Shown in pieces: positions 1-64,000 of a stretch of 64,000 nt of DNA. How positions within the stretch are numbered: the stretch's first letter is position 1; the number at the start of each line of letters is the position of its first letter. The stretch is from Plumapathes pennacea (lineage: Eukaryota > Cnidaria > Anthozoa > Antipatharia > Myriopathidae): NCBI GenBank assembly GCA_964036295.1, contig OZ038473.1, positions 1,681,501 through 1,745,500 on the forward strand, in the 5' to 3' direction. The translations under genes were made by a program, and so were the position numbers. The notes under the pieces were generated by a model that did no database searches, was not told the origin of the DNA, and was given only the letters and a program-made list of their open reading frames with translations.

Positions 1-255
1 GTTTGAACATCAGAAAAAGTCTTGTGCTGTACAAGTGACGTCACAACTAGTCACCGAGGCTGGCCTGAAAATGAGTGGTAATGAATTCGGGTGCTCGTAT
101 CTTTGTAATTTGCCCTCAATTCTCGCACAGATATGCACTCGCTGAATCTTTCCATGAGACAGTTATTTACCAATGTTTTTCTTTTTCCCTTTGCAACTGC
201 TGTGTCTCTGTCGATTTTTCTATTATAGCTCATTGAATCTCTATTTTACAATCAG

Positions 256-3200
256 AATTTCACCTCTTCTGCGAGTTCCCAATTTGGCCTGTCGGGGTCT
301 ACCCTTTGACCAAGAATCACTCGGCCAACGACATTTCACCGAATCAAGGCTCCGGCAAAGCAGTCGGAATTCTCTGGGCGCCGGGTATCCACGGAGAACC
401 GGACGGCTCGTTGCTGCTCCAAGGTAATGCAGGCTCATACGTCGAGCTGGACAAGGGGAGGCTGGATACAAAGAAGTCTTTGACTATCTTGGCGTTTGTT
501 TACCCGACCGGAAACGATGGACCAATCGTGAATTACAAAGTGGACGGCTATGGTGTGCAACTATGGGAAACAAAAAACCAAGGAGAAGGGACTCTCATGG
601 CTCGCTTTAACCGGTAAGAAGTTGTCTATTCAGTTCTAAGAAAAAAATCGTAATTTCCAAGGATGTAGTGAAATGAAGGGTAAGACTAGTTCATAGAAAA
701 TCCACTTCCAAGAAAGACGGTTTTTCTACTCAGGGAGATCAACTACTCGTTAGCTCATACTTAGTTGGAATGTACTATTTCTAAGAAAGACAATTTTTGT
801 ATTCAGGGAAATCGAATGTAGCTCGTTAGCTCATCATAAGTTTTGTTTCCAAGAAAAGCGATTTTTACACTCGGTGAAATGAAGATAGGGACAAGCAATA
901 TCTTCAGTTTGGAAGTACGTTTTGGTCTGCAGACAGGTTTGATAGACTTAAGGTTTTAAACTTAGGAGTATCAATAATTGTCTTCATCTTGCGTTAAAAC
1001 AGGCGAGATCTGACCTACACGTCGCCCATAATGAAGCAGATTCTGAAGAGAAACGAGTGGAACTACGTGGGAGCCTCATACAACTTTATAACAAGGGAAG
1101 CGTCACTATGGCACGAGGGAATCAAAGTGGTTTCAAAAAACATAGGAAGGACGCAACTTGCAACGCAGTTTAACGTCCGCCTTGGCGCACTGGCTATGGT
1201 TGGTTTGAAGAAATATTACAAAGGACGTATTGCTTGTCTGCAGTTCTACGACGAAGCGTTGTCTCCCAAAATGATTGACAGGGCGCGCGATGCGTGCAAG
1301 CCGTGTAAGTATATCCGAGCTCAAAATACACATTCTTCGGCCTTTAGCTGTTGTATGACGACAAACAATTTTTGTCTTTGTTTCCCTCTCTCTGAGTCTC
1401 TAGTAATGTTCTCTTTCTCTTGTAATTTTTCTTCCAGTTGCGCCTGTCAGCACGGTCACTCTTGCCGTTCATCACGACGGCAATTACGTCGAAGTTGGAG
1501 ACAATGTTACATTCACCGCCATCACAGACAACGGAGATAAGTTCAGCCAATACATTTTTCATCCTGGAGACGGTTCACCCGAAACAGCTACAGGGGAAAA
1601 CACCTTCACCTTCATATACTCAACGTACGGCAACTTTACAGCCGACGTGGAAATCTGGAGTCAGTGTAGGAATCGCTCTCTCCACGTGGAGGTCAATGTA
1701 ACGGTCGAGAAGCCAGTTGAATTGTTGGAAGGCTTGACTCTGTCGTGTAATCGCACTGGATTTCCAGAGTCCGCAAAGTTCATTGTAAGAAGTGACCGAG
1801 GCACAGATTTTAACTGCATCTGGAATTTCGGAGATGGTGAAACTTCGCGTTCGAGCCACGCAACAGGCGCTCAGGATCAGGTAGTGCTTCATGCTTACAA
1901 CGCTACTGGAAACTATTCTGTTGAAGTCAGCTGCACAAACAGGCTGAGCCAGGCCGCAGCGTCTGTCAATGCAGTTGTTCAAATTCCAATAACTGGACTT
2001 AGCATCAGTCGACTTTCAGCTCAGCGTTATAGAAAAGCTTTTAAGATCATGTGGCAAGTACAGACAGGAAGTCACATCAAATACTCGGCTGCTTTTGCAG
2101 GAAAAAACCTTCATATTACCAAACACGAACAAGGCCTTACTGCAGAGGCCTGGGTGCTTGAGAATGATCACGTGGGACTTGGGTTGTTTGACGTCACTGT
2201 GACGGCTTCGAATGACGTCACTGGACCAGTGACTGCGAGCGTTCGAGTTCTGGTCGAGGAAGCTGTTGTGCCTTTCCAGCCAAGATTGATTCACCGCAAC
2301 AGAGATATTGAGGTGGGAGAAGTGTTTTTGCTTGATATGTCAAATGCCAACCAACTGAATGATGCCAGGCCTACATTTTCTGTGGACTTTGGCGACGGAG
2401 AACCAATTTTCAGGACTAAAAATCAAACCACAGAGTACAGCTACTCCAGACATGAAGAATACAAGGTCTCCATCAACGCTTCAAACCACGTGTCCTTTTT
2501 TAACACTACAGTGCTTGTCAAGGTTCACAAACCTGTAGTTTTGTTAGAGGGACTTAGACTAAGCTCTGAGCCAACAAGGCATCCAAATCCAGCCGTGATT
2601 ACTGTAAACATTGGTAGAGGATCCGATTTTACTTGTCTCGCTAATTTCAGCGATGGAGAAGTCGACGAGCACGATTATGGACGAAAGTTCTCGTATGATC
2701 CAATTCGAAATCCGAAACAGATTGGCTTGAAAGACCTGCGCTTTGAGATTAAACACAGCTTCAAAAAGGGCGGGGTGTACATACTTCGTCTGAGCTGTGA
2801 GAACCGCCTCAGTGAGGTCAAGGCTTCTTTGTACATCAGCGTTCAGTCGCCCGTTCGGGAGCTCGTCATTACTTCGACTACTTCTCAAACATTCGGGAAA
2901 GCTGTGAATATATCTTGGCAAGTTGCATCTGGAACAAATGTCTCTTCTGAGGTGACCTTCGGAGGACATCGCTTCAAACAGGAAATGAATGGAACTGACG
3001 CATTTGTTCTGATTGGACAAGAAGTTTACAGAGACGCTGGTATGCACCACTTTTCAGTGAAGGTCTGGAACCTAGTGACGTCACCCGTATCAAAGACTGG
3101 TCAAGTAAGCGTAGAGATCAGTGTAGAGGGACTTCGGGCCGAGTTCACGCATGCGTCGGATTACATCGAAGTGAACGAAACAGTCATGATTAATGCAAGC

Positions 3201-6200
3201 GTGGAGGCTGGAAGCAGCCTGGAGTATGTTTTTGATTTCGGTGATAACAGTGAAGTGGTCACACTCAAGGCGCCCGCTACTCGGCACAGTTTTAACCCAC
3301 AGGGTGTGTACATCGTAAAAGTAACGGCCAGGAACAATGTCAGCCAAGAAATTGTCGAGTTAAGCGTGACAGTCCAAAAGCCTGTCATTGAACTCGCAGG
3401 ACTATTCATTGATGCTAAGCCAACTAACTTGTCTGCAGCAACTGAGATATCTTTGCGCTTGGCAGAAGGCTCAGACTTCCAGTGCCATTGGCAGTTTGAT
3501 GACGGACAGCGACAAAACTACAGTTATGACCACCTGAGTTTCTACAAGGATGGAAAAGATGCGAACAAAGCTCCCTTCACAGACCTCGCCTTTAGCGTTT
3601 ACCACACCTATGAACACGTGGGAACCTACCATCCAACTGTTGCCTGTAAAAACCGACTAAGCTCAACAGAAGCTCAGGGAAAAGTCATCATTCAAGAACC
3701 AATATCTGGTTTTAAAATTCATGACGTTTCTCCACAGTCCACTGAGAAGGGTTTCTCTGTCCACTGGAGTATTGCTTCCGGCACAAACGCGTCATACAAG
3801 GTAGACTTCGCATCAGACAACGTAGTCTCACTGACGTCACATCCGGGTGGTGGGTATGCCAATGTTACGTCATCATCGCCCGGACGCAAGCTGCTACGAG
3901 TAACCGGATGGAACTTGGTAACTCCCGCGCAGATGAGATCTAGATTCGTTTTGCTTGAAGTCCCACTATCCAACCTTTCACTTATGGTTTCGTACGAATC
4001 TCGTTATCTCGAAGTTGGACAGAGTGCGCAGTTTAGCGCTCTGCTCGCACAAGGCAGCGACCCATCGTTCCTGATTAATTTTGGGGATGGCACTGAGGTA
4101 GCCTCTTGGCTTGGGCATGAAGTCTACAAGTTTGGCTTTCACAGCTCTTACCTCCAAGGGACTCCATACCACATTTACAGCGCCCAAGTGTTTGCTTTCA
4201 ACAATGTCAGTACCGCCAATGCGTCCGTTCTCGTAAAAGTCCACAAGCCTGTTGTACAACTTGAGAACTTGACTTTGCTAACTTCACCTGCAAACGTCTC
4301 CGTCCCGACAAAAATCACTGTGCACGTTTCCCAAGGATCGGACCTTATCTGCACTTACGATTTTGGAGATGGAAATACTAAAAAGGTGGTGTTTAAAGAT
4401 ACAGTGTTCCTGGGGGAGACGAAAACACCGCGGAAACTTTTCCAAAACCTCTCTCTTGAAGTCGAGCACTCCTACAAAGAAGCTGCTAACTATGAGGTGT
4501 ATGTTCAGTGCAAGAACAGACTTGGGGAGTTGGAGGGCAAAACAGCACTTGTCGTACAGACACCTGTCTCGGGACTCGCTATCTTAAGTCTACCCACAGT
4601 GCTCTTCAACGAGAGTTTTGAAGTTGAGTGGAAGATTAAAAATGGCACTGACGTGAAGTATGAAGTTTACGTCGGAAATACCACAGTCCCTCACTTCAGC
4701 AGCACGCAGTCGGGCGGAAAGGCGTTGATAACACCCCAAGTTTATATCTTCGACGGTTTCCACACAATCACTATCACAGCAACAAACTTGCTTTCCTCGC
4801 TTTCCAAAGAGATTCGAGTGACGATTCAAATTCCGGTGTCGACTTTAGAGTTGGCGGTGACTTATAAGGAACTGGAAACGGGAAAGATTCGCGGAGGCCA
4901 TGAGTTGTTAGGCGACCACTTCCCAGCACTTCGGGATCTGAACTTCAACGCAATGGTGGACGCTGGAACTCACCTTGTTTTTTACTGGAATATCACTTAC
5001 CTCGGACCGGCAACTAGCAACTCGAGTCAGTCCAATTTTAGTAACGTAACCTCAGCTCGATACAATTCAACTCAACTCGTAACCAGAAAACCCGTGTTGC
5101 AGTTCAAATTCCAAGAAATGGGGAAGTATAGCGTTTCTGTGAAAGCAACAAATGACCTCAGTCAGTCACGGTCCAGTGTTAATATAACAGTCTTATATCC
5201 TGTGGATGGACTGCAGTTTCAGAGCAATAGCCCACAGATGATGAATAGGGTGATGAGATTCAACTTTACGGCAACAACCTTTGGATACGAACCTTGCATC
5301 GCGTTTGACACGGGTGTTAATTTCACTTATCGACAAGGATACGCATGGTGTGCAGAAATTTTTGGAACTGATAACTTCACTGTTATAAGCGAACTCCCAG
5401 AACTACTGCAGTATGAACATGTTTACAGTTTTGTGAATCGGTACCCGGTTACCCTTAACATTTCGAACAGAGTCTCTTTTATCAACTTTACAGCAATGAT
5501 CGACGTGACTCTGGCTCCCTGCAGTGATCCAGTGGCGGTCATAAAGAACATCGGTGGGACGCCCTCTCGAGCAACAAGAGTTTACCGTTCTGCAGTTTTC
5601 ACAGTAAAAACCGCTGTTACCTCCCGCTGTTCAAGAACCAAAAAAGTCCGATTTGATTGGCAGCTGTTTACGGGCAAGAGCGCAGACCAATTCCTTCCCA
5701 ATAGGACAGCAGGCAGCGACGATTTGCACAGCGATTTGTCGTTTGAATCGCGCGAGTTGTTTCTGCCCAAGAGGAGTCTTCCTTACGGACTGTATGAAGT
5801 GCAATTCACTGCCAGAATGAAGCTGGAGGAGAAATTTGAGGCCACGGCAATTGGATATTTAGAGATTATTCCTTCCCCTCTAGAGGCGAAGATTTCAGGT
5901 GGAACGCTTATCAGGAGAGGGTTTGGAAAGAAAGTAAATGTGGATGGCTCGAGTTCGAAAGATCCTGATGTTATTCACGGAGACTCTGGTAGGTAATCGA
6001 TTGTCTTGGACATCAGCTTAATCATAGTTGAACGTTCATTCCAAATTCGTTTTGCTGTAGCACTGCAGAACGGCTTCTCTGCAAGTGTTCTGTGATTTTG
6101 CTGCACAAAGATTGCGAACGGTTAACATCTAGTTACCCTTCATTTTTTTCCGAAGGTCTGAGTTATTTGTGGTTGTGTCGAAGTACCAAAGTTAGTTTCC

Positions 6201-9200
6201 GACACGACCTTCTCCCGGGAATCGAACTACCCTCGACGCCCTACGACACCAACAGCAGTTCTCTGGACAGGAACAGTTCGTACTACAAAGGTTGCTATGG
6301 TGACGGCGAGTTTACCCTTCCAGGCTCGCAGGCTGTGGTCTCCCTTAATACCACAAAAATGAAAGAAAATGAGACTTATGTCATTATGTTGGTGGCTCAG
6401 AAAGGCGATCGACTGGCGTTCGCTTATCAAGTGCTGGAAGTTGTGGTTGGGGATCCGCCAGTTTTAGCGATCGAGTAAGCGGTTGATTTGTCAAATTTGT
6501 ATTCTTTTGACAGCTGTACTATTACAGACGGTCACAGCGAAACTGGCACAAAAAATTGATGAGTGTGGATAATTCTCGAAGAACCCAAATCATGTAACAC
6601 ATCAATATTTGAATCAATATTTGAGCACTTGTTGGATCACGCTACGTAAACATAATTTGCTTATTTTCCTCTCAGGTGCAAACAAAACTGTGCGACGAAA
6701 ATGAATCCATCGAGTCGACTTTCAGTCCTGGCCAACTGCTCCGAGGGATGCTTTGGGAAGATCATCTACGATTGGGAAGTGTACCATAATGAGGGAGATA
6801 TGGTCTCAAAAATCTGGAGGCGACGAGATGATATCACAGCGGCGAACAGCGTACAGGACCCAAATGGACCCTCCTTTGCCCTCCCGAGAGATATACTAGA
6901 GGGAAGGGAGGAGTATTTAATTCGCGTCTATGGTGGTCGAGAAAACGGCGCCAAGGGGAGATCGGAGTACACGTCAATAACGAACGACCCCCCTAGAGGT
7001 GGAAGCTGTACAGGGAAACCATCTATCGGTGAAGCTCTTGTGACGAGCTTCGTTTTGTCTTGTAGCGGCTGGAGCGATGTTGATACTCCTTTGACGTACG
7101 AGTTTAATCACAAAAATGAAGAAGGAAAGTTGTCGTTGTTGTCGTTCGGAGAGAACTCGCACGTGACTGTCAAGCTTCCTCTGGGGAACCCACAGCTGAA
7201 CTTTAGCCTGGAAATTCACGTCAAAATACTGGATTACTATAAAGGAGAATCTTCGACAGTCTTCATTGTACAGGTATTTTTAAACCTCCTCTTGTAATAT
7301 TTCCTCTTGCATAAGCTTCTTCTTGATCTCTAACCTTTGGACATACAACTTGCACTGTGACATGCTTCATTCTAACCACTTCATGCTAATCGCCTCGAAA
7401 ACATAACAAGATGCCACTGAGCCCATTTCGTTTTTGAAATCACTTCATCGCTGAGCTGATCAAATCCTTCTTGTATCCTCATAGTCAAGAGAACCAGAAA
7501 TGGACGCCAGTGAACTGGGAGACACCTTGTCTAGTATGACGTCAGGTGAAGACAGTCCGCTGGGCAGTTTGCTTGGGGTCGGTGATTTTCAGGCTGTCTT
7601 TCAAATGGCTGGCGCCGTGAACTCGCTCATGAACGCTCAGAGCTCGCCAGCCTCGTCTGGATCCTTAAACGAAACCGAGGAGCAACGGAATAACACGGCG
7701 AAAAAGAAAGCGGTGAGAAAAATGGCGACCAACGACACTTTGAGCTGTTCTTTTCAATCAACGTAGAATATGCCAACCTTCGACTATAAAAATTTGTTGA
7801 ACGCCGTATAGAATGAGTTGGCTGATGTTTCGAGCGTTAAACTATAGTCGGGGCTCACTTTTCTCCTTTGCCTGACTTTAACCGGGTTAACGCAGATTTA
7901 TCAACCGAAATTTCATTATCCCTTCATATGTTTGAATATAAGCGACTTTTCGCCCTGACAGAATAAAGCGCAAAGGTTCTTTTTCTTTGGTTTTCTTGTG
8001 TGAACATATGTGCTTTGCAAATAGATTAATAACTCAGCGTAATTTGGCTATTTGTAACAGTACCTGTAATTGTTTCCACGATGTACAAGTGAAGCTTCTT
8101 TTAACTTTGGACTTGACCCTTTTTTCACAGGTGCGCGATGCCTTGGTCTTGGCTGCCGCCAGTGCACCCGTTACGTCACTAGAAGGTTTGCGTCAATCAG
8201 CAGGAGTATTGGCCAGCAGCACGGCGAAGAAAGACGAGACATCCAACTCTGCCAAAGTAAATACGGAATTTGTTATGATATAATTAGATAGGGAAGAATA
8301 TCAGTCATCGCATACATCCTGGTGTGTTAGTCATACCATTGTGCACTTTACTTATCATACCACTCCATACCATATCATATATCATACACTACTGTATGTC
8401 TACAATAGTTAGGCAGTGCCATAACAAACCATATCATACTCTACGCTATCACACTAAGACATCAAGTACCCGATGGGGAACTGTTCAATTTATAAACATA
8501 TACTTCTGTATGACTCATTTGTTTCGGCTGTGAATCATTTTCATGTTTGTGTTTTGTGTAGTTATAACCTTAATATCGGTCTATGTTTGTGCAGAATGCA
8601 TCCGCGAAGGCATTTTTAAACATGGCCAACGTTCTGAAGAAAAGCTCAGGAGATTCCGCCGGATATGACGCAGTGGTGGGCGGGGCCGAAACAATGCTGT
8701 CGGGAATGGGACAAGTACTAAACGCCGCATCAAGCTCCGTCAAATTAAAACCGAAACCGGGAAAAAACGGTACGAACGGTACGGTTCTGCCAACCTGCGA
8801 GCCTTTTGATTTCGAGTGCAAGAAGAAACTCGAGCTTCAGCCAACGACCATGGCTCCTACTGTTAGTCAAGATGATGACGACGACGAAGACGATGATGAT
8901 GAAGAGGAGGAATTAGATGGTGATGCTAAAGAGGTGAGTCTGGCTTCCATACATTGTCCTCTTATTTGAACTTATCACCAGCTTACTTAATCGCCACCAA
9001 CTCTACTTTGTTCAAAGGCATAGTTTTTTTTTCACCGCAAGAATCTGTTAGCCCATGTGAACCACGGTCAGCACCAGTATCTTTTAGTCATTTTGTGAGA
9101 TTAGCTTTGCAATACATTTGCGCACAGTAATGTTTAAAGATCTTACAACTAGAGTCGAGTGTGCGGCAAAAACTTTAACTGATTGTACGGTATTTTTATC

Positions 9201-11126
9201 GGTCTTCTCAGTTGCGTCATTCAAAATAATTCATACTTACTTCCGCGGTAATTCTGTGTGGTCAATTAACTCTCAACTGTCTATTTTAGAATAGAGATGT
9301 TGCCAATAACATCCTGGGAATGCTGGGAAGCGTTGGCGGTTCGGTCGTGGACAACAAACTCCCAGGAGAGAAGGCGACTGTGCTTGCAACTGGGGGCATG
9401 GAAATGACTGTAGAACGCGCGGATCCAGCCGCCCTTGGAGGCTCAGCAATTGGAGAAGGCCCGGCTTCCTTTAAAATGCCGTCATCAGGAGACCTGTTTA
9501 AGAATGCCAATTCGTCCAACATGGGCGCTGTTGATAAGCAGGTCAGTGGAAGTTGGAGAGACTAAATGCCTGGCAAAATGAGGACACATTGTGGTGGCAA
9601 CATTGCTAGCGCGCGCATGTTTCCCAAATGTTGCCCGTTTTGCCACGCGCGAAACATTTGTTGCGGACACAAATTTGTATCCTGGACACAAAAAATGTTT
9701 CTGAAAAACTTCAGAAACATTTGTTGTGTCCACGCGGGACGCAACAATGTTACCGCACGTTTTGTCACCCTGGAAACATCGAAGGACACAATGTTGCCGC
9801 CACAATGTGTCCTCGTTTTGCCAGGCCATAAGAATTAGACGGGCCAATAGACAGACAGGGGCGCACAGGGAGTCAGACATATTCATTATTGAGTGATTAA
9901 TTGAGTGATTAATTCGTTGACTGATTGGTTGGTTGGTTGATTGATTGATGGATTGAAGGACTTACTAATTGGTTGATTGGTTGATTATTTGATTGGTTGG
10001 TTGATTGAGCCGATTGATGGATAGATTGATTGATCAAGAGACAAGCAGGCGGACAAACATAAATTTAAATATATAGATAGACCTAGATATCCACTTGAAA
10101 CTTAAGCGTACAGTACTTGCCGTTTAACGATGCTGTAACTTATTGTCCTTGCCAGTGATCTTGTGCCATGAATTCTCTTGCAATTTGTTTCTCCTGCTGT
10201 TGTCCATCTCTCACTAAACTTGTCTAATGATTTGTATCGCACTTTTCAGATGACAGCTATGAACGACAACCCGTTCACGTGGGACAAAAGCGCAGCTGCG
10301 GTCAGCGGCCAAGTTGTGAGCCTGTCGTTCAGCAGCGGTGGCGGAAAACTCGACGTGTCCGGACTCGAGGAGCCGATGGACATTTTCGTTCCACGAGACA
10401 CGAAGCTCGGTCCGCCGGAAAAGTTTGTGTACGACCCGACTTCCCACCGAGGCTGGAGCTTCCACCGAATGATGATCGACAAGAAAGGAACTGCAGCGAA
10501 CATCGAGGTCCAAAATAGTGCCCCGTTTCATTTGTACGTACGACGAGGCAAACCTCCAAGACTGTCTGACTACGACTGGAAATCGTCTTCCGACCAGCCG
10601 AACAACACTCACGCAAACCAATCGACTTCAACGAACTGCAGTAGCGACGCGATATCGATTACGAAGGAGAACAAGGAATCCAGATCGGATGACTCTCGGT
10701 TTGGCTGGCTTCCTCTCTCCGTTGGTGGGCTGTCGGCCGGTTTGATTCCTTCGACAATCAATAAATTTGCCTCAAATTTCTCAAATTGTTCTTCTGTCTC
10801 GCTGGATTACACGGCGTCGCTTTTTATGTCCGACAGAGAAATTCACAAAGGCCTCTATTTCATTGGAATAAAGTACGCGGGGGATGCTGAAACGGAGAAC
10901 AAAACTGGAGACTCCGGTTCCAATGTTACGTACACGCTGCGAGTATACAAGTCCAAGTGCATGTATTGGAATGAAACAAAGCAGAAGTGGAAGAGCAACG
11001 GCTGCGAGGTATGTTGGGATACCTACTACTGCCGCAATGCATGTATGGAATACTTTGCCGCCAAAAATATGCAAACAAAATTACGACCTTCTTTGAGTCT
11101 GAAATCCGAATTTGCGAAAATTTGAA

Positions 11127-11157
<31 letters not shown>

Positions 11158-14100
11158 CAAAAAAACGGAAATCCGCGAAATTAAACTTCCGCGAAAATGT
11201 CATGCCACCAATATCTCTGTCTCTCTTTTCATTTCGTCGCTTTTTACTTCTGTCCCCCATGCCACATTACTTTTTTTTATATAAAGGTTCTCCACCTTAT
11301 ATGATTTCTTGTATTTCTCTTCAGGTGGGAAACTTGACCAACCTCAAGCGAACGCACTGCCGCTGTACACATCTGACGTCATTTGGCTCAGCAATGAACG
11401 TGGCTCCGAACCCAATCGACTTCAGTGCGGTAGCAGCAGGTTTTTCCAATATGTTTGCATCCGGGAATGTGGTGGTTTTCTTCACAATTGTGGGACTCTT
11501 TGTTCTGTATCCCTTGTTGGTCACGTGGGCTCGACGAGCGGACAGGAAAGATTTAGAACTGGTGCGTTTTCTGTTGACTGAATTGAATAAACCGTAATTT
11601 TAAAATTTGGTCATTTAATCACTGGATTGGCCACTTTAATAAGCACTCAGCCGTTAAATGGTGCCAGATTAAATACATCACTGACTTAGACTGAATGGTG
11701 GTGAACTAGTTGCTTAGTCGAGTGAGAGTTCACGTGAATAAATTGTACGTGAATTAGTGACTTAGTACGTGACTCAGTACGTGACTTAGTACGTGACTCA
11801 ATACGTGACTTAGTACGTGACTCAATACGTGACTTAGTACTTGACTCAATACGTGAATAAGTGCGCGAGCGATGAAGTCAACGTAAGGCAGGGTGCGAAT
11901 TCGTAAAAGGATGAGTTAGCGAAAGAGTAAGTGATAAAGTACGTAGATGAATGAGTGTGTGGGTGGGTGGGTTAGTGAAAACGTAAGTGAGAAAGTAAGA
12001 GTGAGTGATTAAGTAAGTGTTAGTGAATGAAAATTTACCCAGCAGGCTAAATGACTGTCAATGATTTGAAATAAGAGACAAGGACATGAAAGAAGAAACA
12101 GACATTATCAGACGTTGTACACTCGAGTTAATAATCTCTCCCATTTCTTTATCCCTTAGTTTGGAGCTACACCACTCCCAGCCACCGTTGCGCGGGCAAG
12201 ATATCACTACGAAATGACTTTTTTCACAGGCAAAAGAGGTGGATCTGGAACCACAGCACAAGTGGCGTGTCAGCTGATAGGTCAAAAGGGCGACAGCGGT
12301 CCGTGCATATTAAAAGACGACGAACGAGCGGTGTTTCAGAAACGCGGAGTAAACTCGTTCATTATCTCAGTAGGGCGCCCACTTGGGGAAATGACCCGGC
12401 TGCGAGTTTGGCATGACAACCACGGCTTGTCGCCTTCCTGGTTTTTAAAGAAGGTGACGGTGTCCGATTGTCAGACGGGTCGGGGGTGGCTTTTCTTGGC
12501 TGAGGAGTGGCTCGCCGTGGATGAGGGGGATGGACTAATCATGCGCGAGTTAGAACCAGCATCGGATGAGGACAAGACCCAATTTAAGGTGCTGTTCAGG
12601 CAGAAAATTGACGATGGCCTTTCAAATGCGCACTTGTGGTTCTCAATTCTGTTCAAAACACCAAGAAGTCGCTTTACCCGCGTGCAGCGCATCACGTGTT
12701 GTTTAAACTTGCTCTGCACTGGAATGGTGGCAAGCGCCATGTTTTTTGGCTCGGTCCCCGAGGGTGGCGATCCGAACGCAGTATCAATTGGCCCTATAAA
12801 GCTGAGTTTACGCTGTATAATGATCGGAATCCAGAGCAGTCTGGTGGTCATACCCGTCAACGTCGCAGTCATGTATCTGTTCCAAAACTCAAAGCGGAAA
12901 GATCCACCCAGAAGAAAGAAAAATGCGGAGGACGAGATTGCAGAGAATATCGAGGTCGTTCAGGCTACTACCGAAGTCGCGTACGTTGGCACGGAGACAG
13001 ACAGTGACAGCGAAGCTGAGGTGGACGAATATTCGGAGTTGAAATCCGCCGAAGCTGATCTCATGGGCGAACAATCTGAAAAGGAGGACGTAGAATCAGA
13101 TAAAGAAGACTCAGAAGAAGCGGAGAAGGTTTCTGTAGAAAATGTTGTATGTGATATCCATGATGGCCAAAAGTCTGAACAAGTGGAAAATGTTGAGGAG
13201 AAGTCATCTAAACGGAGACTTTGGCCCTTTGGGAGGAAGAAAGATCGCAGCGAAAATTACCTGGAAGAGGAAATCGAGAAGGATGCGTTAAGGTACGTAT
13301 AAACGTTAACGTTAGTGGAAGTTGTCCCGGATCAACCCAGGAAGCTGGGAAGTTGGTATCTGTTGTTGTTGTTGTTCTTTTTTTGGAGAATGAAGATAAT
13401 TTTTCTAATCGGGCACGGTTTCGAATACAACGAGTTTAGTGCAGAGCAATCTCGTTCTTCTGGGCTCAACTCAAATGTGATTCGTCGTTCTGAAAGAAAG
13501 TGTCTCGTTTTTTTTTATGCAGTATCGGATCTACCGCCACTGATGATGCACAATTGACTGAGAAAAAGAACAAACAGGGATTGTGCAGCTGCTTCCTTCG
13601 ACCAAAAGATCCTGAAATAGAAAAAAAGAAAGAAGAGGAACGCAAGAGGAAGGAAGCGGAAAAACGGAGAAAAAAGAAAAGTACAGACGGATCCTTACCA
13701 CACTGGTGCCTCTATGTGGCCTATGTTTTGTGCTTCTTCGCGTCCGTCACTTCCGCTCTTTTTACGCTTTTCTACAGCATGATGTGGGGCAAGGAGAAGT
13801 CTAACGGTTGGTTGGTCGCTTTCCTGTTCTCGTTTGTACAGGATACGTTTATCAACCAGCCAATCAAAGTGTTTGTCGTGTCGCTGCTTGTCGCACTCAT
13901 AATCAAGAAACCCGAAGAAGACGAGGACCTTGAGTTCGTTGGCGATCCAGAGAAAGGTTAGCAAAAGCATCAAGGAAGTGTTACAGCCATAGAGGCAGAA
14001 CTGAAAACAAAGCTTCTCTGCCGGTTGTTCAGTGCCCGATTAAGCTAATCCAGGAATAACCAACCTCTTGAGAAGTGAAGAAGAGGAGGAGGAGCCGAAG

Positions 14101-17100
14101 TTTTTACCTGACAATCTTCCGCACCAGTTTTTCAGGATTAGCCTAATCGCGCTTTGAGCAACTGGGCCCCGATTCATTATTAATTAGTCGTGCTGTAGTA
14201 CACAATAACTGCAAGACTGGTATATAGAGAGAAGTGGGGCAGAGAAAGAGCAAAGGATAGAAAACAGTTGGAAGAAAGGCAGAAGCATAAAAATTCGGAA
14301 AGAAGGAGCAAAGTAACATAAAGGGGGCGAATGAAGGACAGGTGTCGAAAAGTAGAGTACGCAGGGAAGGACAGAAAGAAAGATAACAGAAATCTGGGAT
14401 TGAAAAAGTGTACATTGTGAAACCCGTTTGTCGCTAAGCGAACTTCATCTTTAGGTTTGGACGAAGAGTGGCTCCACGGAGACGATGATGGCAGCGCCGA
14501 CCCGCAAGACAGGCAGCGGGATCTGATCATGTACCAGCCTCCCTCGGAAGAACAGCTGGCGGCGATAAGAGAGAAAAAGCTACAAGAAAAAGACATGTTC
14601 GACAAACTCAAGAAACTCTTCTATTACGTGTCGGTGTTGATGATACTCCTGATAATCAGCAAAGGGAACCGGGACGAAAAGTCTTTCGCGCTCCGGAGGT
14701 CTCTCGAGGATGGCGTTGTGGAGCCGCTTGCTCGGACTCGAAAACTCGACGACGTAAGTGCAAATGTGATCTCAAAGATGCAAATTCTCCCAACCTTTTT
14801 AGAAGAAAATACACGAGTGATGCAGTGAGAATTGGTAGTTTAATCAGCTTTCATCTGAGCAAGGTATCAAAAGCCAAGTTCTCCTCACTCTATTGTAAAT
14901 TTCTGAGGAGAAAATTAAAGAGAAAATTGAAATTGAACAACACTCTTGGGACCCTTGTTTGTTCTTATGTAAATACATGCTTGTGCAGGGTCTTATGTAT
15001 GCGTACATTATGTGTGTATGTACTGTATCCCGGCATGCAGTGTAATTCTTCTGGTTTTCTTGTCCTCAGGTGGTGAATTCTGTGTATTTTTGGGACTGGG
15101 CCGAGAACACGCTCGTCCCAGGACTGTTTGAGAGAGAGTGGTACAACGGCCGTGAAATCGGTATCAACAGGACTGGTTTCATAGAGGACAGATACAATAG
15201 ACGGATGGGCGTGGTACGCTTCCGTCAAGTTAGAGTGTCCAATGGTGAGATAGCAAACTTTCAACCTTAGTTTTAGTTGGACTATATTCACTTCAGTAGC
15301 TCTTTCACTCCCAAGAGTGACTGATCAACTTTAATTTTCTCTTTCAGTCTCTCACCAGAGAGGTATCATACAGTGTGGAGAATTTAGCTTTTGATGGGTG
15401 GCTCCAATTGAACTGATTTCTTTGTCTTCCTTCTCACAGGTTCATGCAAGGTCAACGAGAAGTTCAAAGACGTGATAACAGAATGTAACGCGGTTTTCTC
15501 CAAGGAGAAAGAGGACAAGAGGTCATTCAAACCTGCGTGGAAAGACGGCCAAAGCGACACGACCGCGAAAGGAAACAAGAAAGCGTCGCCATGGGAACAC
15601 TATACTGGCAAAGAAGCTAATCAGAGCAGCTCAATATGGGGCCGCCTGGCAACCTATGGAGGGGGCGGTTACATAGCAGAGCTTGGAGACAGCGCCATGT
15701 ATGCGACAAACTTCATTCACTATTTAAAGTCAACGAACTGGGTCGACGCGAATACCAGGGCAGTTTTCGTAGAAGGTTCGATGTACAACCCGAGCGTTAA
15801 TCTATTGGCGGTTTTGAAAGTTTCTGTTGAGTTCACGGCGGCTGGTACAGCAGTACCAACGTATAATATCAACATTATGAAATTATACCGCAGCTTATCC
15901 CCCGGGTATTCGTTGTTCCTTGTCTGTGAGTTCATCTACGTGCTGATCCTACTTCAGCTCCTCTACTCGATAACCAAGGGAACCTACAAGGAGAGGAAGG
16001 CGTATTACAGACGTGTTCTCAGTTGGATGGACATTGTGTTCTTTCTGAACGGATTAGTCGTTCTCAGCCTCTACATAATCCGAGCAAGGTTTATCAGCCA
16101 AGCTGTCGAGACACTATCCAAGGATCAAGTCTCTTACATCGGATTCGCAGACCTTGCGTCGTACGTCGAACTGGTCGTCTACCTGTTAGCATTGGCCGAC
16201 TTCATCGCTATTCTGAAGTTTCTTCACTTTATGAGCTTTACACGAAGCGTGAAGCTGCTCTCGGAGACGATCTTCCAGTGCTTTGTCCAGTTGCAGAGTT
16301 TCAGCGTTATGTTCTTCGTGGTCGTGATGGCGTATGTAGTCTTCGCTTACACGGTGTTTGGGGCATATTTGGAGGGCTACATGGACATCCCTTCCACCCT
16401 TGGTTCCCTCTTTTCTCTGTTGATGGGCGTGTTTGACATCACAGAGTTTGAGCTTCAGCCAAATTTCAAAGACCTGGGTCGTTTCTTCTTCTCCTCCTTC
16501 ACTTCCATCATGATCTTCCTCTACTTGAACTTCTTTATCACAATCATCAATAGTGTCTACAATGGAGTTAAGAATGATGAAAGTTTGACCAAAGGCCAGG
16601 CCGACCTATTTTCGACGCTTTTTGATAAGCTTCTGTCGAGTACAGGTATTCAAGAACCCCCAAAACGTGAAGTCCCGGTCGTGCCGGAGCCAAGCATCGC
16701 CTCGATACAGTGGGATCTCCACGTAGAGTATGTAACAAACAGCCAGATTAAACGCTTGAAAAAATCCATCGGATCCTTAAAAGCGGACGATGAGACATGG
16801 GACCTGTACCTGACTCAAAATTTACAACGACTCGCTGAGAAGGTGAGAGGCAATGAAGGGAAGCAAAAGCAACTTCTTGGGAATTCTGGCCTTCCCAGAA
16901 AATCTGTCAATTTCGAAGAATGCCATGAAAATGTATGTGCAAATGAAGAAATTCCCATGGAACAGCGAACTGGCGTAGAAGAAGCGAGCCTAGTGGAGTC
17001 GGACTCACTAAACATTGAGCAAAACATGGCTGACGGCGCATCGAGTGACGATCTGAACGACGGTGACAGGGCCCTATCTGTAACACGTGGGGAAGACGCT

Positions 17101-17316
17101 AACTGTGAATCACCTCAGGTTGTAAAGCTCCGCAAATTGATTTCTAAGAAAGAGAAAGAGCTTAGGGACGAATGCGAGCTGGATGAGAATGAGAGGATGC
17201 GCCAGGAGAAGATTATCAACTGCCTCAAGGGTCTCCTAGCTACGGCGTTAAGTAAGGACGAAAAACAGAAACAACAACAACAACAACAAGACACCAGTGA
17301 TGAGTCGAGCGCTTGA
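256..17316 (+). CDS. Polycystin-1 family receptor-channel (LamG-PKD-REJ-GPS-PLAT-polycystin), 5' end missing
   Basis: Sixteen exons join in phase: 256-613, 1003-1304, 1438-5988, 6156-6474, 6676-7273, 7485-7712, 8131-8256, 8595-8933, 9290-9541, 10250-11008, 11325-11561, 12160-13292, 13523-13956, 14455-14753, 15070-15244, 15440-17316 (stop TGA). They encode about 3,994 residues, near the size of vertebrate polycystin-1. Domain order: laminin-G-like lectin fold (exons 1-2), long PKD array, REJ region, acidic Asp/Glu run (about 8870-8925), GAIN-like region ending in a GPS, one membrane helix, cytoplasmic PLAT/LH2 (about 12196-12590), five helices, a TOP/polycystin domain between helices 6 and 7, then a five-helix channel part, 11 helices in all. 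Family members are large membrane proteins at cilia or on sperm/egg surfaces that pair with PKD2-type channels; that role is inferred. No signal peptide is visible, so at least one upstream exon lies outside the window; the 256 acceptor is the least certain border. Confidence 0.93.
1438..5988 (+). CDS. Giant 4.55-kb exon carrying the PKD-domain array
   Basis: One uninterrupted exon of 1,517 codons, from the acceptor at 1436-1437 to the donor after 5988. It holds repeated PKD signatures: FGDG-like turns (for example near 1830, 2390, 4080, 4360), paired cysteines, and a W-x-[VI]-x-x-GT variant (near 2050, 2915, 3765, 4630). The modules form a higher-order pattern: the [K]PV.xLxxL start motif recurs at 1713, 2532, 3381 and 4248, so three PKD-like modules make a 273-289 residue unit present four times. 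Many NxS/T sequons fit an ectodomain. The 3' end (from about 5500) passes into the REJ region, which continues in the next exon with the typical Ser-Ser-Lys-Asp-Pro-Asp turn. Confidence 0.9.
9569..9825. mobile_element. Foldback MITE in a polycystin intron
   Basis: A 257-bp element starts CCTGGCAAAATGAGGACACA and ends in the inverted version, with terminal arms of about 40 bp. A second inner pair of inverted repeats (GAAACATTTGTTG around 9649-9662 and 9710-9725, and GGACACAAA/TTTGTGTCC) makes the whole element a nested hairpin. There is no coding capacity. It sits in the 9542-10249 intron and leaves the splice sites intact. Confidence 0.75.
9890..10040. repeat. GATT/GGTT-rich simple repeat in polycystin intron
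   Basis: Degenerate tandem GATTGATTGGTTGGTT units run through the stretch. It is intronic low-complexity sequence with no coding signal. Confidence 0.8.
10250..11561 (+). CDS. Polycystin GAIN-like region, GPS cleavage site and first membrane helix (two exons)
   Basis: Exons 10250-11008 and 11325-11561 join in phase 0. The second opens with a textbook GPS core, Cys-x-Cys-Thr-His-Leu-Thr-Ser-Phe, at about 11358-11384. By analogy with adhesion GPCRs and polycystin-1, autoproteolysis should fall between Leu (11373-11375) and Thr (11376-11378). The His, Leu and Thr/Ser residues needed for cleavage are present. About 75 bases later follows a hydrophobic helix (Val-Val-Val-Phe-Phe-Thr-Ile-Val-Gly...) and a basic stop-transfer stretch. 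The first exon is rich in NxS/T and includes the Asn-Pro-Phe-x-Trp motif seen in polycystin GAIN regions. Confidence 0.85.
11746..11858. repeat. Tandem ACGTGACT(T/C)A(G/A)T repeat in polycystin intron
   Basis: About nine units of 12-13 bp, alternating TACGTGACTTAG and TACGTGACTCAA, lie in the intron between the first membrane helix exon and the PLAT exon. The following 170 bases are a degenerating AGTGA/AGTAAG-rich tract. Confidence 0.8.
14015..14170. mobile_element. Short TIR element (GGGCCCAGTTG family) in polycystin intron
   Basis: The left end, GGTTGTTCAGTGCCCGATTA, is the inverted partner of the right end, ...TAATCGCGCTTTGAGCAACT-GGGCCC, giving a hairpin of about 150 bp in the 13957-14454 intron. 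Related right-end fragments occur near 30170-30245 and 36780-36830, so it is a dispersed family. Confidence 0.6.
14765..14955. repeat. Interspersed 'CTTTCACTCCC' TIR repeat, copy in polycystin intron
   Basis: AAATTCTCCCAACCTTTTTA, TTTAATCAGCTTTCATCTGA and AAAGCCAAGTTCTCCTCACT are shared with 43160-43345; ends near CACTCTTGGGA. A further fragment (CTTTCACTCCCAAGAGTGAC) lies at 15302-15346. Confidence 0.75.
15440..17316 (+). CDS. Terminal polycystin exon: TOP domain, channel helices 7-11 and C-tail
   Basis: The TOP domain begins in exon 15070-15244 (ENTLVPGL...GFIEDRYNRRMGVVRFRQ-type signature) and ends here. Five hydrophobic helices follow: about 15900-15975, 16020-16095, 16155-16235, 16300-16375 and 16480-16560. 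The pore-helix region reads GSLFSLLMGVFDITEFE (about 16405-16455), matching the PKD2-like pore arrangement but lacking the GD(I/V) selectivity-filter wording of PKD2. This is expected for polycystin-1 members, whose own pores are often divergent. The cytoplasmic tail has a Lys/Glu-rich probable coiled coil (about 17120-17230) and a poly-Gln tract (about 17272-17290) before the stop, so subunit pairing through the tail is plausible. Confidence 0.88.
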
Positions 17317-18330
17317 AGAAGTCCAATACCACCTGCAAGCTGTGCATTTTTGATATTTTTACTAATTTTCATTTTTCCTGACCATTTTGTTTTACGATGT
17401 TGCACTTGGATGCAGTGTATATTCATACATCATGTACAAGGACATTCCACATCAAATGGAACGACTCTAAGTAGTTGCTTGTCACATCAAGCTCTTCAAA
17501 GACATGACTTTAACAGGCTGTATATATCTTAGTAGTTGTTCTCAGTATATCATAGTTCTCAATAATTTTCAGCATAGTTTTTGCAATATAAGTTTTCCGC
17601 ATGCCATTCATGGAAAGACAATATGGATAGCACCGACAGAATTTATAGTTAGATCACTTGCTTAATGTGCAAGTGATCAGATTCCAAGTTCTCCATATAT
17701 GATGAGAACATGCCTTTTTTAAGACTTGACGAAGCTCTGCGTGGAAGAGCTGAAACCGGTCTTTAGAATGTTTGCTATGGAGTGGTAAATATCTTCTGCA
17801 TGTCGACACGTCAACCGGATTTTGTTACTATTTATAGACATTGATGTATTGATACATTGATGTTTATCTGTAAAATCGTGAAGCCAAATCATAGCAGTAG
17901 ACAGAAATTCTGCTGACTGGTCACACGTGTAAACTAATCCATGATCAAACCTAAACAATTAGCATGATTTTCTGTAAAATAATGTACACTGTAAAATAAA
18001 TCTAAGCTCTACAAGTCCGTTTCCGTCTTCGTTTGCGGTTGAAGACCGGAACAAGTCACATTCCTGAAGGGGGTTAAGCTCCTCATGTTACCATAAGTGG
18101 TGTATTAAAACAATTCGTGGACTAATAATTTGCCGACCAACACTGACTGTGCGCGTATGCAGTCCAATAAGTCCTACAGTTCTGTCGTCGAAGTTTCCCT
18201 CTGAATATAGCACCAATCTAACTAAGTTTTCCTCATTTTTTTCCTCTCAACTCAAGACAAGTGGGCCGCAAACCAACGCAGATTTAACAATCTTCAGATT
18301 GAAAGAAGACGGCGGAGGTAACCAGAGAAA
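17317..18330. other. Polycystin 3' UTR, intergenic DNA and 5' leader of first GPCR
   Basis: No coding signal. The stretch after the polycystin stop is AT-rich and probably 3' UTR. From about 18165 the sequence is duplicated near 22806 (see tandem duplication) and is likely the 5' leader or promoter side of the GPCR that starts at 18331. Confidence 0.6.
17995..18000 (+). terminator. Candidate polyadenylation signal for polycystin gene
   Basis: AATAAA lies about 680 bases after the polycystin stop codon, before the next gene. It is the clearest match in the 3' flank; cleavage here is inferred. Confidence 0.45.
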
Positions 18331-19350
18331 ATGGCCTCGAATATTTCCGAGATAGTAAATGGCCTTTATTCACCTACTTCACCGCTCACCATCACTATGG
18401 TCTTCCTATACGCTACGATCATTATTTGTGGTCTATCTGGGAATGCCTTGACCATAGCAATCGTGTGGCGAAACAAGACCATGCAGTCGCCGACAAATCT
18501 ACTTCTAGTGAACATCGCAGTGGCTGATGTGTTGTCTCTCCTGCTGTGTTCAGTACCATATGCGGTCTCTGTGTCTAGTAGACACCCGAGTGGGAAGCTA
18601 GGAGACTATTTGTGCAAGTTTCTTACCGGCCATGCGACCACCACTGTTACAGTGAGCGTGACGTATTTGACACTGGTGTTGCTGGCCGTGGAACGTTATC
18701 ACGGGATCGTGAAGCCCTTCAAGAAAGAACTGAAGCTTACAAAAGCGAGGGTCGTCTTTGCCATTGCGCTTCTTTGGTTGTTCTCTATTGGAATCTGTGC
18801 GCTTGCATTCGTCGAAAGCAGATATGATGAAGAGTACGGTAGATGTCTGGACCCGTGGGTACCCGAAATTGCCTACAAAATGAGAACAACCTTAATGGGA
18901 GTCTTAGCAGTCCCTGGAGTATCATTCTGTATGTTGTTTTACTGTTATTTTCAAGTCATTAGAAGCGTATATTTTGCAAACAACAACAGCCGGATTCTCA
19001 AGAAGGCAGACCAGGTTTCTAAAAGACGGATTGTCAAGATCCTGTTGACTGTCACAGTCGCTTTTCACATCTGCTATGCACCATTTCTTCTGTTTGAAAC
19101 CGTAATCTCCAACATGGATCCAACAAACGTGACGAACGATTACGAAAGGGTTTACACTATATACAGGGTCTTCACATTTTTTATATACACAAACTCTTGT
19201 CTGAACCCATTCTTCTACGGATTCCAGAGTTCAGCGTTTCGACGGAACCTAAAGAACATTTTTGGCTCGTGTTGGAAAAAGACCAAGATAGAAAGAAGAG
19301 GATGTTACACGATGAAGCCGAAAAAGGCTGCTATAGAAACAAGATTCTAA
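18331..19350 (+). CDS. Rhodopsin-like (class A) GPCR, paralogue 1
   Basis: A single-exon 339-residue receptor with seven hydrophobic helices. Landmarks: N-terminal NxS sequon; helix 1 GLSGNALT (N1.50); helix 2 NIAVADVLSLLLC (D2.50); helix 3 ends ERYHGIV, so the usual DRY is ERY; conserved Cys in loop 1 and loop 2; helix 6 has CYAP where CWxP is usual; helix 7 NSCLNPFFYG, a variant of NPxxY. It looks like a peptide-receptor-type class A GPCR but the ligand cannot be told. It is over 90% identical to the copy at 23153-24172. ATG context and a leader shared by both copies (GAGAAAATGG) support the start. Cysteine and basic residues after helix 7 could be palmitoylated. Confidence 0.92.
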   Translation: MASNISEIVNGLYSPTSPLTITMVFLYATIIICGLSGNALTIAIVWRNKTMQSPTNLLLVNIAVADVLSLLLCSVPYAVSVSSRHPSGKLGDYLCKFLTGHATTTVTVSVTYLTLVLLAVERYHGIVKPFKKELKLTKARVVFAIALLWLFSIGICALAFVESRYDEEYGRCLDPWVPEIAYKMRTTLMGVLAVPGVSFCMLFYCYFQVIRSVYFANNNSRILKKADQVSKRRIVKILLTVTVAFHICYAPFLLFETVISNMDPTNVTNDYERVYTIYRVFTFFIYTNSCLNPFFYGFQSSAFRRNLKNIFGSCWKKTKIERRGCYTMKPKKAAIETRF

Positions 19351-22350
19351 AATATGCGTGAATGTACTGACACAGGGAACTTTAATACTCTGTGATATTG
19401 CACGCGCTGTTAAATTAGGCAATTACGTTTTATGACTGAGACACAAATATATAAACCTCAGTAGACTTCCGCATCTACCACGCCCTTGTTTCGCCCATGC
19501 GTCAAACAAAGGCTGTCAAACGCTGTGAAACTTCCGGTGTGATGAGGAGATAATCACAGACCAAGTTTTATCCCTTTGGGAGCAACTCCAGTTCAGTACT
19601 ATTCGATTGTCATTTCAAAATGGCGTCGATTGTGAAGGCTGCATGGTTCGAGTTGAAGCTAGTTTTAGCGATGAGACAGGAGCCCGATACAGAAGATGTG
19701 GTGAACAGCGAAGTAATTGGAATGTCGAGTAGCTAGAAATCAGAAATTCGGACTACAAACTGCTAAACTTTGGCTCCGACTGACCGCAGAGCTTGTTGGT
19801 AAGATGTTGTTAACCTCGTGTTGAACAAATTTTGATCTCTCCATACAATCGTATTTAGGTCTGCTTGTTCCTTCAAAGCTTTGGTTGTTATCTAAAAAAT
19901 ATATTTTGAAAGTACAGTCACGATGTCGAAACTGGCAAAGGACAAGATGAGTGCGTGGCAAAGGACGCCGTAATTTGATCAATATGTTATAGCAGAAAAT
20001 TGGAATATCTTCCCGTCGTTTCGGAAGCGAATAAATTAGTGAATTGGAGTTCTTTTGTTGACAATTGGAAGAGTTAGAATATATTTTTAATCAAGTTTTA
20101 CGTTGTTGTTTACTGTGATTAACACTGAGGCCTTTCTCAGGAAATCTAAGTGATCTTGTTATTAATTGAAGATCCTGTTTTAGGAAATGAGCAATAGCAA
20201 GTGCGCACACTGTCGTAGGCGTGCCAGCACCTTCTCTTCCTTCAGATCTTAACTACAGCCAATCGTATCCATTGGAATGTGTTAGTGTGATTTTAGAATA
20301 AGTGTAGTAAGCAAATAGAGGAGCCACTCGAGTGTTAACAACATCCTAGCGGAAAAGGCCATTCGGAAATATGAGTTTCGAATGTGACTTTGAACTTGGT
20401 CCTAGCGAAAATCCATTTCCTATCCTTTGTGTTCTAATTCGGCCAGTGTGAAAACTATTAGGAAATCACTGGGACGACGTAACACTTGTGGTGCATAAAA
20501 GCTGTCGGCTAAGAAAATAGATCAGATAGTGAGACTTGTTCTTGAAAACGGAACATCGACGCTAAAGTGCATTAAAAGTGAGCTTCAACTCTAAAGTCTG
20601 TTATAGCCCCGTAACAAATACGTTCTTTTTTGTGAACAGCTGATTCACCGCGCGGTTCGTGTCAGTGAATTCCCACAGCTTCGAAAGTTCTTTGTTGTAC
20701 AACTGCGCAGTTCTAATATGTTGTATTTGTGTAACAACAGCACTGTCTTTCATCAATACAAATACTGGTATATTGCAGTTCAATAAAAATTGCTTTTGTA
20801 ATAATGACTGGATGGTCTGTGTGTATATGTCAGTAAATATCTCAGAGTAAAGAATATACACGATTAGTATATACGACACAAGTGATCGTGAATAGTGCTT
20901 TTCGCGAGCTCTGATTGGCTCCTCAATCTCGGAATATCAAGTACTATTCACCTCCCGGCGGCTTCCGGTAAAACAAAATGACGCGCGAACCCAATTTTTG
21001 CCCACTTTTGTCGGAAATAAAATAGCTATTTGAGAGTTGGCTATTAAACTTGTGCTTCCAGCATAATTTTAACAACAGTTTCTGGTAAAAGTTCATTCGT
21101 TGTTGTGTCTACTGCGCTTGCGCTAGTAGACACTATGCCATCGACTCGTGTAAACAAATGTAATTTAGTTAACAATGGATAAATCGGAACCAATCAAAAT
21201 GAGGAATATTTCGATCGGATCCACCATCGTCCCATCGGAAATATGAAAGCAAAGAGCTTTCGCGTCGGAGCACGACGACCGAACGATGATCGACTCGACA
21301 AAAGCGATGCGTTGTGATCGTTGAAAGGCAAACGTGTGTTGACGTTAGTGAAAGTTCACGATGAATTTCTTTACCGGTACGGTGCGTAGTTAGCTAGTTA
21401 TCATTTTGTGTTAATATTTCAGTCGGCAGATCGTAAAATGTAAAACAGCCATTGGCCATTTGGTCGTTTACTTCAGTGAGCATTTGTTTACGACATGTCT
21501 TCAAAGTTGCCAGGATAAGTACCACGACTTTTGAAGATGCCCTTGGAGGGTTAAAGCGAGTTTGTCAAAACTTCGCTCGATTTTCCCTGACGGAACTCTG
21601 CAAGAAAACAACACATGCTTGTAACGTACGTATTCAGTCATCCAATCAATGTTTATTATTTTATTTCATCGGTTTGACTGATACTGTAAATGGTGAAACC
21701 AGTCTATGAACCTCGAAGGGTTGCGTTTGCATTTGTTCGTGCGAGTTAAAAATAAACGTTAGTCTTGAAAAAACATGTTGTATTGGTCGTCATCTTAATC
21801 GGGTTTAATGAATATGAATACCGCTCGGAAACAAGATACGCCGCTCAACATATGGGTTTTCGCGCTTCGGAGGTAAAACAGGCAGGGTTTTGCGCAATGT
21901 AGAATATATCATGCCAATTTGCTTTGATTTGGAAGGAATTTCGGCCGCTTTGAGTTTGCAGAGCAATTTATAGTTCGACTACTCTGTTCAACCGAATTAA
22001 ATATCCATGTGTTGTGATTCCTGTGGTGAGCAATTATCACCCTGTCTCCTTGTGTGACGAGCCAAGTAACGGCTGCGAGGGAACTATATTGACCCCTGGC
22101 GGACATATGTGCGTTTTTAGGTACCTATTTTAAATCTGGTCTCGAGATCTGCCATTAGATTATTATTATAAATACTTAATAAACATAGGATTTGGCCGTG
22201 ACGGCTGTGGGGTGAAATGTTTACAAAAGCTGTCAATGGCAACTGAATAGTCATATTTCCTAGCAGGGGTTACTGCCCCTCAAGCACCTTCATCTCCAGG
22301 AGCTATATTCCTTCGCCTCGCGACACTCACAGAGCTGAGGTGAAAATTGT
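19351..22350. other. Intergenic stretch in duplication unit 1, no gene recognised
   Basis: The first about 140 bases match the 3' flank of GPCR 2. Beyond that there is one MITE (20866-21054), some short open frames without domain signal, and a moderately GC-rich patch near 21180-21420. No trace of the CAP gene found at the equivalent place in unit 2 was seen by eye. Confidence 0.6.
20866..21054 (-). mobile_element. MITE copy, same family as 46201-46396
   Basis: About 190 bp almost matching the reverse complement of 46201-46396. It begins TAGTATATACGACACAAGTG and shares the internal blocks CGTGAATAGTGCTTTTCGCG, TACTATTCACCTCCC and GGTAAAACAAAATG. Its right end stops in AACTTGTG and lacks the terminal TATATACTA of the other copy. 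Confidence 0.75.
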
Positions 22351-22595
22351 TTTGAAAAGAGTTGAAGTGTTAATTTGCATTCCATTGTTTTATGAGCCAA
22401 AATTCTCTTGTTGCTTAAAGTTTAGGGATATACCTTCTAAAAACAATATTTAACTATTCAATATGATTCATCGTTGGACCAAAAAACAGTCCCTGAAGCT
22501 GTGCTTTATACGGCAAGAAGAATAAGTGCAAGTAAAATGCGTTATCTTCACAATTCTTCACAGTTTTCACTTCAATGAAAACTTGAAAACTGATT

Positions 22596-22655
22596 CAGGC
22601 CATCAACGGGATTCGAACCCAAGCCCTGCGACGCTCTAAGCACTGACTACATTAG
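22596..22655 (-). repeat. tRNA-like (SINE-type) sequence, copy 1
   Basis: On the minus strand a B-box-like GGGTTCGAATCCC (22608-22620) follows an A-box-like TAGTCAGTGCTTAGAGCG (22632-22649). T-arm pairing is imperfect and no acceptor stem was found, so it is not a working tRNA. It is duplicated at 27671-27727 as part of the tandem duplication. Confidence 0.55.
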
Positions 22656-22786
22656 TGCGGTTCACAGAATTGTTTGGAAGTGTCTGCAGACCACTGCGTC
22701 GCTGGAAGGACTTAGCAGCTAGCTGGCAAAGTCCATTCTGCTCTTGATTTCTACCACACATTCGACGAAGCATTCCCAATAGCATT
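22636..22786 (-). pseudogene. Truncated C-terminal fragment of GPCR 3
   Basis: About 50 codons match the last residues of the receptor at 27708-28796 (MLRRMCGRNQEQNGL..., ending NRTNVVSA and the same stop). Upstream of 22786 the match stops abruptly and the sequence changes to an unrelated short piece and then to the leader region of GPCR 2. No helices remain, so it cannot encode a receptor. It marks the break of the tandem duplication. Confidence 0.85.
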
Positions 22787-23152
22787 ATCTTGTCCATGTC
22801 TTGGTCAAGTCGTATTCTGTCGTTGAAGTTCCCCTCTGAATATAGCACCAATCTGACTTAGTTTTCCTCATTCTTTTTTCTCAACACCAGACAAGTGGTC
22901 TGCAAACCAACGCAGATCCTATATATTTAACGATAAACTAAATATTACCATAAATGGCCGTTTTCCGTGCTCTACAGTAATTTAGAATAGCTTTGTCATA
23001 GTTAATCAACTAATTTGTAGTGATTGAGGAGCCGCCGTAGCAAATATTGCTTTAACATGCACGTGTTCATAGCCTTCTGCAGAGTTTCGAGTTTCGGACA
23101 AAACCGTAATAACCTTCAGATTGAAAGAAGACGGCGGAAGTAACCAGAGAAA

Positions 23153-24172
23153 ATGGCCTCGAATATTTCCGAGATAGTAAATGGCCTTTATTCACCTACT
23201 TCACCACTCACCATCACTATGGCCTTCCTATACGCTACGATCATTATTTGTGGTCTATCTGGGAATGCCTTGACCATAGCAATTGTGTGGCGAAATAAGT
23301 CCATGCAGTCACCGACAAATCTACTTCTAGTGAACATCGCAGTGGCTGATGTGTTGTCTCTCCTGCTGTGTTCAGTACCATATGCAGTGTCTGTGTCTGG
23401 TAGACACCCGAGTGGGAAGCTAGGAGACTATTTGTGCAAGTTTCTAACCGGCCATGCGACCACAGCTGTTACAGTGAGCGTTACGTATTTGACACTGGTG
23501 TTACTGGCCGTGGAACGTTATCACGGGATCGTGAAGCCCTTCCAGAAAGAGCTGAGGCTTACAAAAGCGAGGGTCGTCTTTGCCATTGCGCTTCTTTGGT
23601 TGTTCTCAATTGGAATCTGTGTGTTTGCATTCGTCGGAAGCAGATATGATGAAGAGTACGGTAGATGTCTGGACCCGTGGGTACCCGAGATTGCCTATCT
23701 ATCGAGAACTGCCTTAACGGGTGTGTTAGCAGTCCCTGGAGTATCATTCTGTTTGTTGTTTTACTGTTATTTCCAAGTCATTAGAAGCGTATATTTTGCA
23801 AACAACAACAGCCGGATTCTCAAGAAGGCAGACCAGGTTTCTAAAAGACGGATTGTCAAGATCCTGTTGACTGTCACAGTCGCTTTTCACATCTGCTATG
23901 CACCATTTCTTCTGTTTGAAACCGTAATCTCCAACATGGATCCAACCAACGTGACAAACGATTACGAAAGGGTTTACACTATATACAGGGTCTTCACATT
24001 TTTTATATACACAAACTCTTGTCTGAACCCATTCTTCTACGGATTCCAGAGTTCAGCGTTTCGACGGAATCTAAAGAACATTCTTGGCTCGTGTTGGAAA
24101 AAAACCAAGATAAGAAAAAGAGGACGTTACACAATGAAATCGAGAAAGACTTCTATTGAAACAGGATTCTAA
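23153..24172 (+). CDS. Rhodopsin-like (class A) GPCR, paralogue 2
   Basis: Single-exon, 339 residues, the tandem copy of 18331-19350. All receptor landmarks are kept: D2.50, ERY at the end of helix 3, CYAP in helix 6, NPFFYG in helix 7, loop cysteines. Differences are scattered (roughly 25 residues), with clusters at the start of helix 5 and in the C-tail. The clean frame and mostly conservative changes suggest both copies are kept as working genes. The leader differs from copy 1 by about 180 extra bases (about 22930-23110), so control may differ. Confidence 0.92.
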   Translation: MASNISEIVNGLYSPTSPLTITMAFLYATIIICGLSGNALTIAIVWRNKSMQSPTNLLLVNIAVADVLSLLLCSVPYAVSVSGRHPSGKLGDYLCKFLTGHATTAVTVSVTYLTLVLLAVERYHGIVKPFQKELRLTKARVVFAIALLWLFSIGICVFAFVGSRYDEEYGRCLDPWVPEIAYLSRTALTGVLAVPGVSFCLLFYCYFQVIRSVYFANNNSRILKKADQVSKRRIVKILLTVTVAFHICYAPFLLFETVISNMDPTNVTNDYERVYTIYRVFTFFIYTNSCLNPFFYGFQSSAFRRNLKNILGSCWKKTKIRKRGRYTMKSRKTSIETGF

Positions 24173-24267
24173 TATGTGCATGATTATACTGACAAAGGGA
24201 ACTTACTCTGTGATATTGCACGCGCTGTTAAATTAGCCAATTATCGTTTTATATGATTGACAACTAT

Positions 24268-24448
24268 GGGCCCGGTCGCACCAGGAAGTTTAGTCGATAA
24301 TAACTCAGCATCGAGAGCAATACGACGGCTCCTTCAACGTTTGGTAGCGACTTGCTAACATATGTTTTTGGTGGCAAGCGCTCTTTGCACTTCAAATGAT
24401 GCAAATGTCGATATTGATGTCGTTAAAATTACGAGTGCGACCGGAGCC
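24268..24448. mobile_element. MITE (GGTCGCAC ends) inserted downstream of GPCR 2
   Basis: Ends GGGCCCGGTCGCACC and GTGCGACCGGAGCC are inverted partners. The matching flank of GPCR 1 (19440-19490) lacks it: both copies share ...TTTTAT-GA...GAC before it and AGACTTCCGCATCT after it. The other duplicate therefore serves as the empty site. Confidence 0.72.
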
Positions 24449-24727
24449 TATATGAACTTCGTGCAGACTTCCGCATCTTAAGATCGATATTAAATGTGTT
24501 GGTCAGTTGTTGACAGACAGTCATGGCTACATGTACGCACTAAAAGATAAATATCTCAAGTTATCTAATTTAATATTTACTAAGCAAAAGTCACTTACTT
24601 TACTAAGTAACTTTTAAAATCAAACTGGAGTAAATAATGGAACCAATATTGAGCGAATATACAGTAAAATTGCCTTCAGGTTATGTTTTTCTTGTAGTCA
24701 ACAACAAATCAAAATAAACAGACATGT

Positions 24728-27062
24728 TCACTTCAAAAATATCACGAAGATTCCTGTCATGACACCAACTGCGTAACACGACAAAGGCTGACATCTCAAC
24801 GGCACGGACCTTGCTAGAACAGCTCCCACAGTGCTGTTGGTGCCGTTGAGATGAATCGTAGTGTTACTCCAAGTTGCGTTATTATTTGTGACAATCGTTG
24901 TCACGCCGTCTGTACCTTTGGTGACAATCGTTGTCACGCCGTCTGTGCCCTTGTGAGCGATAGTCGTACGCCTGGTGGGTTGTGGTTTTACGGTCACGAC
25001 ACGTCGTGGGAAGACGTTTTGAGCGTAACGCCCATCGTTGCCGAGTGGACTGTACTTGATGACGAGAACCCACATTTTGTCTCTGCGTTGTACCCAGGCC
25101 ACGCCGATTTTTTTTGTGCTTTTCCAAACCAACTGATGAAAAGAAAAAAGTCCAGGATTAGAAAGCACGGTATGAAACTAGTAATTCTGTACTAGGCGGT
25201 CCTTTAGAGCCCAGGTTATATCTCAGGCTCAAATAGTCCTAGAGGTTCTAAACTTGTTTTGTCTCTCTTACAACATGACATATATAATCGTCTTGAGCTA
25301 AAATGTGTGGTTAATTAGACAGACAAAAACCTCTGCAGTAAATAATGGCCAAAAGGGCCCATATCTGCTAGAAGGCTGATGTACCTGTGTAAAGTGCCCC
25401 GTTTGTGCAGACCATCCGGGCTTCTTGTAATTGTATTTCTTCTCTTCTGAGTAGAAGGCCATGATGGCTACTTTACAAGGATTGCTTTCCTTTGTCCTGG
25501 TCGCATACAGATTACCGGCGTTATTGCTCTCATGTTCGAACTTATTGGTTCTGGCCAAATAATTTGCCCATTTTACGGCTTTTTTCTCCAAGTCAGCATC
25601 TAAATTGACTCGCGCAACCTGGGAAAATAGTTACAAGTAAGAGTGTGGAATACATATGCTGGGTATTTGCTCAGTCCATTGGTCAGTCGACTGGTCAGCC
25701 ATTCAGCTGTAGTAAGTCAATTTATAAATCAACAATCGGTCTTTCAATCAGTCGATATAATTTGCATGGGTACTTTGTCTGTATAAGTTTGATTGTTCAG
25801 GCTAAGAAAAAAGATCAATGAGTCACCATAAAAAGGCTCCGCCTACCTGATGCATTAGTCGATAGTAGTTGTGCCATTGTTTGCATTGCTTCTTCTGGTA
25901 TCCTGTCAGAGCACCTGACCAAATATACTAAGATGTCAGTATCAGCCAGTAGACCTTTTCTGCAACTAAAGTCTGTTTACATGGAAGAAGGGACACCCAC
26001 CAGAAAGGTCAAAAAATGGCCCCCCTTTACATGCCAAGCGCTATCCCTAGGGCTACCTCACCAAGGACAAAAAACTTGGCGGGAATTGACAGACACCTTG
26101 TCCATCTAAACTTGGCCCTCCTGGGAGGGTAACCCTACCTCGAGCGTGTACATGGCCAAAAGTTGTCCTTTCTGGGAGGGTAACCTAAGCAAGGAGATAA
26201 GGTAACCCTCCTTCTAGGTAACCCCAACTATCATGTCAACGGAACAAGGAATTTCAATAGAGAAGGGTGACCCTTCTAGGAGGGTGTCGTAAATTTAAGA
26301 CTATCAGTAATATAATCCAACTCTGGTCACTTCTTATGGACGTTATAGTTCCATCTTTATTTGCGAGGTTTAATTGCTGAATGAGTTTATAAGGCTCTGT
26401 GTTGAGCGGACAATGTTTGCTTATTAACAGCAATATTTACACAAGATGCATATTTTTTAGTCCTGGCTTAGCGATGCATCGCTAGTGAAGTGTCCAATTA
26501 AATCAATACTTACAACAAAGGAATGCTACATAAATAAGCGAGCACACAACGTAGAAAAAGAAAGTTATTTTACAGCTGAATGCAAGCTTTGAGATGTATA
26601 AATGACATAAGCGATATACAAGCACTCTATACAACCGCCATTAGTCGAGAATAACCTTCACTACAAAATTATGGGGAGAAATGAACCGAATTATTTGGTA
26701 ACTAAGAAGAATTTTGAGATCAGTGTTAAATTGCAAACCCAAAATTGTATGAAGTGTACCTTTCCCGTTACACTGTGTAATGTAAGTAAAATTTGTGTGC
26801 AACGGCGTTGAAAGGATTCACGATGGTTGTATGTTACACAATGTAAATTGTCTCGCATTGCAGCTTTGCCCTGTTTTTTAGGGTTTCCTTGTCCAATATT
26901 TCCTGTGCACATGAAAATTTACGACCCGAAATTCGTCCTCTATTCAAAACGTACAATGACAAGGAACATTCAGATTAGAAAAACACACACAGTACCTGTA
27001 CTGCTTGAGACCAGCGAAACCAAAATCCAAGCAATGGGAAAAACAAGTTTGAAAACTTCCAT
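24728..27062 (-). CDS. Secreted CAP/SCP-domain protein with Thr-rich linker and hydrophobic C-tail
   Basis: Four exons join in phase: 26996-27062 (ATG at 27062-27060), 25847-25914, 25385-25618 and 24728-25132, giving 257 residues. Exon 1 encodes a clear signal peptide (MEVFKLVFPIAWILVSLVSS). The CAP fold follows: CKQWHNYYRLMHQ, KWANYLA, SNNAGNLYA, the HFTQLVWKSTKKIGVA signature and YSPLGNDG. In CAP proteins such as GAPR-1, CRISP and Ag5, His and Glu residues form a metal site; the HFTQ histidine is present and the usual GENL glutamate reads AGNL, so one ligand is lost. Two KGTDGVTTIVT repeats and an NxT-rich stretch lead to a hydrophobic end (about 24730-24775) that could be a GPI signal or anchor. 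Only duplication unit 2 carries the gene. Confidence 0.8.
25960..26290. repeat. GGGAGGGTAACC-rich probable MITE
   Basis: Repeated GGGAGGGTAACC blocks (near 26125, 26195, 26210) and short self-complementary segments (AGAAGGGTGACCCTTCT near 26262) sit in the large first intron of the CAP gene. The ends are not clear. Confidence 0.35.
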
Positions 27063-27239
27063 GGTTAAAAAACTGAAGCTTGAAGAGCGACTTGGGTTCT
27101 AGAGAAAACTGTGTAGTCCCCTCTTGAGTTTCTTTTCTTCGCACATATTAAGGCCATGTGTCAGACATCTGTCAACGAACGTGTTTATATATGATCGTAC
27201 AGTTGACACAGTTGGACAGATTTGCTTGGTAACTGAGAT

Positions 27240-27391
27240 TAACTCTTTCACTCCCAACTTCAAAATGCAGATTCTTCCAGCCTTTTAAGAAGAAACTGTA
27301 TGAGTGATGTAGCAATAAGTGATATTTCAATCAGCTTTCATCTGAGCATGTTATCAAGAGTTCATCACTCTTGGGGGTGAAAGGCTTAAAC
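27240..27391. repeat. Interspersed 'CTTTCACTCCC' TIR repeat, copy in CAP first-exon flank
   Basis: Begins AACTCTTTCACTCCCAACTT and ends CTCTTGGGGGTGAAAGGCTT. The inner part (TTTAAGAAGAAACTGTATGA, TCAATCAGCTTTCATCTGAG) matches copies at 14765-14955, 43160-43345 and 60888-60985. Confidence 0.75.
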
Positions 27392-27670
27392 ATTTTCAGC
27401 TGATTTTCAAATATTGAAAAGAGTTGAAGTGTCAATTTGCATTCCATTGCTTTTGAGCCAAAATTCTCTTGTTGCTTAAAGTTTAGGGATATACCTTCTA
27501 AAAACAATATCTAACGATTCAATATGATTCATCGTTGGACCAAAAAACAGTCGCTGAAGCTGTGCTTTATACGGCAAGAGCAATAAGTGCAAGTAAAATG
27601 CAGTTAAAATGCGTTATCTTCACAATTCTTCACAGTTTTCACTTTAATGAAAACTTGAAAACTGATTCAG

Positions 27671-27727
27671 GCCATCAACGGGATTCGAACCCAAGCCCTG
27701 CGACGCCCTAAGCACTAACTACATTAG
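27671..27727 (-). repeat. tRNA-like (SINE-type) sequence at the end of GPCR 3
   Basis: B-box-like GGGTTCGAATCCC (27680-27692) and A-box-like TAGTTAGTGCTTAGGGCG (27704-27721), minus strand. The A-box-like segment contains the stop codon of the GPCR at 27708. Confidence 0.55.
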
Positions 27728-28796
27728 TGCGGTTCACAGAATTGTTTGGAAGTGTCTGCAGACCACTGCGTCGCTGGAAGGACTTGGCAGCTAGCTGGCG
27801 AAGTCCATTCTGCTCTTGATTTCTACCACACATTCGACGAAGCATTCCCACAGCGGTAGAACGGATTTCAGGCACGCAGGCACAATACACAAACGGATTT
27901 AAGCACGAATTCAAGAAAAGAAGAGTTCTGGCAAAGTCAGTAAGGCATTCCATCAGGACAGTTTTCTTACCAAACTCTTCGAAGAACACCGCGCACATAT
28001 AAGGAGCATGAGAAAGGACGAAAAGCAAGTAGATACATAGCGTGCTCGACGCAGATTTCCTATACTTTGCCACGTTCAGAGTGCTGTTGGCTCCCTGTTG
28101 TTGCGGAGCTTGTGTTATCGACGGTTTGTGTACCTGGCGGACGGACCGGCTTCGACGGCGAAGGCCGCGGAATATCTGGATATAAGCCATCGAGGAAACG
28201 ACCATGCAAAGACTGAGAGAAACGACCGCTAGCAAAAGGAAGGCCTTATTGCTCCAGAACCACATGGACGTCCACAATCCAGCCGACGCCCAGATTACGA
28301 AGAGAGCCAAGCAAACTCGTTTTGTGGTCACAATACCGCGATATTTCAAAGGAGTGGAATACGCTAAGTATCGATCCAAACTTATCGCAGTCAAAGTCAT
28401 CATTGCGCTGCCGATGAACAGACAGGAGACAACGACCCCACAGGTCAGGTAAAAACACTGGAATTCAAGCAGTTCTGGAGACGTTTTTGTAATCAGGAAG
28501 ACCGTGAATATTGGCTGAGCAACCAAGCCAACACCAAGACCGGTCAAAACAAGGCAGCCAAATAGTAGTTTGGACGGCAAGTGCAAGCATTTGCTTTTCC
28601 GAATTGCGAGGAAAACCAAAGTGTTTGCCGAAGTCGAGATGACTGCCATCACTATATTAAGTGCAGCATTCACGATGTACGGGATACTTCTTCTATCTGT
28701 CTCGAAATAAACAGTATGAGCCTGATGGCAATGATCCATTTCCTCAATTTCCAACTCAGTTCCGTTCATAAAAGTTGCTATTCTCAGTTCGGTCAA
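27708..28796 (-). CDS. Rhodopsin-like (class A) GPCR 3
   Basis: Single exon, 362 residues, a family different from the two plus-strand receptors. Two N-terminal NxT sequons region (NGTELE); helix 1 STSANTLVFLAI; a true DRY at helix 3 (SLDRYLAYS); a long basic third loop (about residues 210-245) with RRRSRSVRQ and poly-Gln; helix 6 LLFVLSHAPY without the CWxP tryptophan; helix 7 NSCLNPFVYC. The general style is that of expanded amine/adenosine/melanocortin-like cnidarian receptor families; ligand unknown. The C-tail ends NRTNVVSA just inside a tRNA-like repeat. A fragment of this tail is duplicated at 22636-22786. Confidence 0.9.
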   Translation of the reverse strand: MTELRIATFMNGTELEIEEMDHCHQAHTVYFETDRRSIPYIVNAALNIVMAVISTSANTLVFLAIRKSKCLHLPSKLLFGCLVLTGLGVGLVAQPIFTVFLITKTSPELLEFQCFYLTCGVVVSCLFIGSAMMTLTAISLDRYLAYSTPLKYRGIVTTKRVCLALFVIWASAGLWTSMWFWSNKAFLLLAVVSLSLCMVVSSMAYIQIFRGLRRRSRSVRQVHKPSITQAPQQQGANSTLNVAKYRKSASSTLCIYLLFVLSHAPYMCAVFFEEFGKKTVLMECLTDFARTLLFLNSCLNPFVYCACVPEIRSTAVGMLRRMCGRNQEQNGLRQLAAKSFQRRSGLQTLPNNSVNRTNVVSA

Positions 28797-29581
28797 TAGT
28801 TGGCTCTATTCGTGTCTTCTTGTTGAATCATAACGATTTAAAGCTTGACTGAATAATCTTCAACTTGTGTGGTCCCCGGGCTCGTGGTGTGATTACGAAT
28901 TGATGCTTTAACAGAGAAATGAAAAGCAATTTTCAAGAATTTGCATCCTGGTGATTTGTTTACTAAATGACTTTGTAGATTTGGTAGTAGATAAAATGTT
29001 TCTTTTTATTATTATTTTCTCAGTTATTTTCTATAATTGCAGTTGTTCCTTCATGTAGAGCCGCTCCGTGAAGCCAATCATGATACCAGCTTGACGCATG
29101 TACGGACGTGTATGAAGATTTTCTGCAATCTTCAATTTGTCAAGCTCTTCGAACTGTTTCTTTGAAAACTGTAGGAGACCTCACCGCTATGGAAACGGGT
29201 AAACAAAACGTAATGTGCAGCTGCAAGCGACAAACATACAAAACAAAAGTCAAGACCCTGGGGCTGAAAATGAACTTGCACTTTGTTTCAAGTCGGTGCT
29301 ATATTTGGGAGAATTTCAGGCCCAGTCCTCTTGACAACCACGCGCAGTTCACGAGGCGGAGGCCACCCGATGTTAAAACTTGGAGGGCAGATTGGAGAAC
29401 TGCTATATCCAAGATGTCGAAGAAACGAAACTGCAACGATATATTCTACGAGTCCTCGACCAAAAAAAACCATTAGCGTATGAATACTCAAGTCCATTGA
29501 ATCCAGAGATGAGCTTATCTTTGTCTCCCTATACCAGACAAAACCATACGAAACTAAGTCACGTGTTTGAACATTGTCAGT
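28797..29581. other. Intergenic stretch between GPCR 3 and the vinculin/catenin gene
   Basis: No gene recognised. It should hold the GPCR 3 promoter and the 3' UTR of the minus-strand gene; a minus-strand AATAAA (29005-29010) is a possible polyadenylation signal for the latter. Confidence 0.5.
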
Positions 29582-30963
29582 CTATACATGTACGATGTCC
29601 ACCAGTGACGGTGATGACGTGCTGTTCTCGTGTCTGCGCAGGCCCAGTTGACCACGTGGTGCAGTCAGAGCCTCAATCGCACGTTGGCGCTTCAGGGTTT
29701 TCTTCCACTGGAAAGCGAGTTGAGCCGCTTCTGCGTGGTCAGCGGACGTGCTCTGTTCAGGTGGTCTCAAACCCTGACGATAACGAAAGGTTTGTTAAGC
29801 ATTTCGCTGTCAAAAGCGATTTAAAACTTCCAAATTTCAAAAAACTTCCAAAACTTCCACACTGTCAGATGTCATCACTCAAACGAAAGCTCCGGGTGAT
29901 TACAATCTAAGAGCAGTGTTTACGTTAAACATTTTGGTCAAAACAAAATTATATATTGGGGGTGGGGTGGGTAGGGGATACCTTTACACAAGCTACTTCG
30001 GCGGCCTTGAGAGTCTTGACAACCGCCTGCATCAGGTTCTCTGCGTTCTTCACGAGCGTAGCATCAGCCTGAAGTAAGAAAAGACATCCAGCCATTTAAT
30101 ATCAACACAAGGAAGGTCAATAAGTGGCAAAGATTAAGGACAGCAAGTTCAAAGCTCGGTTACAACAACGTCTGGGCCTAACCCAGGGTTTGGCTACTCG
30201 TGCTTTGAAGAACTGGGCCCCGAACTGGGCCCAAACTGGGCCCGTCTCTGCTTCTGTCCTCAACTCTTTCTCTGCTATTGTGACATCGCTGTCATCCCCT
30301 CCCCTCCCCTCCCCCCTCCCCTCATGTCGTCACTGACCGAATAGTCCATAGGCGTAGCCGCTTTAACGGAGGAGATAATCTTGAGCTGATTGCTGATGGT
30401 CGGAATGTACTCTGCGTAATACAGGAGATCTCTCTTGCACCTACAAGAAACGAGCAGAAAAAAAAACAACGATTCAACAGCCGTACGTAGAATGTGAGTC
30501 AGTATAGCAAAGAAATAGAGTATGCGCCAGTGTAGCATGCTGAGTTATAGAAACACGCGGGGATTTGCAGGGAGGACGAGAGTGTGGAGAAGCACTTCTC
30601 GAAAGCAAACGAAGAAGACTCCTCACCGCTCGTCGATGCACTGTTCAGCGATGATTTGGGCGAAGTTCCACATCACTTTCCCGTTATCAGCTATCGCTTT
30701 GGCAGTGTTAATCATCTCGGTCTTGCTCTGTAATAACAAACAAACAAACAAATAAACAATCAAACAAACAAACAAACAACGAATTGGGTCCAAACATGAC
30801 AAGCAAAGGGAGAGAATTCATGCTGCACCTGCAATTCCCCTCGCCCACGAGCAAACTGGGCCATCTGCATCACCTGTTGCGCCATTTGTTTCGCCACTTT
30901 TACTATCGAGTTGTTCTCTTCCTCCCATTTGTCTGTTTCGTCTTGTAAAATGCGTGCAGCCAT
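29582..30963 (-). CDS. Actin-binding tail of the vinculin/catenin protein (exons 27-31)
   Basis: Exons 30829-30963, 30627-30727, 30338-30440, 29985-30068, 29582-29773. The helical tail starts MAARILQDETDKWEEENNSI, continues AKQMAQQVMQMAQFARGRGEL and CKRDLLYYAEYIPTISNQL, and then NAENLMQAVVKTLKAAEVAC, all matching vinculin/catenin tail helices. If exon 30 is read through, translation stops at 29949 with VSPTHPTPNI. A good donor (AAG-GTATCC) before that and an acceptor at 29774 allow a final exon encoding QLAFQWKKTLKRQ..., which resembles the vinculin C-terminal arm. The last exon is therefore a proposal; the first four are firm. Confidence 0.8.
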
Positions 30964-33900
30964 CTACGAGAAACGGGAAAGGGAACAAATAAAGCAAGAC
31001 AATCGATAGGTTACAAGCAAAAAAGTTGTTCAGTGAAAACACTCACAGCAATGGACTTAGAATTCTTTCTCGCTCTCAGCTCTTCCGTGGACGCCGATCT
31101 CATTGCGGGGTCTGGGCGCGACAGAGCTGTCACACTGAAAGCGCGCCTGTGACGGTCAAAGTCGGTCCAGGACCTTGCGGACGAGCTGGATTGGTTGAGG
31201 GACTCGGACGAAGAGAAACGTTCGTGCAGCTCGTCTACGACAGCCTTCCTCATGAGATCGGTGTCACTCGCCGACCCGCCGGGACCTCGCAAGCGGCGGA
31301 CTTCGGGAAGTTCATCGGTGTCTGACAAGGAACGTTCATGAACCTTAAAGAAACAGTGGGAGCGAGACATTAGTCGGCCGTATGTGTTGTAGTTCAAACC
31401 ATATGGACATGACTTAGAGAGCCAAATGCCCATTGTTACCCCTCTTCCGCAATGAATCTGTCAAAATATATTTTAAGATCTGCGTTAAATAACAATGTTT
31501 GTCGCCAATTATATCTCATAGTTTGAAGCCTGGTACCGAGCCTCAGCAATTTGACTGGGTCACGTGGATATAAAGAATCTCTCTGCTGACGTTTCGAGCC
31601 ACAAACGTAAATGAAAATATGATTGGAAACCAGGGGCGTCTTAGGTATTTAACCGTTAACAAGTCAGGGCTCAGGGAAACTTCTTTTTAATCATTTTTAA
31701 TTCTCACCTTGTTTTTACTGTCCTGGTCAGTCACTCCCGTCCGGGGTGGGGAGGGTGTACGGTCCGTAGCTCGGGCTCCTGGGGGGTGGTGTCGGGATGA
31801 TCCTGCGATAGCTGCAACTTCGTATTCGTTTAGAGATTCAAAGCTGACGCCTTGTTCCAGCTGAGGGCCATCCAGTAGGTCTTGAAAAACGTCTGGAAAT
31901 GGACAAATAAACGACGAACTGTTAATGTGAATAGGCAAACGAAGAATGTCCGCAAATAAATAGATACTGTACGTACATCGAAGAATTAAAGTTGCGTGCA
32001 ACTGGTCTATTCAACACAACACAAATAGTTATGATAATTTGGGAAACAGAATAATACACTTGTACAGTAAATATAAAGTAAAGGTAACAGTACAGTGAAC
32101 CCCGCTATCTCGAACTCTCAAGGGAATCGAGAAATAGTTCGAGTTAGTGGGGAATCGAAATACCGGGGTTCTACCAAGGAAAATCTCTACCCAGTTCATT
32201 TCCAAGGGAATTCGGATTCCGGTCAAGATAACGGGGATTTCGAGATAACCGAGTTCTATTGTAGTCTTTCTCAACTATGCGTACGAAAGTCTCCGCGACA
32301 GACACACCATCAAATTAGAAAAGAAGGTAGTGCCTTACTTTGTACTGCAGAGTGATCAGCATCCGGGAGCTCGTCAAGTGTTGCCATTAGCAACTGAGCT
32401 TTCGAGGCCCACTGACGGCGCAACATCTGAAAATGCTCCACAGTGGGTTGGTCCGGATTATCTGCAAAGCACCACGTGACTATTCAGATCATGAGTCAGA
32501 TTCTCCCAACCAAACAGAAAAAATGACGTACAAATGACGTGTTGAGAAATCAGAGTTCAAACAACTTTTGTCCCGAGTGCGAGTTGAGTGTGTAAATACG
32601 TGTAAGAATACATCTAAGTGTAAGTCTGTGAATCTGCATTTGAAGACGAGTATCCATGCGTGCTTGTGACGTGTGTGAGCACGCACACGCGTGTGTTCGT
32701 GTGTGTATGCGTGTGTGCAGTACGTGGAGCAGGAGGTGTGTTCGTGTGTATACAAGTGTGATCAATCGAGTGCAATGCACGTGTTAGTATGCGTGGATGT
32801 TCGTGAGTATCCGTGCGCGTGTGAGTATATGCACGCGTGTTTATTCGTGAGCGGCACGTGTCGGTACGCGTGCGTGCGCAGGAGAGAGACTGGGAAAACT
32901 AACCGGCCAGAGCACGAGCAGCGGCAATCACTTGTGGCGTGAGTCGGTCAATAAAGTCTCCTGTCACACGAACATTTCTCACTTTACTGGCGACTCGCGA
33001 CTTTTCCACAGCTTTACTGGCGTGTGCAGTGACTCGAGCCACACGTGCCGCCAGTTCTTGTGCTTGTACTTCGAAGTGTCGCTCTTGCTGCAGTCGGTCC
33101 TCGTCCAGCTCCGCCTTGCTGACGGCCAGTGCTGCGCCCGCGAGTCGATCAACGGGAGCAGAAGCATCAGCGGTAAGGTCGTCCACCAGCGCTGTTAAAA
33201 GGTGCGCCTTGATTGGTGGAAAAAAACAATCAATTTAAAACGCGAACGCAAGAATTCTCGTTTACTGTATATGTTGTGTACTCCTACTGTACTACTGCTA
33301 ATAATACTCTGTTCACACCAACTAAACCTGTTTAATTAAACCAAGTTTACAAGACTGCGTTTTCTAAATCCTGCTTTGATTTTTTGTCAATAACACAACA
33401 TTTTACACCACCTCGCACAGGTTGTACAGTTGGACTGGTTTTAGACCAGTTTGGTTTGCCGTGCGTGCATTGCGAACGGTAGACCTAACTAAACAAGTTT
33501 TATTAAACACCTTTTAAACAGGTTTAAGCGTTGGTGTGAACGAGGTAAAATACTACTACACTAGTACTACTGTTGCTGCTACTATTGCTTACCTTAGCTG
33601 CCCACTCTCTCTGCAGAAGGCCCATCCTTTCCACGGTGCCCATGTAAGACAGACTCTGGCCCACAGTCGTGTTGCCACGCAACGCCATGTCTGTCACCAC
33701 ACGAGCTGTGTCTTGCAGGTCAGCGGTCAGCCTTTCAACGTCAGAGACGGTGGATTCAGCGACGCTGACCTTCTTGGGATTTCTGCAGCTGTGACGAAGA
33801 AAATCAAAACCAGAGCAGCATTTACAAGTACCATTCTATGATGTGAAAACTCCTACTGCACTCGAACAATCTGGTAGCCTGCGCTACACTTACCCAGCGG

Positions 33901-36900
33901 TCGCGGCACTCGCCATCTCCTTCAACATCCGGGCATACGAGGCCAGCATCCGGGATCTCTCTTGCAGGGCATGATGGTCTCCCGCCATGGCCGCTGACGC
34001 CAACTGCTCGACTGGCGCAGAGGTGCCGACGGTGACATCATCGACTGCGAAAACGAGGCTGTGCACCTTTGATGCCCAGTCTCTCCGGAGCTGTTCCAGG
34101 CGCTCCACGTTCATTATGTCCGAGGGGTTGCGTACGACGGCCTGGGGAACACAACGAGACGTGTACAGTTGTACAAAGATGATAAACAAGTAAATTCTGA
34201 CGCAATTTCTATGTGATGAAGCTCACATAGGAACAGCGAACAGCGCGAAAGTGACCTTGACTGTTCCCACATATGAAGCAAACATAGATGTGAATTATCA
34301 ATGCCACTAAACCCATTCATGAAAAACAACCTGCAAACTAAACTATGCGCGCACATACCCGTGCAGACGACGTCAGATCCGGCGTGATTTGTTCAATCTC
34401 CTCTGACGTCACACGCACGAGTTCTATGCGCTGAAGCGAGGCTGGATCTCGCGCAGGCGCCTCGCCTTCACTCCCAGCATCCATTGCGTAATCCTCGGCG
34501 TCGGCTGCGGCCTTGGTCGATGAAGCGAGCTGGCGAAGTCTCGTCACGTGCCTGTTGATGTTGTCCACCTGCATAAGAAAAGATTACTAAGAAAAAAAAT
34601 CAAACTTTTCACCCTCACCACTGCAACCACTGCAACAAACATAAAGAAGCACTCAAGGCTTAAACGTAATCGTCTGTACACTCCAACGCCATTTTCGACT
34701 TCATGGTAAATAGTTTTTGAACATTTCTTTCCACATCGTTACTTTATAATCAGGTTGATGTGATACGCCAGTACCGGTTTTACCTGTTTCTTCAGCTCTT
34801 CTGCATCTCCAGACGTGGCGGCTAGAGCAAGCTTGGAGGCAGCCGCTGACCAAGGCATGACGAGGTCGTCCACAGCTGTTGACAGCACGTGCACTTTGCT
34901 CGCCCACTCTCGACCAATCGCATGCAACCGTTCTACTGCAACCTCGTTCCGCGGGTCAGCGGACACGTTTCGCGCAGCTTCCACTATGAGCGGCGATAGT
35001 TTTTCGATTTCCCCGGCAGTCACGAGGACCAGTCTGTAAAAAAAAAAAAAAAAAAAAAATGGAACTGAATTTTTCCCTTGTTTCTGACGTGTTCAATACT
35101 GCGAGAACTAATGTCTCTTATGAAAGCCTTGGTGCTTCGTGACATCCACGTCAAATGAATATCGTGACAATATCCCTCACTCCGGCCCTCGACATTGCGT
35201 GACATCTGTGTTCAGTATTGCGGGAACTATTGTCTCTTATGAAAGCCTTCGTGTTTCGTGACATCCACGTCAAACGGATATCGTGAAAATAACCCTCACT
35301 CCCTCGATATTACGTGACTTCTGTGTGATTGTAACATACATCGAATACCGTGACACAAACCTTACTCCCTCCATATTGCGTGACTTCTCAGCTGATCCAT
35401 CCGCGAGTCCTTTCAGTGTGTCTGTCTTGCTCAGAATGTCCCGGACTCGAGCCTCGATCTCATGGGAGTCCCTTCCTCTCGCCGCTCTGACGAGTCGTGA
35501 CACGGGAGCACGTGACGTCCGCGAGGGCCTGGACACATGCGTAGTTCGACCGGACAGCGGACTCTCAGACAGCCGTCCCAATCCTTTGAAATAAAAACAC
35601 CGGCACGTCAAGCAGTAAGCGGTGACGTGATAAACTTGCACTCCCGCAATAAAGCATCCTGATCTTAGGGCGACTCCATAAAAATGAGCGAATAGTCATC
35701 GCTTACCGAGTAAAGCTTTCCTATCTATCAACTCCAACTCTTCGTCATCCACCAGAACGCTGTCAAGCAAGTCACCACTGATTCTACTCCCGTGCGGTCT
35801 CTCCCGTCTTATTTCTCTCGGAGGTAGAGTTGGTTTGATTTGGGATTCATCTGGGGATTTCTGCAGAAGAAACAGGGAGCTGGCTGATGATATTGACGAT
35901 GATGGTGGTGGTGGTGGTGGTGGTGGTGGTGGTGGTGACCGAAACCGAATGGGGCAGCAGAATATCTTACCCTGTTTTCATGCAGTCCAGGAAACTCCTG
36001 ATCACTGAGAGATGACGTAATGCTTACGGAGCCCATGTCGTCCAGCAGACTGCCACCCTCCCCCACAGAAAGATCGTCACTGCCTGCAAACGAGGTAAAA
36101 TATATATTTTAACTTTTTCTGATGTAAACTAAAGAAAGTCAGGAGCAAAACAGAAAATTCTAAACAAATAAAATACAATTGAACGTCGCCAGTATCAAAA
36201 CCAGAAGATCATAAAAGCATTTTTCAACGGCGTTCAGTTTTTAACTGCCACTGCATGTATATACGTAATGTTCAAATACATTATTGTGGACCTACTGCAC
36301 ACTCTTGCTAAGTCAAAAGGATCAGTGGTAAAGGGGCGGTGTTCAAGGGATGGGCAAAGGAACGGAGGAGGGAGGGGATGGGATGAATTGATTTAAGTAC
36401 AGCTTAATACCTGTATCATCCAGACCATGGGCGGCCAATAAATCATCAAGATTCTCTGACTGGGCGAAAGATGATGTTTCACTCAGTTCGGCATCAGTTC
36501 CTACGAAATCTGCGAATCAATAAAAAAAATTAATATAGGCGGGAGATAGCATCATAGAACTCTGACAAGAACAAACTAAAATGGCTGGTAGTGTGGGCGA
36601 TTTTGACCCCTGAGCCTGCTCAGAGATCGGTTTAAGGTACTGTAACCCACAGTTAACGAAATTCTGCAGAGTTTTAATTAAAAACTTCCCAAAAAGGTTA
36701 CTCCAGCTCCAAACATATTGAGGAATTTGTTGCTTGTAAAAGGTTTTTAAACTTCTGGCACAAAATGATAACGTTCAGACTTAACCCAGGGTTAGTCAAA
36801 CTGTGCTTTGAACGACCGGGCCCTGAATGGTTTTGTCTAAGTTTTGGAACTTGTTAAGACCCATTTCCATTTTATTATATTTTCAACTTGAGCAAGCGGG

Positions 36901-39900
36901 CGTTGAGAAACGCAAGAACTAAACTCAGAATAAGACATAGAGAAAATAACAACAACAATAACAACAACAACAACAACAGAGTTTGTCGGCGTTTTGTTTG
37001 CTTTATTGTATGGAAAACTTCACGGTACCTAGTCCAGTTTCTGTCGGTCGCTTGACTGCAGATTTAATGACCTTGACCTTTTCTCCGATCAGATGCGCAT
37101 GCTCTGTGAACTGTTCGTGACGCGTCACATCCCACATGTTGGTGAGAACGTCTTCAGCAGACCGAGCCAGACTGGGGAGAGCTATAGTAAAGAACAGCAG
37201 AAATACGTCAAACGTGAAGTGTGACTTCTGTTGTTTGAAGTTTAAGGTTCGCGCGATGAAGAATGCGGCAATCTTAAGCTCTCTAATAACGAAGCACGCA
37301 CCTATAACTAGCTGTCCGCTTGCACTTTGAAGCTTTCCTTTGTACCTCGGGTCAGCGGTTGCGTTCATCTCTTTCTTGGTCACGTGAATGAGGCGACGCG
37401 CGCGACCCAGGAGCCGCAAGGAGGTCTGGGATAGCTTCTTGACGTCTTGCTCAGTAAGAGCTTCTCTGCATCGCGCAATATCTTCCCGGACTTGTCTCTC
37501 TGAGTGAAAAATAGGTAAATGTGTGAAAAGAAATGTGAAGACGGGGGAGGGGAATAAAAAGTGGTCAGAAGCGAAGTAAAGGCGAGAGGAAAGAAGAAAC
37601 CTGAAGGAAAATAAAGGCGAGAGAAGTAAGGAGTGAAAAGAAGTTAGGGGAAGAAGAGTTATCACAGCACTGTAAATAGCAAATAGAAGAGCGAATAGAA
37701 ACGACATTCAAGAAGAGGGAAGAGTAGATGAGAAAAGTATAAGTAAAAGAGAGCAGGGAAGAGAGAAGAGAGAGACAAAAAGAAAAGAAAAATAATACGA
37801 GGGAATACAACAAATATAAGAGTGCAGAGCAGAGCAACGAAGACAAGAAAAGACAAGAGAGAAGAGAAGAGCAGAGGAGAGGAGAGCAGGCAGAGAAGAA
37901 ATACCAAAACAAAGAAGAGGAAATAAGACGGATCAAATAGTGAAAGAAGAAAAAAGGACAAGACAAGATTTAAAAAAAAGAGACATTCACCAGTAGCGTC
38001 CACAAAGTGCGTTACATCGGTGACGTCATCAATAACATCCGTCACGGCCTCGATCTTGGCCGACCACTGTTTTCTGAGGACTGCCAGGCGTTGCGCGGCA
38101 CCAGCTGCGTGAGGAGTCCTGCGCACCGCCAGAGCAGTGGACAGGAGTTTTGGGGACAACTGCTCTATCTCGGCCACAATACTATTTATTGTGCCCACCC
38201 CTGTGATAAAACAGAGGCTAATGACATCACACTGCTTTGGTATTTTCCCAGAATTCAAATTCTTGTGTTGCAATGAATTCTTGGAGATTCAGAAGACATC
38301 ACGGCCATGTTGGTTAGCAGTACAACAGAGGATAATGAGCAATCTGTTGTTAAAATTCAACCAATATGACCGCCATGACGTCACTGTAGAATGGGATCTT
38401 GCTTTTAAGTGAAGTCACTTCTGTATGTACTGTACGCTCCAATTTCTACGAAGGTTTTAGTTTTTGACAGTTGTCCGAAAACCGCTCTATTCGTAAACGC
38501 TATGAATCATAATTATTATAGATGTTAACATGGATTGTCAGACTGTAAATCATTGGCGTCAACCCCTCTGAGACTGCCTGTAAGCCTTAAAGTGGGGTAG
38601 TGTGTGTGTGTGTGTGGGGGGAGGGGGGGTAAGAGGAGAAGGGGGGTACATTCTGTTGTCTACAGCAGACTCACTTCTTCTGTCTGCGGACAGTGCCGCC
38701 GCATGTCTGGAGACTTGCACCAGGTTAGCAGATTCTTTCTTGAACTCTTCAGCTTTATCGTTAAACTCCTTGGCCGCTTCCTCCAGCGCTGTCACGCTGT
38801 TCTCCTGTATCGATAATTATGAGTGGCTAAAATATTAAGGTGCAGATAGTACACACGATCTGATTTAACTATAATACAGTAGACAGTGGTACACAGACAT
38901 CACCCATGCATTTTCTTCTTAATAGGTTGATCTGAGAGAATCTGCATTTTTATCTTGGGAGTTAACGGGTTAAGGGTTTTTCAAGATTGTATGAACCCTG
39001 GAGAATATCAAGCTGAGATTCATTCTTACCAAGAGAGGAGCTGTTGCTGCTGTGAGGAGATTATGCACAGGAAGTTCAGCATCTGCGAACACACTACTGA
39101 TCTGATCAACAACTGCTGCTGTTACAAGACGATCAAGCTTCTTCAGTTCTGTGGAAAGCTTTTCTGCTGTACGGTCCAAGCGTCTCCTGAAATGAATAAT
39201 CTAATATTGTAAACATTGTAATGACAGCGAGGTAGTGTGGAAAGAAAAACAGTCCCTTGAAAATTGCTCTATAGAGTGGACATAACCAGAATTAAACAGA
39301 CACATACATGTACAAATAACAAGAAATAGACAGCCTACAGAATAACAGACGGACAGCTTTAAAGCACTTGATGATCTATAAGACATATCACTGAACTTTG
39401 TTCTGGATGAGAGAGGATTTACTGTCACAGCTTTCTGAGACTCGCCAAGTTCATTTCTCGTCTGAAGAACCTGCAACAAAAAATAGCTATCTCATTATAC
39501 AGATTTACACTGGACATTACTGGACAGCAAGTAAAGCCACAGCTATACAGACTTGCATGCCGAAAAAAAGGTGCACTTGTAACATCCAAATTGTGCAAAA
39601 TGTACAACAAAGAGCATGCACAGTCAGAGCTGGCCTGAGGTCCAGCAAAAAAGGATCAAAGAAACATCTGTGGATCGACTTGTTCAAATCTCAATTAGGC
39701 TAATCCTTTACAGTACTGTAGTTCCAAACGTTTGTGCCATTTTAAGGTCCAAAAATGAAAATGTTTGGCTTACAATACAGCTTCCTCGATGTGGTTTGAT
39801 CTAGAACAAGATTTCCAGTTAGTCTGTGATCAAAACTCTGTAAGTTGTTGGCCAAGAAGCTGGGATAAATATTTAGGTTACTTTTTACCACAACACACTT

Positions 39901-42900
39901 GTTTCTCGCTCTCTGATTGGTCGATTTACCGTGGTAAATAAGAGTCCAGACAACGATGCTGACGCCAGCTGACGCCAGCATGTCACATTTTGCAGCAAAA
40001 TACAACGAAAGTTTTCTGTATATTTCTAAATGTTGTGGTAAAAAACAAATTTCCACTGGTTTGCCGTGGTGTGGACTCTTATTTACCACGATTTACGTCA
40101 TCACATGGTCAAAATTTGTTGCGGACTCACTCTGTGAAGCGCCTCGTGAGTCCACAACATTTTGACCATGTGATGACGTAAATCGTGGTAAATAAGAGTC
40201 CACACCACGGCAAACCAGTGGAAATTTATTAAGTAGCTTAATCGAACTTTGAACAACCAGGCTGCTCTGTTCAACGAACCTTCTGACATTGCTGCACAAT
40301 TTTCTCACGTCTCAATCCATCAGAGATCTCAGCAACAGCCATACTGCTGCGCACGATAGCGTCAAGACAGCAATCCAGTTCATTACTGCTCCCCAGTCTA
40401 CTGTGCGGTGACAACTGATGCTGGGCCTGAAACGCAAGGGAGAGATTGGTTTTGAGGTGCAATGAGGTCACAAAACATCAACACACTTTATTCCCCTTTT
40501 CAGAGTTGAACAAGATAATACCAGCCCAGGATACACAGTAGTGTAGACTTTTTGCACTTTGAACAGCACTGTTACATTAAACAAGCCTACAGATTTTCAT
40601 TTCCCATGGAAAGTGTGCCCTATACGCATTAAAGTAATTACAACACTAAAGCCCTTGTGCCAATAGTGAACTAGTTCTGAGATGTTTAGCAGTCTTTCTT
40701 TCTATACGTTTATGAACTCGGAATTCTTCAAGGTACAGTATGATGGAATTCCTGAACAAATCAGCTGTGATTGTTGGTTATGATTGCTCATTATGAATTT
40801 TCTGGAAAATGTGGTTAGGGTGCCATTTAGATCACTAAGACCCTGTCAATACCTTGTCAATAGTTTCTGCCATGAGCCCAGATTTAGCCAGGCCCCCTTC
40901 ACTGCCTTCTCTGGATTGGACAGTTTTAATGATTTCTGTGCAAGCCAGCATGACTTGGCCCACAATGTAATCACGACTTGCCTGGAAAAAAAGGCAAGCA
41001 GCTGAAAACTAAATTGTTTAATTCTTTGGTCAACATGTGTATAAACACATTTTTTTAGCTTACCATGTGGCATGAAATTTTTACAGGAGTTTAATTTCAT
41101 GGATTTACAAATTTTTGTGTTTTGTGGGAACAAATTTTTGCAAACGAAGGCCGTTCGAAGGCCATAATATTGTTTACAGTCAATGTAATTAAACTTCAGT
41201 AATCCAACTAGTACAGAGAGTTATAATGTTAGTGGATTTTTTTTCGTAGGAGCTTATTTTTACAGGTCACATTTTTGTGGTTTATTGGAAAATCCATAAA
41301 AATTTCCTGCCACTTTTTAGTCTGATTTTCACAAAGGTAATGTGCATTGTTGCCATGCATATTGTAGGTTAGTGTACCTTAGCCTGAGGATTTCCTGGGG
41401 TTTTTAGACACGTTTGCATGGAGGTTGACAACATTTTGATGGATTTCTTCAGAATCGTCATGGAAGAAAGTAGCCTGTCCCGCAAGGAGGGGTTACTCAG
41501 CTCCTGAACAGGCAAAGGAAGTTGTAAATAACAACATAAACAATCAGAAAAATTCTACTTACCAGAGCTTTAAATGGTTTGCATAACAAAGCTTCACTTG
41601 TGTATCAGCTAGATGTGATATGTATTTAGTACAAGACTTTAAAGAAGACATGCAGGGGTGAAGATGAGATGGGCTGAAAGCAGTGACGTGCTGCTGCATC
41701 TGAATGTCTACTACAGATCTGTGGATTTTTCCTGCATTTCCATTTTTTATCCGCTAGGTACAGTACAGTAAATGCAATTAAGATTCCTGGACTTACCCTT
41801 TGTCGCTTGTCACAGAGGCTACCCAGCAACATTAATGATTCTGTAAACCCCTATAAAGGATAATTATTATAAAAGAATAACCAAATCATGAAATATATTT
41901 TTCATTGAGGCAAACTGCAGTACTTTTAAAGATCATATTAAGTTACAAGACATGAAATTTTATATACTTTTACTGATGTGTAATTATATTCTGTACCTTA
42001 AAGCTGACCACCAGTCCACGTAAAGATGTAACTGCCTCAACCAAACCAACTCGGTCCATTACCCAGCGGGCGGCACGCACAATTTTACGCACTTCTGCCT
42101 CATCATAAACAATTAAGATCTGTGAATAGAAAAAAGCAAACAAACAATTAAACCACTAGGTTATTACTAAAGACTAGAGTACTTTCAGTGATTGACTAGA
42201 TGCTACTGGCTACTGTAAGTGGTACTACCAGATGTCTCCTCAACAAAATCAGCCAAGATCTTTGGTAAGATCCTGTCAAGATCTTAGCTATTATCCTCAA
42301 CCTGGGCAGCCAGTGTGCAGTCAATGTACACATAAACCTTCAAGATAATCACCTTCATTGTTCCCTCCAGGATGTTCCTTGCAGAATCCACCAGATCATA
42401 CCGCACTTTGTGAGAGAAAGGTTCCTGTTTGACCTGGTGTGTCGCCAGAAGCAGACTATTCTTTGCATCGGTGAGCTGGTTGCATGCGACTGGCATTTCA
42501 GACTGTAAATCCTAAGAACAAATAACATTTTCTTTACAATATAATATTGCATATCTGCACAGTATGGAAAAGTTTCCATAAATCTGTTGTGCTAATGCAT
42601 TTGAACACATCTCTAAGTGGACACCTCTCTTGGACAGCAAATTTTGTCCTGTAATGTCTCTCTGTGGCAGACAATAATATCCATAATCTCTTGTCTATTC
42701 TAGAATTATTCTCTAAGGCCAACAGTAGACATATTTTTCAACCCTTTGGTTCAAGTTAGGTCTGTACCTCTCAAAAGTGGACACTGGATGTTTACAAAGT
42801 TTTATAACTGGCCAAATACAGTATTGTGCAATTTGACCTACCGTAAATGTTGAGCAAGGCAAGTTAGTGTGTGATATGGTACCTGTAACAAACAGATAGC

Positions 42901-43764
42901 CCACCTCATCTGCGGTCTCCACCAACAGTTTGTGGCCAGCAGCCACCAAATTCTCGACTGCTTCAGAAATGATCCGTCCACTGGGTATCAAGTCAGGCAA
43001 AGCGATTCCATCTCTCTCACTAACTTCATTGAGAATGATCAACTCTGACACCTTTCATGAACAGTGCAAAATACACAGTAAGGAAGCAAGTAAGAGTTTG
43101 ATAACTCAAGCAAACGTTTTGTAATCGGCTTTGCAACTACTGGGGTATGATGCAACACTTACAAATTCTCCCAACCGTTCAAGAAGAAAAAGAATAAGTG
43201 ATGAAGTGAGAATTGAATAGTTTAATCAGCTGTCATCTGAGCAAGGTACCAAAAGCCAAGTTCTCCTTACTGTATGATATATTTGTGCTGCCGAAAACTG
43301 AAGGAGAAAATTGAACTTGATCAATCTTGAGAGTGAAAGGGTTATAATTATAACAGACACCTCTCTAATACGGACACTTGGCATGGTAGGTGAGCAGTCT
43401 CTGCCATTTTTTCAGTCACTATAAACTCTAACTGAACTGTCTTTAAGACAGTTGGAGCTGGTCGCTATGGTGTCCTTAGAAAGGGAGCTGACCACACAAC
43501 AACAAAACAGCTGATATTCAACCACATTCACTGCAGCAGCAATAGAGCGCTTTTCGGATGACTGTCGAAAACCAAAACCAAAGAAATCAAAGAGCCAACA
43601 ATGATGCGAGCAAAAACACGCCGGATCAATTAGAAGTACGAGCAAACCAAACGTTTCCCGAAGAAATGCAATATCCCATGTCAACCAACCTGAGCGGCGA
43701 TGGGCGCCAGAACCAGTTCAATCGACTTCGTTTGTACCAAGGATGACAGCAACTTGGCGGACAT
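29582..43764 (-). CDS. Vinculin/alpha-catenin family protein with expanded middle region
   Basis: About 31 small exons in consistent phase encode roughly 1,650 residues, against about 1,070 for vinculin and 900 for alpha-catenin. ATG at 43764. The N-terminus is vinculin-like (TKSIELVLAPIAAQVSELI, DGIALPDL), as in the talin/alpha-actinin-binding D1 head. The middle is organised like alpha-catenin, without vinculin's extra D2 repeat. About 570 residues of added acidic/proline linkers and helical modules follow, then a vinculin-type actin-binding tail. Family members link cadherin or integrin complexes to actin and unfold under force; that role is inferred. The weakest points are the 3' border of exon 9 (about 39340-39470) and the last exon. 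Divergence from both classical families suggests a separate paralogue. Confidence 0.88.
30290..30327. repeat. C-rich run in vinculin/catenin intron
   Basis: CCCCTCCCCTCCCC-type tract directly downstream (minus strand) of the exon 29 donor; low complexity. Confidence 0.7.
31047..36509 (-). CDS. Expanded linker and repeated helical modules (exons 15-26)
   Basis: Exons: 36411-36509, 35971-36083, 35707-35860, 35361-35583, 34784-35033, 34359-34568, 33894-34141, 33593-33788, 32904-33207, 32339-32461, 31708-31892, 31047-31343, all phase-compatible. Exons 15-18 encode acidic and Ser/Pro-rich linker (LDDLLAAHGLDD, SITSSLSDQEF). Exons 19-24 repeat the M-III core four more times: REWASKVHVLSTAVDDL (exon 19), RRDWASKVHSLVFAVDDV (21), QREWAAK|AHLLTALVDDL (22/23) and RRQWASKAQLLMATLDEL (24), three of them preceded by an EIExL(S/T)P or FIDRLTPQVIAAAR helix. 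Exons 25-26 are a Pro/Ser/Arg-rich linker comparable in place to vinculin's proline linker. Nothing equivalent is present in classical vinculin or alpha-catenin. Confidence 0.82.
32560..32885. repeat. Degenerate GTGTGTG/CGTGTG-rich intronic tract
   Basis: Long GT-rich stretch with GTGTGTGAGCACGCACACGC-like alternating purine-pyrimidine segments between exons 24 and 23. No exon signal. Confidence 0.7.
33311..33540. mobile_element. MITE with GTTCACACCAAC ends
   Basis: Ends GTTCACACCAACTAAACCTG and the inverted AAACAGGTTTAAGCGTTGGTGTGAA enclose about 230 bp without coding capacity in an intron of the vinculin/catenin gene. An inner TTTAGACCAGTTTGGTTT / GGTTTAATTAAACC-type symmetry is also seen. 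Confidence 0.72.
35041..35400. repeat. Tandem duplication overlapping an exon border
   Basis: A poly-A run (35037-35059) is followed by about two and a half copies of a 125-130 bp unit (copies near 35085-35213, 35214-35330, and 35340-35400). Shared blocks are CTCTTATGAAAGCCTT, GACATCCACGTCAAA, CCTCACTCC and TTGCGTGACTTCT. The last copy overlaps the 3' end of exon 35361-35583. Confidence 0.7.
35899..35938. repeat. (TGG)n microsatellite
   Basis: About 12 GGT/TGG units in the intron between exons 17 and 16; would read as poly-His on the minus strand but lies between good splice sites. Confidence 0.85.
37029..43764 (-). CDS. N-terminal head and first M-type module of the vinculin/catenin protein (exons 1-14)
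   Basis: Exons: 43690-43764, 42905-43051, 42353-42511, 41997-42119, 41797-41850, 41378-41503, 40853-40981, 40280-40426, about 39340-39470, 39030-39186, 38675-38804, 37991-38200, 37302-37499, 37029-37181. Exons 1-7 (271 residues) align with vinculin/catenin D1: YDLVDSARNILEGT, then YDEAEVRKIVRAARWVMDRV. Exons 8-11 read like alpha-catenin M-I/M-II (LRREKIVQQCQKV; DQISSVFADAELPVHNLL). Exons 12-14 give the module EIEQLSPKLLSTALAV ... LRKQWSAKIEAVTDVIDDV, then GRARRLIHVTKKEMNATADP, which corresponds closely to alpha-catenin M-III. Exon 9 starts at 39470, but its donor is unresolved because exon 10 needs a phase-2 join. Confidence 0.82.
37560..37985. repeat. Polypurine/polypyrimidine tract in intron
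   Basis: The plus strand is almost pure A/G for about 400 bases (AGAAGAGAAGAGCAGAGGAG-type), just before exon 37991-38200. It is the pyrimidine tract of that intron on the transcribed strand, extended far beyond need. Confidence 0.8.
38885..38975. repeat. Fragment of the 'CTTTCACTCCC' TIR repeat
   Basis: Shows GAGAATCTGCATTTTTATCT and TGGGAGTTAACGGGTTAA, the right end of the dispersed family, degraded. Confidence 0.45.
40047..40227. mobile_element. Foldback element with ~80-bp nearly perfect arms
   Basis: Left arm (AAATTTCCACTGGTTTGCCG... from 40047) and right arm (ending ...CGGCAAACCAGTGGAAATTT at 40227) are almost exact inverted copies around a spacer of about 15 bases near 40130-40147. 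A related partial motif (GTGGTAAATAAGAGTCCAGA) lies upstream at 39932-39951. Located in a vinculin/catenin intron. Confidence 0.82.
43160..43345. repeat. Interspersed 'CTTTCACTCCC' TIR repeat, copy in first intron of vinculin/catenin gene
   Basis: ACAAATTCTCCCAACCGTTC at the left and CTTGAGAGTGAAAGGGTT at the right; inner TTTAATCAGCTGTCATCTGA and AAAAGCCAAGTTCTCC match the copy at 14765-14955. Confidence 0.75.
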
Positions 43765-43984
43765 TTCTGCTTTTAGCTACATCACTACCTAATAAGCTAA
43801 GTCTGGACGCGGCCTGGAAGCACAACAGTCGAAGAGATTAAGAACTGAAAAGACTTCCAGGCACTTTTTCCATGAGCTCAGTTTTTGTTTGCAAAGCTAA
43901 TCTAGCTAGGGGACTAGGTCCAACCCAATCTAGAACCCAGACCCTCTGCTGTCTTACGGCGCATGCTCGGCGCCGAACTTTGTA

Positions 43985-45255
43985 GGGAAGCGAATTCCCA
44001 CGTAAGGACGGTTACCCCCTCCTGCAGTCTGATTATATTATGTCAGCGGTCGCCCCACTGTATTAATAACTAACCAAACGTGAAGCAGCGGTAATTTTCG
44101 CGCTGTTATGGTTTCTTTCTAGTTGCCGTTTTCTGTGTTCGTCTTTGGTAGCATCGCTCCAAAATGTAAATAAAAAAAGGATGATTTGTGAATGACTCGT
44201 TACCAGCTTCCCGCAGAGGTTCACCTCAGACACCTGGGGGGAATGGGGACCAGCAACCTTAAGCCCCTTGGAGGAATGGGGACAAGCAACCTCAGGTTCT
44301 TTGGGAGAATGGGGACCAGCAACCTCAGACCCTTGGGGGAATGGGGACCAGCAACCTCAGGCTTCTTGGGAGAATGGGGACCAGCAACCTCAGACCCTTG
44401 GGGGAATGGGGACCAGCAACTTCAGACCCTTGGGGGAATGGGGACCAGCAACCTCAGAACTGTCAACATGTTCTCGAGGCAAACATTAACGGATATAGTG
44501 AAATACTATCTGACAATGGCATTCACTGATATAGAGAAAACTAATCCCATTCCGTGCGTAACCTGGTAACTACCCTCCAGCAAAGAAAATGGCGTCTACA
44601 ACGGGAAGGGAATTCCCGCCCCTCCCGCAGTCTGATTATATTATGTCAGCGGTCGCCCCACTGTATTAATAACTAAACAACCTTGAAGCAGCGGTAATTT
44701 TTGCGCTGTTATGGTTTCTTTCTAGTTGCCGTTTTCTGTGTTCGTGTTTGGTAGCATCGCTCCAAAATGTAAATAATAAAAGGATGATTTGTAAATGACT
44801 CGTTACCCCAGCTTCCCGCAGAGGTTCACCTCAGACCCCTCGGGGGAATGGGGACCAGCAACCTCAGGCTCCTTGGTAGACAAAGAATGGAAACCAGCAA
44901 CCTCAGACCCTTGGGGGAATGGGGACCAGCAACCGAGTATTGATGGGACCCTCCCCTCCCCCCTCCGGGATATTTTTCTCTGATTCACGTTGATTTTAGT
45001 TACATTTTATACTAAAATTATACGAAGCGCTAATTTTCTATAAGAGTATTGTACGCACGTTTCAAATAAAACGCTTTAGGAACTTAGATATTTTATACTT
45101 TACGTCTTTCTTCGTACACGCTATTTCAATCCGATGTGACGTTTATTTATCACTGCACTTTTGTCAGTCAGTTATTGCTGTTGAGGGGCGACCGCTTACA
45201 TAAATAGTCAGACTGCGGGAGGGGGTAACCATCCTTACGTGGGAATTCGCTTCCC
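43985..45255. mobile_element. 1.27-kb non-autonomous TIR element carrying a minisatellite
   Basis: The left end GGGAAGCGAATTCCCACGTA and right end TACGTGGGAATTCGCTTCCC are inverted copies; similarity extends about 75-90 bp inward (GGTTACCCCCTCC, CTGATTATATTATGTCAGCGG). Inside, a left subterminal block (44018-44240) is directly repeated at 44618-44845, and each copy is followed by the 32-33 bp minisatellite. No transposase was seen. Confidence 0.75.
44237..44462. repeat. 32-33 bp minisatellite, seven units
   Basis: Units like AATGGGGACCAGCAACCTCA followed by GACCCTTGGGGG repeat seven times. The plus frame would give a GMGTSNLRPLG-type repeat, but no gene context supports translation. Three more units at 44832-44935. 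Confidence 0.85.
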
Positions 45256-45612
45256 GATCTCACCAGGCAGCCAACACCGCGGCAAAACGTCTGCGCATGC
45301 GTTGGTGATTTTAGTTTCGGTGGATTTTCCCGGGGGTAATTCCGCAACAGACGAACGCATTTTGCAGCCACAAACAATCAGCGATAAAAAACACGAGCAT
45401 GAATGTGCAGGATCAGTATATTTAAACTACTATAGATTTGGGGGAGAGATTCTAATCTAGAATTTTCTGCCCAACAAACAGAAGGGGATGTCACTCAATA
45501 TTCTCAAAGTATAAGTTTCTTGAAATGTTAAACAGAAACTAGCATCACAATAAGGCATCATTCACCATCACCAGCCACATGCATTCACTAATTTATTATT
45601 CACCATCATTGG

Positions 45613-45617
<5 letters not shown>

Positions 45618-45646
<29 letters not shown>

Positions 45647-45650
45647 GTTA
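45618..45650. repeat. (TAA)n microsatellite
   Basis: About ten AAT/TAA units in a row. Confidence 0.9.
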
Positions 45651-46114
45651 ATTTTTGTATATTTTATAACCTGGAACAAGACTTCTTATATACATGTAAA
45701 TTGCCAACATTTGCAGGAATTTAGATACAATACAGCAATATTGCTGTCAATTTCACAAAATCTAGGTCGATAATTGAATTATATCTCAAAAATCTCTTAA
45801 TGTAAAATTATCTAAAAACGTAAAACAAAGCAACAAGAATTATTCATCTAAATGATCGTCAGCATAGAGCTGTTTTCAGATGACAGTACAAATAACCAAG
45901 TGATTGCTTACATTGGCTTTGCATTTGCTACGCTTTCCAAAAAATGGTCAAAAACAAGTTCACTAAACAGCAACAATCTTGGTCAATCAAGAGCAAAAAC
46001 ATTGATTGCATTATTCTCCACACAAGAAAGCAATATTGTTTTCAGTCTTTTCACATTGCTGATTGGTTTCTTCTTCATCATAAGATAAGTAACAATATTA
46101 TTTGCCAAAGTGGA

Positions 46115-46177
46115 GGTGAATAGCGGCGGATATTTACCAAGCCGTTTCGGCGAGGTAAACATCCACCGCTATTCACC
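46115..46177. repeat. Short hairpin next to a MITE
   Basis: GGTGAATAGCGGCGGATATT and the inverted ATCCACCGCTATTCACC pair as a stem around TTTCGGCG. It adjoins and shares the GGTGAATA motif with the MITE at 46201-46396. Confidence 0.7.
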
Positions 46178-46200
46178 GACACTGAGGTGAATAATTGTTT

Positions 46201-46396
46201 TAGTATATACTACACAAGTTTAATAGCAAACTCCCAAATAGCTTTTTTTTCCCCCGACAAAAGTGGACAAAAATTGGGTTCGCGCGCCATTTTGTTTTAC
46301 CGGAAGCCACCGGGAGGTGAATAGTACTTGATATTCCGAGATTGCGGAGCCAATCAGAGTGCGCGAAAAGCACTATTCACTTGTGTGGTATATACT
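46201..46396 (+). mobile_element. MITE with TAGTATATACTACACAAGT ends
   Basis: Inverted ends TAGTATATACTACACAAGT and ACTTGTGTGGTATATACTA. The inside matches 20866-21054 in opposite orientation. No coding capacity. Confidence 0.78.
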
Positions 46397-46599
46397 AATT
46401 CTGATTAGTTGAAAAACATGGTTAAGCCTCTGTGATTGGTTGGGTACTTGCTTTGGTTTTGGTTTTTTGACTGTCATCAAAAAATTATTAAACTGCTCCA
46501 TAACAATTTGCAATAAATAAATAAACCTGCATTTGCTGATACTGTATGACATCCATGAATATATATTGATTAACTTGACTTTATAACTTGAGTTGGTAA

Positions 46600-48574
46600 T
46601 CAGAAGTAGTTCTTATCTTCTGGTTGTTCAATTGACAGTGTAAATGCATTGTCTTTCCATTCTTGTACAAAGCTCCCTAAAAGGGGGATGACAGACATTG
46701 CATTAAGACACAAACATCAAATGTAAAAAAAAAAAAATGCATTTTTGGCAAATGAAACTGAAACTAAACTTTCTCATGCTAACAGTTAACTTCTAAAGTT
46801 TTCCTTATTATGTTACTGTACGTCAAACAACTCTTTGTACATAACATTATTACTTACATTAGCTATGTTTATGCAGAAATAGTATACATTGCAACCAAAT
46901 ATCAAAATCTATGGCTATGATTTGCAAAATATCAAAGAATTGCCTCCCTCTTGGTTTTTGAATTATTTTTACAATATTTATAACTTTTTCCCATGTTTTT
47001 TTTATCTGTCTGTTTGTTGCTTCTCTATTATATATAACTAACTGAACTGTACAGTTTGTGCAAAAGTGAATATTACAAACTAACAAAGTCTAATTTACCT
47101 GGAAACATGATCACAGTGCACAGTATGACAATCCCAGCTAGTAGAATGCAAGGGGTAAATATGCACTTGTCCACACACTTCCAAGCTTGGCCCTATAATG
47201 TCGACTTAAAATGGATGCCTTTTGTACTTGCTCTTCACCAAGAAGTACTGGAAGGTGAGCCAGCCTCGTTCCACCTCAAAAGCCCAGTGCAAATCCTGAG
47301 ATCTGCCTTTCAACAACAACAACAACAACAACAAAGAAAAAAAACAAACAAAACAAATACAAAATACATTAACAGTAATAAAAACCTGAAGAACTCACTT
47401 AAACTTTCAAAAATGAGATTTGGGACATATGGACTGATCACTGAATATTAGCAATTTAATTCTTTTTTCTACCAGATGTGATCTTGTTGTTAATTTTGTT
47501 TCAACTATACATATCACCCACCTGATACAAAACTCCAGGAAAGTAGGAAGTCACTGCAACCTTGTGCTCAGGAAATTACTGTTTGAAAAACTTTGAAGTC
47601 TGTGGAATAAAATAATGGACTAGTCAAGTAGGACATCACTGCAGCCTTGTCAAATAAATTATGCTAAGTAAACAACTGTTTAAACACTCTGAAGTCTGTG
47701 GAATAACATAGTAGACTAAGTCAAGTGAATTTTTGTGAGGTACGTCTTGGTATATAACAAACTATGTACAACTTCAAAATTTGGCACATGAGATATTTTC
47801 ATGATTAACATCACCCACCTGATACAAAACTCCAGGACAGTTGGAAGTCACTGCAGCCTTGTGCTCAGGAAATTACTGCTTGAAAAACTCTGAAGGCTGT
47901 GGAATAAAATAATGGACTAGTCAAGTGGATTTTATGGGTACACTGGTATTCAAACTATGTGGGGTATGTGCAAAGTCCTCAACAGAAATTTAAGAGCCCC
48001 ATGGGTACCACCCTTCTCAGCATGCATTAACAATCTATCAAATCTATCAGAGATCCATTACAGTCCTCAGCAAACAGGCCTACCAACTCTGAAAGTGACT
48101 TAGTTCACAACTCAACCCCCCGATTTTTTCTTTTTTATTCACTGGGGGGAGGGGGTACTCCTCAAAATTTTGGGTGGGGGTGTGCCACCTGGGACTGAAA
48201 ACCCTTACCCTATTTCAGATCATAATTTGTAATTTTTGACCATATTTCAGACCAAAAAATGCGATTTTCAGCCCTATTTCAGAACCAAAATTTGCAATTT
48301 TCATCCATATTTTAGACCAAATAACAAGTCTCCAACCTATTCCAGACTAAAGGTTAAAATTGATACCCTATTTCAGACTAAAATGCTGAAAATGATACCC
48401 TTTGGGGTGGCACATACCTATGCCCAATATTCTGCCTGGCCCCGAAGCATGCTGAAGATGCGAATTTTGGGTGACAGTAGTTTGAAATTTAGACTTACCT
48501 TCCTTCCACAAGTTCCTTTCTTTACTTCAACCATCATCTGAAGGGCAAGGCCAACACAGCTTTCAACAGCGTCT
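46600..48574 (-). CDS. Possible small membrane-protein gene, 3' exons only
   Basis: Three minus-strand exons are compatible in phase and have good splice sites: 48499-48574 (DAVESCVGLALQMMVEVKKG..., donor AAG-GTAAGT), 47099-47192 (GQAWKCVDKCIFTPCILLAG..., a membrane helix, acceptor TTATAG, donor CAG-GTAAAT) and 46600-46676 (SFVQEWKDNAFTLSIEQPED..., stop TGA at 46600). Together they give a C-terminal single helix followed by a short acidic tail. I do not recognise the family. Upstream exons were not found with confidence; 51235-51520 is one candidate. Weakness: the exons are short and lie among repeats. Confidence 0.4.
47515..47940. repeat. Three tandem copies of a ~110-bp unit
   Basis: Copies at about 47515-47628, 47632-47722 (degraded) and 47812-47935 share CACCTGATACAAAACTCCAG, CACTGCAGCCTTGTG, CTCTGAAGTCTGTGGAATAA and ATGGACTAGTCAAGT. 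On the minus strand each copy has an acceptor-like TTTTATTCCACAG and, in two copies, a donor-like TATCAG-GTGGGT. Confidence 0.75.
48140..48440. repeat. CCCTATTTCAGACCAAAA repeat
   Basis: Six or more degenerate units of CCCTATTTCAGACCAAAATG type with CACCTGGGACTG and GGGTGGCACATACC flanks. A related copy with the same phrases (CTATTTCAGACCAAAAAGGC, GAGGCGGCGCATGC) lies at about 51680-51858. Confidence 0.7.
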
Positions 48575-49014
48575 CTGTTTAAATAGAAATTCTCTCTTTT
48601 GGGAACTTGTCCCTTATTTATTCATTCCTTCAATTTATTTAATTTATTTAATTATTCATTATATGAATAATTAATCAATTCATTTAATAAATTAATTTAT
48701 TAATTATATGAATAATTAATCAATTCATTTATTCATCATATGAATAAATGAATAATTAAATAAATGCATGCATGAATGAATAAATCAATTCTGGCTGGCC
48801 CAATGGAATTATGGGTGTATGGTAATTTGAAATTTGGATTTGAATTAATCAATTCATTCACTTATACATTATTTAATTATTCATTTTTTCTTTTGTTTAT
48901 TTTATTGTTTATTCTTTTGTTCATTTCTTTATTTGTTATTCTTTATTCCTTTATTCATACATTAAAGAATAAAATAAATAAATAAAATAAAATAAATAAA
49001 TTTTAATCATTGGG

Positions 49015-49125
49015 TGTGTTGGGTTAGGTTATGGCGCCATGGTTAGGGTCAAGTAGTGTTAGGGTCAGCGTTACGGTTACTTAGGGTTATGGGTTATGGG
49101 TTATGGGTTAGGAATGGGGCATCCT
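49015..49125. repeat. Degenerate telomere-like TTAGGG/TTATGGG repeats
   Basis: GGTTAGGTTATGG, GGTTAGGGTCAAG, GTTAGGGTCAG, CTTAGGGTTATGGGTTATGG and TTATGGGTTAGG occur in about 100 bases. The array is short and degenerate. Confidence 0.65.
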
Positions 49126-49301
49126 GTCGGGGGAGGGGGCCTGGGATGGTGGAAGTACACCAAGGGAGGTGACGGTTGCACAACCACGTTCACGGTCATC
49201 CCAGGCCCCCTCTCCCACCCCTCCCCTCAAATCCCATCCCTCCCAAATCACCTGTACAATCCAGTCCCTATCCACCTACCCTCCGACCAACAGCCAACCC
49301 C

Positions 49302-49876
49302 ACTGAAGGAGGAAGAATGCAGATGAATATCAGCAAGGAGATAGACAGGAAGAGAGTCAAAACAGGGCCCTGAGGGGGCCGTGGGTGCATTGCCTCCCCT
49401 CTGATGAGTTGTAGGAGTAAGATGAGAAAGTTAGGGCTAGAATGGGGAGAATTGGCCAAAGCAGTGGTACGCATAACAACCCTCTCGACAAGTTAAATGG
49501 GTGGACCACCCCTCGGCGACGAGATCTGGAGCTGCAAGTAGTCCTTTGTAGAGGATGGCACCCTCCATCCGGAGTACAAGCAAATGCGACTTGGCGGCAG
49601 AGACCCCTCAAACAGAGGTGCCATCAATGTCGTTGAGGTCTATGTTGCCTGTAAGCCGACCAGTCTTGAGTCACCTGCCCATTCTTCTCATTTTGAGGAT
49701 TGAAATGCATACCACTGCTTTGGCCAATTCTCCCCATTCTAGTCCTAACTCTCCCACCTAACTCCTACAACTCACCAGAGGGAAAACAATGCGCCCACGG
49801 TCTCCTTAGAGTCCTGTTTCAAACCTCTTCCTGCCTATCCCTTTGCTAACATTCATCTGCACCCTTCCTCCTTCAG
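49302..49876. mobile_element. Large foldback with ~173-bp arms
   Basis: The left arm 49302-49474 (CTGAAGGAGGAAGAATGCAG ... GCAGTGGTACGCAT) and the right arm 49705-49876 (ATGCATACCACTGCTTTGGC ... CTTCCTCCTTCAG) are inverted copies with scattered mismatches. The 230-bp loop shows no similarity I recognise. Confidence 0.78.
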
Positions 49877-50506
49877 CAGAGTTGAATGATGGTCATCATC
49901 GGGTTGATGGAAGGCACACAATGATCATACAGGGGACGAGGGACTTGAGGGGACTTATAAGAAGAACAGATAGTCAGAAAGAGAAAAATGGATGATAATA
50001 TTGGAAGAGAGCCTGGAACAGAATGCTGGAGGAATGCCCACAACAGTCTGCAGGAAGTCAGCCCAGAAGAGTCTGTCCGCAACAGTCTGGAGGAAGTCAG
50101 CCTGGAACAGTCTGCAGTGGCTGGAGGAGAACATCTGACTATAGTAGGAAGAACAGGAAACATGAGGTAAGAAAACAGTGTAAAATAATATTGTAATGGA
50201 TGAAAATTGAGCATAGGTACTTACGAAAAATAGAAATATAATAGGGGAGAATTATATTACATATTTTTTTGCTGTCTATGATAAAGCACAACAACATTGA
50301 CAGTGAAAAGAAAGATGCTAATTAGGTCACCTTAAACCTTTTATACACATCATGCTACAGTATATTTAGAACCTACACATAAACAAGTTTACCAAATTGC
50401 TCATCTGAATTGGAAAACAGTTTCAATAACCAGAAAAGAAAAAAAAGAAAAAAAGAAATGCACTGTATCACAAAATTATAAAAATAACGCACAATTTTGA
50501 ATTTCA

Positions 50507-50722
50507 GGCCCCGTCCACACTAATCCGGATAAATTTGAAAACGTATGAAAACGCATCGAAAGTTTTCCGTCCACACTACCGTTTTCGAGTCGTTTTTGCT
50601 GTCCACACTGAAACGCGTTTTCGAAAATATCCGTTTTCGGTCAGTCTTAGTGTGGACGGGAGGCCAAAACGGATAAATAAATATCCGTTTTCAAATTTAT
50701 CCGGATTAGTGTGGATGGGGCC
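50507..50722. mobile_element. MITE with GGCCCCGTCCACACTAATCC ends
   Basis: Ends GGCCCCGTCCACACTAATCC and GGATTAGTGTGGATGGGGCC are inverted partners; the match goes on inward through GGATAAATTTGAAAACG. Internal CGTTTTCG/ATCCGTTTTC motifs repeat. This end sequence is of a type widespread in animal genomes as MITEs. Confidence 0.85.
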
Positions 50723-51234
50723 TCAAGGAGTTAGAACTTCCACGGCAGTGAATCACATAGATACTGCCTGCCCAGTGTCAGGCTGGATAGGAGACATAAG
50801 GCATAAAAGCCCCAACAGGGTGCACAACCAACAGACACATGAATACCAACAGAACAACGTTACGAAGGGAAAAACGAAATGATGCAAACTAATGCTACGA
50901 AGCGGCCATAAAACAGGGGAAGTTGTACAGCCAGTGAAGTATGTAAAAAGCATTGCGAAAGGCAAAAGGAAACAAAATATATGGGGAAATAAGCTAAACC
51001 AGTACATAGAAAAACTAAACACGCAGGAAATTACATGAGTGTGAAACGAAGGGACATGCGACAAGGGAGAAACGAAGGCCAAACAAATTAACACGAGGTG
51101 TGATCAAAGTGACAAATACGTTTTGCATAAGTACGAGAAGGAAACTTGAACGCGCACATGGCCTGAGAAGGCGAGTTGGTTACGGGGAGAAACGACAAAC
51201 AACAACGACAGAACCTAAAACTAAATTACCTGTA

Positions 51235-51520
51235 AAAGGGGGCTTCGTTTAGGCGTGGAGCCGGAGGCTTTGGGCCGCTTCAGTTGCGAGCGAGGTGGAT
51301 GTCCCCGCCGAGGGGAGTCCGGAGAGCAGGGGCGTTGGGAAACTGGAGGTTTCTTTTCTGCTGGAAATCATTCCGAACTTGGGGAACCTTGAAAATCTTG
51401 TGAAGCAACAGCGAACTCCCACTCTTCCATCCAAGATGGACGTTCTTTCAGCGAAGTCGTCAAAGTTCCCGCCCTGCTCGGTCTCGTCAGGAGAACGAGG
51501 CGACAACGACATTGTGCATG
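51235..51520 (-). other. CpG-rich segment, candidate 5' exon of a minus-strand gene
   Basis: GC- and CpG-rich in contrast to its surroundings. On the minus strand one frame opens with ATG at 51512 (MSLSPRSPDETEQGG) but stops before the splice donor TTACAG-GTAATT (exon end about 51234). The frame that stays open to the donor (SQLKRPKASGSTPKRSPLLQ) has a TGA near 51363. Either the stop is real and the exon is noncoding, or the base call or splicing is different. It may also be a shared promoter with TTC14. Confidence 0.35.
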
Positions 51521-51857
51521 CGCGGCCGCGCAGGCAACTTTTTTCCCGCGGAAACTGGCGCGGGTGTACGCTCCACTGAATCCCTTTGTATTTTTTAATT
51601 GTGTGTGGCGAAACACAGCTTCCGGCGGAGTTTTTTAAAAAAGTTAGGACGCAGAAGCAAAAGTTAAGCTACAAAAATATATTTGAGATTTTTCGACCCT
51701 TTTTCAGACTCTGTATACCAAAATATTTTACCCTATTTCTGCAACCAAATACCAAAATATGCAAAATCTACTATTTCAGACCAAAAAGGCAAAATTGATC
51801 CCCTTTTGCAGCCTCAAAAATTTTAAAAAACGATACTGCTTTTGAGGCGGCGCATGC

Positions 51858-52177
51858 AGTATTGATGGGACCCTCCCCTTCCCCCTCCGGGATATTTTTC
51901 TCTGATTCACGTTGATTTTAGTTACATTTACTAAATTTACACGAAGCGCTAATTTTCTATAAAAGAGTATTGTACGCACGTTTCAAATAAAACGCTTTAG
52001 GAACTTAGATATTTTATACTTTACGTCTTTCTTCGTACACGCTATTTCACTCCGATGTGACGTTTATTTATCACTGCACTTCTGTCAGTCAGTTATTACT
52101 GTTGAGGGGCGACCGCTGACATAATATAATCAGACTGCGGGAGGGGGTAACCATCCTTACGTGGGAATTCGCTGCCC
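51858..52177. mobile_element. Solo right end of the 43985-45255 element
   Basis: About 320 bp nearly identical to 44936-45255, from AGTATTGATGGGACCCTCCC to the terminal ACGTGGGAATTCGCTGCCC. No left end is nearby. Confidence 0.8.
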
Positions 52178-52716
52178 GATTTTCCAGGGCATCTGTACGT
52201 GTGCAAATGCCGCATGGGTGAGTCACATGGCTTGAAAAATTTACCTGGGGCCAACACAAGTGTATTTTAAAAGTCGGACCAATTTTCCCACACATTAAAA
52301 CGCACTTTAATCCCGAACCGTGGTCAAAATCGGTTGCAGTTTATATGCATCTGTGACCTGTATCTGTAGTGTTTTGAAAACTTTGCTAGATCCGTTTAGT
52401 AGTATTTGAATATTGGTCCAACTTGTAAAATACACGTGTAAAATGTTTACTGAATTGGCCCCTGGTCCTTGTATCCTTCCAACACATGACCCTTCAGTTC
52501 AGTGATAAAGGATAATTTTAGGTGAAAATTAATTGATTGGATGTAGGGTATTTTTGTGAGGTTTTAGTTACAATTTTACAGTATCACAGAACTTGTGTGC
52601 CAATGGTGAAGCTAAAGTACCCACATCAGAACGAGTGTTTCTTGCTACACTGCAGCCTGATGTCAATTTTTGCTAGCCCAGTACTGTGTCAGGCTAGCAT
52701 ATTTTTTAATGGGATG

Positions 52717-52757
52717 GGGAGGAGGGGGGGGGGGGGGGGGGGGGGGGGTATGGGGGG
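52717..52757 (+). repeat. Poly-G tract
   Basis: A run of about 35 G with few interruptions (GGGGAGGAGGGG... then TATGGGGGGTATG). It could form G-quadruplex and is a likely site of assembly error. Confidence 0.85.
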
Positions 52758-52770
52758 TATGTATTGTTTT

Positions 52771-53165
52771 ACATAACACTTAACATTAAGTTTTTTTGGC
52801 ATCATAACACTTAACAGTAAAAGATGCAGGCCCATAACACTTAACAGTAAACCCCATCTATGCCCTCCTGTCTGGTATCATTAAATATCTAGTCTTGTAA
52901 CACTTAACTGTAATTTTTTACATAACACTTAACATTAAGTTTTTTTGGGCTTCATAACACTTAACAGTAAAAGATTCAGGCCCATAACACTTAACAGTAA
53001 ACCCCATCTGGGCCCTCCTGTCTGGTATCATTAAATATCTAGTCTTGTAACACTTAACTGTGTATTTTTTTACATAACACTTAACATTAAGTTTTTTTGG
53101 CATCATAACACTTAACAGTAAAAGATTCAGGCCCATAACACTTAACAGTAAACCCCATCTGGGCC
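52771..53165. repeat. 150-bp tandem array built from CATAACACTTAACAGTAA
   Basis: Units start with ACATAACACTTAACATTAAG at 52771, 52920 and 53072 (spacing 149 and 152). Each unit holds three or four copies of the shorter word CATAACACTTAACA(G/T)TAA. The third unit is partial and ends about 100 bases before the first recognised TTC14 exon. Confidence 0.9.
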
Positions 53166-53265
53166 CTCTTTTAAGGCTTAATTACTTAATTCACATTTAC
53201 TCTATACATGTACCGCATGTGCAGTGCATAATATTATGTCTACAACCTATCTCTTGTCACTGCAG

Positions 53266-56200
53266 ACAGCAACAAGAAGGATGTTATAGAGAGATACATC
53301 CAAGCTGTGAGCTTTCATGGCCCTACACTGGTGGATCTGACAAATGAGGAGCAGGGAGATGGGTCTGACTCAGTCATGGGATTTGCCTTGCCTCACTCCA
53401 AAGATGTCATTGCAGCAAGCTACTTTAGGAACAGACTACAGGTATTGTACAAGTAGATTCATTTGATACAAATTAAACAAACTGTGGGAAATTTTCAGAT
53501 ACAGTGCTGTCATACAGAACAGCTTGCTAACAAAATTGAAGTCAAATCTCCACATATTAAAATTGAAAGACTTTGTACTACTGTATGTATCACTACAGTA
53601 TAATGGCTACTGAGAGAAAAAGAAGCATCCATTTAACAGTTGTTACAATTTTGCTGACAAAATTCATGAAAACTACCATGATAGAAAATAGACTCATTTG
53701 CTAGTTTGTATGTTTGCATTAATGAAGGGGAGTCTCCTATTAGAAATCTCAACCAAGTTTGCAGCTCTGTAGATCTCCTGCTAATAGATTAGGCAAACAC
53801 TTGTAAATATGTGGCAAATAAAGATTAATTGATTGACTGATGCAGATGAATGAAGTAGACACAGACAGATAAATAATGCATTGCAGGCAGAATACAGTAA
53901 ACAAACAAGGAGGCAGTTAGTCAGACAAACAGACAAATAAATGGCATTCACTCTAGAGAGTAGTCTGCACCTCCATTCTCTTCTGACCAGTGAGCGATTT
54001 CTTCTTGTGATTGTTGAATAGCTTAAACAATAGAAAATGTGCTTTTGTTCAATGTTTTCAGGCAATTCCAGTTTTTACCAACAGCATTTCAGAGCTGATG
54101 GTTGTGTGTAATTTCTTTCATGTCCTCTCTGAACAGATGAGTTGTCCTGGAGGAGGAACTGGTGGTTATGAAACAAACAGTGCATCCTGGGAAAATTGCA
54201 CCTCAGGCCAACAAGTCCAACCAAAAACAGATAGGTACATGTAGTCCTGTAGTCCTTGTCTAGTAAGGCAGAAGACGAAAATTATTCCTGACTTTGACCT
54301 TATTGTTGTCACAGCCCCAATGCAGTCAGTAGCACTACACAGTTCAACCACCGACTGTGCAGGTTCATCGCCACGAAAGCTGATCTGCTGTTTGAGATGC
54401 AGGGCAAGGCACAGTTACAGCAGAGTGTGGGCTGCAGAGGTGACGCAAACCAGGAAGGTACATCATGATTTGCTCCTATATGTTGTTGTTTTTGTTGTTG
54501 TTTTTGCCATCACATGCTCGCCTTCTGAAGTGTTTCTTGTATTTACACAGTGCATTTTGTAATTTTATTGTGCTAACTTTTTCAGCATTGAAGCTATATG
54601 CCAACCCTCCGCCATTAGAAACACTTATGGCTGTGCCTGCTCCTTTAAGAAGGAAAGAGTTATTCAAGGTAATATATTACAGGAAAACACTGCATAGTAA
54701 CAAAACCATGTGACAATATTGACAAACATAATTTCATTATTTTGCCTTCTTTATCCCTTTTACTCCTAATTAATAAGTGTGATAAACTTCAATTTTCTAC
54801 TTTAGCCTCTTACCAGACTTTGGAAGCTGATCAAACTGTCAGTTCTCACAATATTACCCATACAAGTTTCACTTAAATAGTTGGGAGAATCTGCATTATG
54901 AACTTTGCGAGTTAAAGGGTTAAACTGCTCAGAATTCAACACTAGGAGTTATTTCAATAAAACATACAGTGGCTCTTAGTTTTGTCATTGATTATGTTGC
55001 TGTTTAATTATGCTGCAGTAAATATTTTCTCTCTTTTGTCTTGGAATTTCGTGCGACTTTATTCGCGGACAAGAGCGAAATTTCGATGTTGCCGGCAGGA
55101 GCGAATTTTCAAACATGTGAAAACAATGGGGTTTTGTTTCTTTCGAAATTTAGCTGTTCTTCGCCATTTTTCGGCAAGTTCGCTGCCCACATTACTTTTG
55201 CACAGTTTACTGTAATATGGTTTGGTCCTTTTCAGGTGTTAAAAGTTGGAAGTATTGTCCAGGGGGAAGTCACCTCTAAGAGACCCTTTGGCATCTTTGT
55301 GAAGCTGACGATGTTGGAGTTCAGTAAAACTCGAGACTTCACAGGATTACATGTGGAGGTTGGTACAGTACTCATAGAGACAAGCACATGAAAAGTGTCA
55401 TACGTATATACTGCAGAAGTAGGGCAGTTCTCAAACCCGCGTGTGAAATTGAACAACACCGCGTCGCGTTTCATGCAAACATTTGCGTACAAATTGCACT
55501 TTTAGAGCTGCCCATGCATTTATAGATTTATTTGCGTACGCATATCAAAACGTCCAACATCCCGTCCTGTGTAATTAAAATTTAAAACTGAAATGAACAA
55601 ATGTAATAATAATAACAGAATACACAGAATGTCAATTCCCAAAATAACGGACTTTGTGCTAATTCTGAAAGCAAAATATCTGATTCTGGCGGGAAAATAG
55701 CGCGGCGCGGGCGCGCCATTTTCCCGCCAGAATGACGTGAAAATTGCAGTACTGACGTCAAAACTGACGTCAATTTGTTAATTTTACAATAACAAACTTA
55801 AGCGACGAAGCGGGGAAAACACGCAAGAAAACTGGGTTTTGTTCGATTTGACCAAACTGTTGTCAACAACTTTTCTCGCTTTCTAATTGGTCGAGGTTAA
55901 AATTCAAGACATTCATTAGCCAAAAAGTGACAGCTTGACGTGAGCATTTCGCACGTGCAAAATAAGATTTTGTTAATTAATTTGCATAATGTCTGCTGAA
56001 TCGCACGCGCGTTTACAGTGTTTAGAAATCGCGCTGTCGTTGATAAAATTTCTCTGCAGCTTGGCGACAAAAAGTGTACCTAAAATTACACACATGCGGG
56101 CAACTTCAATGTGGAGTTCCGGACGGAAGGATTTGAAGCGAACATTGCTCTTAGCTTCCAAAATGCATTTTAACAAATTGACGTCAGTTTTTTAGCTTGA

Positions 56201-57554
56201 GTTTGTTACGGTAAATTGAATTTCGCGGTGCGATGTGACGCATGGCTGCACGCCAAGAATATTTAATTTTTGCTTTGAAAATTATTCTTAGATTTTACTC
56301 AAACTGAATGTTTATGTGATGGAAAATTGGTGGGGCAACATCACCTTGTTTTGCTAAGGAAAAGCTAAATTTGGACATTTTTGTTTTTTCGCTAATTGTG
56401 TTGTCTCGGTTGCAGTTGATTGACAACTGGCTTTTATAGTGCGCCTTTGTAGTGTTTAAGCTTCACGTCACTGAAGCTCGACTTTCTTTCCCCAGGCGTT
56501 GTGTCGCACAGCTGATCTCGGTGGTTCTGCAGTTGTCAGGGATTACAAAGACCCAGCTGATGCTTTTGTCGTGGGTGACAGAGTGCGAGGTAAAAGCTGT
56601 ACCGCAACAGAATATGTACTGATTTCACTATCCTTTGATCATGGGATTCTTCTTTCAGTTTGTTTTACCAGAGTACATACATCCGTCTTTATTTTGCACG
56701 TGTGCACCTGGAAGACAAGCAGTTAAAAATAAACAATTTTCAAATCTTCGACTATCTTCGACAAGCTGTTCTTGTTCCAAGACTGTGTGTTAACGAGAGA
56801 GCCTTTAAGGCTTATTCACACGAACAAAGCAAGCGCGAGCAACCGATTCACACGATTAGATTTATGAGACAAGCGCAACAGAATGGAAACTTGCGCTTGT
56901 GTCCTTTTTTATACCATGTGAGCTGGCCTTTAGTGTTCTGAAGTTATTCTTCAGTATTGTTTATGTTCAGTATAGTGTTGACGGGATGTTGTGATGCTCT
57001 GACTCATAGGTGTAATCAGTGTTATGGATGCTGAGGAAGAGAGAATATCTCTGTCATTCCGTATTTCAAGATTGCCGCCAGAATACGAAAGCCTGCAGTT
57101 GGTACTGTTATTTAGTCGTTTTATGGTGTATAGAACATACAGTATCTACAGAGTATGATCAACTAACTAAGGCTGGTTCACAAGAGCAAAGCAACGCTAC
57201 TGAACGGTTTACACGGTGACATTTGTGAAGCAAGCTCAAGAAAATGAAAAGTTTTTCATTCTCTTGCGCATGCTTCACCATGCGAACCAGTCTTTAGACG
57301 CTATCCTCAATAGTGTACAACTTTAGTCACATTCATCAAGTAACACATACAGACATTGTATACAGGCTAACACACACACACGCCAGCGAACATTTACTGT
57401 GAACTCACATAGACTTAAATTACATGGACAAACAAACATACAGTGACTCATGGAAATGACAGGTCCTATTTTATCATTCCCTCTTAGGGTGTCATCGATG
57501 AAGCACTAGACTCTGATGCTAAGAGGTACAGTGCAACAAACATTTTTGTTTTGC

Positions 57555-57589
<35 letters not shown>

Positions 57590-59978
57590 ACAATATCTCC
57601 GAGTAGTAAAATAACGTGTTCGCCAAACTTTTGCTCTGTCGGGCACGCATTCACTTGCTCGCTTGTACACCAACAATCTATACAAACAGTAGCACTAGTT
57701 TGGTCGCGCACTCAAGTCGATGGCTTTTTCTCCTGATCTTTAGGGCACACTATGATGAAGACAAGATTTATGAGGATTATCTGCAGACCGATGTGGGATT
57801 CAATAACCCCAGAAGTATAGACACGTTGATAGACGAGCTTGGGATCGACGAGAAAGCACCATGTTCGTTACTGCGGAGCTTTCACAGGTACTACGGCGTA
57901 CATGTGCTGCTACAATTGGCTAATACGGAGAGTTTACTCTTCATAAAGTACGAATGTACTTTTTTCATGATAATGTGCCATTTGGGAATGTGGTGGAAAG
58001 TGGCCGAGCGTGGCCGAGCGGGCGCCGACCGCAGCCGACCGTTCTTCGTGATGTAACTACGGAGAGTTTCGAGATTTACACACACGAGTCGACCGAGACC
58101 ACACGAAGAGATTATTGTTTAGCGTTAAGCATTAAACCGTTAAGCGCGACACGATTACTCGGGCAGAATTCTAGTGTTCAGTGGTTTATTTCAAGAGAAA
58201 TTGTTCTCCTTGTGTTACAGAAGTAGGTATCCTGAAGGGGATTTTGCCGAGGCGCTGAGGAAGAGACAGTCGGCAAAGTGGTCCATGGAAACGTAGGTTG
58301 AACTCTGTTGTTTGTTTGTTTGTTTGGCATCAGAGATTCCGACTCTTGTATATCGCACAAAACTCAAGGCAGTGTTCCGACGAAATGTTTTGTCTTGAGC
58401 AGGTGTAGAGGTGCCCTGGTTTCCAGAGCTTTTGTGCGACCTCGGACCGAGAGGGTAGGTTAGAGGATTGGTGCTTACTCCGGTTTGTCACGTTTCAGGA
58501 CTGCCAAGGGTGTGGAGCATTTTAAGGCGGGAAATCACGATGCCGCTGACAAGTACTTCGAGCACGCGTTGCAGATTGACTCGGAAAATGTGGAAGCATT
58601 GGTCGCCAGAGGAGCACTGTAAGTTGTGATCAACTTCAATCTTTTCCTTGAGTATGTCACCAGAGATGACACTTGCCAGGTTGTCAGTTCTCATTGCAAT
58701 GTTCATGCGTTTTTGTCTTGAGTGGCTGGGAGAAATTAGCATTAAAACTCAGAAGTGAAAAACTCGAAAGACGCAGCGTACTTTAGTTAGCAGTGATGTC
58801 AAAGAAATTTTCGTGTTTTTCGTTTAGTCCTGCAAATTAAATCAAGATATATATTTAGTTTTATGTCTTGTTATCAAAGCATTGTTGTGATGCTGTCTTG
58901 TTACAGTGTCTAATATGATAAAAAGAAAATTACACGGCGGCGCGAAGATATGGATTTTATTTTCTCGTGGTAAAAACAATCTTTTTCTCACTCGCGAAGC
59001 GCTCGTTCGTAAAATATTGTTTTTAACACTCGAAAATAAGATTCATATCTTCGCGCCGCCGTGTAATATCCTCTCTCTATATACACGATAAACTTTCAGC
59101 TGGATGGGTCGTGTTTTCTATCTAGTACTGGTTTTGAATGAAATTATCTACCTAGTACCACTATCCTACAAAAACCGCTCAACGAAATAGTCGTGTAAAA
59201 TCTGTAGATTTCTGTGGTTTTAATATAGTCTTGTTGAATGTGTAATGTGTAGTTTTGCCAACCAAGGCCAACTGACAGTAGCCGTGAGGGATTTCAGACG
59301 AGCCCTGACAATCAATGGCACTCATCGTAATGCACACAAGTATCTGACAGCAACTCTAGTGGAGCAAGGAATTCAGTGAGTCTACAGCTTACTACATATG
59401 TTACTGCTGTTATTGTGAATTGTGTTACTCATTCAAAATATAAACGCGCTCTTCCGCACAGGAAGTTGTCAGTTTGCGTTGTACTCTCGCCAGACGGTCA
59501 TAGTTCAGAAGTTTGTGTATTATGTGAAGTTTTAAAAAGTTACGCAAGTAACATCAACGTTTTTTCTCTCAGACTTGAAAAAGAAGGCGAACTCGAAGAA
59601 GCACTTGAGTGTTTCAAAGAGGCCTTAGATTTTGACCGAGGCCAGACCGCTGCAAGGGAACATCTTGACAAGGTCCAGCGACAGATTGTTGAGCGAAATC
59701 AGGTGGGTGCACAACTTGTTCAAAAGCAACCTTTTGTAGCGTTTTGTTGATAGTCATGATGATGACGACTACGACGACGACGACGACACACGGACCAGGA
59801 CCACCCGGACCAGGACCACCCGGACCAGGACCACCCGGACCAGGACCACCCGGACCAAGGCCACCCGGACCCGGACCACCCGGACGAGGACCACCCCGAC
59901 CCCGACCTGACCACCCGGACCCGCCCCAACCCCGACCCCAACCCAGAGACGATCTGATGGTGATGGTGACGGTGACGG

Positions 59979-60012
<34 letters not shown>

Positions 60013-61860
60013 ATTGACAATGACGATGATCTGATGATGATGATGATGATGAGAACGGCGATGTTGAAATAATGGGACAATCATTTTGTGAAGGTAAAAA
60101 TCCCTCCATTCATAATTTGCTAACGCCGTGTGTTCTTTTCTTTTCTATTCCACTGACCTGGACACTTCAACTGCTGACTCCTGGATGACGTCACGACCTG
60201 TCTTATTTGCTGGATGACTCTCTGACATCGCTTTTGTCGTCAAATTGGTTCTCATCTCTCTACTGGAATATGCGGTAATTCGATTTGTTTACTCATCGAA
60301 AATTTCCTTATTGCTTCCATGGAATAAATGATATTTCCGGCAAACGGTATTATCATTACTTCTTTGTATTATTAATGTTTTGTTTGTTATTGTACATTTG
60401 TTTGTTGATTGGTTACCATCGTCTTGGATCCTCTTCATGATTTGATCTTTTAACCTGGTCGTTCTTTGTGCTTGCACTTGGTCATATTTTTGCTATTTTA
60501 TGGCGATGGTTCCGTTGATGATGTTGTTGAATGATATTGTTTATGGTTATTGGTCATCTCCATGTTATACTGCAACTATCAAAACGATCCCGATTCCGTT
60601 CCTTCTTGTTATTGGTTGGGCTTCCATTTCCTTCACATGTGGGTCTGAATTTTTGTCTTTCCCGATAACTTCACAAATGGTAACGTTTCGATATTCGATG
60701 CCGTGCGCGCATTCCCTTTGTATCGTGTACCTCACCACCTTGGAATTTAACTGCTGTCAGAAAAAGAACGATGCCTTAAGAAAGGAAGAAAAGAACAAAA
60801 GCAAGTTCGGCCACGTGAGGCAGTTGATCAAAGCAGAACAGAGTCGGGCGAAGAAAAAGAAGATGGCAAGGTAAGAAACGTTGCGTCAAAATGCAGATTC
60901 TCTCAACCTTTTAAGGGTTAAGTTTACGAGGGATGTAGTGAGAAATGGTAGTTTAATCAGCTTTAAATTGAGCAAGGTAGCACCCATACACAGCAGTACG
61001 TTGTGCAATCTCCAGACTTGCGTAGTGCGATCTATCAGTAGGAATCTTGAAGGAGACTTGCTTCGAGTTTTCGGTAAATCCTGATCTTCGTTTTTGTTTT
61101 GTACAGAAAGAAAAAGAAACAAAAAAGTCAGAGAAAGAAGAAAAAAATTAAGTCTAAATCACACCAGCGAACGAGAAGGTCGACAAGCTCTGAAGATTTT
61201 TCTTACTCGGACGATACCTCGTCGAGCTCCAGCGCGGGAGATGTTCAGAGGCCTGGAGCAGAGCGGAAGTCTAGGCGAGGAAGCGAAGGCGCAAGAAAGA
61301 GGTCTGGAACGAAGGAACGCAGAACTTCCGGATCCGGTAGAAAGCGTGGGCCACTGGATCATTCAGACAACGAAGGACCGGAAGCATGTGAAAGGGAAGC
61401 TAAAATTCACCGAGAGTCTGGGTTTCCTAGGACGCAAAGAGGTGAAGTAGACGCGATGGGACAAGATTCATCGCTTTTGCGTTACAGTTCTGCCGAGAAG
61501 AGAACGGTCAGAAAGAGGAAAACGAGGAGTTCTTCGGAGTCTTCGTCAAGCTCGACGAGGTCTTCTGGATATTCAAACAAACACGGGACTAATCATGCAA
61601 GGAGGTCAAGGAAAAAGAGAAAGCGAAGCCGTTCATCTGACTCTTCCTTTCGTTCATTGATTTCTAGTGAAAGCTCCCCAGATCGTAGATACTCCAGGAG
61701 CAAGGACAGAAAGGAATATTCACAGAAGACCCGTAGGAAATGTCGCTCGCGAAGCCGTTCGTATTCTTATTCTAGCAGCGACTCCGCTGACCAAAAGTAC
61801 TCCGGGCACAAATCGAGAGGACCACGTGACAAGGAGAGAGAAAAAAAGATGCGAAGTTAA
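53266..61860 (+). CDS. TTC14: Tetratricopeptide repeat protein 14 (S1 + TPR), first exon missing
   Basis: Exons in phase: 53266-53441, 54137-54234, 54315-54457, 54586-54668, 55236-55358, 56496-56589, 57010-57101, 57488-57525, 57744-57887, 58221-58292, 58499-58618, 59253-59375, 59573-59702, 60761-60870, 61107-61860 (stop). The first starts in phase 1, so a short ATG-bearing exon lies upstream. Domains: S1-type RNA-binding fold (VLKVGSIVQGEVTSKRPFGI, exon 5 onward), the TTC14 signature VGFNNPRSIDTLIDELGIDE and EGDFAEALRKRQSAKW, then three TPRs (HFKAGNHDAADKYFEHALQI; VARGALFANQGQ; LEEALECFKEALDFDRG), and a Lys/Arg/Ser-rich tail with SR-like dipeptides. TTC14 is thought to act in RNA-related nuclear processes; its exact role is not settled. 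The domain order and spacing match the animal family well. Confidence 0.92.
54755..54923. repeat. 'CTTTCACTCCC' TIR repeat, copy in TTC14 intron
   Basis: Left ATCCCTTTTACTCCTAATTA, right TTTGCGAGTTAAAGGGTT; inner AAACTTCAATTTTCT and GTTGGGAGAATCTGCATT match the family. Confidence 0.65.
55683..55733. repeat. Perfect 16-bp inverted repeat around a GC-rich core
   Basis: ATTCTGGCGGGAAAAT and ATTTTCCCGCCAGAAT flank AGCGCGGCGCGGGCGCGCC. It contains TTTCCCGCC words on both strands, the E2F-type core, but lies deep in a TTC14 intron. Confidence 0.75.
56807..56930. mobile_element. MITE with AAGGCT(T/G)(A/G)TTCACA ends, copy 1
   Basis: Begins AAGGCTTATTCACACGAACA and ends ACCATGTGAGCTGGCCTT; related to the element at 57169-57294 in the next intron. 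Confidence 0.6.
57169..57294. mobile_element. MITE with AAGGCTGGTTCACA ends, copy 2
   Basis: Left AAGGCTGGTTCACAAGAGCA and right TGCTTCACCATGCGAACCAG-TCTT are inverted partners; inner AAAATGAAAAGTTTTTCATT is a hairpin centre. Confidence 0.7.
57557..57588. repeat. (GT)n microsatellite
   Basis: About 16 uninterrupted GT units immediately after exon 57488-57525. Confidence 0.95.
58627..58760. repeat. Degraded 'CTTTCACTCCC' family copy in TTC14 intron
   Basis: GTGATCAACTTCAATCTTTT and GTGGCTGGGAGAAATTAGCAT are family phrases; the terminal repeats are eroded. Confidence 0.4.
58929..59067. mobile_element. Foldback MITE with ATTACACGGCGGCGCGAAGA ends
   Basis: ATTACACGGCGGCGCGAAGA-TATG and the inverted CATA-TCTTCGCGCCGCCGTGTAAT enclose 139 bp. 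Inner ATTTTCTCGTGGTAAAAACA and CTCACTCGCGAAGCGCTCG extend the symmetry. Confidence 0.85.
59765..60045. repeat. GGACCAGGACCACCC minisatellite plus GATGAC repeat
   Basis: (GAC)n, then about ten 15-bp units GGACCAGGACCACCC (59790-59935), then (GACGAT)n and (GAT)n. The plus frame gives GPGPPGPGPP, collagen-like, but it lies in the TTC14 intron between exons 59573-59702 and 60761-60870. Confidence 0.9.
60888..60985. repeat. 'CTTTCACTCCC' family fragment in last TTC14 intron
   Basis: AAAATGCAGATTCTCTCAAC and TTTAATCAGCTTTAAATTGA match the inside of the family. Confidence 0.55.
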
Positions 61861-63191
61861 TCTAAACTACAATCCTGCTAATCAGCTGGATAAGACGTAT
61901 AAATTATATACCAACTAGTAAAGTAACAGTAAAAGTAAGGTACCTTTATTTACACAGCAGTATTTCTGCGCTGTTTGACTTTCAAAAAACCAGCGTAAGG
62001 TGATGAATTCCTCGCAAACTGTCCTGTAAAAGATTCTTGCAGGAGCACTGCAGATGTATTTTTGTAAGACTGTATATTGTTGCTTCCACGTAATACTGTA
62101 AATAGGAGTTTTGTTAATTTGCGTACACATTTCTTTCCTTTTCGGCATTGTGATCTTTAATTGTTTCTTTCTGTTGCTTCTACGACAGCGCTCAGCATTA
62201 ACGGTTGCCCGCTTGCCCGGGGCAACCAAAACTTTTGGTCGGACAGGTAAATTCTGGGCCGGGCAACTAGAAATTATGAAACTTTCTATTGCTTGAAGTC
62301 AGTCTACAGTCTGAAGGGCAACCAACCTAAAACCTTAATGTCGAGCACTGTACGACCTTTGTAAACAAAATATATTATTCATGTTCATTGTGTACTCTTT
62401 TGAAGAGGGATCGCTCGTATCAAAAGGGTTCTTTATTTGACTAATTGCGGTGTTCATTTCTTGTGAGAATATTGCAACGTTAGTCACAAGTGTTTAACAT
62501 GTACTCAAACTTAACATTAGCATGTGCTCAAAATGAGCTAAAAATGTCTTGACATGATGTTGATGTGAAGTGCAATTAACTATTCGTTCTAGAATTGTTT
62601 TTCCTTTTTTAATCATTGCAGAAAGTAATACTTGACCATTAAAAATTTATCCTTACCGAAGACCAGGGGTGAATTCAATGAAACACTTAGTACAAGCATT
62701 ATATATTTTAAGTTGAACCTGTTTTAAAGTTGAAACGACATTCAAATTTCAACACCTATGCTAGTTTTGTATGCATTTTTTTTACCTGTCTCCGAGAAAC
62801 ATTTTACAGACTTTCGTGAGATTAAAGTCCGCGATGTTACAAAAATTGTGTAACTTCTAAAGGACTGTCTGGATCGGATGTCGACTAGTTCAATTCACTG
62901 CATGAAAGTCCGTTTCTATCAGTATTTTGGTGAAACTACAGTAGATACAGTGCTAAAGTGATAAAAGTAGAATTATAACGACTGATAAACGCCCTTGCAC
63001 TCGCATTTGAAGCTACTTGAATAGATGCTGTCGGCAAAGAAGGATTTATCCTTGCACTGGCGTAATATAAATAACGACTGATAAAAGAAAATATCTAATA
63101 AGGACAGCAACGATAATACTCGATTTGTAATAATTGTGAGAGCGTCAGTTGTTGTGAAAAAAAAAAAAAAAAAAACAGTTTTTACGTATTG
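61861..63191. other. TTC14 3' UTR and intergenic DNA
   Basis: AT-rich, without a coding signal. TTC14 and the minus-strand NLR gene converge here, so it should hold both 3' UTRs. A poly-A run lies at about 63159-63175. No clear AATAAA was picked for either gene. Confidence 0.5.
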
Positions 63192-64000
63192 TTAGTTACT
63201 GGTGCCTTGAGAGTCGTGAAAACTAATCGTCAGCCCTGGTTTCCGTTGTATTAAGTTCTGTACAGCTGGCTCATCTCTGAACTTCTTGTCCAACAATAAC
63301 CATTCTAATTTTGTGTGTCGGGTCAGCGCGGCAGCCAGAACGCCCACAGACTCTGCTGTCAGCAGCAAGCTATTACACAACAATAAATCCTCCAGTGAGC
63401 TGTTGGTTTTCAGTGCATCGGCCAGTGCGGCCAGGTTGCGTATGTTGTTGCGGCTCAAATTAAGCCGCCGCAGCGGCCTATCCGCCTTGACGACAGCACA
63501 GGCGAGTCTGAACCACACGTCAGTCTCGCTCACCAGCTTAAGGCTCGCGGGCGGCAGGAACAGGTCCATCACCTCCCAGCTGCTGCCAACGGGCTCGATC
63601 ATCGCCTCGCCAAACTCAGCGTTGACAGAAGCGCTCTCGTCCAGAAGATCACAGATGAAGTCACCAAACGCAGCATTACCTTCAGCTCGACGCTCCGCTA
63701 GCGACGAAAACAATCTACGAGCAGTTTCCTCCTCGCCTTTCTCACTCAACATGCCGACTAAAAACAAGAGAACTTGCTTATACTTGCGAAGAAGCTCATC
63801 CTCCGTTAATAGACGAAGACTACCAAGAAAATCAGCTACATCGGAAAGTTGAACGCATAGGCTAAAGGCCGCGAAATATTCTTGGAGTGTTTTGTGAAAA
63901 AACTGATAACAACTGCGGGACGTGATTCGCTTCGATGCACTTTTATCTCTGCTAAGAAAACCAAAATGGAGGACATCGGTGGTCGCGCGGCCTTCAGCGT
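63192..64000 (-). CDS. NLR-type NACHT/LRR protein, C-terminal part
   Basis: One open frame runs from the window edge to a TAA at 63192 (about 269 codons, no intron). Near the edge it reads VLHFGFLSRDK, then FFHKTLQEYFAAFSL, the hallmark of the helical part after the NACHT domain of animal NLRs. Leucine-rich repeat units follow: PLRRLNLSRNNIRNLAALADAL and SSLEDLLLCNSLLLTAESVG, with LxxLxLxxN pattern. The NACHT ATPase and any effector domain lie beyond the window. NLRs are cytosolic pattern receptors; cnidarian genomes often hold many. Only about three LRRs remain before the stop, short for an NLR but not rare. Confidence 0.85.
   Translation of the reverse strand, partial: AEGRATTDVLHFGFLSRDKSASKRITSRSCYQFFHKTLQEYFAAFSLCVQLSDVADFLGSLRLLTEDELLRKYKQVLLFLVGMLSEKGEEETARRLFSSLAERRAEGNAAFGDFICDLLDESASVNAEFGEAMIEPVGSSWEVMDLFLPPASLKLVSETDVWFRLACAVVKADRPLRRLNLSRNNIRNLAALADALKTNSSLEDLLLCNSLLLTAESVGVLAAALTRHTKLEWLLLDKKFRDEPAVQNLIQRKPGLTISFHDSQGTSN

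Follow-up and report, generated by a model that had tools for sequence, protein, structure and literature searches.

A predicted fourth vinculin-family paralogue with five M-II modules in Plumapathes pennacea

Within the 64,000-nucleotide stretch of Plumapathes pennacea DNA analysed here (the window), the predicted minus-strand gene in Table 1 is a fourth, divergent paralogue of the vinculin family; the same genome has its vinculin, its alpha-catenin and a catulin-like gene at other loci. Five M-II units are encoded, one (U0) in the usual place and four between M-III and the tail, which in the reading we consider probable would form a long series-coupled rod between adhesion sites and actin.

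A single gene model of the vinculin family

The model comprises 30 coding exons with 1629 residues in one open frame. All 29 introns are GT-AG with chaining phases, and 26 of the 29 junctions were the top choice of the splice scan; junctions 2-3, 8-9 and 17-18 were picked by homology over alternatives scoring slightly better. Exon 8 has a weak coding score and a poor donor (GCT/GTCCGT, 39355). The codon score was positive in every exon numbered 14-25 (12/12) and negative, in the best frame, in 28 of 29 introns, which also served as the background of that score. A Pfam search with the vinculin profile PF01044 (length 852; curated cut-off 38.1 bits) placed the whole protein in the family with 590.8 bits (E 7e-177) over six stretches. 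Together with the homology of head and tail, this bears out the vinculin/alpha-catenin paralogue proposed in a preliminary description of the stretch. An Rfam scan of the 64-kb window gave nothing at gathering score.

A very unlikely explanation is that the model is mis-joined or spans two adjacent genes, with exons 1-13 belonging to one family member and exons 17-30 to another. The model was predicted from sequence alone, with a weak exon 8 and three homology-based junctions, and shortly beyond exon 13 an AATAAA at 37007 overlaps an in-frame stop; with AATAAA present eight times within the gene, this signal means little. Divided in this way, the first part would be tailless and the second headless, whereas joined they follow the family-typical order of head, middle and tail, and exons 14-16 between them are compatible in phase, carry splice signals that could be used and score positively for coding. 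The predicted model likewise gives one gene where a separate gene for exons 15-26 had been considered.

Table 1 Features of the predicted gene (window positions)
Feature	Position	Strand	Exons	Remarks
Whole gene, ATG 43764 to stop 29582	29582..43764	-		30 exons, GT-AG introns, PF01044
Vinculin-like head, residues 1-253	40853..43764	-	1-6: 43764-43690, 43051-42905, 42511-42353, 42119-41997, 41503-41378, 40981-40853	Homology to vinculin
M-I equivalent, residues 254-383	39060..40426	-	7-9: 40426-40280, 39470-39355, 39186-39060	Exon 8 donor uncertain
U0, canonical M-II, about residues 384-503	38001..39059	-	Rest of 9; 10 38804-38675; 11 38200-38001	PF01044 66.3 bits; D503 position kept
M-III equivalent, residues 504-622	37029..38000	-	End of 11; 12 37499-37302; 13 37181-37029	Alignments; residue numbers checked
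Linker 1, acidic, residues 623-768	35516..36509	-	14 36509-36411; 15 36083-35971; 16 35860-35707; start of 17 35583-35516	No Pfam match
Block with all four extra units	32339..35583	-	17-23	1554 nt, phase 1 at both ends, in-frame
U1, M-II-like, about residues 769-883	34844..35515	-	17 to 35361; 18 from 35033	
U2, M-II-like with internal insertion, about residues 884-1011	34028..34843	-	18 to 34784; 19 34568-34359; 20 from 34141	PF01044, second half only
U3, M-II-like, about residues 1012-1136	33163..34027	-	20 to 33894; 21 33788-33593; 22 from 33207	PF01044 40.2 bits
U4, M-II-like, about residues 1137-1261	32346..33162	-	22 to 32904; 23 from 32461	
Linker 2, residues 1262-1424	31047..32345	-	End of 23; 24 31892-31708; 25 31343-31047	No Pfam match
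Tail, actin-binding-domain equivalent, residues 1425-1566	29982..30963	-	26 30963-30829; 27 30727-30627; 28 30440-30338; 29 30068-29982	Homology to family tails
C-terminal extension, residues 1567-1629 and stop	29582..29773	-	30	Alpha-catenin-1 match reaches into exon 30

The repeated module is M-II

Five units of about 115-130 residues were found, all within PF01044 positions 378-492, and each in isolation exceeded the curated cut-off (U0 to U4: 66.3, 55.9, 39.5, 40.2 and 54.7 bits), the match of U2 covering positions 417-487 only. Smith-Waterman scores lay above those of all 500 shuffles in 10 of 10 unit pairs (z 8.7 to 21.7). With the extra units removed from the profile, U3 dropped below inclusion in its tryptophan half (E 0.018). 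The solved segment best matching the unit profile is alpha-E-catenin 400-507, which occurs there once; vinculin 603-718 was also matched once, and U1 aligns without gaps to alpha-E-catenin 388-507. The D503 position is kept in U0, and arginines are kept at the R548 and R551 positions of the M-III equivalent; PMC6814714 places D503 of alpha-E-catenin in M-II and treats the roles of D503 and R551. The preliminary description had reported five M-III-like copies in exons 12, 19, 21, 22/23 and 24. Five copies of one module are indeed present, but M-III is ruled out by residue numbering, which together with the solved-segment match identifies the module of this predicted protein as M-II. Its W-K core lies in exons 11, 18, 20, 21/22 and 23, the same series numbered one lower in the present model.

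The M-II module is single in 16 of the 17 known family sequences compared, the exception being VIN1 with two weak stretches (E 4e-4), and each of the three other family loci of the genome has one detectable M-II region compared with five in the window. The earlier statement that known members carry one such module therefore largely holds, and the extra modules are not standard in solved structures or in the same genome.

Units 1-4 are contiguous in exons 17-23 and adjoin directly. Acidic and proline-rich linkers had been described as separating the modules, with about 570 added residues; instead, linkers only flank the block, and the four extra units total about 493 residues (about 802 with both linkers). 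Linker 1, between M-III and U1, has a net charge of -16, and linker 2, between U4 and the tail, contains 21% Ser/Thr. Further in-frame cassettes are formed by exon 14 and by exons 15 and 16 together. A recent exon duplication was rejected as the origin of the units because none of the eight introns within the five units shares alignment column and phase with another and units 1-4 are only 30-36% identical. For the order of duplication, a tree of the units gave bootstrap values of 28-57 only. Searched against its own genome, the U1 protein gave two matches, both U1 itself.

Head, middle and tail have different affinities

A family census of the genome found three further loci, of which vinculin and alpha-catenin were named by identity to solved relatives. 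At the true vinculin locus (C3), identity to chicken vinculin is 55-88% in the head pieces and 40-68% in those of the tail; the third (C9) we take to be catulin-like (alpha-catulin, CTNNAL1).

By sequence the head of the fourth paralogue is nearest to vinculin, as had been proposed, rather than to the beta-catenin-binding head of alpha-catenin: its scores were 110 bits against vinculin, 68.5 against sponge VIN1 and 56.9 against alpha-N-catenin. It is 37% identical to chicken vinculin and 40% (63/159) to the vinculin of the same genome, compared with 22/91 positions for its alpha-catenin. When head and tail were placed in separate phylogenies, the head fell on the vinculin side but did not join the two true vinculins, which pair without it (90.2/88, in a tree of 5 sequences of which some are partial). 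The catulin-like head, from another family member, groups instead with alpha-catenin (100/100).

The middle had been described as alpha-catenin-like, which is correct for its layout but not for its score, since it is equally near to alpha-catenin and vinculin (89.9 bits each; identity 28% and 28-29%). The match to vinculin breaks after query residue 173 and resumes at 347, corresponding to chicken vinculin 575; vinculin has 405 residues between the head and D3/D4 matches and the fourth paralogue 173, about 230 fewer, and the D2 region is therefore lacking. Alpha-catenin (CTNNA1/2; 4k1n, 5xfl) shares the head-MI-MII-MIII-tail layout, its residues 26-657 aligning in one stretch to 10-633 with the D503 and R551 positions in common, but it has a single M-II and a dissimilar head. 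Sponge VIN1 (6bfi) aligns over residues 6-614 to 11-616 and is of similar length up to M-III; it differs in its weak M-II match and its chain of 846 residues rather than 1629.

The tail is homologous to that of vinculin (VCL; 1st6, 1tr2), with VIN1 as its best match (99.8 bits; alpha-N-catenin 93.1, vinculin 86.1). In the tail tree (6 sequences), the vinculins and VIN1 group without the fourth paralogue (97/96), whose tail lies outside both the vinculin and the alpha-catenin groups.

It is highly improbable that the gene is the ordinary vinculin of the animal and its units the usual repeats of about 112 residues. The head is nearest to vinculin, but the true vinculin is the separate C3 locus, and the single vinculin segment that the units match, 603-718, lies beyond the classical repeats, which we take to span 259-589. 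The alanine at the A50 position of vinculin, whose role we presume, is also present. Unlike vinculin, the fourth paralogue has four extra M-II/D3-type units and no match in its linker to FPPPP, the Ena/VASP-type site of the vinculin linker; to our knowledge, this site has not been established as defining vinculin outside vertebrates. A decaying gene without function, to which the long branches seen in all three regional trees could point, is the least probable of the explanations considered: 1629 codons are free of stops, all 29 introns are GT-AG and every module exon has a coding signal.

M-I is not repeated, and its vinculin-binding helix (alpha-catenin residues 325-360) is altered, with VLQTRNELGESQ in place of VREALQGLLSEYM in the alpha-catenin of the same genome; hydrophobic positions are replaced, as compared by eye and with the exon 8 boundary uncertain. 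Because of this alteration, a copy of the vinculin switch of alpha-catenin is unlikely in the fourth paralogue.

Predicted structures of the extra units

Structure prediction had been suggested in the preliminary description for exons 19-24 of the earlier numbering; exons 18 and 22 of the present numbering were modelled here. AlphaFold gave exon 18 as two helices joined by a turn, the second of them long and extending from U1 into U2 (pLDDT 89.8, pTM 0.65). A fold search with this model returned alpha-catenin M-domain chains at ranks 1, 2, 3, 5, 6 and 8, none significant (best E 0.11), with 0 of 354 matches at E ≤ 0.001. Exon 22 was modelled as a single long helix (residues 2-100) rather than a bundle (pLDDT 89.3, pTM 0.48), and for this reason the units are only presumed to fold independently.

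Discussion

The protein most likely acts as an adhesion-to-actin linker with a lengthened rod of helical bundles. The docking site of its vinculin-type head would be an amphipathic helix in an adhesion partner, its tail would bind actin, and the extra bundles would form a long series-coupled rod providing reach and extension under load, working like talin rather than as the vinculin switch of alpha-catenin. Partner binding, actin binding, the folding of each unit as a bundle and any force response are what we infer. The resemblance to the talin rod would be one of working, in that bundles of helices would connect an adhesion-binding head to actin in series; talin is a different family, its Pfam models reaching only E 0.054-0.36 on the fourth paralogue. 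Talin is treated as a bundle-chain force buffer in PMC4941051.

A less likely explanation is that the additional M-II copies serve as a static scaffold or spacer, binding partners and setting distance or stoichiometry without force-dependent unfolding. In PMC4843013, pulling data on alpha-catenin describe M-II and M-III as the stable bundles, with the vinculin-binding site in M-I, which puts M-II in the part of the protein that better withstands force. The divergence of units 1-4, as separate binding faces might show, and the insertion of U2 also fit a spacer. However, head, block and actin-type tail are arranged in series, so that the block would carry load if both ends were anchored, and pulled alpha-catenin M-I and M-II unfold through three-helix states, according to PMC5940241. 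On the series-coupled reading, stepwise mechanosensing by the extra units, as suggested earlier, is possible. We regard as doubtful a bolder account in which a separate, deep-branching lineage, older than the sponge vinculin and the animal's own, made M-II into a repeat unit and independently evolved a talin-like force ladder, optionally shortened by skipping exons 17-23.

Relatives of the fourth paralogue may exist, and PMC13245172 mentions an uncharacterised alpha-catenin-like clade of Miller et al. 2013. Pattern searches of public contigs from prokaryotes and viruses, a poor place for an animal gene, yielded 6 and 14 matches, none confirmed. In the literature searched, by title and start of abstract, a repeat of this sort is undescribed.

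Vinculin and alpha-catenin, textbook examples of adhesion proteins that bear force, have a fixed bundle set. A family member that naturally has five M-II modules would allow one to ask what M-II itself adds to force transmission, and would add a fourth family line to the history of animal adhesion. With its five modules, the protein could form a link from adhesion sites to actin that is unusually long and that may buffer force.

A vinculin-family gene with four additional M-II-like units

The gene occupies 29582-43764 on the minus strand as 30 exons, whose joined sequence (4890 nt) encodes 1629 residues with no internal stops; the window sequence is without any N. The exons were selected for open frames, GT-AG sites and matching phase. 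The pair selected was the best in a splice scan at 26 of 29 junctions, while at junctions 2-3, 8-9 and 17-18 a lower-scoring pair was taken because it better fitted the family alignment; the exon 8 donor is poor. Six stretches of the product match the Pfam Vinculin profile (PF01044; E 7e-177). After training on exons 1-13 and 26-30 versus introns, a codon score was above zero in each of the 12 exons tested (14-25), ranging from 0.17 to 0.59 bits per codon. Best-frame scores were negative in 28/29 introns (the exception, intron 15, scored 0.12); this half of the control is soft because the introns themselves served as background. Three family-matched exons scored near zero (exon 4, 0.04; exon 5, 0.06; exon 8, -0.07).

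The product is ordered head, M-I, M-II (U0), M-III, acidic linker 1, four extra units (U1-U2-U3-U4), linker 2, tail and C-terminal extension. The five module copies of the preliminary description were recovered, each unit run alone exceeding the PF01044 cut-off of 38.1 bits. All five matches were confined to profile positions 378-492 of 852, and neither linker matched in the same Pfam scan. All ten unit pairs scored above every one of 500 shuffles (z 8.7 to 21.7).

Units, related loci and other features (window positions unless stated; C3, C9 and C12 are contigs of the same genome)
Feature	Position	Observation
U0	residues 375-502 as scanned	PF01044 66.3 bits
U1	residues 768-881 as scanned	PF01044 55.9 bits
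U2	residues 881-1013 as scanned	PF01044 39.5 bits; match spans profile 417-487 only
U3	residues 1013-1136 as scanned	PF01044 40.2 bits
U4	residues 1136-1258 as scanned	PF01044 54.7 bits
Vinculin	C3 10.12-10.13 Mb	named by identity
Alpha-catenin	C12 3.262-3.276 Mb (3.26-3.28 Mb)	pieces 54-94% identical to mouse alpha-catenins; on the window's own contig, about 1.54 Mb from the gene
Presumed catulin-like locus	C9 near 3.77-3.78 Mb	PF01044 matches
AATAAA	37007 (-)	overlaps in-frame stop just beyond exon 13; a tailless short isoform could end after M-III
Intron 17 repeats	35089-35388	95-nt segment repeated at 89%; 32-nt segment three times, one copy overlapping exon 17 at its 3' end; may provide decoy splice donors
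Intron 7 inverted repeat	40044-40230	72-nt arms, 99% complementary, 43 nt spacing; looks like a small hairpin element
Minisatellite	44223-44458, 44828-44934	two arrays of a ~32-bp unit, upstream of the start codon by about 0.5 and 1.1 kb
Polycystin-1-like pieces	1407-17313 (+)	separate open frames, in order: PKD repeats (8 stretches) and REJ, PLAT, polycystin domain and PKD channel
Tandem rhodopsin-type receptors	18322-19350, 23144-24172 (+)	single-frame; identical at 319/342 residues, 975/1026 bases
Third rhodopsin-type receptor	27708-28805 (-)	single-frame; directly downstream of the vinculin-family gene
CAP/cysteine-rich secretory protein	25298-25630 (-)	one exon

The repeated block corresponds to M-II

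Aligned alone with alpha-E-catenin 388-507, the extra block gave a gapless alignment (chain E 1.4e-13). A five-unit profile detected alpha-E-catenin 400-507, vinculin 603-718, HMP-1 and, weakly, VIN1. At E <= 1 it found 23 sequences, of which 17 were family members; VIN1 matched in two stretches and the 16 others in one. The remaining six were unrelated chains (E 0.27 to 0.66). All five units share an unchanged W, K and aspartate at the D503 position. In alpha-catenin chain numbering, verified on W491, D503, D536, R548 and R551, the unit ends just beyond D503. Since D503 is placed in M-II and R551 in M-III (PMC6814714), the repeated block is assigned by sequence to M-II, replacing the M-III-like identity proposed previously.

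AlphaFold was given contiguous exon translations only, with six-row alignments. The exon 18 model (pLDDT 89.8, pTM 0.65) contains helices 2-25 and 30-74, the latter spanning U1 into U2. A fold search with this model placed alpha-catenin M-domain chains at ranks 1, 2, 3, 5, 6 and 8; the best E was 0.11, and none of the 354 matches reached E <= 0.001. Exon 22 was modelled as a single helix (residues 2-100, pTM 0.48), a prediction that either argues against a compact unit or is uninformative.

Exons 17-23 (1554 nt) have phase 1 at both ends, such that splicing could leave out all four units without a frameshift; exon 14, like exons 15+16 together, is also in-frame. Intron places differ among units and the unit tree lacks resolution, from which we judge the duplications to be old.

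Placement in the vinculin family

The genome (290 Mb, 24 contigs; window at C12:1681501-1745500) holds at least 28 PF01044 matches in four loci, one of which is presumably catulin-like. A model built from the window units and two solved relatives found a single tryptophan-bearing M-II half at each of the three other loci versus five in the window; omitting U1-U4 gave the same result, except that the U3 half fell below inclusion (E 0.018).

The head proved vinculin-like, as first described (vinculin 110 bits, VIN1 68.5, alpha-N-catenin 56.9). The middle had been called alpha-catenin-like, a distinction not upheld by score (vinculin and alpha-E-catenin both 89.9 bits; VIN1 47.3). The tail scored 99.8 bits with VIN1, 93.1 with alpha-N-catenin and 86.1 with vinculin. 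Trees used four to six partial sequences each, some rows lacking exons. That of the head put the gene on the vinculin side, outside the two vinculins (90.2/88), and apart from the alpha-catenin and catulin-like heads (100/100); that of the tail put it outside vinculin and VIN1 (97/96) and outside alpha-catenin (100/100).

Vinculin, alpha-catenin and alpha-catulin are described as three clades (PMC3141441). PMC13245172 reports catulin, among non-bilaterians, in cnidarians only, together with an uncharacterised alpha-catenin-like clade. For each of vinculin, alpha-catenin and catulin, defining features were tested and not found here, so the gene was filed under none; we place it as a family member distinct from all three. 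Its layout was absent from every other locus and solved chain examined, and no such protein appeared in the literature searched, which mostly excludes subscription papers. The sequence comparison covered its own genome and solved chains, so relatives carrying a vinculin-like annotation may well be present in eukaryote databases.

A candidate force-buffering rod

The comparisons show sequence homology to the family at both ends and in every unit. The head would dock on a partner, the tail would bind actin and load would pass through the rod of bundles. The vinculin-binding site of alpha-catenin is mapped to 325-360 in M-I (PMC4843013). Whereas the genome's own alpha-catenin retains this site as TRDDTRDKIIAECNAVREALQGLLSEYM, the gene carries LRREKIVQQCQKVLQTRNELGESQ, and the classical vinculin switch has therefore probably been lost. 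The main rival account is that the extra units form a static spacer. Pulled alpha-catenin M-I and M-II are reported to unfold via three-helix states (PMC5940241), and talin is described as a force buffer acting through a chain of bundles (PMC4941051). By analogy with these systems, our best guess is that U1-U4 form a force-buffer rod.
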